In this document: piece by piece, positions 1-64,000 of the stretch
Position numbering within the stretch: position 1 is the first letter of the stretch
How the letters are laid out: every line of letters starts with the position of its first letter
Source of the DNA: Symbiodinium natans
Taxonomy: Eukaryota > Sar > Dinophyceae > Suessiales > Symbiodiniaceae
NCBI GenBank assembly: GCA_905221605.1
Contig: CAJNDS010000434.1
Coordinates: 62,001-126,000, forward strand
Direction of reading: 5' to 3'
DNA: 64,000 nucleotides
Position numbers and translations under genes: made by a program
The notes under the pieces: model-generated
The model's database searches: none
Told to the model about the DNA's origin: nothing
The model's input: only the letters and a program-made list of their open reading frames with translations

Positions 1-570
1 ACGTGTGGGGTTTCAGACTTCGGGGGGCTGGACATTCAAGAGCACAAGTGACGCTGCTATTGTCAACCGAGTCAACCGCGCGCGCGTGCATGTTTAGGCT
101 TGATGGTCAGGAACTTCGGAACAGGGCTTTTTCTCATGGCCACCTAGACAAACGCCAGGTCAGGCTAAGCCCGCCACATCGCACAGGCCTGACAAATGTC
201 ACTTAAAGAGCTCTTGGGAATACAGGAGCATGACAGGAACACCACAGGAATTTCTCGGGCTCGAGTGGAGCGGCGCACCCAAGAGCTCGGAAGACACGCG
301 GACACGGCGCGCGGACCTGTGGCCCCCCCAAAAAAACGACTGGCACCTTATCATGCCATGTTTGGCCTATGGAGGCCTCTCAAGTTGCTCGTTGGGCTGC
401 GCGGTTCCGAGTTGCTGCAGTTCCTGCCACTTGCTTGGAGCACGAGGCGCATCAGGACAACAGTAGGACAACTCTCACGGCAGCCTTCATCCGTTGTTCG
501 GCCAGCTTGTTCAGCTCACAGCGCTGTGCGAAGTCGGCCTGATTTGATCTTTTGAGAACAGTGCTGTTGT
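1..570. other. No gene recognised
   Basis: I see no conserved protein block, RNA gene or strong repeat here. The open frames are short and out of step with one another. It may be intron or intergenic sequence. Confidence 0.4.
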
Positions 571-587
571 CATGTTCGAGCCTTCCA

Positions 588-643
588 CTGCGTTCCACTG
601 TGTTCCACTGTGTTACACCCCCACTGTCCCCACTGTGTTCCAC
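588..643. repeat. Short tandem repeat, about 10-bp unit
   Basis: Imperfect tandem copies of a unit close to GTTCCACTGT, drifting to CCCCACTGT in the middle. Only about five or six units. It is probably a small intergenic or intronic minisatellite. Confidence 0.6.
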
Positions 644-916
644 CATATTCCGCTTTTCTCCCTTCCGTGCCTCTGAGCGCCAGTCCACCTGCACGGAGTC
701 GAAAGAAGCTTGTGGGTCGACTTAGGGGTAGACGGTAGACTGGACAGAGGCATCTGCTTTTGTACTGCAACAGATCTACTGAGACGGCTACAGTACATGA
801 GACTCCTAGAAGTGCCAAGGGCAGCCGGACCTTCCCGGCCGAGAGCAGCTTCGCTGCAAGCTTCGTGTGCTGCTCGCTGGCCAGGTCGCCCCGTTCCCCT
901 TGAAAGCAGATGCAGC

Positions 917-1000
917 TAACTGCAAAACAACCGCAAAGCAACCGCAAAAAAAACAAAGCAACTGCAAAGAACTGCAAAGAACTGCAAAGCCATTGCAAAA
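917..1000. repeat. Tandem repeat of AACTGCAAAG type
   Basis: Imperfect direct repeats of a 9-10-bp A-rich unit (AACTGCAAAG and AACCGCAAAG variants) with an A-run in the middle. Confidence 0.6.
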
Positions 1001-1178
1001 GCCCAAACAACCGAGGGAGCCACCCGAGAGCAGCGTGACCAACTCCTGCCCGAGCGCCGCATGGTCGTCGGGGAGGACCTTGGCCAGCTCGGAATTTACG
1101 GATCTATAAAAGGGCAGTGTGGCCCAATGGACACAAACAGGTGCTGTTACATGTACTGTTACAGCAATGTCCTCATTT

Positions 1179-1300
1179 ACTTGCAGGTTCATGGGTAGCT
1201 ATAACTGGGGTTATAAGTGGGATAACTATTGTTCTACGCGGTTATAACCTTGTTTAGGGCACTTAAAACCCCACCTATAACTGCCCATGAACCTTCAAGT
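1179..1300. mobile_element. Small inverted-repeat (MITE-like) element
   Basis: A 122-bp segment begins with ACTTGCAGGTTCATGGGTAG and ends with the near-perfect reverse complement of that sequence (CTGCCCATGAACCTTCAAGT). The arms continue inward through TATAACTGGGGTT and AACCCCACCTATA, so about 30 bases on each side can pair. The loop is AT-rich with several TTATAA motifs and there is no coding capacity. This architecture matches a non-autonomous inverted-repeat transposon or a hairpin-forming relic. No clear target-site duplication was seen at the outer ends. Confidence 0.6.
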
Positions 1301-2141
1301 ACAGTATCTTGCAGTGCCCTGAGACTCCCTGCGCGGGCCAGCAGGAGGCGCAGGCCCCGGCTGTCGGCTTGCGCGTTGCCTCAGCTGTCTGCAGCAACGG
1401 GGTTGTGTGGATGTTCTGACCAGACCTGGGGGCACTGCTGGTCTGCTGGGCAGCACTCTGCAGCAGCACTTCGGCCTCTGCAGCAGCACTTCGACCTATA
1501 AGTAGGGGTTAGGGGGGGGGATCATTGAGGCTTTCAGCGGCTTTTCGTCTTAGCAGCTGAGGATGCAGCTGCATGGCAGCGGAGCAGGGACTGCCAAAAT
1601 CTGGCACGCGGAGCGGGCTAATAGAGTCGGTAGAGTGTAGAGTGGCATGGCAGCTACTTTGCGGCGCGCGGTGCGCAACCGGCCGACGCGACACGTCTTT
1701 GGCCACGCCGATGTCACTTGAGAGACTCGCGGTGCCCAGCTGACGACACCACGCCTGCTGGCGCGTTACAAGCTCAACTCGACTCTTGCTTCGTGGATCT
1801 TCGAGAATCTCGCAAGATGGCTAATGACCTTCAGCTCAAACGATTATACTAAGTTTCTGTTTCGTCTTTTGTAGATCCACCCCGCAACTCAGACCTAACC
1901 TGAATGGCATCGGGCACTTTGACCATGAAAAATGAAAAATCTGAGGTTTTTGTCACAAGGCCTGTAGGTTGTACACTTGAACGTATTAAAAAGGATACAC
2001 CGACACAAACAACCACAAAAAAAATCTGGACCGGCTGGAGAAGGCACCTGGCAAAGCTGGTCGACAGCAGGGCACCCTGCGGAGGCAGCTGCCTGCCTCA
2101 GCTCTTAACTTTCAGGTACTTATAAGGACCTGGGGGACGAG

Positions 2142-2190
2142 CGAATGGCGGGAAATGACGGGAAATGGCGGGAAATGGCGGGAAAGGGAG
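2142..2190. repeat. 10-bp tandem repeat, GGCGGGAAAT
   Basis: About four to five head-to-tail copies of GGCGGGAAAT with one GA variant. Confidence 0.7.
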
Positions 2191-2239
2191 GCTATAGGCA
2201 TCCTGATGCTGAGCACTACGGTAGCAAGGAGCCAACATT

Positions 2240-2350
2240 CCTATGACCTGAGGCTGCTGCGCTTGCGCCTCAAGCTGTTCATCACCCGTGTCGGAGCCGA
2301 CAATGCGCTGCTTGACCTCCCAAGCACCATCATGCTCCAACAGGCGGAAC
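2240..2350 (-). CDS. Possible exon, weakly KH-domain-like
   Basis: The minus strand reads FRLLEHDGAWEVKQRIVG followed by SDTGDEQLEAQAQQ. The block WEVKQRIVGxxG resembles the first helix and GxxG loop of the KH-like RNA-binding domains common in dinoflagellates, but the loop reads GSDTGD rather than a clean GxxG and no second conserved block was found nearby. No splice boundaries could be fixed. It could be chance; treat it as a lead only. Confidence 0.2.
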
Positions 2351-4077
2351 CCGGAAGGCAGTGCAAAAGACCTCCTTTGCTGTGGCCACGATAGTGCTGC
2401 TCTGCCTGCTCTCGCTCGGGCTCGCACACTCCAAACACAAAGGTCTCTCTTTGACCCTTTTCCCGAACATCCGGAGAGTTCCTGTGGCCCCGGCTCGCGG
2501 ACTTTGCCGAGAGCGTCATTGAGCCACGGCATGAGGCATGGCTCACGCGCTTGGTGAGAGACAGAGCACCTTACGCCTTCAATGTGTACAGCTCATGCAC
2601 CAAAAAAAATTAGGGATCCCGATAAGGTACCCCAAATTTCGGCAATGGGGGGAATAGTTGGGACTCGTACGCTCATGCCCTGCTCGCAATGGAAGATAAT
2701 GGAGGTCCATGCAAGGAGATTTATCATCCATGTGCGAAGCTGTACGCAACACCGACTCTGGGCCCAGGCAAGATGTGTTCAGCCAGGATGATGACATCCA
2801 CACAAACAAGAACAACAAGCAAAGACCACAAAGGCAGAGGAAGTCGGTGGATTGTGTTGCTGCGAATGCTGCCAGGGCCACCGTTGCCATGGCTTGCGGG
2901 AAACTTTGCAGGATTGTGTGCAACATGCATCGGACGCCTGCATGCAAAATGTGGCTACACCGCAAAAGTCTCGGTGAATCGACCGTGTGGCAAAGAATCA
3001 CCGTCATCGAGTGGCTTGCCAGCTCAGAGCCTGTTTCTGGTGCTACTCAAATGCATCTTGAAAACCTTCTTCTTCTTCTTGCCCTCATCATCATGTTCTG
3101 TGTTAGCCTCGACGCCGATGCTGGTCGTGTTTCGCTTAAAGCCGCCACCACCACCGCCGCCGCCGCCATCATCACAAAACGCCTCTCCGTGTCTGCGACT
3201 TTTTCATGCACGCAGCCTTCGTCACACGGCGATTCTGCAAGCCTACTTCCTTGCATCCTCCATCGACATGGAGGCGCGCTCTGCGCGCTCTGATGCCTGG
3301 CAACAAACTCGAAGATGGGATGCCGAGACTGGAAAGGCCGCCAGCGCACAAACCGGTCCTGCTCCATACGCAAAAACAGCCCGTCGTAGACGCTTTCGCA
3401 CTCGTCGCAGGTCTGTACGGCCGTCGAACTCGTCGCAGCGCCGCACGCTCCCCCATTGACCTCATGATCACACTCGCACCGCAACAGAAAACAACTTTGT
3501 CGTGCGGAAGATGCACAATTATACAATGTTGGTAAGAACTCGGAGACGCACGAGAAAGCTGTAGCCAGACGAGTCTTCTCCCTGATGACAGGCAAGCAGT
3601 TCAAACGCTTGGTTGCGTATGAAATCCTCGAGTTGGGGCTTACATTCTACTTTCATGCTTTCAGTACGTCTTCTATCTTCATTCTTAACATTACAATCAT
3701 AATTTTCACGGGGAAGCCAAAAGGAAGACATCATTTGCCCTTTTAAGAGAGTCCATTTCCCCATTAAATTAAGTGTAACCGTGGGGCTCGCAAACATAAT
3801 ATTATAATGGAATATGAAAGCGAGTGAAAAAAGGGCCATTTTGGAATCCAGAAAATCAACCATTAAGTGCACCCTTAAAACCCCGTAATAGAAGCCCTTA
3901 TAGTTATAGTTAATATTATTAATACGGTCACAAGGAATGACCTTAAAGACAGCACAAATTAGGAAAAGGAGATAAAAGAGCCTTCCCGCCCCCGCACCCG
4001 CACAGCAACACACTTCCCGCCCTGCACAGGCTGGTAGAAATGTATTACTGGGCTCCAATGCATGCCCAAACCCCCTC

Positions 4078-4472
4078 GCCCTTCCCGACCTTCCTGACCT
4101 TCCTGCCCTTCCCGCCCTTCCCGCCCCCACACCCGCACAGCAACACACTTCCCGCCCTGCACAGGCCCCCATGCCTGGTAGGTTCCCTTCCCGCAACAAA
4201 CGCCGCCGCCCTTCCCGCCCTTCCCGCCCTTCCCGCCCTTCCCGCCCTTCCCGCCCTTCCCGCCCTTCCCCCCTTCCCGCCCTTCCCGCCCTTCCCGCCC
4301 TTCCCGCCCTTACCGCCTTCCCCGCCCCCGCCCTTCCCGCCCTGCGCCCTTCCATTCCCACCCTTCCCGCCTTCCGCCCTTCCCCCGCCCTCCCCCCCCC
4401 CTTCCCGCCCTTCCCGCCTCCCCGCCCTTCCCGCCCTTCCCGCCCCCACACCCGCACAGCAACACACTTCCC
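4078..4472. repeat. 9-bp minisatellite CCCTTCCCG with duplicated flanks
   Basis: The core (about 4200-4445) is a run of CCCTTCCCG units with interspersed C-rich variants, giving long but meaningless Pro/Ser/Arg or Gly/Arg/Glu frames on both strands. A flanking block containing CCGCACAGCAACACACTTCC occurs at about 3988, 4132 and 4450. A block reading CTGGTAGAAATGT then GGGCTCCAATGCATGCCC occurs at about 4030 and 4486. The tract therefore grew both by 9-bp slippage and by duplication of a larger unit. Confidence 0.85.
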
Positions 4473-4785
4473 GCCCTGCACCCCTGGTAGAAATGTTTTA
4501 CAGGGCTCCAATGCATGCCCAACCGCACCTCAGACTGCAACTTGAGCGCTTGCCTCTTTTCGCTACTTCGAGCCACTCCCCAACCCACACTAGAACCGAC
4601 TCGACATTGGTCCGGATTGACCCAACAAAAACCCAATTTTGTCTCATGTTGCCGGAATCACGAACAGTTGCAGCACGTTGCATGAGGTTTACCTGGGTTT
4701 GCCCCACAGACAGCACCGGCACTGATTTTTCGAGACTTCTTGATAACAAGCAGCATCGCAACTGGTTTGCCTCCATACTGTCCGC

Positions 4786-5106
4786 TTATGCTCCGGAAGC
4801 ATGTGTAACAACTATCCACGTCAGCTTGAGAATCCCCCCTCCCACGCGGAAGAAGTCGCCAAGAGGTCTGACAAGTGTGAGGATCACGCCACCACGACCA
4901 CGTGCAAGAATGTGGAAGGGGGCTCGAAGGTCGAGAGCCAACCCTATGATGCCCATGATAAGCACCTCATCGAGCATTAGATTTGAGGCATCCCTGTCGC
5001 AATACAAATTGGTCAGGGTGAGATCGTCCCGCAAGAAAGTGCCCATCGCGCAGAGATAGCGCCAATAAGCACTAACAATCACTAATAAGACAGTTGGATA
5101 GCTCAC
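4786..5106 (-). CDS. Candidate exon(s), unrecognised hydrophobic protein
   Basis: One open minus-strand frame of about 100 codons contains acidic and hydrophobic blocks such as YLCAMGTFLRDDLTLTNLY and LDEVLIMGIIGLALDLRAP. The second could be a membrane segment. No family was recognised and no start codon or splice sites can be assigned. A frame of this length can arise by chance at this base composition. Confidence 0.2.
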   Translation of the reverse strand: MSYPTVLLVIVSAYWRYLCAMGTFLRDDLTLTNLYCDRDASNLMLDEVLIMGIIGLALDLRAPFHILARGRGGVILTLVRPLGDFFRVGGGILKLTWIVVTHASGA

Positions 5107-5631
5107 GGAAGGGAAGATTGTCTTGTTCGTATTTATTGGTCGTGCTGGTAAGTATACCCCCCAAAGCGAAAGCAGTCCAAATTTTCAGAAATCCACACAT
5201 GAGCAAACGCACTGATGCAGTGAACGAATCACGTTCTATTTTCACATCATCTGACTCGTCTTGTCAATTGACCGGAGCGCTTCCGAACTCTCCTCACGCG
5301 CCTATCCCGCCAGCGAGTTTTGAGTTTCGGCTCTTCTCTTTGGACCGCTGTGGCTGTTGAAGAATTTTCCTACATCTAGCCTGCGATGCGTGGAATTTCT
5401 CGTTACATGCATGCTGAGCCTTTCGGAGGGATGGGGCCCAGGCAACAATGGCAGCCTGGAGAAACAGCTCGTCGCTGAGCTTACTTGCGAGCCAGGATGC
5501 CTTTCACTGAATGGTGAAACCGAAGCAGACGTTCAAGACAAACGATCACAAATTGCATGGCCTCAGAAACATGTTTGGCTTAGTCATGTTTATCGACTCT
5601 GCATTCGCAGCACGCCAGAAGTAACTAATCT

Positions 5632-5976
5632 TCAAGGCCGGCTACACCAAATACCGCGCTTTCGAAGAGCCTGGCACCGGGCTCGCTTGATCGCTCCACC
5701 CGCAGCTTCATCACTGTGGCTACTGTGGATCATTCTACGGGCGAAACAATATATTCCATTCTTGATCATTCTTGCAGAAACTGTGGAACATCTGCCGTGT
5801 TCATACGGATACATGCCTTCAGCTGCTGCTTGAAAGCGCGTGCGCCGGACTTCTTCAACATCTTTCTGCTGGGCCTCTGCAGACTGGCGAACGGATCCAA
5901 GTAACTCAACACGTTGACCAAAATGTGCACGTCTCACCTGTCTGAGTTCGTTGCTGGCTAGGTCGCCCAACTTCAA
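5632..5976 (-). CDS. Candidate exon, possible coiled coil
   Basis: The minus-strand frame includes LGDLASNELRQVRRAHFGQR and AEAQQKDVEEVRRTRFQAA. These are rich in Glu, Gln, Arg and Leu with coiled-coil-like spacing. A second possible piece, TDLHMEILN followed by GTAGTC, lies near 6170. No family was recognised. Confidence 0.25.
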   Translation of the reverse strand: MKLGDLASNELRQVRRAHFGQRVELLGSVRQSAEAQQKDVEEVRRTRFQAAAEGMYPYEHGRCSTVSARMIKNGIYCFARRMIHSSHSDEAAGGAIKRARCQALRKRGIWCSRP

Positions 5977-6879
5977 CTTCCGCGGACGCGCGACTCTCTG
6001 TCAAACACCTTGGCTGAGCCCCTCAACTTCATCGACGGGGAGGCCTGGCTAAGAGTCCAGCATCTGCGATGCTTTTCGCCTCGAATCCATCAGAAACCTG
6101 ATTTCTGCTCCAGATCTGCAAAAATATCGTCAATGCATTGCCGTCACAGCAGTCAGACTACGTTCAAAATCTCCATGTGCAAGTCTGTAGCGCTAATCCG
6201 CAAGTGATCTGGCATCGGTTTACACATCAAACGCGACAAAAAGAGACAGATAGATGGGGTAGACTCATCTAGCAAGCGCACTCACCAGACGCTGGAGCTC
6301 TCGATTTTGGGGTCTTTCTCCCCTCGTCCTTTTGCGGCTCCTCCTCCTCCTCCTTCGTTAATGGGGAAGCAAACAGATGTGGAGGGCACAGAGCTCAAAC
6401 AAAAGAAAGTCAGAGCGATGGACAAACAAAGAGAGAGGAGGGGAGAGAGGACAGTCCAGCAGGGAAGCAACCACTGCTTCCAATCGTCCCCGCTCGGATC
6501 GAGAAGGGACGTCTGTGAGTGCTGAAGCACCACTTCATTTTCCAACCCGGTTTTAACTTCTGGGGCTTGTGCATCTTTGTGTCAGCTTTGCCTTCTGAAC
6601 TTTGCCCCAGCGGGTGAGCCGGCGCACACTGAGTTTGGGATATAGTGAAGGAACATGGCACAGAGACGGAGTCCCACGTGCTTATTAAATTCATACGTTG
6701 CACTCGTTGTTAGCTTGGAAAACGCCTTGCATTGCCTTTGTCGCTGACACCGCTAGTGTGATGCGAAACTCGTGGGCCCCGGCTTGACAGAATGGCAATT
6801 GAAATTGAATGATAGCACCTGGCATTCGCACGTCCAACTCACCGAAACTAGAATACCAACCGTGCTATATGGCATCTCA

Positions 6880-7950
6880 TTTACCATGGCAGATATCAGA
6901 AGTCAGGCCACATGTTACAATTTGCGCAGAACTGCACAGATCTAAGCTTGAGAGGGGCCCGGCCTTGCGCAGTATCTCTTCCGGCCATGCACGAGCTGCT
7001 TGTAAGAAGCACACACCACAGAACATTGTCTGCAAGTGGGCATAGAACGTCTTCTGGAAGGCGTGCAAGATCTGATCAGAGGCGTGGGGTTGCCGAACCA
7101 AGGTCAGTACAGTTTTTAAGTTCGCAGGCCAGCAGATGCGCACAAGACTGAGCCTGGAATCCAAGGAAGCAAGTAGATACCTGCTTCGTCTCGGCCACAC
7201 ACAAGATGATGGCCTTGGGTCAGGTGGGATCGCACACCACTCTGAAGACTTGATCCAGCACGTGACCTGCCTCTTGCTTTTCAACGGTTGGGAAACGCTT
7301 CACGTACTTTGACTCGACCCAAGACTGGCCATGCAAGTTGCAGCTGACAGCCATGGCGACACTAGCTGACATCGGCAGAAGACATCATTTGAGAGCACGT
7401 TCAGCGAAAATACAACAACTGCCTTCACCTTGTGATCGATAGATTGCCACTCGTACCACCGAGACAGCGAGAACTCCATGGCACAGTGAAGGAGCTGGCA
7501 GTAAACAGCAAAGTGCGGAACGGTGCCCAATCGGACCCTGCGCGAACAGCAGAATTTCAGTTAGGCGCTAACCGCTGCTGAAATTTTCAATCCGTATCTT
7601 CCAAATACATGGCATAGTCAGCGCGGAGCTTCCCCTCGAAACAGGAAAAGTATGCACGTGTCAAAAGGCTCTTGAGCACAGAAGCACGAAATGTCCGGAA
7701 CAGGAAACATTCAACAGCTTTCATCTTTTTGACACGGATCGTGAGCTGAAACATCCCATTGCTCTGCGAGCTGTTGTCTTGCCGCAAATATGCTATCTCT
7801 GCTTTGGATGCATCTTGTCGCATGTTGCGTAACGTGGACAAACCGTAGCCAAGAACTGGACCCCAATACATGAGGGGAAGCTTAAAACCCCTGGGCGCAC
7901 CTGACGCCAAAAAAAGGAAATTGTGAATCTGTCTCTGCAACAAAGGCACG
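6880..7950 (-). CDS. Candidate exons of an unrecognised gene
   Basis: Several minus-strand blocks look like real protein: AYFSCFEGKLRADYAMYLED (about 7590-7650), WYEWQSIDHKVKAVVVFSL (about 7400-7460), WVESKYVKRFPTVEKQEAGH (about 7255-7320) and KAIILCVAETKQV (about 7175-7215). They sit in different frames 100-200 bases apart, the exon spacing seen in the identified genes of this window. I do not recognise the family, and no start or stop can be set. Confidence 0.3.
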
Positions 7951-7999
7951 GTTCGTGCCTAGAAGATCGCCGTCAGTTCTGTCACAGCCCTTACCTAGC

Positions 8000-9890
8000 T
8001 GACTAATCCTAAACCTAAAGCACTGCATAAGGTTCCCTCTTTTTCCCCGACAGCGAAGCGATGGGGTCTCCAGCCCATAGGTTTTGGAGCGCGCTCAGTG
8101 GAGCCTGAAGACATCCTTGATAGCACAGAACAAGTTTATGACAAGTCTGTGTGGCCGGACACCGGACTTGGAGTGAACGAACACAGAATAGCACAGGCGT
8201 GCGCGCTTTGAGCACTCTCGCATCTCGCTTCTCACCCCCCCTTCACACGAGGCTGATTTTGGGGCGCGGTCAAAGCTCGGAGGAGGAGACCGGCCGGTTC
8301 GGTTGAACCGAGTCCTTCATAAACCTCAGCTGCAGGTGATTTGATGCTTGATGTAGCCATTAGGATTCGGGGAGCCATCACTGCAACCGGCATCTCAGAA
8401 AGGGACTGTGCAAGACTCTTCTCCGTCAACTCTTCTTTGGCAAACGATTTGGTGAAGGTTTGGGGCGGCTTCACCAGGAGCTTCAGCGTGACCGAGGGGA
8501 ACTCCTCCGGGACTCAAGAAGCTGGGGCTCTCTCTTCCAGGAGAACAGCACGCAACACGAGGCTTCCTTGCAATCCATCTGCAGAAGCTTTGCTACAGGA
8601 TCGCGAATATCCAGGTAGGCAAATCCGTAGGATCTCCACTTCTTGGCAACTTTGTAAACGATGCGTGCATACCTACCAGGGCATGGCGGTTGTCCGCGAG
8701 CATGTTCGGTGGTTTGCAAAACTTCCGTTGAAGGCGCACTTCTTCGCCTGGGCGTCGAAGATGTCTGGATCGAAACACACGAAGACGTTGCCCTCACAAA
8801 AGATCTATTCTAAACCTTCAAGACTCTAGACTCCGAACCTCCCTGAACCCTAAAGCAGTCTTGGGATGGCGGCTCAGTTGAGGAAAGCAAGCTGAAAGCA
8901 AAAGGCCTTGGAACCTTTGCCAAAGACGCTTGTGAGGTCGTCCATGGTCGCCTGCATCAGGGCCGGGTGCCTTTCTGGGATCCCTATTTAGATGGTGCCG
9001 CCTGAAAACGGGTACCCAAAAAGGGACCCTAATTTAGGAAACTACCCATAGGCTGCATGAACTCTGCAACTCGGCTGGAAATACCAGCAGCACCAAGCTC
9101 GAAGCCTTGCCAAACAACGGCCTCTGCACGCCAGAGGCTTCACAACTCAAATCTTTTGGGGAAACGTCGTTCCGATGGCAGAGGCCCAGGCACATACTCC
9201 TTCTTCAAGAACTCCTCAATCATCTCCGTGCTTACTTGGCCAGATGCATCGAAGTGCTCCTGTCAGCTGCTTGCAGACTTTGCTGGGGGATGCTTAGGGC
9301 TTAGGGCTGAAAGAATCACGCATGCGGTGACAGTGCCACACACGGCGACGCTCTGTGCACAAGGGAGCTCCATCTCATTCACTCCGCGATACACCGCGGC
9401 GAAAGGCCTGTGCGAAGGATTCAGGTAGACGTCAGAATGCACCATGTGCAAGCGTTGCCAGTCGTAATCCGTCCTTCCTCTTCCTCCGTCCGACCAGAAG
9501 AGATATCTCATCCTGAACTTCCCCAGAAGGTGCTAAACAGTCTCACACAGCCTCACTGGCCCTCACCGTCATTAAGCAACCAGGGTCCTGCCACCCCAGC
9601 CATCCCTGTGCCCCTTCACCGCAACAGCATCCAACAGGTCCTGGGTTTCAGGGACACTGGCCATTGTAGTCAAAAGAGGCTTTGAGGGAAAAGACTTCCC
9701 CCATTCCCCATCCCAAAGTCCTGCAGCATAGGCCCGCCGGTGGCTGCAAACATGGTTTCCGTGGACTTCCGGCTCTGGACGGCTTTGTCGAACAGAGCCT
9801 GCGTCTCCTGAGCAAGCCCAAGATGCCTTTGAGCGAAACTTTGCTGTGACCTTCGCGTGCCGCGAGCATGCTTGCAAGAGGGTTTCTGGG
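8000..9890 (-). CDS. Unrecognised multi-exon gene
   Basis: Minus-strand blocks of coding character follow one another: QRHLGLAQETQALFDKAVQS (about 9775-9835), RYLFWSDGGRGRTDYDWQRL (about 9440-9510), HFDASGQVSTEMIEEFLKKE (about 9195-9265), ERHPALMQATMDDLTSVFGK (about 8925-8985), GNVFVCFDPDIFDAQAKKC (about 8735-8795) and FTKSFAKEELTEKSLAQSL (about 8400-8460). The third has a helix-loop-helix look like a degenerate EF-hand; a block PNPNGYIKHQI near 8355 is similar. The product cannot be named. The small exons in changing frames argue for one spliced gene, but it could be two. Confidence 0.4.
8990..9052. repeat. Copy of a dispersed AATTAGGGG-type repeat
   Basis: The reverse complement reads GTTTCCTAAATTAGGGTCCC and continues TTTTTGGGTACCC. 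It shares its core with copies at 35207-35303, 44005-44040 and 44949-45020. Confidence 0.5.
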
Positions 9891-10045
9891 GACATGCGGA
9901 ACGTATCACAGGTTCACACAAGCTTTTGCTGCCAAGCTGCAAACACTTCCACTGAAGGCGCGTCGACCGCAGCCACCTCATGCGAGCAACAGCTATTTCG
10001 AGGTGTCCGGTGGGTCTCGCCATGTACTGCCAATCGGGCTTGTAT

Positions 10046-10132
10046 ACTACATGCATAATATGCACACATATTATATACATATATACATACACCATATGTA
10101 TTCTTTTGTTCTATATATATATATATACGTGA
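10046..10132. repeat. AT-rich microsatellite
   Basis: TA- and CATA-rich simple sequence with a run of alternating TA at about 10114-10127. Confidence 0.8.
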
Positions 10133-10399
10133 ATGGTACCGCCCCCACAGTACGAAACTTTCAGCCAAGCGCACTTTCAAAGTGCTGTACTGTCCTCAAA
10201 AACCAACCTTTGGAAGAAGACCTGGGTGTACAGGCCTCCAGAATTGGTTTTCCGTACGGCACTTTCAAGGGTACTCCAAATGGAAACCATCTTGTCGTGA
10301 CGGCTTGTCTGTATAGGCCGTCAGAAGTGGCTTGGCTTTTTTCGGACAGCGACTTGCTGTTTACACGAATCAAGCCAATTCATTTTTTAAGGGCCGTGA

Positions 10400-10870
10400 T
10401 GTAAGTAATTTGGCTCATTGATTTCAATGCAGACAATCTTAATTGAGTTCAGTGCCTTTTGTAGTTCATTTAGTTCATTCGTTTCATTTAGTTCGAGGCC
10501 TACTGTCTACTTAACCCGTCAGCAAAAACCAATTAAACTGTTGAAATTACCTTAATTAGTAGGAAACACAAACCTTTGTACATTTAAGTGCTGCATTGTA
10601 TTTGTTAACGAAAACAATGACCTTGTTTGAGCTCATTCAATTAATGCATAAATCAAGCACTTAGATCGGGATTCCCATTACGTACCATGTTTCAAGGAAT
10701 GTACGAGTAGTAAATAAACAACTTGAGCTATCTTAACTAAAGTTTCATTAAATTCAGCGAATTGACTAATTCGAGGTGGTGGAAAACGTCATGAATCAAG
10801 ATTGTATTTTAGCTAGATAGTTCAGCGTAGCAAAATCACCCCTGCCGCTCTTTCGCCTACGTGCATGGCA
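10400..10870. other. AT-rich stretch without recognised gene
   Basis: Base composition drops to clearly AT-rich and the phrase TTTAGTTCATT recurs (around 10470-10495). No coding block or RNA gene was seen. The phrase TTTGGCTCATT at about 10408 resembles part of the dinoflagellate spliced leader but does not match it. Confidence 0.5.
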
Positions 10871-11524
10871 GCATCATCCATTCGATGCCATCTGGGCGTT
10901 GTAAACTTCTCCTGGCACTATTCGTTCATGCGATGCAAAAAAAGTTAACTTTCGCAGAAAAAAACGGAGGCGCCGGGACGGGGGGTCGCATACGAATATA
11001 TGCGTGTGTGTGTGTGTGTGCCTATGTGTGAAGCTAGTTTGTCGGCTAACCGCCTCAAGGCCACCCCCATAGAGGAATGAAAAGAGAGGCGCATAACACA
11101 TATGTCGATGAATGTCGATGTATCGTCTGAAGAAATTCTGTAACTTCTGATTCCGTACGAATATGTACAACATTAAACACATGTCAACCCAAAACCAAAC
11201 CCCGAACAACGAACAAAAAACAAAACACAACCGGACGCAATGCCTTCGAGCAGGAAATCTAATTCTTGTTCTGCTTTCAGCAAAACCACGCGCGGTGTAA
11301 GTGCGGTTGTAGCGCGCGCACACAAACTGACCAAGCGTAGGCTGGCATAAGAGGGCGGACACAACGTCGCGCGATCTCCGAAGTTGCCAGCTTTGTGACA
11401 TGCCACGCGACGACAACTAGAAGGAATCCCGGCCCCGGCATGCACCGTTCCTTGTAGTTCGCCGATAACTCGACACCGCCAAGGCTGCGGACGTTTGCGG
11501 ATGGGACAGGCATTCTGCAGCTAG

Positions 11525-11645
11525 ATGTGTATCTATATATATGTATATAAATATATAAATATAAAATATATATATATATATGTATATATATTTATATATA
11601 TGAATATATTACACATATGTGTATGTATAATACACACACACATCT
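11525..11645. repeat. TA/TATA microsatellite
   Basis: Alternating TA with ATATAAA and ATATGTA variants, ending in a short ACAC run. Confidence 0.85.
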
Positions 11646-11928
11646 GCTACTGCTTCCGGGCCAATGGAGCTTCCACTTGCCTTCGCATGTCAAAAATGAA
11701 GTACTGACGGTCATAGCCCCCAACACCTAAACCCAAACCGCCATAAATGCAAGTATGCATGAAAATATACACACGTTTGTTCTTCACCATTTATGCGTTT
11801 GTGTGTATACTTACGTGCCGAATATGCTTCCTGGTGCATATCATGCATCATGTGAGCATCTGCCCACATACACGTGTTGCACCGTGCTTTCCCACCGCCC
11901 GACGTGGTACCACCGGGGACCCTTTGCT

Positions 11929-12766
11929 TCAAGCCACCCACTGCTCAATGCTGGACGCAGACTGGAAGCCCTCGAGCTTGGAGAGCGCCGCCCCGTTGCG
12001 GAAGAGATGTATGCTGGGAATGCCTTGGTTGTAAAGGGAAGAGATCTTGACAGGGCAAAAATGGGGGGTGAGATGGGGGTCCCCCCGACCTGCCACTTGC
12101 GGCGAAGGGACTGGTCACGTTGTGGATGTCCTTCAGGTTCGAGTTTGCAGCGAGATCGACGTCCACGACGCCGCACAGAAGGCTTCTCTTCTTCAAAATC
12201 TTTGCAGCCTCCCATGCGCCAGAATCTGGACCATGTCAGCCGAACGGTGCATCCAGGACCTTCTTGAATTCTGGCTGAAGTTCGGCGCAGGGCTTGCACG
12301 AAGCACGAAGCCTTGGTCCCAACCGGGGAAATGGGCTAGAGAGACTCACTTGGCGCAGACGGCCGGCCAAAGTGGCGTTTGCTCAACTTCTATGACACGG
12401 ATGCTCTCTACAGCAGGTGTAGAACAATGTGTGTAGACTCCCCGGCCGCACTCAGTCTTCCTCAAAGTCTCCTGGCTGTCTTCAGACCAAGGCCGCGGCG
12501 ACGTGAAGGCCACGGCAACAGACTTGCTACCATTGATGGTCTTCACAAATGCCTCTGACACACGGCTCGTTTCTCAAGGGACAGGCATATGATATTATTT
12601 TCACCACTGTCAAGGACTGCCCGCTGGGCATCAACATTTGGGGTTTGGACGCAGACGCAGGCTGGTCCTTCTCGCCCTTGCTTCCGTCAGGATTCCCAGC
12701 TGTCAGGGTGAACGGCAGCTTTTTGCCCAGAAGGCACAAAGGCAGAATCGCCAGCCATAGGAGCAT
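11929..12766 (-). CDS. Secretory thioredoxin/PDI-like protein, five exons
   Basis: The start ATG is at 12766 and the stop TGA at 11929. The first exon encodes a signal peptide (MLLWLAILPLCLLG) and a short linker, so the product should enter the secretory pathway. A second exon (ending about 12503) gives VKTINGSKSVAVAF, the first strand of a thioredoxin fold. Exon 12311-12260 carries the active site CKPC then AELQPEFKK. Exon 12208-12119 reads AAKILKKRSLLCGVVDVDLA. Exon 12045-11929 holds the cis-proline loop GIPS and the closing block HLFRNG. Introns 12259-12209 (51 bp) and 12118-12046 (73 bp) are GT-AG. The arrangement PEFKKAAKILKK fits protein disulfide isomerase domains better than cytosolic thioredoxin. 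The usual Trp before the first Cys is missing (RASCKPC). The join of exons 1 and 2 is uncertain. The predicted protein is only about 140-150 residues, a single-domain form. Confidence 0.8.
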
Positions 12767-13223
12767 TTCGCGAGCTCATGTCATGCTTCCCAGCTATCCT
12801 ACAGCCTGTGAAGTGACTGGGGCCCCAGTTCAGTCGACTGAGTTGGATGAAGTGTGAACAGCACATGCTAGACGAGGCGCTGCCAGCATAAGTGCTTCTC
12901 TGCGGCTCGGCCTCAATATACAAAGCAATCAACTCCGAGCATCATCATGAGAGCAGGCGGGGAAAAGCACAGCTGGGGGCAACAGCTGTTTTGACTCGCA
13001 GGCTTAAAAATTAGAGGTCAGAATTCACTGCCATGTGGAAAATGGAGGCAGCGAATGTCATCAAGAATGTCCTCAGCTGTAGTGTAGCTGGCCTTCTTGC
13101 TATTCATGTGTCGTGACAGAGCTGTGTTGATGAGTGGTGGTGCTCGAGGGAACAGTCTGATGACAGAATCAAAGTAACCTGTCGCAAACTGCCGCCACGG
13201 CGAAACGAAGCTACTGGTCCGAA

Positions 13224-14693
13224 TCACTTCTTCGTCATGGCAGTGGAAGCCGCCTCGACCAACTGCTTCGCGTTGGATGCGGCATCTGGTAAGGTTGCCT
13301 TCACCGTGTCGGCCAACTTGCCGGCGGCTTGCTCAACTGCTGATCCAGGGATGTTCGAAGCCCCTTCGACGAGGTCCGAGGCAACCCCAAGAGTCGCCTG
13401 TGCGATGGGGGTCACTTGTGTCACAGCCTGGCCAACAACTGCTGTCACCTGTGGGGCTGCGTCGGCTGTGGCGTCCAACGCCTTGGCCGTGCTTGACAGC
13501 ACGTCTGGCGCAGCCGACACCAGCGCACGCACGACGGAATTGGATTCATCCGGCTGGACGGGAAGGCCCTCCTTGGCCAAAGTCCGCACGCCATTTGCTG
13601 CATCTCGCAGGGCGGACTGTGCCACTGGCAGGCCCTTCTCTACGGCCTTGCCCAACGCCTCCTCTGCTGCTGGCAAGTTCTGCGACGCAAAGTCCAATCC
13701 TGTGGCACCAACCCGTAATCCTGCTCGGAGAACATCTCCCGCAAGCTGCGCAGCTGCTGGCAGAGCATCCTTCTCGATCTTCTCTGGGGCATTCTCCGGC
13801 GTAAGAGTTGACACCCAGTTGAAGGCAGACTCAGCTTTGGGCAGCCCTTCTTCCACGATCGGCACGGCCGCAGGCAGCTCGTCAGCGACGGTCTTCAACG
13901 TATCTCTCGCAGACTTGGCCAGGTTGCGAGCCCAAGGCAAATCCTGCTTAGTGGCTGCGGCCGGTGCAGGAGCCACAGGTGCCACAGGTGCCACAGGTGT
14001 AGAAGCTGTAACTGGGCGCTTGGGTGCTGCCGGTGCTTCTGTCTGAGCGACCAGAACAGGCGCTGCCTGAGGCCGCTGCACCGGTCGGGGTGTCTCAGCC
14101 GGGCGCCCGAAAGTCAGGGAGAAAGTCAGCAGCAGGAGGAGCGTGGCACCAGCAACGGGGACCAGCACTGGAGCTTCGGCTGCAGCGTCCAGGCCCGAGG
14201 CTGCGAAGCCCCAGGCCAACTCTTGGGCACGGGCGGCGGCGCTTGCCTCGCCTGGTTTGGCAGCTTCCTTCCCAGCTTCTGCAGCCATTTCCCGAGCTTG
14301 CTTGGCATATCCTGCCCAGTCAATGGCGTCAAACATGTCAAACATGGGTTCTTCTTCGCCTCCTTTGGATCCTTTCGCATCGCTTTCCATCCTGCGCTTC
14401 TTCTCGGCCACCCGCTCCTTGGTTTCGGCTGTTTTCTGGGCTGCCCGTGACATGCTCTCCTCCTTCACATCTTTCACATCCTTGGGCTCCTGCTCGAGCT
14501 CCTCCTGCAACTCTTTCTCCAGGACCTTTGCTTGGGAGCCCCCTGTGGCTTGCAGGGTCCGCCGAGGGGGATCGGCCCTCACAGAGAGCCTGCTTGTCAG
14601 GCCGATGAAGTCCCACTTGGCCAGAAGCCCGACTTGGTAAAAGAGCACCGCGAGGCAGACCAGGCTGCGAGCGCCCAGCGTATGCTTGGCCAT
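13224..14693 (-). CDS. 489-residue Ala/Pro-rich membrane-anchored protein, intronless
   Basis: This is a continuous frame from ATG (14693) to stop (13224), far too long for chance and intronless unlike its neighbours. Residues 8-25 are hydrophobic and look like a signal peptide or anchor. Residues 54-105 are highly charged and probably coiled coil (ELQEELEQEPKDVKDVKEE). Residues 176-195 form a strong membrane segment (VLVPVAGATLLLLLTFSL). Residues 197-248 are Pro/Ala-rich with VAPVAPVAP repeats. Residues 250-489 are a run of amphipathic Ala-rich segments, many starting with LPA or LPV. I do not recognise the family. A signal peptide followed by a second membrane segment recalls dinoflagellate plastid-targeting leaders, but the gap between them is much longer than usual. 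An alternative is a secretory or thylakoid-associated structural protein with apolipoprotein-like helices. Confidence 0.75.
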   Translation of the reverse strand: MAKHTLGARSLVCLAVLFYQVGLLAKWDFIGLTSRLSVRADPPRRTLQATGGSQAKVLEKELQEELEQEPKDVKDVKEESMSRAAQKTAETKERVAEKKRRMESDAKGSKGGEEEPMFDMFDAIDWAGYAKQAREMAAEAGKEAAKPGEASAAARAQELAWGFAASGLDAAAEAPVLVPVAGATLLLLLTFSLTFGRPAETPRPVQRPQAAPVLVAQTEAPAAPKRPVTASTPVAPVAPVAPAPAAATKQDLPWARNLAKSARDTLKTVADELPAAVPIVEEGLPKAESAFNWVSTLTPENAPEKIEKDALPAAAQLAGDVLRAGLRVGATGLDFASQNLPAAEEALGKAVEKGLPVAQSALRDAANGVRTLAKEGLPVQPDESNSVVRALVSAAPDVLSSTAKALDATADAAPQVTAVVGQAVTQVTPIAQATLGVASDLVEGASNIPGSAVEQAAGKLADTVKATLPDAASNAKQLVEAASTAMTKK

Positions 14694-15212
14694 GAGGCCC
14701 GAGGGTGACTACGAAACGAAGCGGCACACTTCTGACAGCCAAACGGCTCTCAACGAGAGCAGCTGCATCAACCCCTTGCTCACAGTCTTCGTTGGGCAGC
14801 TCCTTCCGGGCGTTCAATGCACTGCATGAACAGTTGCCTGGTACGGCAGCATCTTCAGGCACAACCAGATAACTGTGACAATCAATCCCGTGAAGGCGTC
14901 GTCAAACTTCCACATCCGCGTCTTACACAGCACCGGCCAAGGCGGAAACACGAAGCGTTCACGAGCCAAAGTCATGCTTCAGCTTTCGCCGACTAGTACC
15001 GATGGGTGTGGTTCCCGAAGCTGAAGCGAGTCTTCCCCTGTGCCTGTGACAGTCAAAGGGTTTAAAAGACTTTCCTCAGAAATTTTGCTGATGCTCCGCC
15101 CTCGTCTCGTCCGATGGCACCTTTTTGAGGGTGAAACTGGCTCGTCAGAAGCCTCAAGCTTCGGGCCATGCACTTTTTGTTTTGCACATCTGAACCAGAA
15201 CTGATCAGGCAA

Positions 15213-16756
15213 TCAGAAGAACTTGGCTCTTCGAACTGCCAGGACAAACTCGTCTTCGTCCAGATGGCCATCGCCGTTGTCATCAGCCTCAGACGCGCTG
15301 CCACACGATGTGCTTCAAAGCTTCGCAATGCTTCGCAATGCTCCGCAATGCTTCGCAGTGCTTCGCAATGCTTCGCAGAAGTGGGCACCGGTCATCTTCC
15401 AGCATCTCCTGGATGTCGTGGTCGCTAAAGGCCAGGCCAAGATCATCCGCCAGCGCCCTGCGAGCGTCATTCGCTTTTGCGCCATGAAGATGCTCGAAAA
15501 ATGATGCTCATGATGCTGAATCTTGGAGAGGCCAAGTGTGGCCAAGGCGCCGCAGGCTGTGCCAGGTGATGGTCTCACTCCTCAGACAGTCTGTGGCTTC
15601 CAAGCGCAGCCTGAAAGCACAGCTAACTGGGACCCCGTCCCTTCTGCCACGAAGAGAGGGAACGCCTGCTAGCAGACAAACGGAGCGCGTGGCATCGCCG
15701 CTTGAAGCGCACTTTTAAGTGCAGCCCAGCCTTTCTGATGACCGACGTGGGTTCACGGCCCCTTTTGGCGGCGAAAGTGGGCTTAAGTCGGCTTCAGGGT
15801 GCGACTACTACACGCCTAACATGCCCACAGAAACCCAGGGCATCCGAGGTGCAACACTTTCGGAGCCATCATCTGCAAGAACTCGTCCAGCTCAATTTCG
15901 CCAGACCCATCCTTCTCAAGCGCTTTTGTTGGGTTCCGCCGGCACCGCAGCAGGCACCGCAGCCGCCGAGCGCGCCTTGTCGACGGACATCATCATGGCC
16001 ACCAGCTCCTGGGAGGTCCAGGGCACCAGAAGAGAAAAGCGTCTGAGTTCTCCGGACTCTCTCTCTCTGTGGCATCTCCGGGTCCTCCCTGGTAGTGGAG
16101 GAGAAGCCCAGGACTTGCATCAGCCCCTGCACAAAGAGAAAGAAAGCACCGACGGGCACACGGAGAGCGCCCCCTAGAGTGTGACAGTCGAAGAAATGTC
16201 AGCATAACCCTTGGGCAATCCCCGATAAAAGAAATGACGATGAAGGGGTAGGGTAACATGCGTTTGTAGGTTCGGTTAAGGGGTATGAGTTTGGGGTGTG
16301 TTGAATGATTCTTAGAGTGCAATGAAGCGGGCTCGGGCTTTTCTACAAATGCCGTTTCGCTTCTTAAACGTCTCGGTTGGCACATAACTGAACAGAGCAG
16401 CCGAAGGTCATGGTCTCGGGCCTTGAGTTCGCTGTTGTCGATGGCAGCTGAGCCATCTGTATCATACCTCCCGTGCGTGTTCTTTTCTTCTGAGTGAGCA
16501 TCAACACCACAAATTCGAGAGCTGCGCACAGATCAAAGACCTCCTTGAGCTCCTGTTTCTGCTCCTGTCTCTGGGCCGAGCATCTAAGGCCTAGACAGTC
16601 CAGACTTCTTCAGAGTTGAGGCAGTCAATGACACCGGCAGGGCGGCGCTGCAATCAAGCAAAGGCTGCGCTTGTCCTCCGTCAAGTCTCGCTGCCTCTTG
16701 CCGGAGGTGTTGTACCGGTGCCTCAGCGAATAAGCACAAAGAAGGCTGTTCGACAT
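15213..16756 (-). CDS. Centrin-like EF-hand protein, about ten exons
   Basis: Centrins are calcium-binding proteins of basal bodies and contractile fibres. Exons placed by alignment to the centrin pattern: 16756-16671 (MSNSLLCAYS to RDLTED), 16568-16530 (QEQKQELKEVFDL), 16467-16422 (YDTDGSAAIDNSELK, EF-hand 1), 16126-16088 (GLMQVLGFSSTTR), 16008-15976 (ELVAMMMSVDK), 15911-15858 (DGSGEIELDEFLQMMAPK, EF-hand 2), 15457-15397 (ADDLGLAFSDHDIQEMLE) and 15287-15213 (ADDNGDGHLDEDEF, EF-hand 4, then stop). Residue spacing between exons matches centrin exactly. EF-hand 3 is split over small exons near 15770, 15670 and 15560 and lacks the calcium ligands, as is common in that position. Loop 1 has Ala at position 6 in place of Gly. 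Introns start with GT, GC (16670, 16421, 15975) or GA (16087, 15396). The final intron contains a 10-bp tandem repeat. Confidence 0.88.
15316..15379. repeat. Intronic tandem repeat, CTTCGCAATG unit
   Basis: Six imperfect 10-bp units (CTTCGCAATG) lie inside the last intron of the centrin gene (15396-15288). A related run, GCATTGCTTCACAATGTCTC and on, lies at about 19683-19717. Confidence 0.8.
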
Positions 16757-17006
16757 GTGTGCTCTGCCACTGCCTACCACTTGGATTCGATGCAGAGCTT
16801 GAACAGAACAAGCCTCGGGCAAATATTGCTTCACTTCCTCAGCCATGTTTCTGGGCAGGCTGGCGCTTCTACTTGCACGCACTTGGCTGACACATGTTTG
16901 TTGGGTTGTGCTGCTGCCAGCTTGTGGAGCGTCTATGCTGTCCTTAGGCAATCGCACAAGTGATGTAGGTATTTCATGTATGCGTCTGTATGACTCCGTG
17001 AGCTCA

Positions 17007-17545
17007 TTAGTGCTTTAAGCCCCCTTCCACTTCAGCATACTCGAGCAGCAGGACGCAAAGGCATAGTGTCAACAGCATGCATCCGTATCCCTCCGTCATG
17101 ACACAACAGACAACATGCTTGCACTCCAAGTTTTGGATCCAGGCGTCAACTGCCGAGACTCCATTTACAAATGTCCCGAGATCCTCAGGAATCACGCGTA
17201 AATGGACATCGATGCCGGTGGAACGACCTGTGGCCGGACTCGGAAGATGCAAAATCAACTCGTTTGTGTTGCTGCTGCGGGGCGGGCGGGGAGGGCGAAA
17301 CATTGCCGACAAACCCCGGCACCTTCTGCAACGCTTCGCGATACTTCCTGTCAAGTTCCACCGAGGCTAAAAAAAAAAAACTGACTTGAAAGCTAAAGGC
17401 AGCTCTACAGAACAGAGCCAGTGATACGGTCTTTGCCAGGAGCTGATGACCTGACAAGTCGAAGAATGTCCGGTGGCCAACCATGGACAGGGCCCTGTTT
17501 CGCTGCTGTATGCAACACAAGAGCAGAGATGTCAGACATATCATA
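17007..17545 (-). CDS. Candidate last exons of an unrecognised gene
   Basis: Two coding-looking minus-strand blocks are ASVELDRKYREALQKVPGFV (about 17315-17375) and GIDVHLRVIPEDLGTFVNGV (about 17150-17215). The second continues into a Cys/Leu-rich hydrophobic tail (MLLTLCLCVLLLEYAEVEGG) with a stop at 17007. It may be a C-terminal membrane anchor. It lies directly upstream of the centrin start on the same strand. No family was recognised. Confidence 0.3.
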
Positions 17546-17639
17546 TGAAATCATGACGCGCAATATCAAGTAACATGGCAAACTTTAACATATGAAATCC
17601 AAGACATGTGTCAAAATATGCGTAAAAACACACATAAGG

Positions 17640-18025
17640 TTAATTCTTTATATGATATGTGATATCTGATATATGATACATGATATATGATATATGATAT
17701 ATGACATATGATGTATGATATATGTGATACATGTGATTTCTGTCACTTATGATATATGATATACGATATATGACATATGATATATGACATGTGCTATATG
17801 ACATGTGCTATATGGCATATGAAATATGAAATATGAAAGATGAAATATGAAATATGAAACATGAAACATGAGGCATGACATACTTTTTGGCGCATGATAT
17901 ATGATACAAGATATGTGATATCTGATACATGACAGAAGACATATGAGGCATCATGAATGACGATGTATATACATATATATATATATACATATACATATAC
18001 ATATATATATATATATATGTGTGTG
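17640..18025. repeat. Long AT-rich simple repeat block
   Basis: Imperfect tandem ATATGAT-type units, then GAAATAT units (about 17818-17870), more ATATGAT units, an alternating TA/CATA run (about 17965-18018) and a TG run. It is non-coding. Confidence 0.9.
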
Positions 18026-18079
18026 TGTGCGCGTGCATGCATTTGCTTTATGCTTGTGTATACACACTAAAGTCACTAA

Positions 18080-19095
18080 ACTAGTCTTTACATGATATTG
18101 CAGTATGCTATTGAGTCGTGCCCTAAACGTGCAGTTGCCTGGAGCTCCAGGAGCATAGGCACCAAAGCCTGATCAGTTTACGAGCACTCCCATGCTTCCG
18201 GGTTCGCAGCAGCACACTTGCAACACTCCCTGCGAGCGGCCTCGAAAGCATGCAGGCAGCCTTCTGACATGTGGGCACCGTCCTTGTGGGCCAGTGTGGG
18301 CCAGTGTGGGTGAGTGTGGGCCAGCTCTTGTGACGCTTGGACTTGCATTCAGAAAGCGTCCTGCAGGGCGAGGGCCACTAGGCAGGGCCAGGATCGGGCT
18401 TCGCAATTGCTCAAAAGCGCAGCAGCCAAGCCCTGAGCAAGGGTGGGCTGCAAAGCAACAGATGACGATGACATCGGTGCTCTAGCAAAATTGAGACATT
18501 CCACTTCCCCAACCTTTTCCTACACAGCCTCAGCGTCTCTCGGGTCTCTCTACATCCTCTCTGCCCCACACAATCTTGTCTTCCCAGCCTCCACAAAGTT
18601 GGGTGCCGGCAAAACAGGAACGGCTTTCTCACTTCCACCTTGCAAGTTTTTGGGCTTTTTTGGCTTTTTTTACCAACTGACTCAAGCAACAACAGGATCC
18701 CATCCCCAACAGCCCAAGACAGTTTTCCGAGGCAGCTGCTGAAGGCGCTCGTCCATAGCCCGGCAAGGTATGGCTCCTGAGCTACCACCCCCAGGGCCCC
18801 CCCCGAAAGCAGGGTTTTCCCCGAGAAAATGCTCCTCAAGTTGCCGATCCTCCCTTAACGCCCCCCTTTTTTATCAGCAAATCGGGTGGAACCGCATGTG
18901 ACGTGATGCCCTTCTTACGTACATGTACCTGAGGTGGCGGAACATCCGGAACACTCAAATCCGAAGTCCGAAGACGCAGGGCCCATGCCCCAAAAAAACC
19001 GCCAGGAAAATCACGGCAGTCCTCTGGTCTGCAACGGTCGAAGCTACACCACTCCGCTCGCAGGATGCGGTCCAAGTACACGACCTTGGTGCAAC
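18080..19095. other. No gene recognised; weak exon candidate at 18700-18840
   Basis: The minus strand near 18720-18840 reads GALGVVAQEPYLAGLWTSAF, which looks coding but belongs to no family I know. A small GGGCCAGTGT tandem repeat is at about 18290-18325. Nothing else stands out. Confidence 0.3.
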
Positions 19096-19099
19096 ACCA

Positions 19100-19214
19100 G
19101 GTTTAGGGTTTAGGGTTTAGGGTTTAGGGTTTAGGGTGTAGGGTTTAGGGTTTAGGGTTTAGGGTTTAGGGTTTAGGGTTTAGGGTTTAGGGTTTAGGGT
19201 TTAGGGTTTAGGCC
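19100..19214. repeat. Interstitial telomeric repeat (TTTAGGG)n
   Basis: About 16 units of TTTAGGG, nearly perfect, with one GTGTAGGG variant. TTTAGGG is the telomere unit of dinoflagellates and plants. It lies internally and so marks an insertion, fusion or repair event, or amplification. Confidence 0.95.
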
Positions 19215-19789
19215 TCACTGAACCCACCCAAGCGCTAGTGTCGGTGAGAGCTTTAAAGAGTCAAGCTGCCTGCGGCTTTCCACCGAGAGCGGAGAGCAGC
19301 GCTTCTGCCCAAGCTGCTGCGTATTCTCCCGACACCTTTCAAAGCACTGAACTGAGACTTCCCATGTCCTTAACATTACAAGGCATGTACACAAGCAGCA
19401 CTAGCTCAGGGGCCCACGTGTGTTTCCAGAACAGCAACCACAGCCCCATCGGATGCCTTCATACCACAGGCAAAAACAAAAGCACACTGAAGGCACAATA
19501 CTGTAGCATACTATAAAGCTGTTTTCTTGGGCATCGCGTTGTGCACCTTGAAGAATCTTGGCGCCCGCGGAGGAGGCAGTGGCCGAAGAGGGGAGTCCTC
19601 TTTTCATCACCACAAGGTCTAAACTCCGAACCCAGGCGGATAGGAGGGAGGTCCACTGGAGGTTCCCTTTTTACACAACTTTCGCATTGCTTCACAATGT
19701 CTCGCATTGTTTCGCAGCCCTTCACCCAGCCTCCTTGGATTCTAAGCTCAGAGGCCTGCCCAGCTGCAGAATCGAAACAGACTCGCACT

Positions 19790-20045
19790 CAGGACCGCAG
19801 CACTCCTGCCAGCTCCCTCGGGGCGCGACAGGGGCACCATGTTGAACGCCTGCAGAGCAAAAGCGCTGGCAGGACCTCGGAGGCCCACACAGCCTTTAAA
19901 CGTTCTCTTCAACCCAGCGAGCTTTGCAAGGGCTTGAACACTCCAGCGTTGTACTTGGACTCAGCAACCAGCCAGGGCCGCAAACCACCAATGTTTGACA
20001 GGTCACATCCTTCATGCCTTTCGTGCAATAAGGTCAATAATCGAG
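19790..20045 (-). CDS. Possible exon(s) of an armadillo-type (HspBP1/Fes1-like) protein
   Basis: The minus strand at about 19970-20040 reads LLHERHEGCDLSNIGGLRPW, close to the pattern DLxxIGGLxPLL that begins the armadillo repeats of the Hsp70 exchange factors HspBP1, Fes1 and SIL1. A weaker block, QAFNMVPL, follows at about 19835. Only one good block is visible, so this is a hint and not an assignment. Confidence 0.22.
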
Positions 20046-20174
20046 TAGTCCGTGCCCGTGTTGGAATTCGGTGGGGTGACACAATTTGCGACATCAGGCC
20101 TCGGGCCGTAGGTGTTTTGGGTAGCATGAAGCAGGTACCCCACACAACTCATCCCATACCAACACCTTTCCCAC

Positions 20175-20275
20175 CCCCCCCCCCCCCCCCCACCCCCGTC
20201 CCCATCCCCATCCCCCCCTCCCCCCCCACCCCCGTCCCCATCCCCATCCCCCCCTCCCCCCCAACCCCTCCACGC
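20175..20275. repeat. C-rich low-complexity tract
   Basis: Poly-C followed by ACCCCCGTCCCCATCCCCAT units. It yields a meaningless Pro-rich frame on the plus strand and a Gly/Asp frame on the minus strand. Confidence 0.9.
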
Positions 20276-20612
20276 TTGTTTCTCTTGTTTTACCACTTTC
20301 TCATTACCACGCCGACATTTGGGGTGTATGCTCTCATGAGCCCGCGTGTTACACACGCACAAGCTCCGGATCTGGTTGCCTCGCCTGGCCTGCACAGGCC
20401 CGGCGGGTCGCGTAGCGTTAAAATTAGAGTGTGTCTGAGCTTCGTGACTCGTGACGCTGGACACCATCACAACGAAGAAGCCGAGCAATCTGTGTAGCGG
20501 GCCTGAGAGTACAAAGCTGACATCCGGCTGCTCATCGTCGTCATCAGACCTGGGGCAAAGGAAATTTGTAATAATTGAATAAAATTATGGTATACAGCAC
20601 ATTTTCAAGTAA

Positions 20613-20745
20613 AACAACATGTACATACATACATACATACATACATACATACATACATACATACATACCTACATACCTACATACCTACATACCTACATAC
20701 CTACATACCTACATACCTACATACCTACATACCTACATACATATA
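20613..20745. repeat. CATA and CTACATAC microsatellite
   Basis: Pure (CATA)n changes into (CTACATAC)n, a compound array of about 130 bp. Confidence 0.95.
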
Positions 20746-21249
20746 CACTGCCCATTTATATCAAGAGGCAAAGGGTGCGAGACGCACCCCCACTCCGCTA
20801 CGAACTGAGAATGCGGCACACAAGCCTGAATCTGATCCAGGAGTCCATGAATCATTGCGCAATAGTGCTCTTAATTCGGACAAAGGATTGTACAGAATTT
20901 TTCTGCTGCTTCTGCTGCCATACAACCCAGGTATAAAGGGAGCAGGGCAGAGGGAAAGTTTATGCCCAGTGTCTGTGCGTGCACGCATGAATCAATGCAT
21001 ACATGTAAGCCGGTGTGTAAGCAAGGGACGCGACATCTCCCTTTTCTCTGTGTGACTGCACCTTGTATGACTTTTGCACCCGAACTTGGCACGAAACATC
21101 TCCGTGAAAGCAGCAGCTTGAGCCGAAGACAGCGCATCATGTGTACGCATGGCGGGCTGGAGAGATTGCATTCTTCGGGGCGCGAGATGACTCCAGCATG
21201 CACAAAAATCAATCCTCACCCAATGTTCACCAGAATTATGACACGGGAT

Positions 21250-22720
21250 GTCCGGACAGAGGCAGGATTCTCGGAATAGTTGTTTAATGACCTTTTGTGA
21301 TTTTTTTTTGATTTCGAAAATCCTCGATTTATGTTTTTTTATGGATATGAGAACACATACGTTTTTCTATGTTGGAACTATGTGGCGTAATATGATTGTA
21401 AATATGATTCAGTGCATGATGTTTATGATTTTTTTGCTTTCTACCTGCTCAGGGCCATGCAAACCACACAAACCACACAAAGCAAGCAGGGGCTCGGGGC
21501 CGGGGGGTTCGGAGCCCGCAGTCCTGAAACGTGGAGCAAAAAGGTTGAGGGTTTGGGGGTTTGGGTTTAGGGAGGTTTATAGGGTTAGGCTTTTGGGATT
21601 TTGGGATTTTGGGTGCTTTGCGGTGCTGGTGCATCTAGGGCTTTAGGGTTTCGGGGCTGGGGTTGAGGCTCAGAGCTCAGAACCCTGAATCATGAACGAG
21701 ATCCCGCGTTGCAGAAAGGAGCAGCACAAGGAATGAAAGGAATTAGGGTTCGGGGTACCACTTTCCATGGGTTTATGAGGGGCCCAGGCTCTTCACAAAA
21801 AGGGAAGGGTCCTCTTGTAGAAACCCTAGGGTCCATGCACCTTTTACCTCATGATTGCATACGGCCCAAAGTCCCTAAACAAGAGGCAATTTAAGACTCA
21901 AGTGCTGCTTGCTGCACCAGTCCCCCAGTGAGAAGCCTTGTTGAATTCACACACAAGATCACACGAGGTACTGCCCACCCCTCTCGCAGACGCTTTTGAG
22001 TGGCTTTTTGAGCGGCTTCGTTGCGTCAAATGGTAGATGGCAGCGACTCAGAGGCCCAACAACTGGCTGTGGATGTCGTCCTCCACAGAAGGTCGAGGAG
22101 CCTGCATCCAACCGACAAGATGTCGACACATCATCATAACAATAATCACAATAAGAAAAAAATAATTAACATTATGATGATTATAGCAATAAAAATCCTA
22201 ATAATATTAATAATCGTACTATTTATAATCATAACGTACCCCTGCCACTCAACGACGCACCAAAATGCACAGCTGCCTGGGGAGCAAAGGCTGAAGACCT
22301 GCGCAGGACATCGCTGCGCATGCGCAAGTGTTCAGAAGCGAAGTTCGTAGCCAGCGTCTAAGGATATTGATCGTCACTTGTTGGTGCCTCAATGGATGTC
22401 AATTTAAGAGATTCAATCACCCTCACATCTTCTTCATCCTCCGTTTCATTTGACACAAAAAAGTGATTTCAGAATCAATGATTCTTTCTCATTTGAGGTG
22501 GTGCATGGAAACGTGGAGGGGAACATGATGTGAATGTTCATTAGGAGAAGGTTTCATGCATCCTGGACATGGTGAGGCATGTCTTATTGGATGGTCATTA
22601 TGTAGCACTATTTATGCCAAGACAGTTACCTCAATTGGTTCAACTATAGCCAAGCTCACCTACTTGTGTCCAGGAAAACCATATCTGCACCATTCCCCTG
22701 CCATCCTCACCCAGGCCACC
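21250..22720. other. No gene recognised; decayed telomere-like and AT-rich stretches
   Basis: At 21540-21650 the sequence is rich in TTTAGGG, TTTGGGG and TTTTGGG variants and looks like decayed telomeric repeat. At 22130-22240 it becomes very AT-rich (ATAATAAT and ATTATGAT phrases). I saw no conserved protein block on either strand. Confidence 0.45.
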
Positions 22721-23119
22721 TCAAATTCTAATCTTGCTTAGCCATGCTTGCATCTGCTGTTGTATGCTTGGGTTGGTGGAGCATGTCACAGACACGAGTC
22801 CATCACCAAAAGCCTGTGCACTTTCTGCAGCCATCCTCAACCAGGGATGGCCACTGAGTCCCAACAAATCTGGGGGGGGGGGGGGGAGAAAGGCTCCATG
22901 CAGTTCACTCCGGCCTCCCCTTGCCATGAGCTGCTTGAGGCCCGGCATGGCCCTTTCCATTGGAAACCTGGCACAAGCCGGCAATCGGCGGCTTTGGGTG
23001 CAGGAGTTCGCCGGGAGGCTTCAGAACTTGACGTATACTACTATTGAGTTGTATACTAGAAACACTAGGACTAAAGACTGTAGACTGCAGACTACAGACT
23101 GTAGGACTATAGACTATAG

Positions 23120-23680
23120 GACTAGAGTCTATATAGGACTGTAGGACGATAGGACAATGGGACTATAAGCAATAGACTGTCGACTACCATATACCATATA
23201 CTACCATGTGCCATATATACCGTGTCTAGTAGCCAGTCCTGGTTGGAGCCAGGGGGGTGGCCAGCGCCGCGGCCCTCCAGAAATGATGCAAAAAGCTGGG
23301 AGTTTAGCAAGAAGCTTGAGGGTTTTCTTCGCGGGATGAAAAAGTTCTCAAATTTCCTTCTAAGAATGGTCTGAGGCCCGGCTTTGGCTTTGCCTTTGCT
23401 CTGGTCATAGTACTTCTGCCAGATCTTACACCTCAAACTTGCCAAGATGCACTGCGCATTGGTTTTTGATTGCAGGAGCCCGCGCCACTGGTAGTACTCT
23501 CGCCAGCACTGCTGACCTGGTGCACGTCAACGCGCTGCACTGTGTCGCCGTGCCCGTGGTTGCTGCCAAGCTGGGATCCGCGCGATACGCCTCAAACTCC
23601 TCGGGCGACGTCCCTGCACTGTGTGCAGTGTCCATGCCAGGCATGTAGGACGAGCATGCAACAAACATTCACATTGCCAC
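23120..23680 (-). CDS. Candidate exons of an unrecognised gene
   Basis: Minus-strand blocks are AGTSPEEFEAYRADPSLAAT (about 23550-23620) and CKIWQKYYDQSKGKAKAG (about 23375-23430), followed by basic sequence ILRRKFENFF. They look coding but no family fits. Downstream (23035-23215) are short repeats of the type ACTATAGGACTA. Confidence 0.3.
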
Positions 23681-24547
23681 CACATGAAGCATCTCGCAGC
23701 AGCTTGCCATTTGGCCTGGCGGTGGCTCTGGGACTGAAGGCCTGGAGGCACGAAGCAGTTGCAAAGCAAGCCCTCTCTGGCAGACAACCCTCGTGTCAAG
23801 CCAGATACTCTGCGTCTCTCCACATGGCAGGCCAAGGATCACACGTGAAGCCTGCTTGAGGCATGGCCTGCAGGGGCAGCTCACAAACGCAGGAAGCCTT
23901 GAAGAAGCGTCCCAGCTGGCCTGCGAACCTGACCTGGCAGTAGCATGGCGGGAAGGGTGCGGCGGGGAGGGTGTGGCGGGGTCATGATCCTCGACTGCAT
24001 GGCGACAAAAGATTTGACACCTTGGATTAATCCTGAACAACTCATATCTGAATCGAAACGTTGTAAGTGCACGTCCGAACTGACTTGTTCTAAGTGCTTG
24101 CCAAATCCCTTATCCGTGTCACCAAACAAGCAGGTAGGCCTCTTCAACCACAAGCAGGTCACGTAGACCCCGGTCTCAAAAACGGGTCCAGCAAACACCC
24201 CAGCAAAACACGCAGTTTTCAGGAAACATAGACAAACAAACGTCTGGTAGCGACTGCAGATGCTATCCGCTCCAATACAGTAGCACAATGTCGACCGCTC
24301 CTTTCTACGAAAGGTTGCCTGTTTACCACGCGGCCCACGCGAAACGCATTTCCAAAGGCCAAAACAAGCCAGCGAATAGACACATCGAAACCACAGATAA
24401 AAACGATGAAAATGTGATGTTCCTGAGACGTGACATGCTGTTTGTCCCACGCAGGCCACACCAAAAAAACAACAAAAAACATCATAAACACGCTTACACA
24501 ACGTCCGCACGTTGGCGTTGTTGTTGTCGTTGTTGGTACCGTTGTTG

Positions 24548-24839
<292 letters not shown>

Positions 24840-25599
24840 TGCGGTTGCTGCTGCTGTGGTTTATTTGCACTTGTATGTGGAATTGCATTTGAAACTGGTG
24901 CACTTGCACTTGCATGTTGTATGTGCATGCGCATCGGCATTTGCGTTTGTTTAATCAGAACTAGTGTTGCCGTTGTTAGTATTGCTAGTAGTTGTTGTTG
25001 TTTTTGCTCTTCTTGTTGTTGTCGTTTCTTTTCTAAATGTTGTTGCTGTTCCTCTTCTTGTTGTTCTTCTTGTTGTTGCTACTTTTGTTGCCATGTTGTT
25101 CTTCCTAGGAACCAACCAAAAACGAACCTTTACGCCTCTGAGAACAAACAAAACGAATCCTTGCGCCTCTGCCTCAGTCCTTATTTGTGGGCGGCTGTGG
25201 GCGCCAGCCGTGTTGGACAAAGCATCCCAGCCCCGACTCAACACACTGGCATTCGTAGCGTGGGTTAAGCAGCCACAGCCACAGCTTTGCAGCACCATGC
25301 AGCACCCCACCCATCTTGCAAACATGACATCAAACACTTGCCAGGCAGGCTGCTCAGAGACGTTTGCGCCGAGGTTTCTCAGCATCTGTGCTTTCCTGAC
25401 AGCAAAGGATGCTTCACACCGGGGCCCGGTGAAGCCTACGAAGCCCAGAGAGGGCTCCTAAATAGTACTACTTGGAAAGGCGCCCTGCTTAAGGGACACC
25501 AGTCTTACTGCTACTCAGTGGGGAATTTGGGAATTTGAGGTGCCTTACACCCCAGTCAAGTAGTGGTACTCGGCTCTGGTCGGCAATGGGCCCGTATCT

Positions 25600-28300
25600 G
25601 ATGCCGCGCACCCGTTGGACCTCCCCCAAAGCCTATCCAAGATCCAAACACACAACATTTGCATCCTGCAACTTTGCCCTGAAAAAACGTATCGCCAACC
25701 CATGAACCTCAGAAGGAAACCCTGAAGCAGTCGGACCAATTCGCAACGGAGATACCCAATGTGGGCTGTGGAGGGTCTGGCCTCGCGGCCAAGGCAGCCT
25801 GCTCGGCATCCTTAACTGCGAAGTCCTGACCCAAGGCTGCCGCTGCTCGGGACAAGGCTCTCGGATCAACGGGACGAAACCGCTTGGGATGCCAGAATTG
25901 GCTCACGGAACATCACGGAACTGCAGAGCATTGCAGAGCCCTGCGGGGTCACCTGCTGTTCAGGAGCGCGCAGAGGGAAAGGCATGGCTGCACCGGCGCC
26001 GACGGTGCCGACGGCGCCTGCAGACTCAGATGTTGTGCCGACGAGGCGATGCAAGTCGCAAGCTCTCCTGCGGACCGGGGCCGCTTGAGAGGTGGCTCAC
26101 CTAAACATACAGCAAGTGCCTGAGAAGCTGAGAAGCTCAGAAATTTGAGAACTGAACTTGGTGCTGGGCCGATGGGCATCCCCATGGGCATCGCCACAGG
26201 AACCGGCATAGTCATCCCGGTAGGCATCCCAGGATTTGAAATCCCAGGGCTGGGAAAGGACTGGAGCTGTGGCACCGCTTGCACTTGCTGCTGCGGCATT
26301 TGCTGCGGCACTTGCTGCGGCATTTGCGGTGGCTGCTGCACGAGCTGTGGGCGCTGTAGGAGGTGTGGCTGGGTCACGGCCACAGCCACAGCTCCTACGG
26401 CCCCATAGCCGGAAGCAGCGACGGGTGGGGAAGCCAAAGCCTCAGTAAAAATAATCATTATAACAAAAACAAAAATACCAATAAGAATAGTAATCATAAT
26501 AGAAATAAAGCCTGAGTAGGACATGCGCCATGAACACGTGGTACCGCTGAGGTTTGGGCAGGCCGCGGCACCTGGCTGCCAAGGAATTTGTCCGGGTCGT
26601 GCCGCCACTCCCCCCCCCCCCACCCCCCCCAAACAAGAAGAAGCCACTTGCAACATCCTCCCACATGCAAAACTTTTTGATAATCTGTGGGATGTTCTGG
26701 AGGGTGGGCTCTCTCCAGGTTCCCTGCAAGATTCTCTGGGGGTGGGCACTCCTGGGAGACTCTGCAGGGGTCTCTGCGGACTCCTCGGCGGGATCCTCTA
26801 AAATGGCATCCTTGTGGGATTCTCTAAGCACGAACAGCGGAGTTAATAAACACCGAACAGGGCCGGGTCATGGCCTGCGACCACGTTCTGGGCCCGAGCT
26901 TGGCTTTGGGGAGCGCGGAAGACCTTCTCAAGTAGAGCGATTCACCGATGTTCACCGGCTGGGGGGAGGCGAGCAGAGGCAAATGCTTAGTTGCAGACTT
27001 GCTGAGCTGCGCTTTCAGCGCATCGATCATCTGCTGCCTGGCATCCAGTCCTCTGTCCTGCTGTCGAAAAGGCGGGCTTTGCATTCTGCACAAGGGACGG
27101 AAGTGATGGCTGTCCTATTCGGGCAATATTACTACGAGTATTATTGATATTTATTCTCATTATTTGACTCATGGAGCCGCGTGTTAACTGTGCTCTCGAG
27201 GCAGAGGCCCCGGCCAGCTGCGCCATGACATCAGAGAAAGCATCTCCCGCTGGAGCCGAAGGGCTGGGCTCCTGCGAGATGGATGGGAGGTGGGGGAAAC
27301 TCCTGCGCTGCTGGCTTGCCAACAGAAAACGGCGAAGCCAGGCAACGGATGACTGGTATGCGGAACGCTGAGGTCAAAATATAGTACACGTCAACATGTA
27401 CCCTCGATGATTTCCGAAAGATGCCACGAGCGACTCCTCGTCGTCCACATCAATGACCGGCAATGCAGGCCTCTGGCATTTTTGGACTCAGGTTGAGTCA
27501 GGTCGACCGAATGCAGGGCTAAAAAAGCAGAGAGCTGGGTCAGCTCTGGGATGCTGTGGGGGGCACGCCGTGGGGACCTCGACTTCCTCCGAGTCCTGGA
27601 GCTGGTATGCCCAACGGAGACGTTGGTAGGGTTTAGGGTTTAGGGTTTAGGGTATAGGGTAATTATAGGGTTTAGGGTTTAGGGTTTAGGGTTTAGGGTT
27701 TAGGGTTTAGGGTTTAGGGTTTAGGGCTTAGGGTAGTGTCGATGGCTCATGTGACCCGGTGCCCCAGGAACGCTGCAAAGCAAGTTGGCGTGTGGCGCCA
27801 TCTTCAGTCCATCAGACAATACTTCCTGCACGCACTGCAATTTCTTACGTGGCCTCGGCGAGGCTAAGCAACACAGGGCCATCGTCGCTTGGCCTCAGGA
27901 AGCTGCCACAGAGCAGCCTATCTGAGATCAAGTGAATCTGGGGTCCCAACAGCGGAAGCTGTTGCGTGCCAACACTGTCCAGCTTCGCCTACCGTCACAT
28001 TCTTGCTGGAGGCAGGTGCTTCAACACTGCACGAAACGCGCTTTAAAGGAAGAAGCGGTCTCCGCATTGTTTCCCTCCAAAGGTGGCGGACCCGTAAGGC
28101 GCTCAGCAAGGAGGCCCGTTGCTCCATGCACTCATCCACATGGCCTCGAGTGGCAAGAACTTCTTGTCCAAAGAGCAAAAAAACACGATTCCCCTTTCCC
28201 CTTGCTGGCAATCAAGCCGGCAGGTCCGAGCAAGGAGGGAAAATCTGCAGCCATGGCATCAGCAGGAATTACATTCAGTGACAGCTCACGATGACGCTCA
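25600..28300 (-). CDS. Gln/Pro-rich protein gene, multi-exon, unrecognised
   Basis: The best exon (about 26140-26440) encodes a low-complexity region with PQMPQQVPQQMPQQQVQAVP, then FPSPGISNPGMPTG and a Met/Pro/Gly run. The next exon downstream starts after an AG at about 26098 and reads EPPLKRPRSAGELATCIASS. A third (about 25760-25900) reads FWHPKRFRPVDPRALSRAAA. Upstream candidates are GDAFSDVMAQLAGASASRAQ (about 27185-27245), RQQMIDALKAQLSKSATK (about 26980-27040) and GQEVLATRGHVDECMEQRAS (about 28120-28180). The basic KRPR stretch and the Q/P-rich composition suggest a nuclear or RNA-associated protein, but no domain is visible. It follows CSN2 on the same strand. Ends are approximate. 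Confidence 0.45.
27628..27735. repeat. Interstitial telomeric repeat (TTTAGGG)n
   Basis: About 13 TTTAGGG units, interrupted once by TATAGGGTAATTATAGGG. It may lie in an intron of the Gln/Pro-rich gene. Confidence 0.93.
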
Positions 28301-28577
28301 CGTTGGGGCTCTCTGCAAAGCTGCAGGTGCTACAAGAATCTGGTTTTGTTGCTTGCATTCCTGGCGACCTTACTGTGCACATCATGCTGTATATTGCATG
28401 AGGTGAGAGGCCGCATCGATCGGTGCGGATGTGGCTCTTCTGGTTTTCAGGCCAAGCTGATCTGCAAGAGGGGCACTAGGCGCGGCACCAGTGGCACTTT
28501 AGTTGCACTTCACAGTTGGCGCAGCCCGCCATATCTTAACCAACCCAGGCAGGCCCAAAGCAGAGCTCTTTGTGCCC

Positions 28578-31500
28578 TCATCCGTGCTGCATCTGATTGA
28601 GCTTGGTATGGAGGCTGCTGTGAATCCGCTCGAAGGAGTCGACCTGTTTGACAGAGAAAACGCCCAACAGATTTCAAATGATTGTGGGATACTTTCTGAG
28701 ATACTTTGTGGGATACTTTGGGGGATATTTTGTGGGATACTTGGTGAGATACTTTGTGGGAGAACTCGGCTCCCGGCCCACTTCTGCAGGCCAGTGAACT
28801 GCTTGGCTTTCTCCCCACGACCGGAGCTGACTTGCAGGAAGCCCTGCGCGTGCCGTCAGTCCAACCATTCCCAGCCTAGGGCCTAGGAACCTTGAGAAGA
28901 CCTAGGGTTTAAAATATGGTTGATATTTGAGAAGAAGGCTTCCTGTTTCGACTCTGTGCTGGTAAGTTCTACAAGTTGCCTCAATGCCATCGATGCGAGC
29001 TGCAATTTTCTCGTCGAGGATCAGCTGAACCAAGAGGCTCACCACCTGCGGAGCTTGTGCCCCCGAGATGTTTTCAAGAGCCTCGTGCACCTCTGAACCG
29101 GAGCCTCCTCATTGGCAACGTTGATCTCCTTGGCAAGGAAGTCCAAGCTAACACATCGGTAGGGCTTGATGATGTTCTGGAGAACCTGCTTCTGTAGCCG
29201 ACAGGTCAGCAATGGCAGTTTCACAAGTGAGTCTCGATCATCTTGACAGGTTTGGGGCTTGGGAACATGCAGGGCCTGGGGCTTTGCGGTTTTGGGGCTA
29301 GGGTCCCTTCTCTACTACACCTTTCAGCTGAGTCCAGGAGGCCTGCAAGCGGATGTTTCGAAGCAGGTCCTCACACACTCACATCGGAAGGAGCTGCAAA
29401 ACAACCACCCCGAAACAGTCGAAGCTCGCATCCACAAGCAAGACCTTGAACAGCCGTCCTGCAGATACGTGCGAATGAAGCTGTCAGAGAGAATCCGGTA
29501 AGACGGATTGGTCAAGAGCTGGTCGATCGTGCCAATGTCATTCTGCCTTTATGGGCAGGGATCTTGTCAAGGCAAGTGTCAGCTCCTCTCCGCCCCTCAT
29601 GTTGAGCCCTTTTTGAGGAGAGCCCCACACACACACATCGGCCCGGGGCTCCCACTCGTATGCCGTTCGCAACGAGGCCATCGCGCTTATTTCAGGATCG
29701 TCCTGATACACCTGGCGAGGCAGGAAAGACATGGACAACTTCCTCCCTTCCAGTCTTTTTTCCTTCTGATCTGTGTGCCCTCCATATCCCTCCGAAGTGT
29801 TCCAGCGATGGGCGTTGCATACTGCGTGACCGAGCTTGAGGACAAGAGTCCGCGAGCAAGCGGATCGATTGCACTACATGAATTCGTGAGGTTAACAAAA
29901 TTTTCACAGTTGCCGTCACGACTGGAGTCCGAATGCGAGACGAAGGGCTTCCTGCTGGAACAGAAACATGCGAGGCGCTTGCAAGGCGTGATCTCTTTAC
30001 TCTCTCTCCCCCCTGCCCTCCACAATGTCAGGTACAATTGTGCGCCTTGGCTTCACGCGAATCAAATGGGTTGATCGAGGAAAGCGCAAGCATGTTGGCC
30101 AACACCTAAGCCGAAGCACGATGCAGCTCGAGCATGAGGACAGCCTCTCCCGCATCCCGAGGCAGGCGCAACATATTTGAGCATGGTCTTTGCCCGGCTC
30201 GCATTGCCAGTCTCTTGGTAGTTCTTGAAAGCTTCAAAGAACTCATTGTAGGCCGCCTGCCAGCATCTGAACATCCCCCAAAACACTTCAAGACGTTGAA
30301 TGACTGAATGCTGCACAAACCTCCGAGACATGTTTTGCGAATGCCCTGTTCAACAGCTCTGGCAACGGTCTAGGGCCATGTGTCACCACGACCGAGCAGA
30401 ATGACTTGCCTAAAGTCGTGTGTATTGCTAACTCCATGCGACGGCTGTTTGAAGAGACGATTTCTTGCGAACCCAAATGTCAGCAAAGCCTCCCACTTCT
30501 TCTCGCTCATGAACATCTTGCCCCCGCTCTCTCGGATCACCGCAATATTGCGCGGGTCCGCGATTGCCTAAGTGGGGTCTTGCACTGGCTTGCAACTTGA
30601 TGGGCAAACATGGGCGGATCTGTGGACCAGACAGATGTGAGGTTGATGGTCTTCGGGTAGATCTCCTGCGGGTCTCGGGTTTGCGAGCTGATGCGCCTAG
30701 CCTGCGCCTACTTCGCATGCCCAAGTCCTTCATGCGCATGGAGTTCTTGGTCAAAGTGCACATCTGCCAGGCAGCATCGCGCTGAGCAGGCTGACGGCAG
30801 AGCAGGAGACAGATGGCCATTCGTGCGCCTGGATCTCGAGCGCATAGACTTCGAGCAGATGCGACCCCTGCCAAGCCGCCAAGCTTCAAGATGCCTCTTT
30901 GACTTACAAACTTCGTTTCAGTGCACCTGAAAAAGCGTAATGTTGATTCGGTTTGCTTCAGAATGACCCCGGCCTTGCTGACATCGTCCGTCCCATCTGG
31001 CTTCTGGCAAGTCCTGTGCAGTGCCTGCAGCCAAACTTTGCTTCACTCTCACCCACTTGAATCAGCTTGAACCGACTTGCCATTGATATACAAACACAAG
31101 AGTTGACCTTCTTTGTCAGAGCTTATCTGCTTCACCCTTCGCTTCCTTTCAAGCGCGGTGGTGGTGGGGGGGCTGGGGTCAGGGGAGCGCGGGCCTTCAC
31201 CAGGCGCTGCAGCTTCTGGACGTCGCCTCTCATCGGCTGTTTCTTTTACGCGCTGCAAAGTGAAGATTGTGAAGTCAGTTCCGCCCCCCCCCCCCTCCCC
31301 CCCGGGCCCATCTCCAGGTGCAGCTTCGCAAGCTTCACGGAGGTGCTGAACCAGAGCCTCGCGCATTTGCTTGGTTGCAGCTTCGCCTCTTGGGCTCCTG
31401 TGGGGCTTCCGTGGGGCATCTTGGGCACCGGGCCGCTGGTTCGCCGTGGCCTTCAAGGCATCGAGGGTGAGCTCGTAGATGGTCTCCAGCTTCGTCAGGT

Positions 31501-32604
31501 CGCTGGCCGACGACACGGAATCCAGCACCTCATACGCAAGGTGTGAGCCTTCCTTCAAGGCACCGAGAGGCCAGTAGAAGCATAAAAAGAGCAGCTGGGC
31601 TCCACTCCGTGTTGATCGCCTCGCTGGCATCATTCCTGGTCACCTTCAGCTTGGTGCGGCACCAAGGTAGCGGCAGATTCGCTACGCTGCAACGCTCCCT
31701 GTACTCCCCAGACTGAAAAAAAAAAAAAAAGAGGCCTGGTCCATGTAGCTCAAGAGCTCCCGGTAGCGCGTGGCCATGTCCTCAAACCTCCCAATCCTGG
31801 CACCTGGGAGTCTCATGCCACGACTCCAAAACCCCAAGAAAAGTGGGAAGATGCGGAGATCCGGGCACAGGATCACGATGTTTTGGAGGGCCTTGAACCT
31901 CCAAACGACCTGGCCGCCATGCTCCCCGATTCTCTGCTTAAAGAGGCACATGTTGCGCGATCCCCGCGCTTCACGTTACCAAAGTGAAGAGAGCCTCGCT
32001 TCCGCGTGCGGTCTCCAAAGTAACCACTCGCTGGAACTGCTCAAGGGCCTTACAGCGTTTCGCATACATTCTCCCAGACTCTGGCAGATCTGAGGAGCCA
32101 GAGCGCAAAAAAAAAAAACAGCACTTGGAGTTGTTGCCTGTTCCGGGTAGTTCTGCTTGTTGTCATCAGCCTGAGAACAGAACGTTTGCTGAGCACAAGC
32201 TTCCGATACTCCCCTTAGAACCTTAATAAAAACAACATTTTTAATATCCTCCTGGGTTCTATATACACAAAAATGAAAAATCCCAGGCAGGATATAGCCT
32301 CAGGCCGCTTAGGCTACCTACCAGGCGCCGCCTCGTAGAAGGTGTTCTCGATCTGGATGGCCTCTTCGTCTCCATCCTGTTTGCCACACCAGCTTAGGGC
32401 ATTGGATGGTTTTTTGGGCAATTAATATATTTCAAAAAACAGTCAAGCACGACATATTGCAAAAAAAATGATACTTCTATTTTAAAATATTGCAAAATAC
32501 TGGTTTGTTGTAGGCTTTGGCCCGTTTAGGCCCCCCGCCTCCTCCTCGGCGCCACCATAGGGATCATCATCGGACTCGTACTCAAACTCATCCGAGTCTG
32601 ACAT
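28578..32604 (-). CDS. CSN2: COP9 signalosome complex subunit 2
   Basis: CSN2 is a PCI-domain subunit of the COP9 signalosome, which removes NEDD8 from cullins. The ATG at 32604 opens an acidic N-terminus (MSDSDEFEYESDDDPYGG, exon 32604-32539, GC 5' splice site) typical of CSN2. Then follow, in CSN2 order: AIQIENTFYEAA (from 32376), ALEQFQRVVTLE (32048), RFKALQNIVIL (about 31900), GRFEDMATRYRELLSYMD (about 31795), LETIYELTLDALKATANQR (about 31490), LWFSTSVKLAKLHLEMG (about 31360), ALHRTCQKPDGTDD (about 31020), HLLEVYALEIQ (about 30865), IAVIRESGGKM (about 30545), EFFEAFKNYQETGNASRA (about 30255), NSCSAIDPLAR (about 29895), QDDPEISAMASLRTAYE (about 29715), TIDQLLTNPSYRIL (about 29545), and the PCI winged helix QVLQNIIKPYRCVSLDFLAK (about 29190) with SLLVQLILDEKIAARIDG (about 29035). 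The tail is KQFTGLQKWAGS (about 28815) and ERIHSSLHTKLNQMQHG with stop at 28578. The gene appears complete. Confidence 0.92.
28683..28772. repeat. Intronic 15-bp tandem repeat
   Basis: About six imperfect copies of GTGGGATACTTT(G) with GAGATACTTT variants, inside the last intron of the CSN2 gene. Confidence 0.8.
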
Positions 32605-32879
32605 CCTCCTCCTCCGCGAAAGTCTTGCGGAAGAGCAGGTGTCGAGTCTAGCGGGTTGGGCTTAGGGTGCTTCTATTTTTCCTGCTTGTCTCATCCTTCT
32701 CATCGTCTAGCAAAAACGAATCCGGTCGCCAGTCACATTCGCAAGGACTTGCGTCTGCACAAGGCAACACATAGTTCGCGCTTTGTCCGGAGAGGGCCCG
32801 CGTTTCCCTAAATAAAGGTACCCCGAATGCACCCCAAACTGCTCTAATCCTTCTCATCGGAACCCCCAAAGATTACTAT

Positions 32880-34720
32880 TGTCGGAACTTCGCAGTAACA
32901 GTGTCTGAGGCAAACTACAACTGGAGCCCCTCAACCTGCAAATCAGTCGCCTGCTGGGTTGTGCAAATTGCGCTTCTCTGCTTTCCTGCCCTTTTGTCTT
33001 CATTTGAGTGGTTCGGAAGCTTCCACCATGCTCATGCTTCACCTTTCTTTGCCGTGCAGAATCGTGCAGATGCAGGCATTGCAATCAGCGGACTGCTCTT
33101 GGCATCCTCACCGATCTGGCCCAGCGCTCCGAGAACCTGCATGAGTCGGGCCAGCCGCGATGCAAAACGTCTGCAAGCGGCCCGCGCCTTGTCAGCACAT
33201 ACTCCTACGGTTGGCACATGCCACCATGACCATGGCATGCACCTGCCAGAAGCACTAAAAGTGGCCGTTGAGGAGACCCCCGAAAAGAGCAAACGAGCAC
33301 ACAAGGACCCAGGGCGCCTGAGCCTGGAATTCGGCTGAGCCCATGAAGAGCCCAAAAGATGCAGAGACTGCAGTGAAAAAGACACCCGCAAGGTTTTATT
33401 CCAGGAGCCGGAGCGTGGCTCCGGAAGCAGGCCTCGGGACATCATCCCGCCACCACGCCTCAAAAAGCCCTCCCACTTTTCCACGGCTTTTTTTGGTTGT
33501 TCAGGCGGCACTAAATAGTTGGGCAACTACCAGGTACCTGAACTGGAGGTGCGCAGCAGTTGCTTCGCTATTGCGCGACGTCACGCTGCACTGGCCTCAG
33601 GGCCAATGCACTACCTAAGCTACTGAGTAGGTGCTCAAGAGCTCAGACTCAGCTGTGGCCAGATGCCTTTCGCATCTGCTGGCATTGCGAAGCCACAGAC
33701 AGACTGCAGGTCAACAGCGCAATTCATGTCGCATTCAAAACACTAGCTGCTCTGATGCCCCAGAAGTCTCTAAACAAAAGGCCGACCAGGTCACTAGCTA
33801 TGTCACGCTGATGTATCGCATTGTATGCCACAGTCTATCTGGCACAGCTCTCCTCCATCAGCACACTTTGCTCAGCTCGCGTGTGTCATTTTGGCACGCA
33901 CGCAGCTTACCACGGAGCAGTATGTGACAGCGCGTCACAACTCTTTGCCGGCGCTGGCTTGCTCGTAAACTTGCGCGAAGGCCTGGTCCTTGCATGCGCT
34001 GAGAGCTGGCACATCTCCATCTGCAGGGCTGACTGTGGTGCAGCGGTATGAGTGCAGCCACAACCGTCCATGAATGTCCTTCATGATTCGGCCCATGAAG
34101 TCCACAAAGACCTTGCCCAGCACCGTAGGGTGGTAAAGAGTGCAGAGGCCGTCAGATTTAAGTCCAAGGCTAAGGTTCACAGCATCTAACCCTGTGGGAA
34201 CAACAACGACAACACCTCAAATGCCCTGTGTGCAGCCGCCCGCAGTCCTGCTCACAGTGTGGACTTCCCAAGATCCCAAGATGGCCCTTTACGCTGTCCA
34301 GCATGGTGTACACCAGTGCACGTCACAGACTCGCATGCTACTTGCTGCATCCTAAAATGCCCAAACTGTCTCACTCAAAAAGGTGTAAACTGTAGATGTA
34401 CGAGCGGTGTCCATTAGACCGGAAGACCCTCCACGCCAAGATGTGAGTTTTCTACGCTGCCCGCGTAAAAGCCTGAGCACCCTAACACCGTTGCAGAGCT
34501 ACAGAAAGGGATGTTGCGCTGATCCACACCGTTAGACGCCGTTACACCCCGCGTAACCTGTGAAAAAAGATGCAAAGGTCCGGCCTTGTGCTGGTTGGCC
34601 TCAGCGATGGGCTCAACCACCTTCAGCGTTCTCGCGTAGAGCCGCAGCATGTCCATGGCACGGCCTTGGCACCAGTAGGGAATAAAAAAAGGCTGGTGTT
34701 GGGCCACTCAGTGCCTGCTT
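32880..34720 (-). CDS. Unrecognised gene between CAND1 and CSN2
   Basis: Minus-strand blocks of coding character are MDMLRLYARTLKVVEPIAEA (about 34600-34655), LGLKSDGLCTLYHPTVLGKV (about 34110-34165), FVDFMGRIMKDIHGRLWLHS (about 34045-34105) and RLARLMQVLGALGQIGEDAK (about 33100-33155). The last recalls a HEAT repeat (ALGxIGxxA). They lie between the CAND1 end and the CSN2 start on the same strand. No family was recognised, and they could belong to one or two genes. Some could be late CAND1 exons, although they do not fit the known CAND1 C-terminus. Confidence 0.35.
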
Positions 34721-34787
34721 TCAAGGTCTTTCATCCGACTCTCGCTCTCCACTTCGCTTGGACGGTGGTTGATGTGGCTACTAGTTA

Positions 34788-37700
34788 CTAGATGCTACTA
34801 GTATCGTAAAGAGGCACACGACCTCGTCTAGCCCCGCATGACTCCAACATGTCGTGCTTAGCAGCATACAGCAGGGCTCCTGCCGACTTGCTGCTTCGCC
34901 TGAACTTGCTTGATCCACCGCATGATGCAGCGGTCGAACCTGCCAGGGATTTGTCTGTCCGAGTCCGGCACGTGCAAGCTTCAGAAGCTTCAGAAGCTTC
35001 AGAAGCTTCAGAAGCTTCAGAAGCTTCAGTCCAAAAGGTCAGGTGTGCAAGGACAAATTGCAGCACGCTGTTTGGTAGACACTGTGGCGGCGCACGGTTC
35101 GACCAAATCACCAACGCGGCCGATGATGCGAAAGAGGGCGAAGTTCCAGGAGCAGAGGTCCTGCAGCAGCCTGGCGTGCAAGAACTCGACTTGCTCATGT
35201 GGGGGCTTACGAAAATGGGGGACCCCTAAGATCGATCCCGAAATAGTAAGATTCCCTTATAGTAAGGACCCCAATAACCTACCCCTAATTCCGTAAACCC
35301 GCATGTGTGGTTCACGGATTCATGGTCACATCGCAAGCGCTTCACATGCCAAGCGCGTCAGCGTGGCTGGCAGCATATGACCTGGATGTCTTCGTTGTCG
35401 CCCATCCCTGGTGCATGCGTCCACGCAAGCGTTGAACCACAAGAACTTCGCCACGCGTTGTTTCTGACACTGGCCCTTCTGCAGCTTCCGTGCCTTGTAG
35501 TACTAGGTCAATAAGCGTTGGCGAAGCTACCTGCTCTGGATAGGCTGCAAGCAGTGAACAGCACACCTTGGGACGCAAAATCGCTTCTGCATCAGGCACT
35601 GCAAAAAAAAAACCATGTCAGCCGAAGCAAGCAATTCTGCACGGCCCACACTCAGAGAGGGGCGGTATACGCAAACTTCCGCAAAGGCAGCCCATCGTCT
35701 ACCTGGCGAATTCTCAGAGGCCCTGCAACGATCACACCAGCCTGCACAGACCCCCCCACCTTATGCTTGAACGGCCCCAGGTCCACCTCTCTGATGAGCT
35801 CCGGCCTTGCACTTCTGCTGCAAACAACAGCGACCCCAACGATCAACCACAAAGAAGAGGAGCAGGAACTAACAGCATTGTGGAACAGCAACAGGAACGG
35901 CCCAGCAGCACGAGCACCAACCGCTGCTGCCGCTGCAGCTGCTGAAAAAGCAGCACCAGTTTGCATTGGGTGCATGCAACAGCGAACTGGCCAAGGCATG
36001 CGCTTCTGTTTGGAATCCTCTTTGATTCGTTCGAGGATGAGGTCTGTGCTGTCCTGCAGGCAGTTGAAAGTTGAAAGCCCCGAGCGGAAACATCGCGACG
36101 CCCTGTTGCATTGGGCAGCTTAACCCATTCATTTGCATGGTCCACTCATGGTCCCTCAGGATCTCGGAGCAAGTCGGGGAGACACAAACAACGTTCACCG
36201 AATGCAGCGCCGCTTTCCTCACCTGGCAACAGCACAGAGTAACCAGAGGTACACACAAAAAAACAGGTCAACACTGGGCGCGATAAGTCTCGACCTGCAA
36301 CTCCTCATCACCCAGGCAGGTCAGCAAGGCTTCCTGCACAAGTCGCAGTAAGCATGGTTTGACCCTGTTGGCGAGTGACATCAACAACAGACCCGACCTT
36401 GAGCGGCAAGACCGCAGAGGCCTGTCTCAACACATTAGACTGTTTCTTTCCGTCCCACAAAATTCCACAGACCGGAGGCTGATAGAGGCTGATAGATAGC
36501 GCACCTGACACTGCTTTGCCGCAGCGAAACGCACGGCAGCCACCGCGGCGGCTCTCATCCTCCAACTCTCCCTGGCGCAATGTCAGACAGAAGGAAGCTG
36601 CAAGGCTGGCGATGGTGCCGATTCGCTCTCTGTTTCGGGCCGCCTGTCTCGATTAGACAGCAATGTTGTCAAAGCTTGCATCACGGCATCCTGGCCAGCA
36701 TGAAAACCAAGCACGCGCAATGGGAATTGCAAACCACTGTGAGTGGAATTAGTGGTGTCGAAAATCCACCCGAGGAGGCAGTCAAACTGACAAAAACATG
36801 ACATGGGGCAAAAGCGCGACGAAAACTTCGCTGTGTTCGTTTTCCTACGGAAGGCCTTCTCTATCCTCTGACAAGGAACCCTTTCCCGTGGAGATGTCAA
36901 AGCACACAACCCAAAGCCCAGACCCAGCTTGGGTTTGTCACGCAGAAGGGGGTGCCCTTCTCTGGCACCTCCGGATTTGAGCCAGGGACCAGTTTGTCGT
37001 CAACAACAGACCCTGGCACTGCTTCGACTATCTGTCAAGGCAAGCAATCCACGCACAGGACGCTCCATTTGGGTTATATGGGTGTTTTGGGTCTGGAGAA
37101 ATGGCGCTACAAACGTTTGGAGCCCTTGCCAAGCCGCAGGAACTCTTATTAAGCTTGCTAACGCCGGGGGACGACCTAACGCACGCAAGCTGTTTCCAGA
37201 GGCGCTTTGCGGTGAGAAAGGGCACATGCAAGCTGGCTTGCCAAGTCACGACCGAGGAAGGAAGGTACTTGTGTGAAGGCGCAACATTTGTGAAAGGGCC
37301 CAGGCCCCAGTGCGTCACTCAAACATCTTGTTCGCGAAAGTAAATTCCCAGACCTGTCAGACTTGGCGCCTGTTGGCTGTCCAGGCGAACATGCACCCGT
37401 CGAAGTAGCTGCTTTTTCGCCAAAACGAGCGACAATTCATGGTGCTTCTCCTCGGAACGTTTGTTTACGAAGTTCTCCAAGCCCTTGTATTGAAACGGCA
37501 TGAGCCGCAGGCTCAACCTTGGGGATGTGTGTATAGACTAATGAAAGGCAAGGTTCTCCCAAATTGCTTTGGACTTGCTTTCTATTCTTGGACCCTGCTG
37601 CCAGCGGGCACGCAAACGTTTGCGCCCCGCGTTGCCCGTCGCCATAGCGTGCTATGCATTGCGGGCTGTCAAGCTGCTTTCTTCATAGATGTTTGAGCAA

Positions 37701-40700
37701 CCGCCGAAAAAGATGCCGCAAAATGCCACAACAGCGCAACGGGTCGAGGCTTGTCCGGGGAGAGGAGAGCGCCTGCGTTGATGCGGTAAGTCCTGTTACG
37801 TTTTGTCAAAGCTTCCGGCTCCTGGCACAGTCCGAGGCACACGCATGTTGTCCAGCATCCCCGACAAAAAATGCTGATCCACTTCCTAGGAAACGCTCTG
37901 ATCGTGCCAAGATCTTCCCACGCACAGTGAACGCATTCTAGGTCGTCCTGTGCATTAGGACCGCTCGGAGGGAGCTTGTCTTCAGCATGGAGCGCAAGTC
38001 GCCGAGCCAAGGTCTGGTTGGCCCTTTGCTGCCGAATGCTCTGAAGCCACTCGCGCCACCCGCAGAAACCCCAGCAGTTGCAAGCGGCTGCTTGAGGCTG
38101 CAAACAAGGGCAGACCAGGGGCAGAGATGCCTATGGCCAGCCCAGCAAGCAGCCAAGAACATCGGAGTCAGAGATGATGAGAAGACCGCGTGCGCGATGG
38201 CCGCGTGACGAACCCAAGCGGAGAAGACTAGAACTTTCGCGTTGAGATGATTGCAGCTATACATCAGAATCCAAAATCGCATCCGAAGACTCAGGCCGAC
38301 CTCCTTGCAACAGTTTTTGATGCGATTTCCACCATGAAAAAAGCTTCACATGGCACTTTTTCTGGCATACCCAAAGTAGACTTAGATGATCTCACGACTC
38401 TGACCATCAAGGTTTGCTACATTGGGACCAGTGAAATTAAAGTAAACACAGCCTTTCGGGCATCAGATGCCTGGTCAACAGTGAGCAGGTGTCCCAGCGA
38501 CTCAGACACGACATTCCGCATGCTCTCCTGGCAACCATTCGAAGTGCTGCATTCAAGTGAATACAAAAGTTCCACATCATGTGACGTCATTCTCTCTCAT
38601 TTTTACCTAGCAAAGCATAGAAGGTACCTCCTGGGAGTCAGCATACTGCTGCAGAATGGGCCTTAGCGCGAGCCAGCATGAGCACTGACTTTGGCTAAGC
38701 CTGACCGAAGGTCTGAAGCCCAGGCAGAACCCGTGGAACATGTGGCTTCAAATGCTCTGCAAGAGCACGGGATCCATGCCTGGTAGAGCCAACTGCAGCA
38801 ACAAGAAGGCACAAAACTTGTTTCGGGTGGAGGGCTTAGGGGGTTAGGGGTTTTGGGGGGTAGTTTAGGGCTTGGGGTCACACTGCAATGGCCTCTCAGC
38901 AACGCCAATCGCAATGACTTCCCGAAGCGACGTCAACAGCAAGTACCTGTGCTAGCAAGAACTCCGCAAGAATTCCGTGATGCCGCTTTTCGGCGGCTCT
39001 CAAATCGGCGCTTTCAGCAGTTGCTGGTATACAGCGCTTATCTGGTTGATTGCGGCACTGTTTCTTTTGGGCTTCGGCGCCGGCCTGGCAAGGGGGTTGA
39101 ACTTGAATGAATGTCTGGCTGCTCTTCGAGTCTTGCTTCATGCCAGCAAAGATTTCTCACCAAAGCACCCTGCCTGCTGCACGTTGTCAATCACGACTTT
39201 CAGCAGCGTGCCCATGGCACCCACGGTTGCCTGAGCATGCCACCAAAGGAATGCCCCGAAGGATAGATCATGGCACCACCAGGCTCCTCAGGCTCCTAAC
39301 ATCTTCCGCAGTCTCGCTTAGGCTTCCACATAACCCAACGCCAGTGCAGCTGCAAGCCGAATCTCGTCCTCGGACAAGGGAAAGAAAGGATGTGATGCCA
39401 TTGATGACTGAAATTCAACTAGCGTCCTGCTGGCTTTCCAGCTGATGCAGCAGCACATCGCAAAAGCCGGGAACCCCGGAAAGGTCAGCGTACCTGCGAT
39501 GAGCCAGAGGCTTCTTGACGACTTTTCATACTCTCCATACTCTCCATATTACTACCACTGGATGCGTCAAACCTCGGGGGCGCACTTGCCAGTTTCACCC
39601 AGAGCCAGCAGCGACAGCTCACACTGATGCATTACCTGGAGGTTGCACCCAGGAATACTTCAGATCCCTTCTGTGTCATCTCATGTCATCTCATGTCATC
39701 TCGTTTCAGCACACCTCAGGTGCCGGGTTCCCGGAGGTCTTCTTCACACTCTCCAAGAAGTGCTGCACCGCAGCCTGGCAAAAATGGTAATTGCACCCAA
39801 AAAAAGTCGCTGAACTCGCCTCGAACACCCCGGGGGCTCTTTGGGGCTATTCGACGTTTTACCTAGGGGGGGGGGGGGGGGGGGGGCGAGGTGCTCCTTC
39901 TGCACGTCGGGAGCCGAAGAGGCCGTTACTGCAGCCAAACCCTTCGCGAGGGTGCCGATGACCTGTCACGCGCATCATGGCGGAAAACGCGAGACTCGAA
40001 TTCCCTCAAAGCCCCCAGAGCGTAGCAATGCGCCAGCGCGGCGTGCCGCTGTGCCTGCACATGGCATGTTCTCATTAGCCTTGGGCTCCTAAGTCCTAAG
40101 TCTTAAGTTTCACACGGGTTCGGGTCATTTCAAGGCTGATCATCAGGACTCTTGCTTTCGAGGTTGCTGTCTGTCTCGGCTTGCACATCTCGGCTGCCCC
40201 GCCTGCGCCTGCGCCGTAGCGATGACCGAAGTGTTGCTGAGCTCCTGGCAGGCGATGGTGCTACTCGCACGAGGTAGATTGAGCGCAAAAGCTGGACACT
40301 TTGGACACCACTTGGGGCTTTTCCTGGCGCAGCTTCTCGAAAGGGCAGTGGTCGCGATGCTGCGCAACTCGAGACAAGAAGTTCAGGATCGAATCCTTGG
40401 CAGCCACTTGCGCATTCTGCATACTCTACTCTGCGAGTTGTCCTCGTGGAATATATCTCGAGGTCCCGGCCAAGGCGCTGCCCTGCAGGAGCGGCGACCG
40501 ACACACGGTCAGCACCGCCGGCACCTGCTGGTCACGGTCATGGGGCCAAGACATGCAGTCATGCAGAGCAGAGCAACACAAAGTCAGATCTGACTCTGCC
40601 GCTGTGGCACACAGCGCTCGATCACCTGGGGTGCCATTCGCGGTGAAGTGGCAAGGACCTGACCACCCCATCGCCAGCGTCGTGCAAGCGCTACACGTAT

Positions 40701-43700
40701 GAAGCCCGCCATGCAAGCCTGCACGGCGATCTGAACGCAGAGATCCGTTATGTAGAGGTCGGTGTCGGTAATGAACGGAACCATGTCACCTGGCATGGAC
40801 ATACGCCTCGCTGTCAAGCAACCTTTCTCAACTATCATGGCCGAATGGCCAAGAATCTGCATCATGGTCTCATTCGGCATGCCGCCGCCATACCTGGCAC
40901 GTCCAACCGGTCTTACGATCATGTGCCCGGCATCTACCATGCGGAGCAGAGCACTTCTTGATGAGGTGCACAAGTGCATCCAAGCACTGCTGCCTGCAGA
41001 AAGGACATATTGATACAGATGTACTATGATGTACAGGCAGCATATTATGGACAGGGGAACGGTCTGGTGGCCTGAAGGAACGGCTATTCTGGCTCAGGTA
41101 TTGTGACAAGGTGCCACCAACCTCAGTTCACCCCAGCTTGCTTGAGGAAAAGGGGGCTCCGCCACAAGCATTCCACTGCCCTCCAAGAGACGGCCGGGAG
41201 AATGGAGCCGACCGCAGCGATCTGTACCTCCCGATCATGGCATCTGTAGACCCAATCCTAAATGCCGCGCAAAAGCTGTAGGCTGACAATTCAGACACCA
41301 TGGCTTTAAAGGCCAGGAGGAGGGGCACTTTGGAAATGCACATCGTCCTCAAGGCCTTGATGGCGGTTGTGCGGGTGACCTGCAGGTGCTTCCTGCTGAC
41401 AAGCTCCATGCAAACGATATACTGCCACCGGCGCGCCCCGCCTCGTTCTTGATGCGCTCCACAAAGGACGGCAGGCAGTCTTGAATCGGAGCCTGGAAGT
41501 CCGGCAAGTCCTGCCCAGCATGATTACGCATCCCTACACAGGTGGCTCCATGTACAGCTCAAACAGGCACCCATCCCCCATAGAAGCCCCAGTCCCCAGT
41601 GCAAGCCACCAAATGGCCCAAGCACTCCAGCGCACTTTCCTTGACCTGCCAAGAAAGGTCGGCTTCTTCATCGGCCACTTAGGAGAGCCCTTCTCCTGAG
41701 AGCCTCTTGGTCAATGTCCGTCGCCAGGAGCTTGCTCTTGAGTACCTCTTCGCAGGGCCATGCGCTGCAAACATCTACAAACTACAAAGCTTTAAATCGG
41801 CTTAGGCTCCTAACCTACACCACGCGAGGCCATGCTTCTCTTGCATGTCGAGGCAGAGCGCACGTCGAAAACGGGCAGCATAACCTTCAACTCAGAGCTG
41901 ACTGCCTCTGGAGACGGCCTGAAGTTCAGAAACCAAACGCAGTGAAATGTACCTACAGCGTCTGGCAACTACTGCTGAGGGGTTGCTGCTAAACAGCCGG
42001 CCAAGTCCCCTCAAGAAGACAAGAGGCCTCAGGGTGTAGACGTACGCCCCGATGGCCCTCAGAGCCTGCGCAACAAGCACTCTGCCAGCCCATCTGCTTT
42101 CCTCACAGCCTAGTAGATGGAGACAAGGAATGCAGTGGCGGGAAGTTGTTCGATACACTTTCGGACGGTCTGGTATCATTTTCTTTGCTCGACCCGATCA
42201 TGGGGCTTCCCTGTATTTCGCCGCGGCCACAGCCTGCTACCCTGCAAAGTGGTGAGAGCCTAACTCTCACCCACGGTTCGAGCCACGCAGCCGAAAGAGC
42301 AGCGTGGCCATTGGGGCCGCAGGTGGTCCAACTGCTGCTCTGCAAAGTGTCCAACATTTCTCGCTGCGTGGTCTGTCACACGGCGGCGTTGCTTGCAAAG
42401 CCTGTATCCCCGACATCCTTCCCGGGGCTCCCATGTTTGCATCGTGCAGCTACAGGGGATGTACCAACGGGCGCCATGAAAATAAGAACTCATCGAACCG
42501 CATGAGCCGGCTGCCTGCGCAATCGACTTGTAGTACGTGTCCGAGCAGCAGGTCAAAAACAAAGGGCCTCTTGAATGCTGTGAATGCTTTAGTTTCCTGA
42601 CCCACGTCCCTTCTCCCATCTCAGTCTGGGACAGAGCTCCGGAGCAAGCTGCTGAAAAGTCGCGGCCGTCAAGAAGTACTCGGCCAAGTGCCTGAAAGCA
42701 GGCTGTGAGCTCCACATCCGGCTCTGTGCGGATCCCAAGTCGCAGGCCTAGTCAAGACCAGACTGTCCAGCCGCATGGATGAGTTTGACTCCTTCATGGC
42801 TCGTACGAGCTCGTCCTTGACCTGCCAAAAACCAGCGCTGGCAACGCGCAAGCAGGAAGCTCACGAGCGGATCCTGTGGCAAGTTGGGCTCGACGTGCTG
42901 CGGAATGCACTCGGACCTTGGTACGCAGAAGTTGCCGAGAGAATCAGTTTGCGGCTTGCGCTATACATTCGCGATAAAAATGAGTGCCAAGCAGTGTTCG
43001 CAGCAGGATCAACGCACCCTGTCGTGTTTTTGCTGCCTGCAGGAATCTGCTGATGCTGCGATGCTGCATTTTGCGACATCCCTACATTCCTTACCAAGCT
43101 CCCGCGAGGTCCTTGGAGCGCATCTGCTTGTTCAGCTGCGAGATGCATGCCGGAACCACGGCGATGAGGTGCTGCGAGGTCGGCCGCTCCTGGGGCCATC
43201 GAAGATCACCATCAACAGAGCAAGCTGTGAGCACAAGAAGCGAAAATGAAACACAAAAAAAGTGTGGGGTGTCCTTGGGAGGTAAGGCTCGCTCCACCTG
43301 CAATAGAGTCGACAGGAGCAGGGCAGATTCCTAGAGCCTTGTGGAGACAAAGGCTCTCAGCATTCTCAGGTACCTCCAGTATGAAGGTGGATGAAGCTGA
43401 AGGGGTCGAAGCCACGCTCGAGGCAGCAAAGAAAGGCTGCGTCTCGCAGGAATGACAGAGTTGTCCATAGTTGTCCGAACTCAAGAGGCAAGGGTCTCAA
43501 ACACATGCTTTACACCTTGCCTTTATCACGGCTGCCTGTGCCATCTCACCAAACGTGGTGAACACGTCCAACTTGACGCTCTCCTCACCTGAAAGAAATC
43601 AAAGCAGCTACAATAACTTCCTGGTGTTGCAGATGTCCAACTACTGCGCTCTCCGAGATTCTCGCGCTCATTGAAGCGTGCTATCAGCGGCTGAGCAAAC

Positions 43701-45225
43701 TTGGAGTAAATTTCATCTAACCTGACCCATCATGCAGAAACATCATGGCAAAGCCAGCTTCACGAACTTGGCAAGATCCAGCTCTTACTGTTGGTTCGTA
43801 GGGAATGAGGGGGTGAGGAACTCTATACAATCCCTCAAAGGGTATATGCAGGGGGATATGGGGTACCTGATTCCCTCCTTCCCTACTAGCCAACAGTAAG
43901 AGTTCTGACTCCCACTGGCCCACCTGTCCGGGAGGCCCTTTACCATGGCCTCCAAGACCTGTCGAAGAGAAAGAGTGCTCAAAAGACAGCAAGAAGCTGA
44001 AATGGGGTTTGCGAAATTAGGGGGACCCCTGAGAAAGACCCCAAGTCAAACGGAGCCACCGCTCTGAAAGCCTCTCTGAGAGCTTCCCCCAAATCCTAAA
44101 CCCTAGCCCTAAACCCTAACCCCTAACCCTTAAACCCTAAACCCTGGCCTTCAGCGCTGCTCTCCGAACCTTCCAGGAGTTGTCGTCGTCGTCGGAGTCC
44201 ACCAGCCCATCTTCATCGAATTCCTCGAAGCCGTCGTCCATGGTGGCATCCTGGATGCCAGACCAGGGTTTAGGGTTTAGGGTTCAGGGTTTAGGGCTTA
44301 GGTTTAGGGTTTAGAGCAGTCCTGGGCATCACCGGCATCGTAGAAGTTGGGATCGTATGCTACCAAGCTGAGAATCACCCCGCAGAGCTCGTCCAGGTGG
44401 GGCATCATCTGTCCAACAACAGAGAGGTCAAGACTTCGCTGCAAGAATAGGGATAATAATTCTTAATAGTAATAGCTAACCATATTTAACCCATATTAAT
44501 GAGGTAATAATAAAAATAGTAATGATAGTAATAGTAATCATAATAATGATGATAATGCTTCAAGCACAACAAACGGCAACTCTTTTGGCAAGCCGTTCCT
44601 CCTTGGAGCAGCGCAGCACGAAGCACTCAAAGGCGTTCAAGCAATTCTCTACAACCTGAAGGAGCAGGTATCAGGCTAGAGGCAACACCTTGAGAACCTT
44701 CAGATGCCAGGGGCCCCACCTCATGGTCTTTCTCATTATCGCCATCCATGGAGACATCTTCTTGAGTCGCCTGCGCATCCAAGAGACAAGTGAGTGAAGG
44801 ACAAAGAGGCGTCGGTTTCCGAAGGGGCCTGGTTCACTATCTGGAAGAACAGTGGGGCAATTTCTTTCAAGTGCTGGCCGATTCGGAAACCTTGTCTCAG
44901 GGCAGCGTGCGGGCAGCTCTTGGATGCACGCTCAACTTGTGCTCAAGCACGTGGAAGTTTCCGAAATTAGGGGTACCTTATTGGGGTCACTCATCTAAGG
45001 GGAGCCTACTATTTGGGGGTTTTTATTCGCCTCGGCTTCCTGCCGACAAGCGTCTGGAACAAGCAGACCCCGGTTCTTGCCTAACCCAACCCATGCAAAA
45101 TTTTGTGACCCCCCCCCCCCCGCCCTGTGGGACCCCCCCGAATCGCTTGGAGGAGCTGCAAACCGAAGCCGTGGAGGGTCCCGGCTGTCGGTGGCTGCTA
45201 CAGTCGGATCCCCCCTCCACCCTCC

Positions 45226-45258
<33 letters not shown>

Positions 45259-48200
45259 TTTAACCCCGCTGCCCTGCCCGGCTGCCGAGGCGGCGCGCCC
45301 AAGCGTTTACAATTATAAGGGCCCCCATATGTTCGTAAACTCCCATGTGTAAGTGGCAGGCCGACATTCCTACTCACGGTGCTGATGCACTGGATGTACC
45401 TGATCACAACACCAGAGACATTCACCCGGCGGCATGAAAGTCCTCACAACATGGCCAACACATGCCGAAGCACTTCTGCTTTTCTGCTTTTGTGCCCGCT
45501 TGTCGGACATCGGCAAGCAATGTCCTCAATTCAAGGCATTGAAACTTATATCCGTCTGATCTTTCACAAGAGGGCCCATTCCGTGTCCTCATCAAGGTAT
45601 CTAGCTGCCGATCTGCTAGCACTGCGGAGAGAGCTCCGATGCAGGCTATGACCTGCCACATCAAACTGTAAGATCACAAACTTTTACCCCTGCCTCAATG
45701 GTTCCTAATGACACGGTCCTGCTAACGCTCAAAGGCGGAAACTGTTTGAAGCGAGGGACGTTCCCGACTGTGGACTGTTCGTGTCAGACCGACAGTACTC
45801 AGGTCATGGCCATCACAACTCGCGTGCATGTTGATGATTCTGAACATTCAGCCGCGCAGACAACATTTGCCTTCAATGTGCCCCGTGCACGCACAAGACG
45901 TTTTGTATGACCGCCAAATGCACGGGGGCACGGCGATATTCTGTCACTTCATCACTTCTGATTCTCCCTTTCGTTCATCAATGATCATCATGTCCAAAGT
46001 TGTGAAACCAAGAGGAAAGTGGCGTTTAGGGCTTAAGGGTTTAGGGCCGTAAGTGAGTAGTATAAGAATTTTGGCGCTGCGTGTCAATGGAGCCACGAGC
46101 CACTGCTCTCAAAACCCGACCGCATGGCCGCACGATCCGACAAGAAAAGTTAGCAAGACCGCCTCCCGAAGAAATAATGTACGGCGAACCGTTTCTTCGG
46201 AACCCCAGCAACAGTAATCCACGGCTTCTGACTCGCTGCTTTGCTTGCCAAGCTGTTTTGTCGGCTTGTGTTCCATAGCATCAACAGCGACCTGCCCGTC
46301 TGTGAAATTCTGGGGTTCGCCTTCCCTAGATAATGGCACGTGCGTGATGAAAACAGGACAAGCCTTGCTTCTCTGATTCAACTAACAGTGCCCCCCCCCC
46401 CCCCCCCACACCACTCGCAGCGACATGTCACCACACAACGAAACTTGAAAGCACACTGAGAACACGGATCCAGGCTGCCCACCTTTTTTCGCAAGGAGGT
46501 CTTGTGCTGCTTGGGCTTTAGCAAGTTCAGCAGCGAAGTAGCCATGTTATCCTGCATCAGCTTCGGCCGTGAGAGGAAGCGTCTCAAGTGCAGCAGACGT
46601 GTCACTTGCCCGGGAGGCCTGGTCGGACCACTGCATTATACGATTGTCACCTTGGTTGTCGCGGACTTGCTTAAAGTCAAAAGGTTGCTTGCGTTTCGTC
46701 TGCACAGTGTGGACCGTCTTGTATGGAGTTCCTCTTCCACCAAATTCAACGAGTTGGGCAGTTGCTCGCTGCTGAAAGGCTCAGGTTGGCACCGAATCTC
46801 TTCAAGAAGTCGTGGAAGACGTCTGTACATTCTTCCTTGACCTGTGCAAAATATCATGTTGCGCAACACGAGAATCAACTCACGGTATCCGGCTCCCCTC
46901 AAAGTGAACTAAAAACGCTCTCTTTCCAGCTGCCTCTAGCGAAGGAATCGACGTGATGCCATGCAACATCTTTGGCAAGACCTTGACTTTCGTCTCAAAG
47001 CTACTGAAAGTGACTGAAGCCGCTTGGAAACACTGCGCCAGGCCAGGAATCAAGCATTTTGGCAGGCGAGAGCGCTACAAGAGGCCGGCCTCAGGCCAGG
47101 GTCATGGCGGGTCATGCCGATGCAGATTCCCAGGCAGCCCCCCGCCCACAAGCCGATCACAGAAAACATGCAGCAGTGCAGCCCAGGAGCAGCTCCGACA
47201 ACAGGCCCTTCAAGCATGTTGCATAGATGTCCCGAACCTTGCAGGCTCAGCCAGGCTCAGACTCTGCACACAAAGGGCTTCGGTACCAGAGTTTCTCACC
47301 TCGGCTTTGCCATCCAGAACTTGCTGGCTGAGTTTGGCCAGCACCTGCCCCCACAGAAAGAGTAAAGGCAGGAATCTGCAAAGCGCGGTGCAGTGCGTCG
47401 CTTGCGCCTCTCCGATCTGCTGCTCTTGAAACTTGCACACTATTTTGGCCAGGCACTTCACCTTGCGCTTCGCAGGAGACATCCCACAATCCTAAGGCCC
47501 GGCATCTTGTCTTCCATATTCTGCCCAGTCACGGCATTCCCCTGCACGTCGATGCTCTGGTCCTGACAAGCGTAAAAAGAGAAAGGACACAAAGTGCATC
47601 GGTCCTAGCTGCGACGTATTGCGCCTCCAGCTGCTTCACAAAAGCTTGACATACTCTTTTCTGGAGGTGCACATCTAGCACCTGCCAGGGGGGCAAATCG
47701 AACAGACTCGGTTCGGAACTTTCGTGCGAGAGCATGCATAGCGGTTTCCATCACTTGACACCAGTCGCTCAGTCACTCAGCCACTCAGCCAGCCAGCCAC
47801 TTAGCCACTCAGACACTTAGACACTCACAAGGGTCTAAGTGACTGAGTGACAGGGTCTGGCCTGTGAAGGCTAAGACTTTGAGTGACTGAGTGACTGCCT
47901 TCAGCCTCCGACAATGCAAGTCTAGGTGTCTGAGTGACTGGGTCTGCTCTGAATGGCTGAGTGCCTGAGCGACTGGGTCTGACTTAAGGGACAGAGTGAC
48001 TGAGCTCGACTGGTTTCAACATACAGCGTCTGAGTGTCCGATCTGCGGCGGCCCAATCTCGAATTTTCGGGGGGCCTCGGGCCGCTCCGCCATTGCTTCT
48101 TGCCGCGAGCGCCCTAAGCCCTGTTCGTAACTGCTGCGTTGCTTGGGGATGGTTGTCATCGCTTGTCCCCAATTTCGCCAGCGTTGAGCAGCTTCAGTGG

Positions 48201-48517
48201 GGCACTTGCTTGATTTAGGACAGGAGTTGGAACAGTCCATGTGGAACCACAAAAGCCTACAATGGCCCAAAGCGACCCCCATGTATACACCGTCCAACAT
48301 CTCGCGCGGAGCGACATCAAGCTGCAGTTACCACAAGCCTGGTTGGACATTGTCACCTCCTGCGTCAAATCTGAGGCAGCCATGAACCGCTTGTCCTGGA
48401 GATGTCGGAGAATTTCCGACTGGCAAAAGGCAAGGCTGGAGCCGAAGAGAGTTGCGCCTTGTCCCAATTCTCCATGTCCTCAAGCAGCTGTGACACGCTG
48501 GCCGGGTTCATCGCCAT
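34788..48517 (-). CDS. CAND1: Cullin-associated NEDD8-dissociated protein 1 (CAND1/TIP120), about 50 small exons
   Basis: CAND1 is a HEAT-repeat solenoid that wraps unmodified cullins and exchanges substrate receptors. Exact N-terminal exons: 48517-48458 (MAMNPASVSQLLEDMENWDK), 48395-48357 (DKRFMAASDLTQE), 47681-47625 (VLDVHLQKRVCQAFVKQLE), 47562-47533, 47461-47408 (VKCLAKIVCKFQEQQIGE) and 47344-47300. Later blocks in CAND1 order: IRYIQCISTVSRNVG (45400), GFRIGQHLKEIAPLFF (44890), acidic exon ending SWKVRRAALK (44250-44149), IARFNEREN (43690), HLIAVVPACISQLNKQMRSK (43165), LVRAMKESNSSMRLDSL (42820), LLATDIDQE (41740), FVERIKNEA (41490), QQCLDALVHLIKKC (40985), RSPLLQGSALAG (40510), YLLLTSLREVIAIG (38947), MRNVVSESLGHLL (38520), LLTCLGDEELQV (36325), ELIREVDLGPFKHKV (35790), DDGLPLRK (35685) and DLVEPCAATVS (35110). 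Introns start with GT, GC or GA. The C-terminal end is uncertain, and about 1.9 kb (36.58-38.47 kb) holds no assignable exon. Confidence 0.92.
34979..35029. repeat. 9-bp tandem repeat CTTCAGAAG
   Basis: Five to six perfect CTTCAGAAG units. Each unit is its own reverse complement apart from the centre, so the array can fold. It lies near the 3' end of the CAND1 gene, probably in an intron. Confidence 0.9.
35207..35303 (-). repeat. Dispersed repeat copy (AATTAGGGG family) in a CAND1 intron
   Basis: The reverse complement reads TTTACGGAATTAGGGGTAGG, TTATTGGGGTCCTTACTATA and AGGGAATCTTACTATTTCGG. It aligns along about 65 bp with the copy at 44949-45020, which lies in the opposite orientation. 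Confidence 0.75.
36580..38470. other. Large unassigned interval inside CAND1
   Basis: Between the exon MRNVVSESLGHLL (about 38475-38522) and AAAVAAVRFAAAK (about 36525-36565) only about 15 residues of CAND1 are missing, yet the interval is 1.9 kb. Weak minus-strand blocks (WQGLQTFVAPFLQ near 37110, SIRQQRANQTLARRLALHAE near 38010) do not fit CAND1. It may be a large intron with an insertion or a nested gene. Confidence 0.4.
39869..39887. repeat. G homopolymer run
   Basis: A run of about 18-19 G, likely unstable in sequencing, within a CAND1 intron between the exons around 39900 and 39775. Confidence 0.9.
44005..44040 (+). repeat. Partial copy of the AATTAGGGG dispersed repeat
   Basis: Reads GTTTGCGAAATTAGGGGGAC then CCCTGAGAAAGACCCC, matching the outer part of the copies at 35207 and 44949. 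Confidence 0.5.
44094..44148 (-). repeat. Telomeric repeats at the 5' end of a CAND1 intron
   Basis: On the plus strand this is a run of CCCTAAA variants, that is TTTAGGG on the coding strand. It starts immediately after the 5' splice site (AAG then GCCAGGGTTTAGGG) downstream of the acidic CAND1 exon. About eight units. Confidence 0.9.
44251..44321 (-). repeat. 71-bp CAND1 intron composed of telomeric repeats
   Basis: This intron is set by the flanking exons (CAG at its left on the coding strand, GATGCCACC at its right). It begins with GA, ends with AG, and its interior is six to seven CCCTAAA units in coding-strand sense. It is opposite in orientation to the telomeric tract on the other side of the 102-bp exon 44149-44250. 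Confidence 0.9.
44430..44560. other. AT-rich CAND1 intron segment
   Basis: TAATAATAG and AGTAATAGTAAT simple sequence lies between the CAND1 exon ending at about 44412 and the exon at about 44612-44660. It contrasts with the GC-rich exons. Confidence 0.7.
44949..45020 (+). repeat. Dispersed repeat copy (AATTAGGGG family) in a CAND1 intron
   Basis: Reads TTTCCGAAATTAGGGGTACC, TTATTGGGGTCACTCATCTA and AGGGGAGCCTACTATTTGGG. It is homologous to the reverse complement of 35207-35303. A GGGCCCCCATATGTTCGTAA segment at about 45318 may be its far end. Confidence 0.75.
45218..45259. repeat. Poly-C tract
   Basis: A run of about 30 or more C preceded by CCCTCCACC units, inside a CAND1 intron (44.9-45.36 kb). 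A second C-run lies at 45109-45122. Lengths are probably unreliable. Confidence 0.9.
46390..46409. repeat. Short poly-C tract
   Basis: About 18 C in a CAND1 intron. Confidence 0.85.
47758..48005. repeat. CACTCAG/CTGAGTG direct and inverted repeat in a CAND1 intron
   Basis: The left half (47762-47830) has repeated CACTCAGCCACTCAG and ACACTTAG units. The right half (47835-48003) has many GTGACTGAGTGACTG units, the reverse complement. The two halves could form a long imperfect hairpin. It lies in the 0.68-kb intron between exons 48395-48357 and 47681-47625. Confidence 0.85.
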
Positions 48518-49169
48518 GCTTGTGGGCCGACCTGTTGGATCATGGTGCACCAGCCTCTCTGCAACCCACAGAACCCCACTTTTCCAGAGAACACTTGATA
48601 TGGCCAAGAGGCCCACACCGGGGGCGAGTCACCCTCGCGGCCCGCTGCTTGGTTCTCCTACATGCGCCTAAGAGGTACCTGGAGCCGATTCGGCGAGCCA
48701 TTCCGGACTCAGGAAGGTGTGTCAAGGCCCCTTTGTCGCAAAGATGGAGCAGAGCCGTTGAGCCCCCCACCTTTTCATCTCCACAAAGGGCAAGAGTCAA
48801 GAATCACTGCAGAAAAGGCCTCTGGACTTCTGGACCAGGATCTACAGGCAGGATCGGGTCGCCACAGTGTACTTTCATGGCTGAGCACCGTCCCCCTGAA
48901 TTCGAATCCCGCAGCGAAGGAGCTGAAGGCATCTGCACTGGTTAGATCTCAGCATCCTGAATCCCGTTCCTCAGACCTAGCCTGGAAGCAGAAATAGCCC
49001 CCCTCGGATGCACCATCCTGCAAACCCAACATACGATGTGCACGAGTCATGCAGAAGCGCTGCACGCGCAAGCATCCTCATGTGACAGAGCACGAATTTA
49101 AACCGGATCCGTGAAGCACAAGGATCTCTGGGTCTGTACAAGCCTTCAAAGGGTCGGAGGTGAGCGATT

Positions 49170-52100
49170 AGCGATTCCAAGAGAAACAGCGCTTACCACC
49201 AGCATCTGACAAGGAGCTGCTTTTGGCATCGCTCAAGTCCACGGCAAAGCAAACACTTTGTACAAGGGCCACCGTTGACATTCGCCAGGGGCCAGAGGAT
49301 GGAGGTATCGGGCATGACCTGAGCTCTAGAAGCGTTTGAAACCAAACATAGAACCCAGGGTCCTGTCTTGTCGCAGTCATGCAATTCGAAGCTGCCGCTT
49401 CATACCGCGCCACAGAATGAAGCACATCTTCCTACAGATGATGTCAAGGCCAATCCGAACACAGCCCGAGAGGCAGACCGGACATCCTCACAGATGCCAT
49501 ATGCTCAGTATGAGAAGTCGCAAATGCAGCCGCCAGTTTGCAACTTCTGCACCTCATGTCGGACGGTAGCGAATATCGCGAAGAATAGTGGACGAGGCTA
49601 GCCAAGCTCGGACAATGAATTCACGCTTGGGCACGGCGTTCTTCAGCTCGTAGTGCCAGGGCCCCGCCCCAGTTCGGCCATTTCCAGCCAGGCGCAGCTC
49701 CAGGCGCTCAAGCTTTGGCAAATCCTTACGACAGCATCGTGAATCATGATGCCGGGGGCATAGAGTGTGTGAATAAGAGAATGAATGAGCCTGCGAATGA
49801 ATGAACGCAGTGAGCACATGAACGAAACAACCTCTGTCTCTAGGAGTTAATCTGTTGAGTCGTGAAGGTACCAGCCAGGATGGGAGAATGAGGGTGAAAA
49901 GGGCCAAATAATAAGTCCTTTAAAGGGGCCCTTTTCATCTCCCTCATTCGTGCGGTTAACAGGTTCATGATGACACGGGTGAACAGGAATCCCCCATCCC
50001 ACTGACAGAGCTACAGCTCGCATTATTCGAGCTACGAAGGGTACAGGTGGGCTAAGGCCCCGGCACCAACGGCCCTTGCAAGCTCCCGCTCTCCGTGGTC
50101 CGCGACGAGGTTACCCCGCAGGTCTGCCACGAGCCTGTGAAGAGAAGTGTGGGGCCGCGTGCGGGGATCTACCAAAGAATCTCACCCGATGTCCTGTGCA
50201 CTTGCACTCAAGTTAAGGTGCTTCAGGCCTGCAAAGCTTTCCCAGTGAGCCCATGGCACGTGCAAGCTCGCATGCACCGGTGTCGCCTGTGCATCCAAGC
50301 TCTGCAATTGTACCAAGAGACCCAGCAGTCGCACGCGCACAGAGAAAGAAAGAGAGAGAGAGAATGTGGGGAGCGTCGGATCTTCAAAGCTTCTCACCTA
50401 TACCATTGCCACTGACATCCATCTCCAAGTTCACCAGACGTCGCAGTGACATCAGTGCCTTCGGCTTGCAGTCTGCACACTCTGCACAGCCTGCCTTCAT
50501 TCGGCAAATACCACAATGATGCAAAATGATGCAACATGATGCAACCCATGATCCCACCCTTTGCATATGGCATTGTGTGGGCATTCAGCTTTCCTGCACG
50601 GCGGCCTGCGATAGTTCGCGTGCGCCAACCTCGCGCATACGGTTTCCAGAGGCCAGGAAGCGCAGGCTGACCTTAAGCAGCGCAGCATAGCGAGCCCCCT
50701 GCACCCCGCAACAAAGGGTCCGCAGGTCCATGTGGCTCCGTGACAAACTGGGGCAAGGGACCAAAGACTGTTGGGCTGAGATTGCCTCCGGGACATGCAA
50801 CCGTTGAAGACAGTCACCACGGTTCCACAACGCCATTCTGGAGGTGACTAGGCTGGAGGTTCCCCTTGAATGAAGGAAGGGCCTGGGCCAAAAGGCGGGC
50901 GCCCGCAGAGCCTGCAGAGCGCCAGGAGGATTCACAGAGAACATTGGGGAACCAGGCTTCGACCAGAAGGATATACACAACCGAAAAACCCCGTGCAGGC
51001 AGAACAATCACTCAAGGCTCAAAGCAGCCTACGTGGTTCACGTTCAAATCGAGGGTCAAGCTTTGAAGCCCCTGCAGTGGTGCCAAGGACATGGCAACTT
51101 CCCCTTTCTGTTTTCAAGCTCGTGCCCTGTCGTGCCTCGAGGGCGGAGATGGCCATGCCGAGGTCATGAGCACCTCGCGAAACTCGGAATTTTTTGAGCC
51201 GAGGCGCAGCACGCTGCTCCCTCCGTGCACCTGCCCAGCCCACGCTGCTCACACTGAGGTCCAGCCTCACCACACGCAGCCACACTGAGCACACTCCGAG
51301 AGAACTCCCCGGCATCTCTCAGATTGCCCCACAACTGCCCTGTTACACTCCACCATCTTCCTCCAAAATCAAGTTCCTGCGGCTTTGCAAGGAGTATATT
51401 GTATTGATTGAGGCTTCAGGCAGCCGCTGGGTGCGCGACTCCAGGTCCTGAAGCTTCTGCGAAGCCACTGCATGGGCTATGTCCTGCAACATCCGACACT
51501 GGCCATGACGTCTGCATCAGAGAGCCTCAGAGCCTCAAGGCTCTTTAGCGCTAGCGAGGCCTGTACTCCAGCTTCGGACACCTGAAGATTCGTTCCAGAT
51601 GCACATGCTGCGCTCAGCGCACGTCCGTCCGGACTGCCCGAGGCATTGGCCGCATTTCTGTTGAGCCCCAGAACCAGGCGAGACAACCTCGGGCAAAAGT
51701 GTAGATGTGTTGTGTCATTGAGGCGAGAAAGGCCTCACAATACTTCAACGTTGCTGAGTGTCAATGCACGCCTGGGCCGAAGTATGGACATCACGCGGAT
51801 GCCAGCTGTGGGACCGACTTCAAGCCCCGCATAGCTGCTGCCAACTGCCGCGCGCCGTCCTGTGAACGGAGGGCCACGATCAATATGATCAATTCTGCGA
51901 CATGGGTGGAGGATGCGGAAGCTGACGTGCCCATGGCCATGTTAAGAACTTACGCCTCCATATTCAAAATGTTCAACATGCCCGTATGTCAGCTTCATTC
52001 GAGCCTCTCGACTAGCCCAGGCTCCTCGCCCACTCTGTTGTCAAAGAGCATAACTTCCAAGTCTGTCAGAAAAGGCAAGTCCAACACCTGCAGGGGCACT

Positions 52101-53600
52101 TGCGTGATGCACCTGCTGCCCCATGACAAGGAAATCGTCTGCACGTGGCAGGCGCGCCACTTGCGCCAAGCATCCGATTCCTGGGGGCAAGGCACCAGAC
52201 GTCTCAAGGCGCATTGCAAAGTACGGTAAGTGGTCTGCTTCCATGGCCTGGATCTGACACGCGGTTGCGATTCAGGTCTAGCACCTCGCCGGGTTCATGT
52301 AGGCTTTCGCTGCAACCAGTGCGTCGCTTCTCTTGGGGTTCCAACCAATTCTCGGAGCTGGCGCAGTGAACGGGCGCACTTCGATACTTCCCGCAGCCTG
52401 GCCACAAGAGCAACAATAGCCCTCTTTTGTCCGGTGGTTCGACAGCGGCAGAACAAAGCGGTGCTTTTTGCATGAGGTGCAACATGGCAGCTTGGCCCTG
52501 TGTCGCCAATGTCGTTCAAGCTCAAGTCCAGCTTCCTTATGTCCAGGCAACCCATTCCCTTCCTAACCAAGGCAGAAACAGAGAGAGGCAAAGAAAGATG
52601 GGGGAAGTACAACAACGAGCCGACTCCAAATTCTCTAAAGGCTTTGCGTGAGCCATCCGAAAAGTGCAGGCGGAGGGCAGTCTCTCGAGGCTCCGCAGCG
52701 TGCCAATCTCCTGTGCAGCGAAGGTGTGCCGGAAGTTATGGCAAAGGAGCTGCAAAGAGTACCAGGTCCTCGGAAAGCCTCTCGCATCCCGCGTACCCAA
52801 GTCCAGCACCTGGGCCGGTCTTGTGGACTCGACTGACCTCTTGAACCAGCCGTGCTTGGCCGCTGCAGAACTCATGTCTCCTCATGTGCTTCACTCGCAC
52901 ACGCATCACCTGTGGCTTTCGCAACTGTTTCGGCACTGGCTTCAGGGGGGCTTAAGATCTCTCGAAGTGGCACCTCCCAAAAGGAGCTCCAGGTTGCGCA
53001 GCTGTTGAAGAGAACCGACAGCCTTCGAAGGCTAAGATGCAGACAAAGAATCAATGCTCCGATTTCTGCCACATGAGACCGCCCTAAACCCACAAAGAAA
53101 CGAGCTCCGCTTGCTGAGAAGAAACTGGCCCCAAAAAAAAATGAGAAGGATCAAGGGCGCACAGCCACTTCGTGCTGAATGCTTGGCAGTTTGGGCCGGT
53201 GGATTTCGCGGATGCGCAGCGCGACGCGATTGACAAAATGAGGCGGATGCTTTAAAGTCAAAAGAATAAGTGCGAACCTCCACATAGTAAGTGAAGACTG
53301 GTCCCTGTGGAATGCCTGGGCCAGCTGCCGCGCTCCATCTTCGCCGATGGAGCTGAAGCTAATGTCTGCCTGCGTGTTGCGTGGGTTCAGGACACTACCA
53401 CTACGTCACTACGTTAGACGTCCGTGGTATTTCGCATCTCCACTGCAACGTAACTGCATTACAGCAACTCACAGAACTGACATATGCAGTTAAGGAAGGG
53501 GCTTTCAATTCCTTCAAGCATTCCAGGCTCCCCAGGGACTGCGCCAAGGCAGCTGTGACCTCCTGCAATGTGACGCAGACTTTCAAGAACACCAGGGACG
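49170..53600 (-). CDS. Leucine-rich-repeat protein, multi-exon, about one LRR per exon
   Basis: Minus-strand exons carry recurring LRR blocks: VTAALAQSLGSLECLKELKA (about 53510-53570), VGSLQQLRNLELLLGG (about 52965-53015), IRKLDLSLNDIGDTG (about 52498-52545), GEVLDLNRNRVSDPG (about 52250-52297), LEVMLFDNRVGEEPGL (about 52005-52055), LSRLVLGLNRN (about 51650-51685), VVRLDLSVSSVGWAGA (about 51225-51275), VSLRFLASGNRMREVGA (about 50630-50680), LRRLVNLEMDVSGNGIGE (about 50395-50450), LVADLRGNLVADHGER (about 50090-50135) and LPKLERLELRLAGNGRTGAG (about 49660-49720). The pattern LxxLxLxxNxIGDxGA is that of the ribonuclease-inhibitor-type repeats common in dinoflagellate LRR proteins. No F-box, kinase or NACHT domain was seen. 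Both ends are approximate. It lies directly upstream of CAND1. Confidence 0.75.
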
Positions 53601-53863
53601 AATTAGCAGATCATGCCAGATCAGGCAGCCCAAAATTCGAATAAGAAGCGGGCTGGCTGCAACCGCTTGCGCCGCAAGGCGATCTTGATGCCTCGCAGTG
53701 TCGGGCTTTGCTTTTTTGGGTTCGATGCGGCAACTCGTCAAACATGGAGCTGCTCGCACATATCTTGCGCCTTCCGCACAAGTGATGTCATCGTTGATTT
53801 CCAGGTTCACGTGTCTATTTTCCGCTCTCCACCAGCAGAAGCCCAACCACTGACTACTAAGCA

Positions 53864-54616
53864 TCAGTACCAACGACGAATTCCTTGCAGATAACCCGAG
53901 ATGGAAGCAGAGCACGTGACCCTTACTGTACTAGACTGTGGCTGCTGAATGCTAACTCCTGGACAACGACTCTGGGACACAATCGGAAGCGAACCTGATA
54001 GCTGCTGCTTCAGCGTGTTGCGTAGTTGGCGGTCCGCTGCCTCGGGCATGCAGCAAACAGCTGGTAGAACATGCTTGCTCGCAGTGCTCGCATGAACCGC
54101 GTGCCTGGGTCTGGTACACCGAACTGAAAGTCGACTGAATCTACCAGTAGGTTCCCCACACACAAGCACAAAGGCACCGGCCCCGACACGAAAAGCAGTC
54201 ACAGCATCGTAAAAGTGCAAGGCCTCGGCTGGACAATCGGGTTGAAATGAAAGCGTGAACTTGTCAACATCATCGCTGAGCACTTGGCGCCCGGTGCCAA
54301 CACCTGAATCACGAAACACATCCCATGAATCATGTGACCCAACCAGTTGCTGCGCACAAGCTTCTGAGGAAAGTGCATCTGCAGGCATGTGCCGAGGCCA
54401 ATCAGCCCACGCCATCGCAGCAGCCAGTTGCTCAAATTGCGCAGAGACAAGGGCACAGCTACGACACTCTAAAACTAAAACGCATTCGGGACATCTTCTG
54501 ACCGCAGCTGCATCAAAACAAATGTCAAGGCTGCATGGGGCTGGCTGTGAACTAGACAAGCTCGAGTTCTCTTGCGCTGCCTTGCGTTGGTATTGGACCT
54601 CAACAAAGCAAGCCAA
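53864..54616 (-). CDS. Open frame of 250 codons, unrecognised
   Basis: One uninterrupted minus-strand frame contains Cys-rich and acidic blocks (CPECVLVLECRSCALVSAQ, LSDDVDKFTLSFQPDCPAEA). It has no ATG at its upstream end. It may be a large exon at the 5' end of the LRR gene or an independent fragment. The length makes chance unlikely but not impossible. Confidence 0.35.
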   Translation of the reverse strand: MACFVEVQYQRKAAQENSSLSSSQPAPCSLDICFDAAAVRRCPECVLVLECRSCALVSAQFEQLAAAMAWADWPRHMPADALSSEACAQQLVGSHDSWDVFRDSGVGTGRQVLSDDVDKFTLSFQPDCPAEALHFYDAVTAFRVGAGAFVLVCGEPTGRFSRLSVRCTRPRHAVHASTASKHVLPAVCCMPEAADRQLRNTLKQQLSGSLPIVSQSRCPGVSIQQPQSSTVRVTCSASISGYLQGIRRWY

Positions 54617-55289
54617 TCGCAGGCAACAATCAGCCTTGCAACCTGACAGCTAGCCTTCATTGGCGAAAACTACTTTCCTCGGAGGAGCGACAGAGGGAAA
54701 GACCGTGCTGAAAGGCAGGAGGGGCCCTCAAGTGCCCTAAACGCCGCTCGAGCCCCAATCCCCTGGCTTTGAAAGGGCTATTTCTATGGTCTGGGGCTCA
54801 AATACAAGGGGGCGCCATCCGAGCAACAAGAACTTGAGGGCAGCAAAGTGGGATCTGGAAGCTCCCGGAGCCCAGCTTGATGGCTGCACCACATCGCAGC
54901 TCAGGCCGACTCGCCCAAGCTACCCAGCAATTTTGTCACGGGACCCCTTCACCAATTTGGGTTATCATGGACGGTATATGCAATGCACGAGACCAGAGCT
55001 CAATCCACTTTCAGGGATTCATAAGAGGAGCCATGCTCTGAACGTTCCTTGTTGTATGAAACTCGTCTTTTTGCAAGTCTGCCTTGCCTAAACTGGAGAG
55101 GCTGTAGAGTCGGGTGTGCTTTCAATTGTGTGCCAAATCTTCGGCGCCCATTTCTCCTATTGCTGGCTGCCATGGCCAGGTCCCAGCGTTCGGAACGTGT
55201 GAGGGAGCAGCAAGTGGGCAAGTGGTTCTGGACGGCTCCAAGACACGTTTATTGGGACACGAAAGGATATCATCAAATAATGGAGAGAG

Positions 55290-56035
55290 AATTAATCATA
55301 ATAATTTCATCGATGAATATCTGCCAATTGCCCGAGAAACAATCTAAATGAATTCTCAAAAAAATGGAAACCTTGTGTTTTGTGTCAATGCCCTTGAGAT
55401 AGTGGAAATTATCCGAATGAATGATATCGAGCGTATAATCCCAATAAGTAAGATAATGAACATAATCAATTAGAATTATGAATGTTTTTTGAATCATTTC
55501 ATCTTCCATATGGAAGTTGACAGAAAATCTTACTTTCATCTCATTCCAAATTATCACATCTAATATATTTCAATCCCCCCTATCCCCCGCCCAATAAAAT
55601 ATTCATACAAAACCTAAACCCTAAACCCGAAAACCATAAAACCGAAAACCCCTAAAACCTCCAACTAAACGAAACCTTTAACACCCTTAAAAAGCCTCAA
55701 GCAAACCCGCAAGATCTTGAAAAAACTGGAAAGCCCTAAACCCTAGAACCCGAAGCCCCCCCCCCCCCACAGAAAGGGACCACAAAGTGGGATACCTTGA
55801 AAAGTGGACATGAGACAGTGTTGCTCAGTCCCATGCCCCCACCCCCACCCCCCAAAGGTCTGGCACCAGTATTATTCGCAAGAATATTCATCTATCAACG
55901 TAGGTATATATTGTTTTTATTTCCTTTTTTATATTTATATATTTATATTTATAGATTTATGTATATTTATATTTATATATTTATATTTATATAGATATAT
56001 TGATATATAGAGATTCCAGACAACTTTCTTTTTCT
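55290..56035. other. AT-rich island with decayed telomere-like repeats
   Basis: 55290-55570 is strongly AT-rich. 55605-55760 contains many CCTAAACC, CCCGAAAACC and CCCTAAAACC variants of the telomeric unit, followed by poly-C. 55915-56010 is a TTTATAT microsatellite. No coding blocks were seen. It separates the two LRR regions. Confidence 0.7.
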
Positions 56036-56042
56036 TCACGCG

Positions 56043-56690
56043 ATGACGATGCTGGCTCGGCACATACGTATCACTCACCAACCAATCGGAACGATCCCTA
56101 CCAAGGGCAGCCTAGCAGAGAATCCCGATAAAGGTGAGGCGACGCGCTCTCCCCATCGCACTGTCGCCTGGTCCTCTGAGAGAAGCGCCTTCGCTGGCCT
56201 GAAGGCCTCGAGGCCCCCCAGGCGCATGGACAGCCTCGCTGGCAAAATGCGCCGCCTCTCAATAGGGCCATACCGCAGGAGTGGAAACGTCAAGAGCGGC
56301 GTGTCCACCGTTGTGCAGCTAGTAGTGCAGCTAATTGTGCAGCTCACGTTTCGGGCTCCTCGTGCGAGTTTAGTTCACCAGCTTGAGCCCAGCTGGAGTC
56401 CTCGTGTGCGGCGAGGTTCTGACTCAGAATCCATCATGCGAGCCCCAGGTCCCAGGCTTTTGGCAATTCGTTTCTCGCTCGCTACACTTCGGCCACGGCG
56501 GAGATGCTCGGCTTTGGTAAGGCTTTCTACGATCCTCACAAATGAAGCCGCTGTAGCCATACCAGCCCACGTTGCATCGCTCTGCCTTCGCGCGGTGAGG
56601 AGCCTCAGTCTGCCTGGTCTGCATTATCGCAATCGGGCAAGCGGAGGAACAGTTTTTTGCTGAAATGGGTCCCATGCCTCGTGACTGGCG
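56043..56690. CDS. Uncertain coding segment, strand unclear
   Basis: A 206-codon plus-strand frame runs from ATG 56043. On the minus strand, blocks ERCNVGWYGYSGFICED (about 56535-56590) and NCSSACPIAI (about 56630-56665) look like an EGF-like or ephrin-receptor-like Cys-rich exon, which would agree with the strand of all identified genes. I favour the minus-strand reading but cannot settle it. Confidence 0.25.
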
Positions 56691-57500
56691 CCCTTCCAGC
56701 CGAGACGCGATGTCCTCTAAAATGTTGCGTGTGCTTTCTTGGCTTTAGAATGAACACTTCATCCGTCCTCAATTCTACCATGCTGCCACGACCGCCATGA
56801 GACTGAGCTTATGCAGCTACACCCCCGTGTCTGAAGGGAAGGCATCATTGGCATCGTTGGCCTCACTCCGCGGGCATGAAGCAACCTCAGCTGTGCTCCT
56901 CAGGCACGTCCGACACAGCGCTTCAGTCGAGTTTAGGGTCTACGGGCTTTAGTGTTTTGAGGTTCTGGGTCTTTGAACCTTTTAAGGTTTAGGATTTTAA
57001 GGATTGGGTTTAGGGATATTAAGCTCCCGACCTTTAAATGGTCTAGTCCCGGTCCAGAAATCCTCCGCTTAAGTCCAATCACGACGTAAACCCTAAGCCT
57101 TTAAGGCTTTGAGCCCCAAACCATGAGGTTGCAACGCTTTGGAAATCGCCACCCCTCGCTGTAAAACCTCGGAGGAGTGAATCGATGAAAACATCTGAGG
57201 CTCCATTTTCCGAAAAAAAAGTCATGCTGACTGAAAAATTGTCCCCTACATGCTGACGCCAGAAGCTCCCAAACTCGCATACCAAAGACGGGCGTGTGGA
57301 AACAGGAGCGCAGTCTTCCACGTTTTCCTGTCTTCAGCTTCAGACTGGGCGAGCGCTACGTGCCTTCGTGAGAATCTGCCTCCTGTGTATCATGCTCCTC
57401 ATGTGGGCGAATTGCTTAAAGCTTCTGCTCAGGGGCAGACATTTAGGGGGTCATCTCACGATACGCTCTGTCTCAACTCTGGCGAACAGCCTAGCAAGTC
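56690..57500. other. No gene recognised
   Basis: It contains a decayed telomere-like segment (about 56935-57030, GTTTAGGG and TTTAAGG variants). No conserved protein block was seen. Confidence 0.4.
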
Positions 57501-60500
57501 AAGAACTTGAATGCCTCAGACCGGCTGGAAGTTCATGTCCTGTTCAGGTCCAACGCTGTAGGTGTTAAAAGGTTTTGGGGCTCGGCTCGTGCAGGGCTGG
57601 CCATAAGTGGTCAGAGCGAGATCGCAGACCAATGTTCCATGCAGGCAGTGGCACAAGAAGCCATGCCAGAGTTGCTGCTGCGGGCACGATGCCGTCCTCA
57701 ACTCGACGAAACTTTTCGCAAACTTGCGCCGGGCCGGAAGCCCCGGATCAGAAGCCTGCGGACGCTGTCAGCACCGCCCTGGAAAGCAACGATCTACCAC
57801 CTTTTCTACACCCCGGCTTGAGTACGGCTTTTCGAATTTTCACAATTTCTTGCGAGTTGCAGAAGAAATCCAAGGCTGGAGTTTAGACACGGACTGCAAA
57901 CCACTGCCTGCACTCAGTGCATCACCGGCATCAGGAATTGTTGGGACAGGGCATGGCTGTAGAAGCGCTTCGTAACACCCTCATCACGAAGCATCTGAGC
58001 GAGGAACAAGTGGCCGAAAGCCACAAGGGAGCTGCAAGCGATGGGGCCGCACACAGGACCGCATCCGAACACGAATCAAGACCTCAAGGCCTTTTGAGCG
58101 CTGAATTATTCCGAGCCTCAGGCTGCCAAGTCTGCGCTGAAGAACAGTTGAAGGAAGGAAAGGGCAAGTCGGGCTTGCCCGTAAGGGTTACCTTTCTTGG
58201 GCATGTGGGCCTATGGTTCAACAGCTTCGCAACCGAGCTTCTGACCTTCAACCTGGCTTCACAAGTTGACTTGTCTGCACCTTGCACGTCTCCGCCTCCA
58301 GCCAGGCAGCACAGGCTCAGTGCCTGGTTCAGGTCTGCGTTGCGATGCTGAGACGTGGCTGCAGCCTGGTCGGAGTCGCGGCGCAAAGCATTGAGGAACG
58401 ACCTGTGGATTCACAATGAATCTCCCTTCCATTTCAGAAGGGCAATTCGTGCCAGCGGCGTCCTCTCAGCAAGGCTTGGGAAGGGTGTTGGAAACATCAG
58501 TGCAATGCCTGTCAATGCTTAGGGAGCTATTTCGTAGCAGCCAAATCAGCCAGCATCCTCGACACAGTTCAGGCTTTGAGTAGAAGAACTTCGGCAGTCA
58601 TGCAAGAAACCTCTTTTCACGGCATCAACCTCGTACCTTGTCGCGCGGCATTGCTGACATCAAGCCTTCGAAGCGTCGAGCATTCTTTCAAAAGCCTAAA
58701 AACCTCAACGGGCCGATCCTTGCCGAAACCTCTCGCTGGAAGAGCAAGTTGCAGAGAAGTTCGCGGTCGTCCAGGCATCCGCGGCAAGTGGCCCTAACCA
58801 TGCCATGATATAACTCGGAGTCGCCCTGCTCTGCCTCTGCACCTTCCAGGGCGTCAACTGCAGGAAAGCCCGAATGGTCGTGGCAGTGTTGGGAGGCTTT
58901 ATACGGGCGCCTCACAAATCCTAGAAGCCCTAGACCCGTCACCGCTTCTGCAAAACGACGGCTCTTCGGGAGCTGGGAAGGCCACAGAAGCGCTCCACCA
59001 GCACCCTTGCACTCACCAGAGAAAAGTTACTGCATGCAGACGACCCCGAATCGAACAGCACGAACAGCGAGCTCGCACTTCAGCTGGAACAGCTGGGAGG
59101 ATGAGCCTTTAACTAGGCATCCGAAACTAAGAGCTTGTCAAGGGAAGGCTGCGGGTGATCCAGGCAGACATGCGAGGGATGCATATGGGCCTATGGTTCA
59201 ACAGCTTCGCAACCGAGCTTATGACCTTCAACCTGGCTTCACAAGTTGACTTGTCTGCACCTTGCGTGCCTCCGCCTCCAGCCAGGCTCAGTGCCTGGTT
59301 CAGGTCTGTGTGGCGATGCTGAGACGTGGCTGCAGCCTGGTCGGAGTCGCGGCGCAAAGCATTGAGGAACGACCTGTGGATTCACAATGAATCTCCCTTC
59401 CATTTCAGAAGGGCAATTCGTACCAGTGGCATCCGCTCAAACGGGCCGATCCTTGCCGAAACCTCTCGCTGGAAGAGCAAGTTGCAGAGAAGTTCGCGGT
59501 CGTCCAGGCATCCGCGGCAAGTGGCCCTAACCATGCCATGATATAACTCGGAGTCGCCCTGCTCTGCCTCTGCACCTTCCAGGGCGTCAACTGCAGGAAA
59601 GCCCGAATGGTCGTGGCAGTGTTGGGAGGCTTTATACGGGCGCCTCACAAATCCTAGAAGCCCTAGGCCCGTCACCGCTTCTGCAAAACGACGGCTCTTC
59701 GGGAGCTGGGAAGGCCACAGAAGCGCTCCACCAGCACCCTTGCACTCACCAGAGAAAAGTTACTGCATGCAGACGGCCCCGAATCGAACAGCACGAACAG
59801 CGAGCTCGCACTTCAGCTGGAACAGCTGGGAGGATGAGCCTTTAACTAGGCATCCGAAACTAAGAGCTTGTCAAGGGAAGGCTGCGGGTGATCCAGGCAG
59901 ACATGCGAGGGATGCATATGGGCCTATGGTTCAACAGCTTCGCAACCGAGCTTATGACCTTCAACCTGGCTTCACAAGTTGACTTGTCTGCACCTTGCGT
60001 GCCTCCGCCTCCAGCCAGGCTCAGTGCCTGGTTCAGGTCTGTGTGGCGATGCTGAGACGTGGCTGCAGCCTGGTCGGAGTCGCGGCGCAAAGCATTGAGG
60101 AACGACCTGTGGATTCACAATGAATCTCCCTTCCATTTCAGAAGGGCAATTCGTACCAGTGGCATCCGCTCAAACGGGCCGATCCTTGCCGAAACCTCTC
60201 GCTGGAAGAGCAAGTTGCAGAGAAGTTCGCGGTCGTCCAGGCATCCGCGGCAAGTGGCCCTAACCATGCCATGATATAACTCGGAGTCGCCCTGCTCTGC
60301 CTCTGCACCTTCCAGGGCGTCAACTGCAGGAAAGCCCGAATGGTCGTGGCAGTGTTGGGAGGCTTTATACGGGCGCCTCACAAATCCTAGAAGCCCTAGA
60401 CCCGTCACCGCTTCTGCAAAACGACGGCTCTTCGGGAGCTGGGAAGGCCACAGAAGCGCTCCACCAGCACCCTTGCACTCACCAGAGAAAAGTTACTGCA

Positions 60501-61720
60501 TGCAGACGGCCCCGAATCGAACAGCACGAACAGCGAGCTCGCACTTCAGCTGGAACAGCTGGGAGGATGAGCCTTTAACTAGGCATCCGAAACTAAGAGC
60601 TTGTCAAGGGAAGGCTGCGGGTGATCCAGGCAGACATGCGAGGGATGCATATGGGCCTATGGTTCAACAGCTTCGCAACCGAGCTTATGACCTTCAACCT
60701 GGCTTCACAAGTTGACTTGTCTGCACCTTGCGTGCCTCCGCCTCCAGCCAGGCAGCACAGGCTCAGTGCCTGGTTCAGGTCTGCGTGGCGATGCTGAGAC
60801 GTGGCTGCAGCCTGGTCGGAGTCGCGGCGCAAAGCATTGAGGAACGACCTGTGGATTCACAATGAATCTCTCTTCCATTTCAGAAGGGCAATTTGTTCCA
60901 GCGGCATCCGCTCAGCAAGGCTTGGGAAAGGTGTTGGAAACATCGGTCAATTTGCAGAGTGCAACGCCTCTCAATGCTTCGGGAGCAATTTCATAGCAGC
61001 CAAATCAGCCAGCATCCTCGACACAGTTCAGGCTTTGAGTAGAAGAACTTCGGCAGTCATGCAAGAAACCTTTTTTCACGGCATCAACCTCGTACCTTGC
61101 AGCGCCGCATTGCTGACATCAAGCCTTCGAAGCGTCGAGCATTCTTTCAAAAGCCTAAAAACCTCAACGGGCCGATCCTTGCCGAAACCTTTCGATGAAG
61201 TTCGCGGTCGTCCAGGCGCCTCTACACCTCTGCAGGAAAGCCCGAATGGTCGTGGCAGTGTTGGGAGGCTCTATACGGGCGCCTCACAAATCCTAGAAGC
61301 CCTAGACCCGTCACCGCTTCTGCAAAACGACGGCTCTTCGGGAGCTGGGAAGGCCACAGAAGCGCTCCACCAGCACCCTTGCACTCACCAGAGAAAAGTT
61401 ACTGCATGCAGACGGCCCCGAATCGAACAGCACGAACAGCGAGCTCGCACTTCAGCTGGAACAGCTGGAAGGATGAGCCTTGAACTAGGCATCCGAACTA
61501 AGTGCTTGTCAAGTGACTCATTCACTGGACGCCAGATACGACCGAACAGCTTACAGGGCCTTGGCAACTTGACATTCGGCAAAGTGCCCAAGACTCCACA
61601 GGCTATGTGGCTAAAGACGCTAGCAGCAGCTGCAAAAATGTGGCGGGCCGAAAAGTGCACTTCACGCGGCGCCCTTCCAATTTTTGCAGGCGATTCTGCC
61701 AGCAAGGCCTTCTTAGCCTA
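57500..61720 (-). CDS. Second LRR gene region, partly tandemly duplicated
   Basis: The minus strand of the long units reads FRLLKECSTLRRLDVSNAA and EALRGVALCKLTDVSNTF, both LRR-like. The common part reads AVDALEGAEAEQGDSELYHG then MVRATCRGCLDDRELLCNLL. Outside the array, PCKLFGRIWRPVNESLDKHL near 61520-61580 is weakly coding. No start, stop or full exon chain can be set. It may be a functional gene growing by exon duplication or a pseudogene. Confidence 0.45.
58207..61510 (-). repeat. Tandem array of four 733-980-bp units carrying LRR exons
   Basis: The anchor GGGCCTATGGTTCAACAG recurs at 58207, 59187, 59920 and 60653. Units 2 and 3 are 733 bp and almost identical. Units 1 and 4 are longer: they carry an extra segment of about 239 bp (58469-58707 in unit 1; the counterpart in unit 4 is about 60915-61166) plus a 9-bp difference, which together explain the 247-bp difference between units 1 and 2. 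The extra segment encodes, on the minus strand, FRLLKECSTLRRLDVSNAA, a clear LRR block, and is bounded on both sides by the direct repeat CTCA (TGAG on the coding strand). The array is therefore a recent exon-block duplication in an LRR gene, with loss or gain of one exon segment. Confidence 0.9.
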
Positions 61721-61965
61721 CACAGACCTCACCTGCAAGCTGAAGTTAGGCCGTGCTCATGAAGGAACATGACGAAGTCGTTGTCCGCCAACCCTTAGCC
61801 CCACATTCCAGCACCTTCCGGCTGGAAAATCTCGGGATTTCCGAAAAAAATCGTCCTGAGCCGGAAAGGGGAAATCCCGTCAAAGGAGCTGGTCTCCATC
61901 CAGGGATGCTGAGCCTACGCTGGGCTCACGCTGGGCTCACAGTTAGTGTGCTTCCTCCACCAAAT

Positions 61966-62408
61966 GACCTGCGCAGGTGATGGACAACAGAGATCCAATC
62001 GATAGCAAGGCTTCTGGGCTTCAGAATCTTAAGGCTTAAGGCAGAGTCAGCCGTCGCTGTGCGGGATTACAGTGAATCAACACTTCAGATGCCGGAGCAG
62101 GAAGGCATTGACAGGCTGCCGTCAATCATAGGTGTGATTTGCTCTTGAAAGCTCTGCATGGACCAGGGCCTGAGCGAGTCTCACACCAGTGACCTGCGCA
62201 GGTGATGCAACGGACGACAGAGATCCAATCGATGGCAAGGCTTCTGGGCTTCAGAATCTTAGGGCAGAGTCAGCCGTCGCTGTGCGGGATTACAGTGAAT
62301 CAACACTTCAGATGCCGGAGCAGGAAGGCATTGACAGGCTGCCGTCAATCATAGGTGTGATTTGCTCTTGAAAGCTCTGCATGGACCAGGGCCTGAGCGA
62401 GTCTCACA
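61966..62408. repeat. Tandem duplication with 225-230-bp period
   Basis: The segment from GACCTGCGCAGGTGATG through GAGCGAGTCTCACA occurs twice (61966-62190 and 62191-62408). The copies differ mainly by small indels near the start (GATAGCAAGG versus GATGGCAAGG, and AAGGCTTAAGGCAGAG versus AGGGCAGAG). Confidence 0.9.
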
Positions 62409-63129
62409 TTTGGTCGCCTCCCTGTTGCGATTTGTTGAAGTGCGAAGATCCAAGAAGAGCTGCAAAATGCCTCGCCTTACCTGCCACTCGACTGACCAGG
62501 AGTTCTTCTGGATAGCGGCGCAGATGAGATTCTGAGGCCTGGTAACAGACGACCTAAGCAGAGTATCCCGCTTTGCCAGGGGCCAAAGCATTGATGATGC
62601 TGATCGTAACAAACCTTAATAGCTTGTGACTCCCCATTGGTTTGGGCTCATGTGTGCTATTTGCTGGGGTGCCAAGACAAGGCCAAAGGCCAAAAACAAC
62701 TTCCGGCATGCGAGCGGGCTCAGGGATTGCACTGTGGATTATGGAACGGCGGACCAAGATGGACTGCAGTTCTGGAGGGCAAACATGTGTATTTATGCGG
62801 CGCTGTACATTCAACATCGACCGCGTCGAAATTGTCTCAGGACAACGAAAGACGCCTCAGCTCATGCAATGCGATCCCGTGCCGACAGTTCGCATACGGC
62901 GAGCACTGTGGAGGCAGACAAGCGTGGACACAAAGCCATCGCGTGAGCCCCAGATACGTCTTCGCATGGTGCTGTAATTTGCCGTTGTTTGCTGTCTGTT
63001 TGCCTCTATTTGCTGCTTGTTTGCCGTTAAATGCTGCCGGTGCATTCGCGACTAATGGATGCTAATTGCTACTGTTTGCTGGGGGGTCCCTCCTGGTAGG
63101 GCTCATGAGAGGAATATGAAACATGGACG

Positions 63130-63400
63130 GTGAGAGGCAGTCACTGTCGGCGAAGGTCAAGAAGGCGTCATTTGCGGAGTGAATCGCCTGGTACAGATTG
63201 ACATGTGGTCAAAAACTGGTGCTGGGGGCTTACAGTTGACAATGTGCATCCCTGGCAGGTGAACAGCGGTCTTCCATATATCCCTGACATCTTTGGCAAC
63301 TTCCGGCCCAAGCAGTCCTTGGTGGTACAAACAACAGGAAGGCCTTAGCCGCTTTAGCCCTTTTTGGGGCCTTACTGCGTGGACACGAGAAGACACAATC
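63130..63400 (-). CDS. Candidate exons, unrecognised
   Basis: The minus strand reads GPEVAKDVRDIWKTAVHLPG (about 63255-63310) and, in another frame, FLTFADSDCLSPSM (about 63125-63165). They look coding but no family was recognised. Confidence 0.25.
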
Positions 63401-63499
63401 TTTCAAAATCTCGCACACAGAAGCCACGGCGCTTACGCATTCTTGAGCCAATGGAGGGGCGAAGGGCCCGGAGCGAAGGCTGCGCTGCGGATCGAGAAC

Positions 63500-64000
63500 C
63501 CTCAGACTCATTCCCAGGACGGGCTGAATTCTCAGGAACCATCAGCAGGTTTTTAGGAACTGTGTAGAGCAACAACCCCGAACAGGTTGGAACCGTTCCG
63601 AACAGCCGGAACTAATCTCAACCCACCCGGTAGGCTTCACACAGCTCAATATTCCAAATTGATCCTGAAACTGAATGTGATGGTTCCAGAGACCATCGCA
63701 GCAAGGACAGAGAACCTAGTTTAAACAGATCACCAGCTACTCCAAGCCATGCAGGCAAACCAGGAACAAACACAACAGACTCAAAGTGCGGCTAGTGATG
63801 TCACTGGTGCGAAGTTCCTAGGTTTTCGAGGGATTGGTCTTTAGAGTTGTGTGTAATGTACAAGGTCATGGAATGTGTGCGGCCCCTCACCTTTCAAGAC
63901 GTTGCAAGTAGAAGGGAGGGGCACCAGCCGTCGAGAAGGGGGCTTCGGGCTTCTTCAAGCCCTTGCTTTAGGGTCCACGGTGTAAGGAAGCGCTGTAGGC
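63500..64000. other. No gene recognised
   Basis: No conserved protein block, RNA gene or clear repeat was seen in the last 500 bases. Confidence 0.4.

Follow-up and report, generated by a model that had tools for sequence, protein, structure and literature searches.

The window analysed here is a 64-kb stretch of Symbiodinium natans DNA, bases 62001-126000 of the 140-kb contig C434, in a genome of 759 Mb and 2543 contigs. Three genes follow one another on its minus strand, a leucine-rich repeat (LRR) gene, CAND1 and CSN2 (COP9 signalosome subunit 2). The first-pass annotation had proposed that CAND1 and CSN2 lie next to each other on one strand and this is borne out, as both are encoded on the minus strand, give spliced alignments that score above their nulls and match their namesakes in the PDB. 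The outer coordinates given for the pair, 28578 and 48517, are exact and correspond to the end of the CSN2 stop codon and to the CAND1 ATG respectively. The distance between the genes had been put at about 2.2 kb and is instead either 1.6 or 2.5 kb depending on the 3' end of CAND1: 1.6 kb if the gene ends at the TAG at 34188-34186, which leaves an intergenic stretch at 32605..34185 (minus strand, free of N) whose upper limit hangs on that uncertain end, and 2.5 kb with the last clear CAND1 exon (35062) as the limit.

CAND1 occupies 34186..48517 on the minus strand and starts with the ATG of MAMNPASVSQLLEDMENWDK at 48517. Its 3' end is uncertain; the last clear exon lies at 35062-35193 and is followed by a possible last exon at 34191-34250 with an in-frame TAG. 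The gene was modelled by spliced alignment guided by human and Arabidopsis CAND1 sequences. The human query scores 1156 against 563-623 in nine nulls and the Arabidopsis query scores 1100, the nine nulls belonging to the human query only. When the query is divided into ten segments of 123 amino acids, all ten score above both of their two nulls; three of them (residues 739-861, 862-984 and 1108-1230) do so by just 3-4 points, and because of this narrow margin the exon model is unreliable in these three regions and the internal exon list as a whole is only partly reliable. A phmmer search of the PDB with a 640-amino-acid join of the better exons returns seven sequences at E<=0.001, all of which are CAND1 or CAND2, with a best E-value of 1.4e-97 that is flattering since the query was assembled under the guidance of CAND1. 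An earlier join made by hand from raw minus-strand open reading frame (ORF) pieces had given no PDB match at all, which is attributed to intron sequence inside it, and was replaced by the spliced alignment, which resolved the exons. Among Pfam families, TIP120 (PF08623) is matched at 57.1 bits (cut-off 25.9, E-value 2.6e-15), in a match confined to positions 3-47 of the 166 in the profile, and HEAT repeats (PF02985) reach a summed 57 bits (cut-off 23.5) on the guided assembly, with no single stretch above the cut-off. The S. natans protein shares with CAND1 (TIP120A; PDB 1u6g chain C) its HEAT repeats, an acidic loop after which come SWKVRRAA and then the ELIREVDLGPFKH and VDDGL motifs, and a TIP120 match above the cut-off. 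It differs from it in being divergent, in its uncertain C-terminal end and, as modelled, in a gene broken up into dozens of tiny exons, with donors of the GC, GA and GT types. The acidic loop and SWKVRRAA are encoded by a frame-preserving exon of 102 nt at 44149..44250 (minus strand), which contains the best single match in a whole-genome search for CAND1.

CSN2 runs on the minus strand from an ATG at 32604 to a stop codon that ends at 28578 (28578..32604) and comprises about 25 short exons. Its spliced alignment, guided by human CSN2 and permitting GT, GC and GA donors, scores 757 against 164-226 in 18 nulls that consist of the plus strand, the reversed query, four shuffled queries and 12 other places or strands. 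The resulting model is near full length, with 438 amino acids and 26 exons, of which the first is to be replaced by the reading from the ATG at 32604, MSDSDEFEYESDDD; the last exon reads VDSFERIHSSLHTKLNQMQHG and is followed by the stop codon. A phmmer search of the PDB with ORF pieces chosen by eye, which relies on database letters and not on the guide sequence, gives four distinct sequences at E<=0.001 (best 6e-32), and all four are CSN2 and not the related RPN6. The C-terminal PCI domain (PF01399) is matched by the spliced model at 58.9 bits (cut-off 22, E-value 5.7e-16); the match covers residues 333-405 of the model, encoded by exons at 28960..29546 (minus strand). The acidic N-terminus, the PCI domain and the near full length are all shared with CSN2/COPS2 (PDB 9is6 chain B and 6r6h chain B), from which the S. 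natans gene is set apart by ordinary sequence divergence and by its many short exons.

The introns of both genes were modelled with an aligner that permitted GT, GC and GA donors and AG acceptors only. Between well-supported exons, the 13 of 25 CSN2 introns comprise 7 GC, 4 GA and 2 GT donors (median length 106 bases), and the 18 of 73 CAND1 introns comprise 10 GC, 6 GT and 2 GA donors (median 70). Non-canonical GC and GA donors are described for Symbiodiniaceae in PMC11453091. No spliced-leader relict is present in the window at up to three mismatches.

The LRR gene proposed to lie directly upstream of CAND1 is indeed found there, at approximately 50068..54762 on the minus strand. It is of the RNI type and its spliced LRR score of 342 compares with 167-200 in five controls; a Pfam read-through over the stretch yields only a sub-threshold LRR match (LRR_6). 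An F-box consensus scores 57 in this gene, within the 53-66 of 16 controls, although a consensus of 38 amino acids used without a positive control has little power. Elsewhere in the window, the minus-strand read-through over 8.8-28.6 and 48.6-58.5 kb gives one EF-hand match above the cut-off (31.8 bits against 25.4, in the read-through frame of 8800-18698) and other matches below it, and the EF-hand therefore probably marks another gene on the same strand. Nothing was recognised by eye among the plus-strand ORFs between 25.5 and 50 kb.

Each of the two genes has a single detectable locus in the genome. All 21 matches in the CAND1 search fall on C434, as do 13 of the 14 CSN2 matches, the fourteenth being on contig C18 at an E-value of 0.99. 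A search of the genome with the TIP120 family gives no match and is uninformative, since none of the 14 control genomes gives one either. Profiles of related pathway families have their other matches on other contigs: JAB, for which CSN5, CSN6 or RPN11 would be candidates, has four matches on four contigs, none of them C434, Cullin_Nedd8 has five on three other contigs with only the place on C2258 above the cut-off, and PCI has four, of which one is CSN2 itself and the others lie on three other contigs. The 140 kb of C434 thus hold no JAB, no Cullin_Nedd8 and no second PCI match in searches that are insensitive to short exons, as is plain from the exon-by-exon genome searches in which TIP120 itself was not recovered. 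Some of the weak matches may be due to chance because the 14 prokaryotic control genomes also give matches (JAB in one; Cullin_Nedd8 in four, none above the cut-off; PCI in five, one above the cut-off).

Cullins are stripped of NEDD8 by the COP9 signalosome; once bare, they are bound by CAND1, which exchanges their substrate receptors. In S. natans each product would presumably act in the cullin-RING ligase cycle as it usually does, the signalosome in deneddylation and CAND1 in receptor exchange, while the proximity of the two genes would itself most likely be without function. Under random gene order, and assuming 30,000-50,000 genes and modules of 10-25 genes, about 9-24 neighbours from the same pathway are expected per genome. 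For CAND1 taken alone the chance of a neighbour from its own module is about 0.04-0.16% (10-25 genes), or about 0.1-0.16% for a module of 25 genes; a reader who scans for any notable pair, however, samples the expectation per genome. Neighbours that share a pathway carry meaning only against such a genome-wide null. The common orientation of CAND1 and CSN2 adds little weight, since arrays of genes on one strand are the usual arrangement in dinoflagellates (PMC8110479 and PMC11453091). In S. microadriaticum genes are arranged in alternating unidirectional blocks (PMC8110479), which is reminiscent of the succession of the LRR gene, CAND1 and CSN2 on one strand. The functional clusters described there consist mostly of copies of specific genes and not, as here, of different members of a pathway (PMC8110479). 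The arrangement is very probably that of two ordinary intron-rich orthologues, with one detectable locus each, that are neighbours by happenstance; we infer that both genes are expressed and act as they do elsewhere, and that their adjacency is due to chance. As it stands, the locus means that this genome has a recognisable CAND1 and a recognisable CSN2.

The first-pass annotation had gone further and read the pair as a functional cluster. Of this reading the identities of the genes, their order and orientation and the outer coordinates stand, and the cluster itself has gained no positive support and is not refuted. Selection might have kept the genes together if co-transcription or chromatin coupling balanced deneddylation and receptor exchange, and it speaks for such a cluster that they are adjacent on the same strand, about 2 kb apart, belong to the same cycle and have only one detectable locus each. 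This is highly improbable, however, given that the other JAB, Cullin_Nedd8 and PCI matches lie on other contigs, that the F-box score of the LRR neighbour does not rise above its controls and that the pair is a single instance among many chances of seeing one, set against the several to tens expected by chance. There is a similarly slim prospect that the pair belongs to an old neighbourhood kept by inheritance only, in other words a neutral synteny block with no functional meaning. The 853 collinear blocks with 8589 genes reported for the pair of Symbiodiniaceae that shares most (PMC8045281) are compatible with this, but the same source stresses extensive sequence and structural divergence. 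A broader proposal, that selection maintains CAND1 and CSN2 side by side in dinoflagellates at large, as a module of two genes inside a single transcription block that balances the two antagonistic steps of the cullin cycle, appears very unlikely. A conserved linkage would make this a rare dinoflagellate case in which two different genes from a single regulatory cycle are kept together. Dinoflagellates are described as largely without transcriptional regulation (PMC11071213). The one paper found that brings together dinoflagellates, neddylation, cullins and genomes concerns Naegleria, and among the entries listed by two other literature searches (15 of 199 and 8 of 150) none mentions dinoflagellates. 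An assembly artefact that misjoined CAND1 and CSN2 between 32.6 and 34.8 kb has next to no probability, as nothing was found in its favour, no N occurs in the 64 kb of the window or in the 74 kb examined of the 76 kb of contig that flank it, and, if the contig comes from the hybrid assembly of S. natans CCMP2548 (761.6 Mb, 2855 scaffolds), that assembly is reported to have 0.02% gaps and a contig N50 of 358 kb (PMC8045281 Table 1).

The CAND1 exon that encodes the acidic loop is flanked by telomere-type repeats in opposite orientation, located at 44087-44145 and 44265-44314 within the modelled introns. On the sense strand (CCCTAAA)n precedes the exon and (TTTAGGG)n follows its GC donor. The stretch of pre-mRNA around the exon has a predicted minimum free energy of -119.2 kcal/mol (z -7.2), and none of 200 shuffled sequences is as good. 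Such inverted repeats could favour the skipping or the circularisation of this exon. Two more (TTTAGGG)n arrays of 15-16 units each are present in the window at 19100-19212 and 27627-27734, and telomere-type arrays occur in six of the eight stretches that make up the 74 kb of flanking contig. Genome-wide, GCCAGGGTTTAGGGTTTAGGG occurs 28,339 times with at most one mismatch, as opposed to twice for a backwards control, and TTTAGGGTTTAGGG followed after 90-120 bases by CCCTAAACCCTAAA gives 47,188 matches as opposed to none for the backwards control; this second figure counts overlapping matches within arrays and this order only, and the pattern, being self-complementary, gives the same number on both strands. 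In each of the five loci inspected (L033-L037) the G-rich array is preceded by C-rich units, the nearest of which ends 99-158 bases ahead of it. Interstitial telomere-type arrays are matched tens of thousands of times in the genome, and many form inverted pairs that enclose unrelated sequence and are separated by about 100 bases. The telomere and introner passages of PMC11453091 make no mention of telomere repeats in introns. It was also considered whether the arrays start at a GC donor as a genome-wide rule, which is unsupported, the GCC form having 7 and the TGA form 25 exact matches among the C1 matches listed. The inverted pairs possibly represent a family of hairpin or introner-like elements.

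Two further repeats lie in the window. At 58087-60911 a unit of about 730 bases is repeated in tandem, its three to four copies carrying the same minus-strand ORFs (beginning IHRSFLNALRRDSDQAAATSQ and LFSGECKGAGGALLWPSQ), and a nearly perfect GTC-type array at 24548-24839 consists of 49 copies of a 6-base unit with 97% matches.
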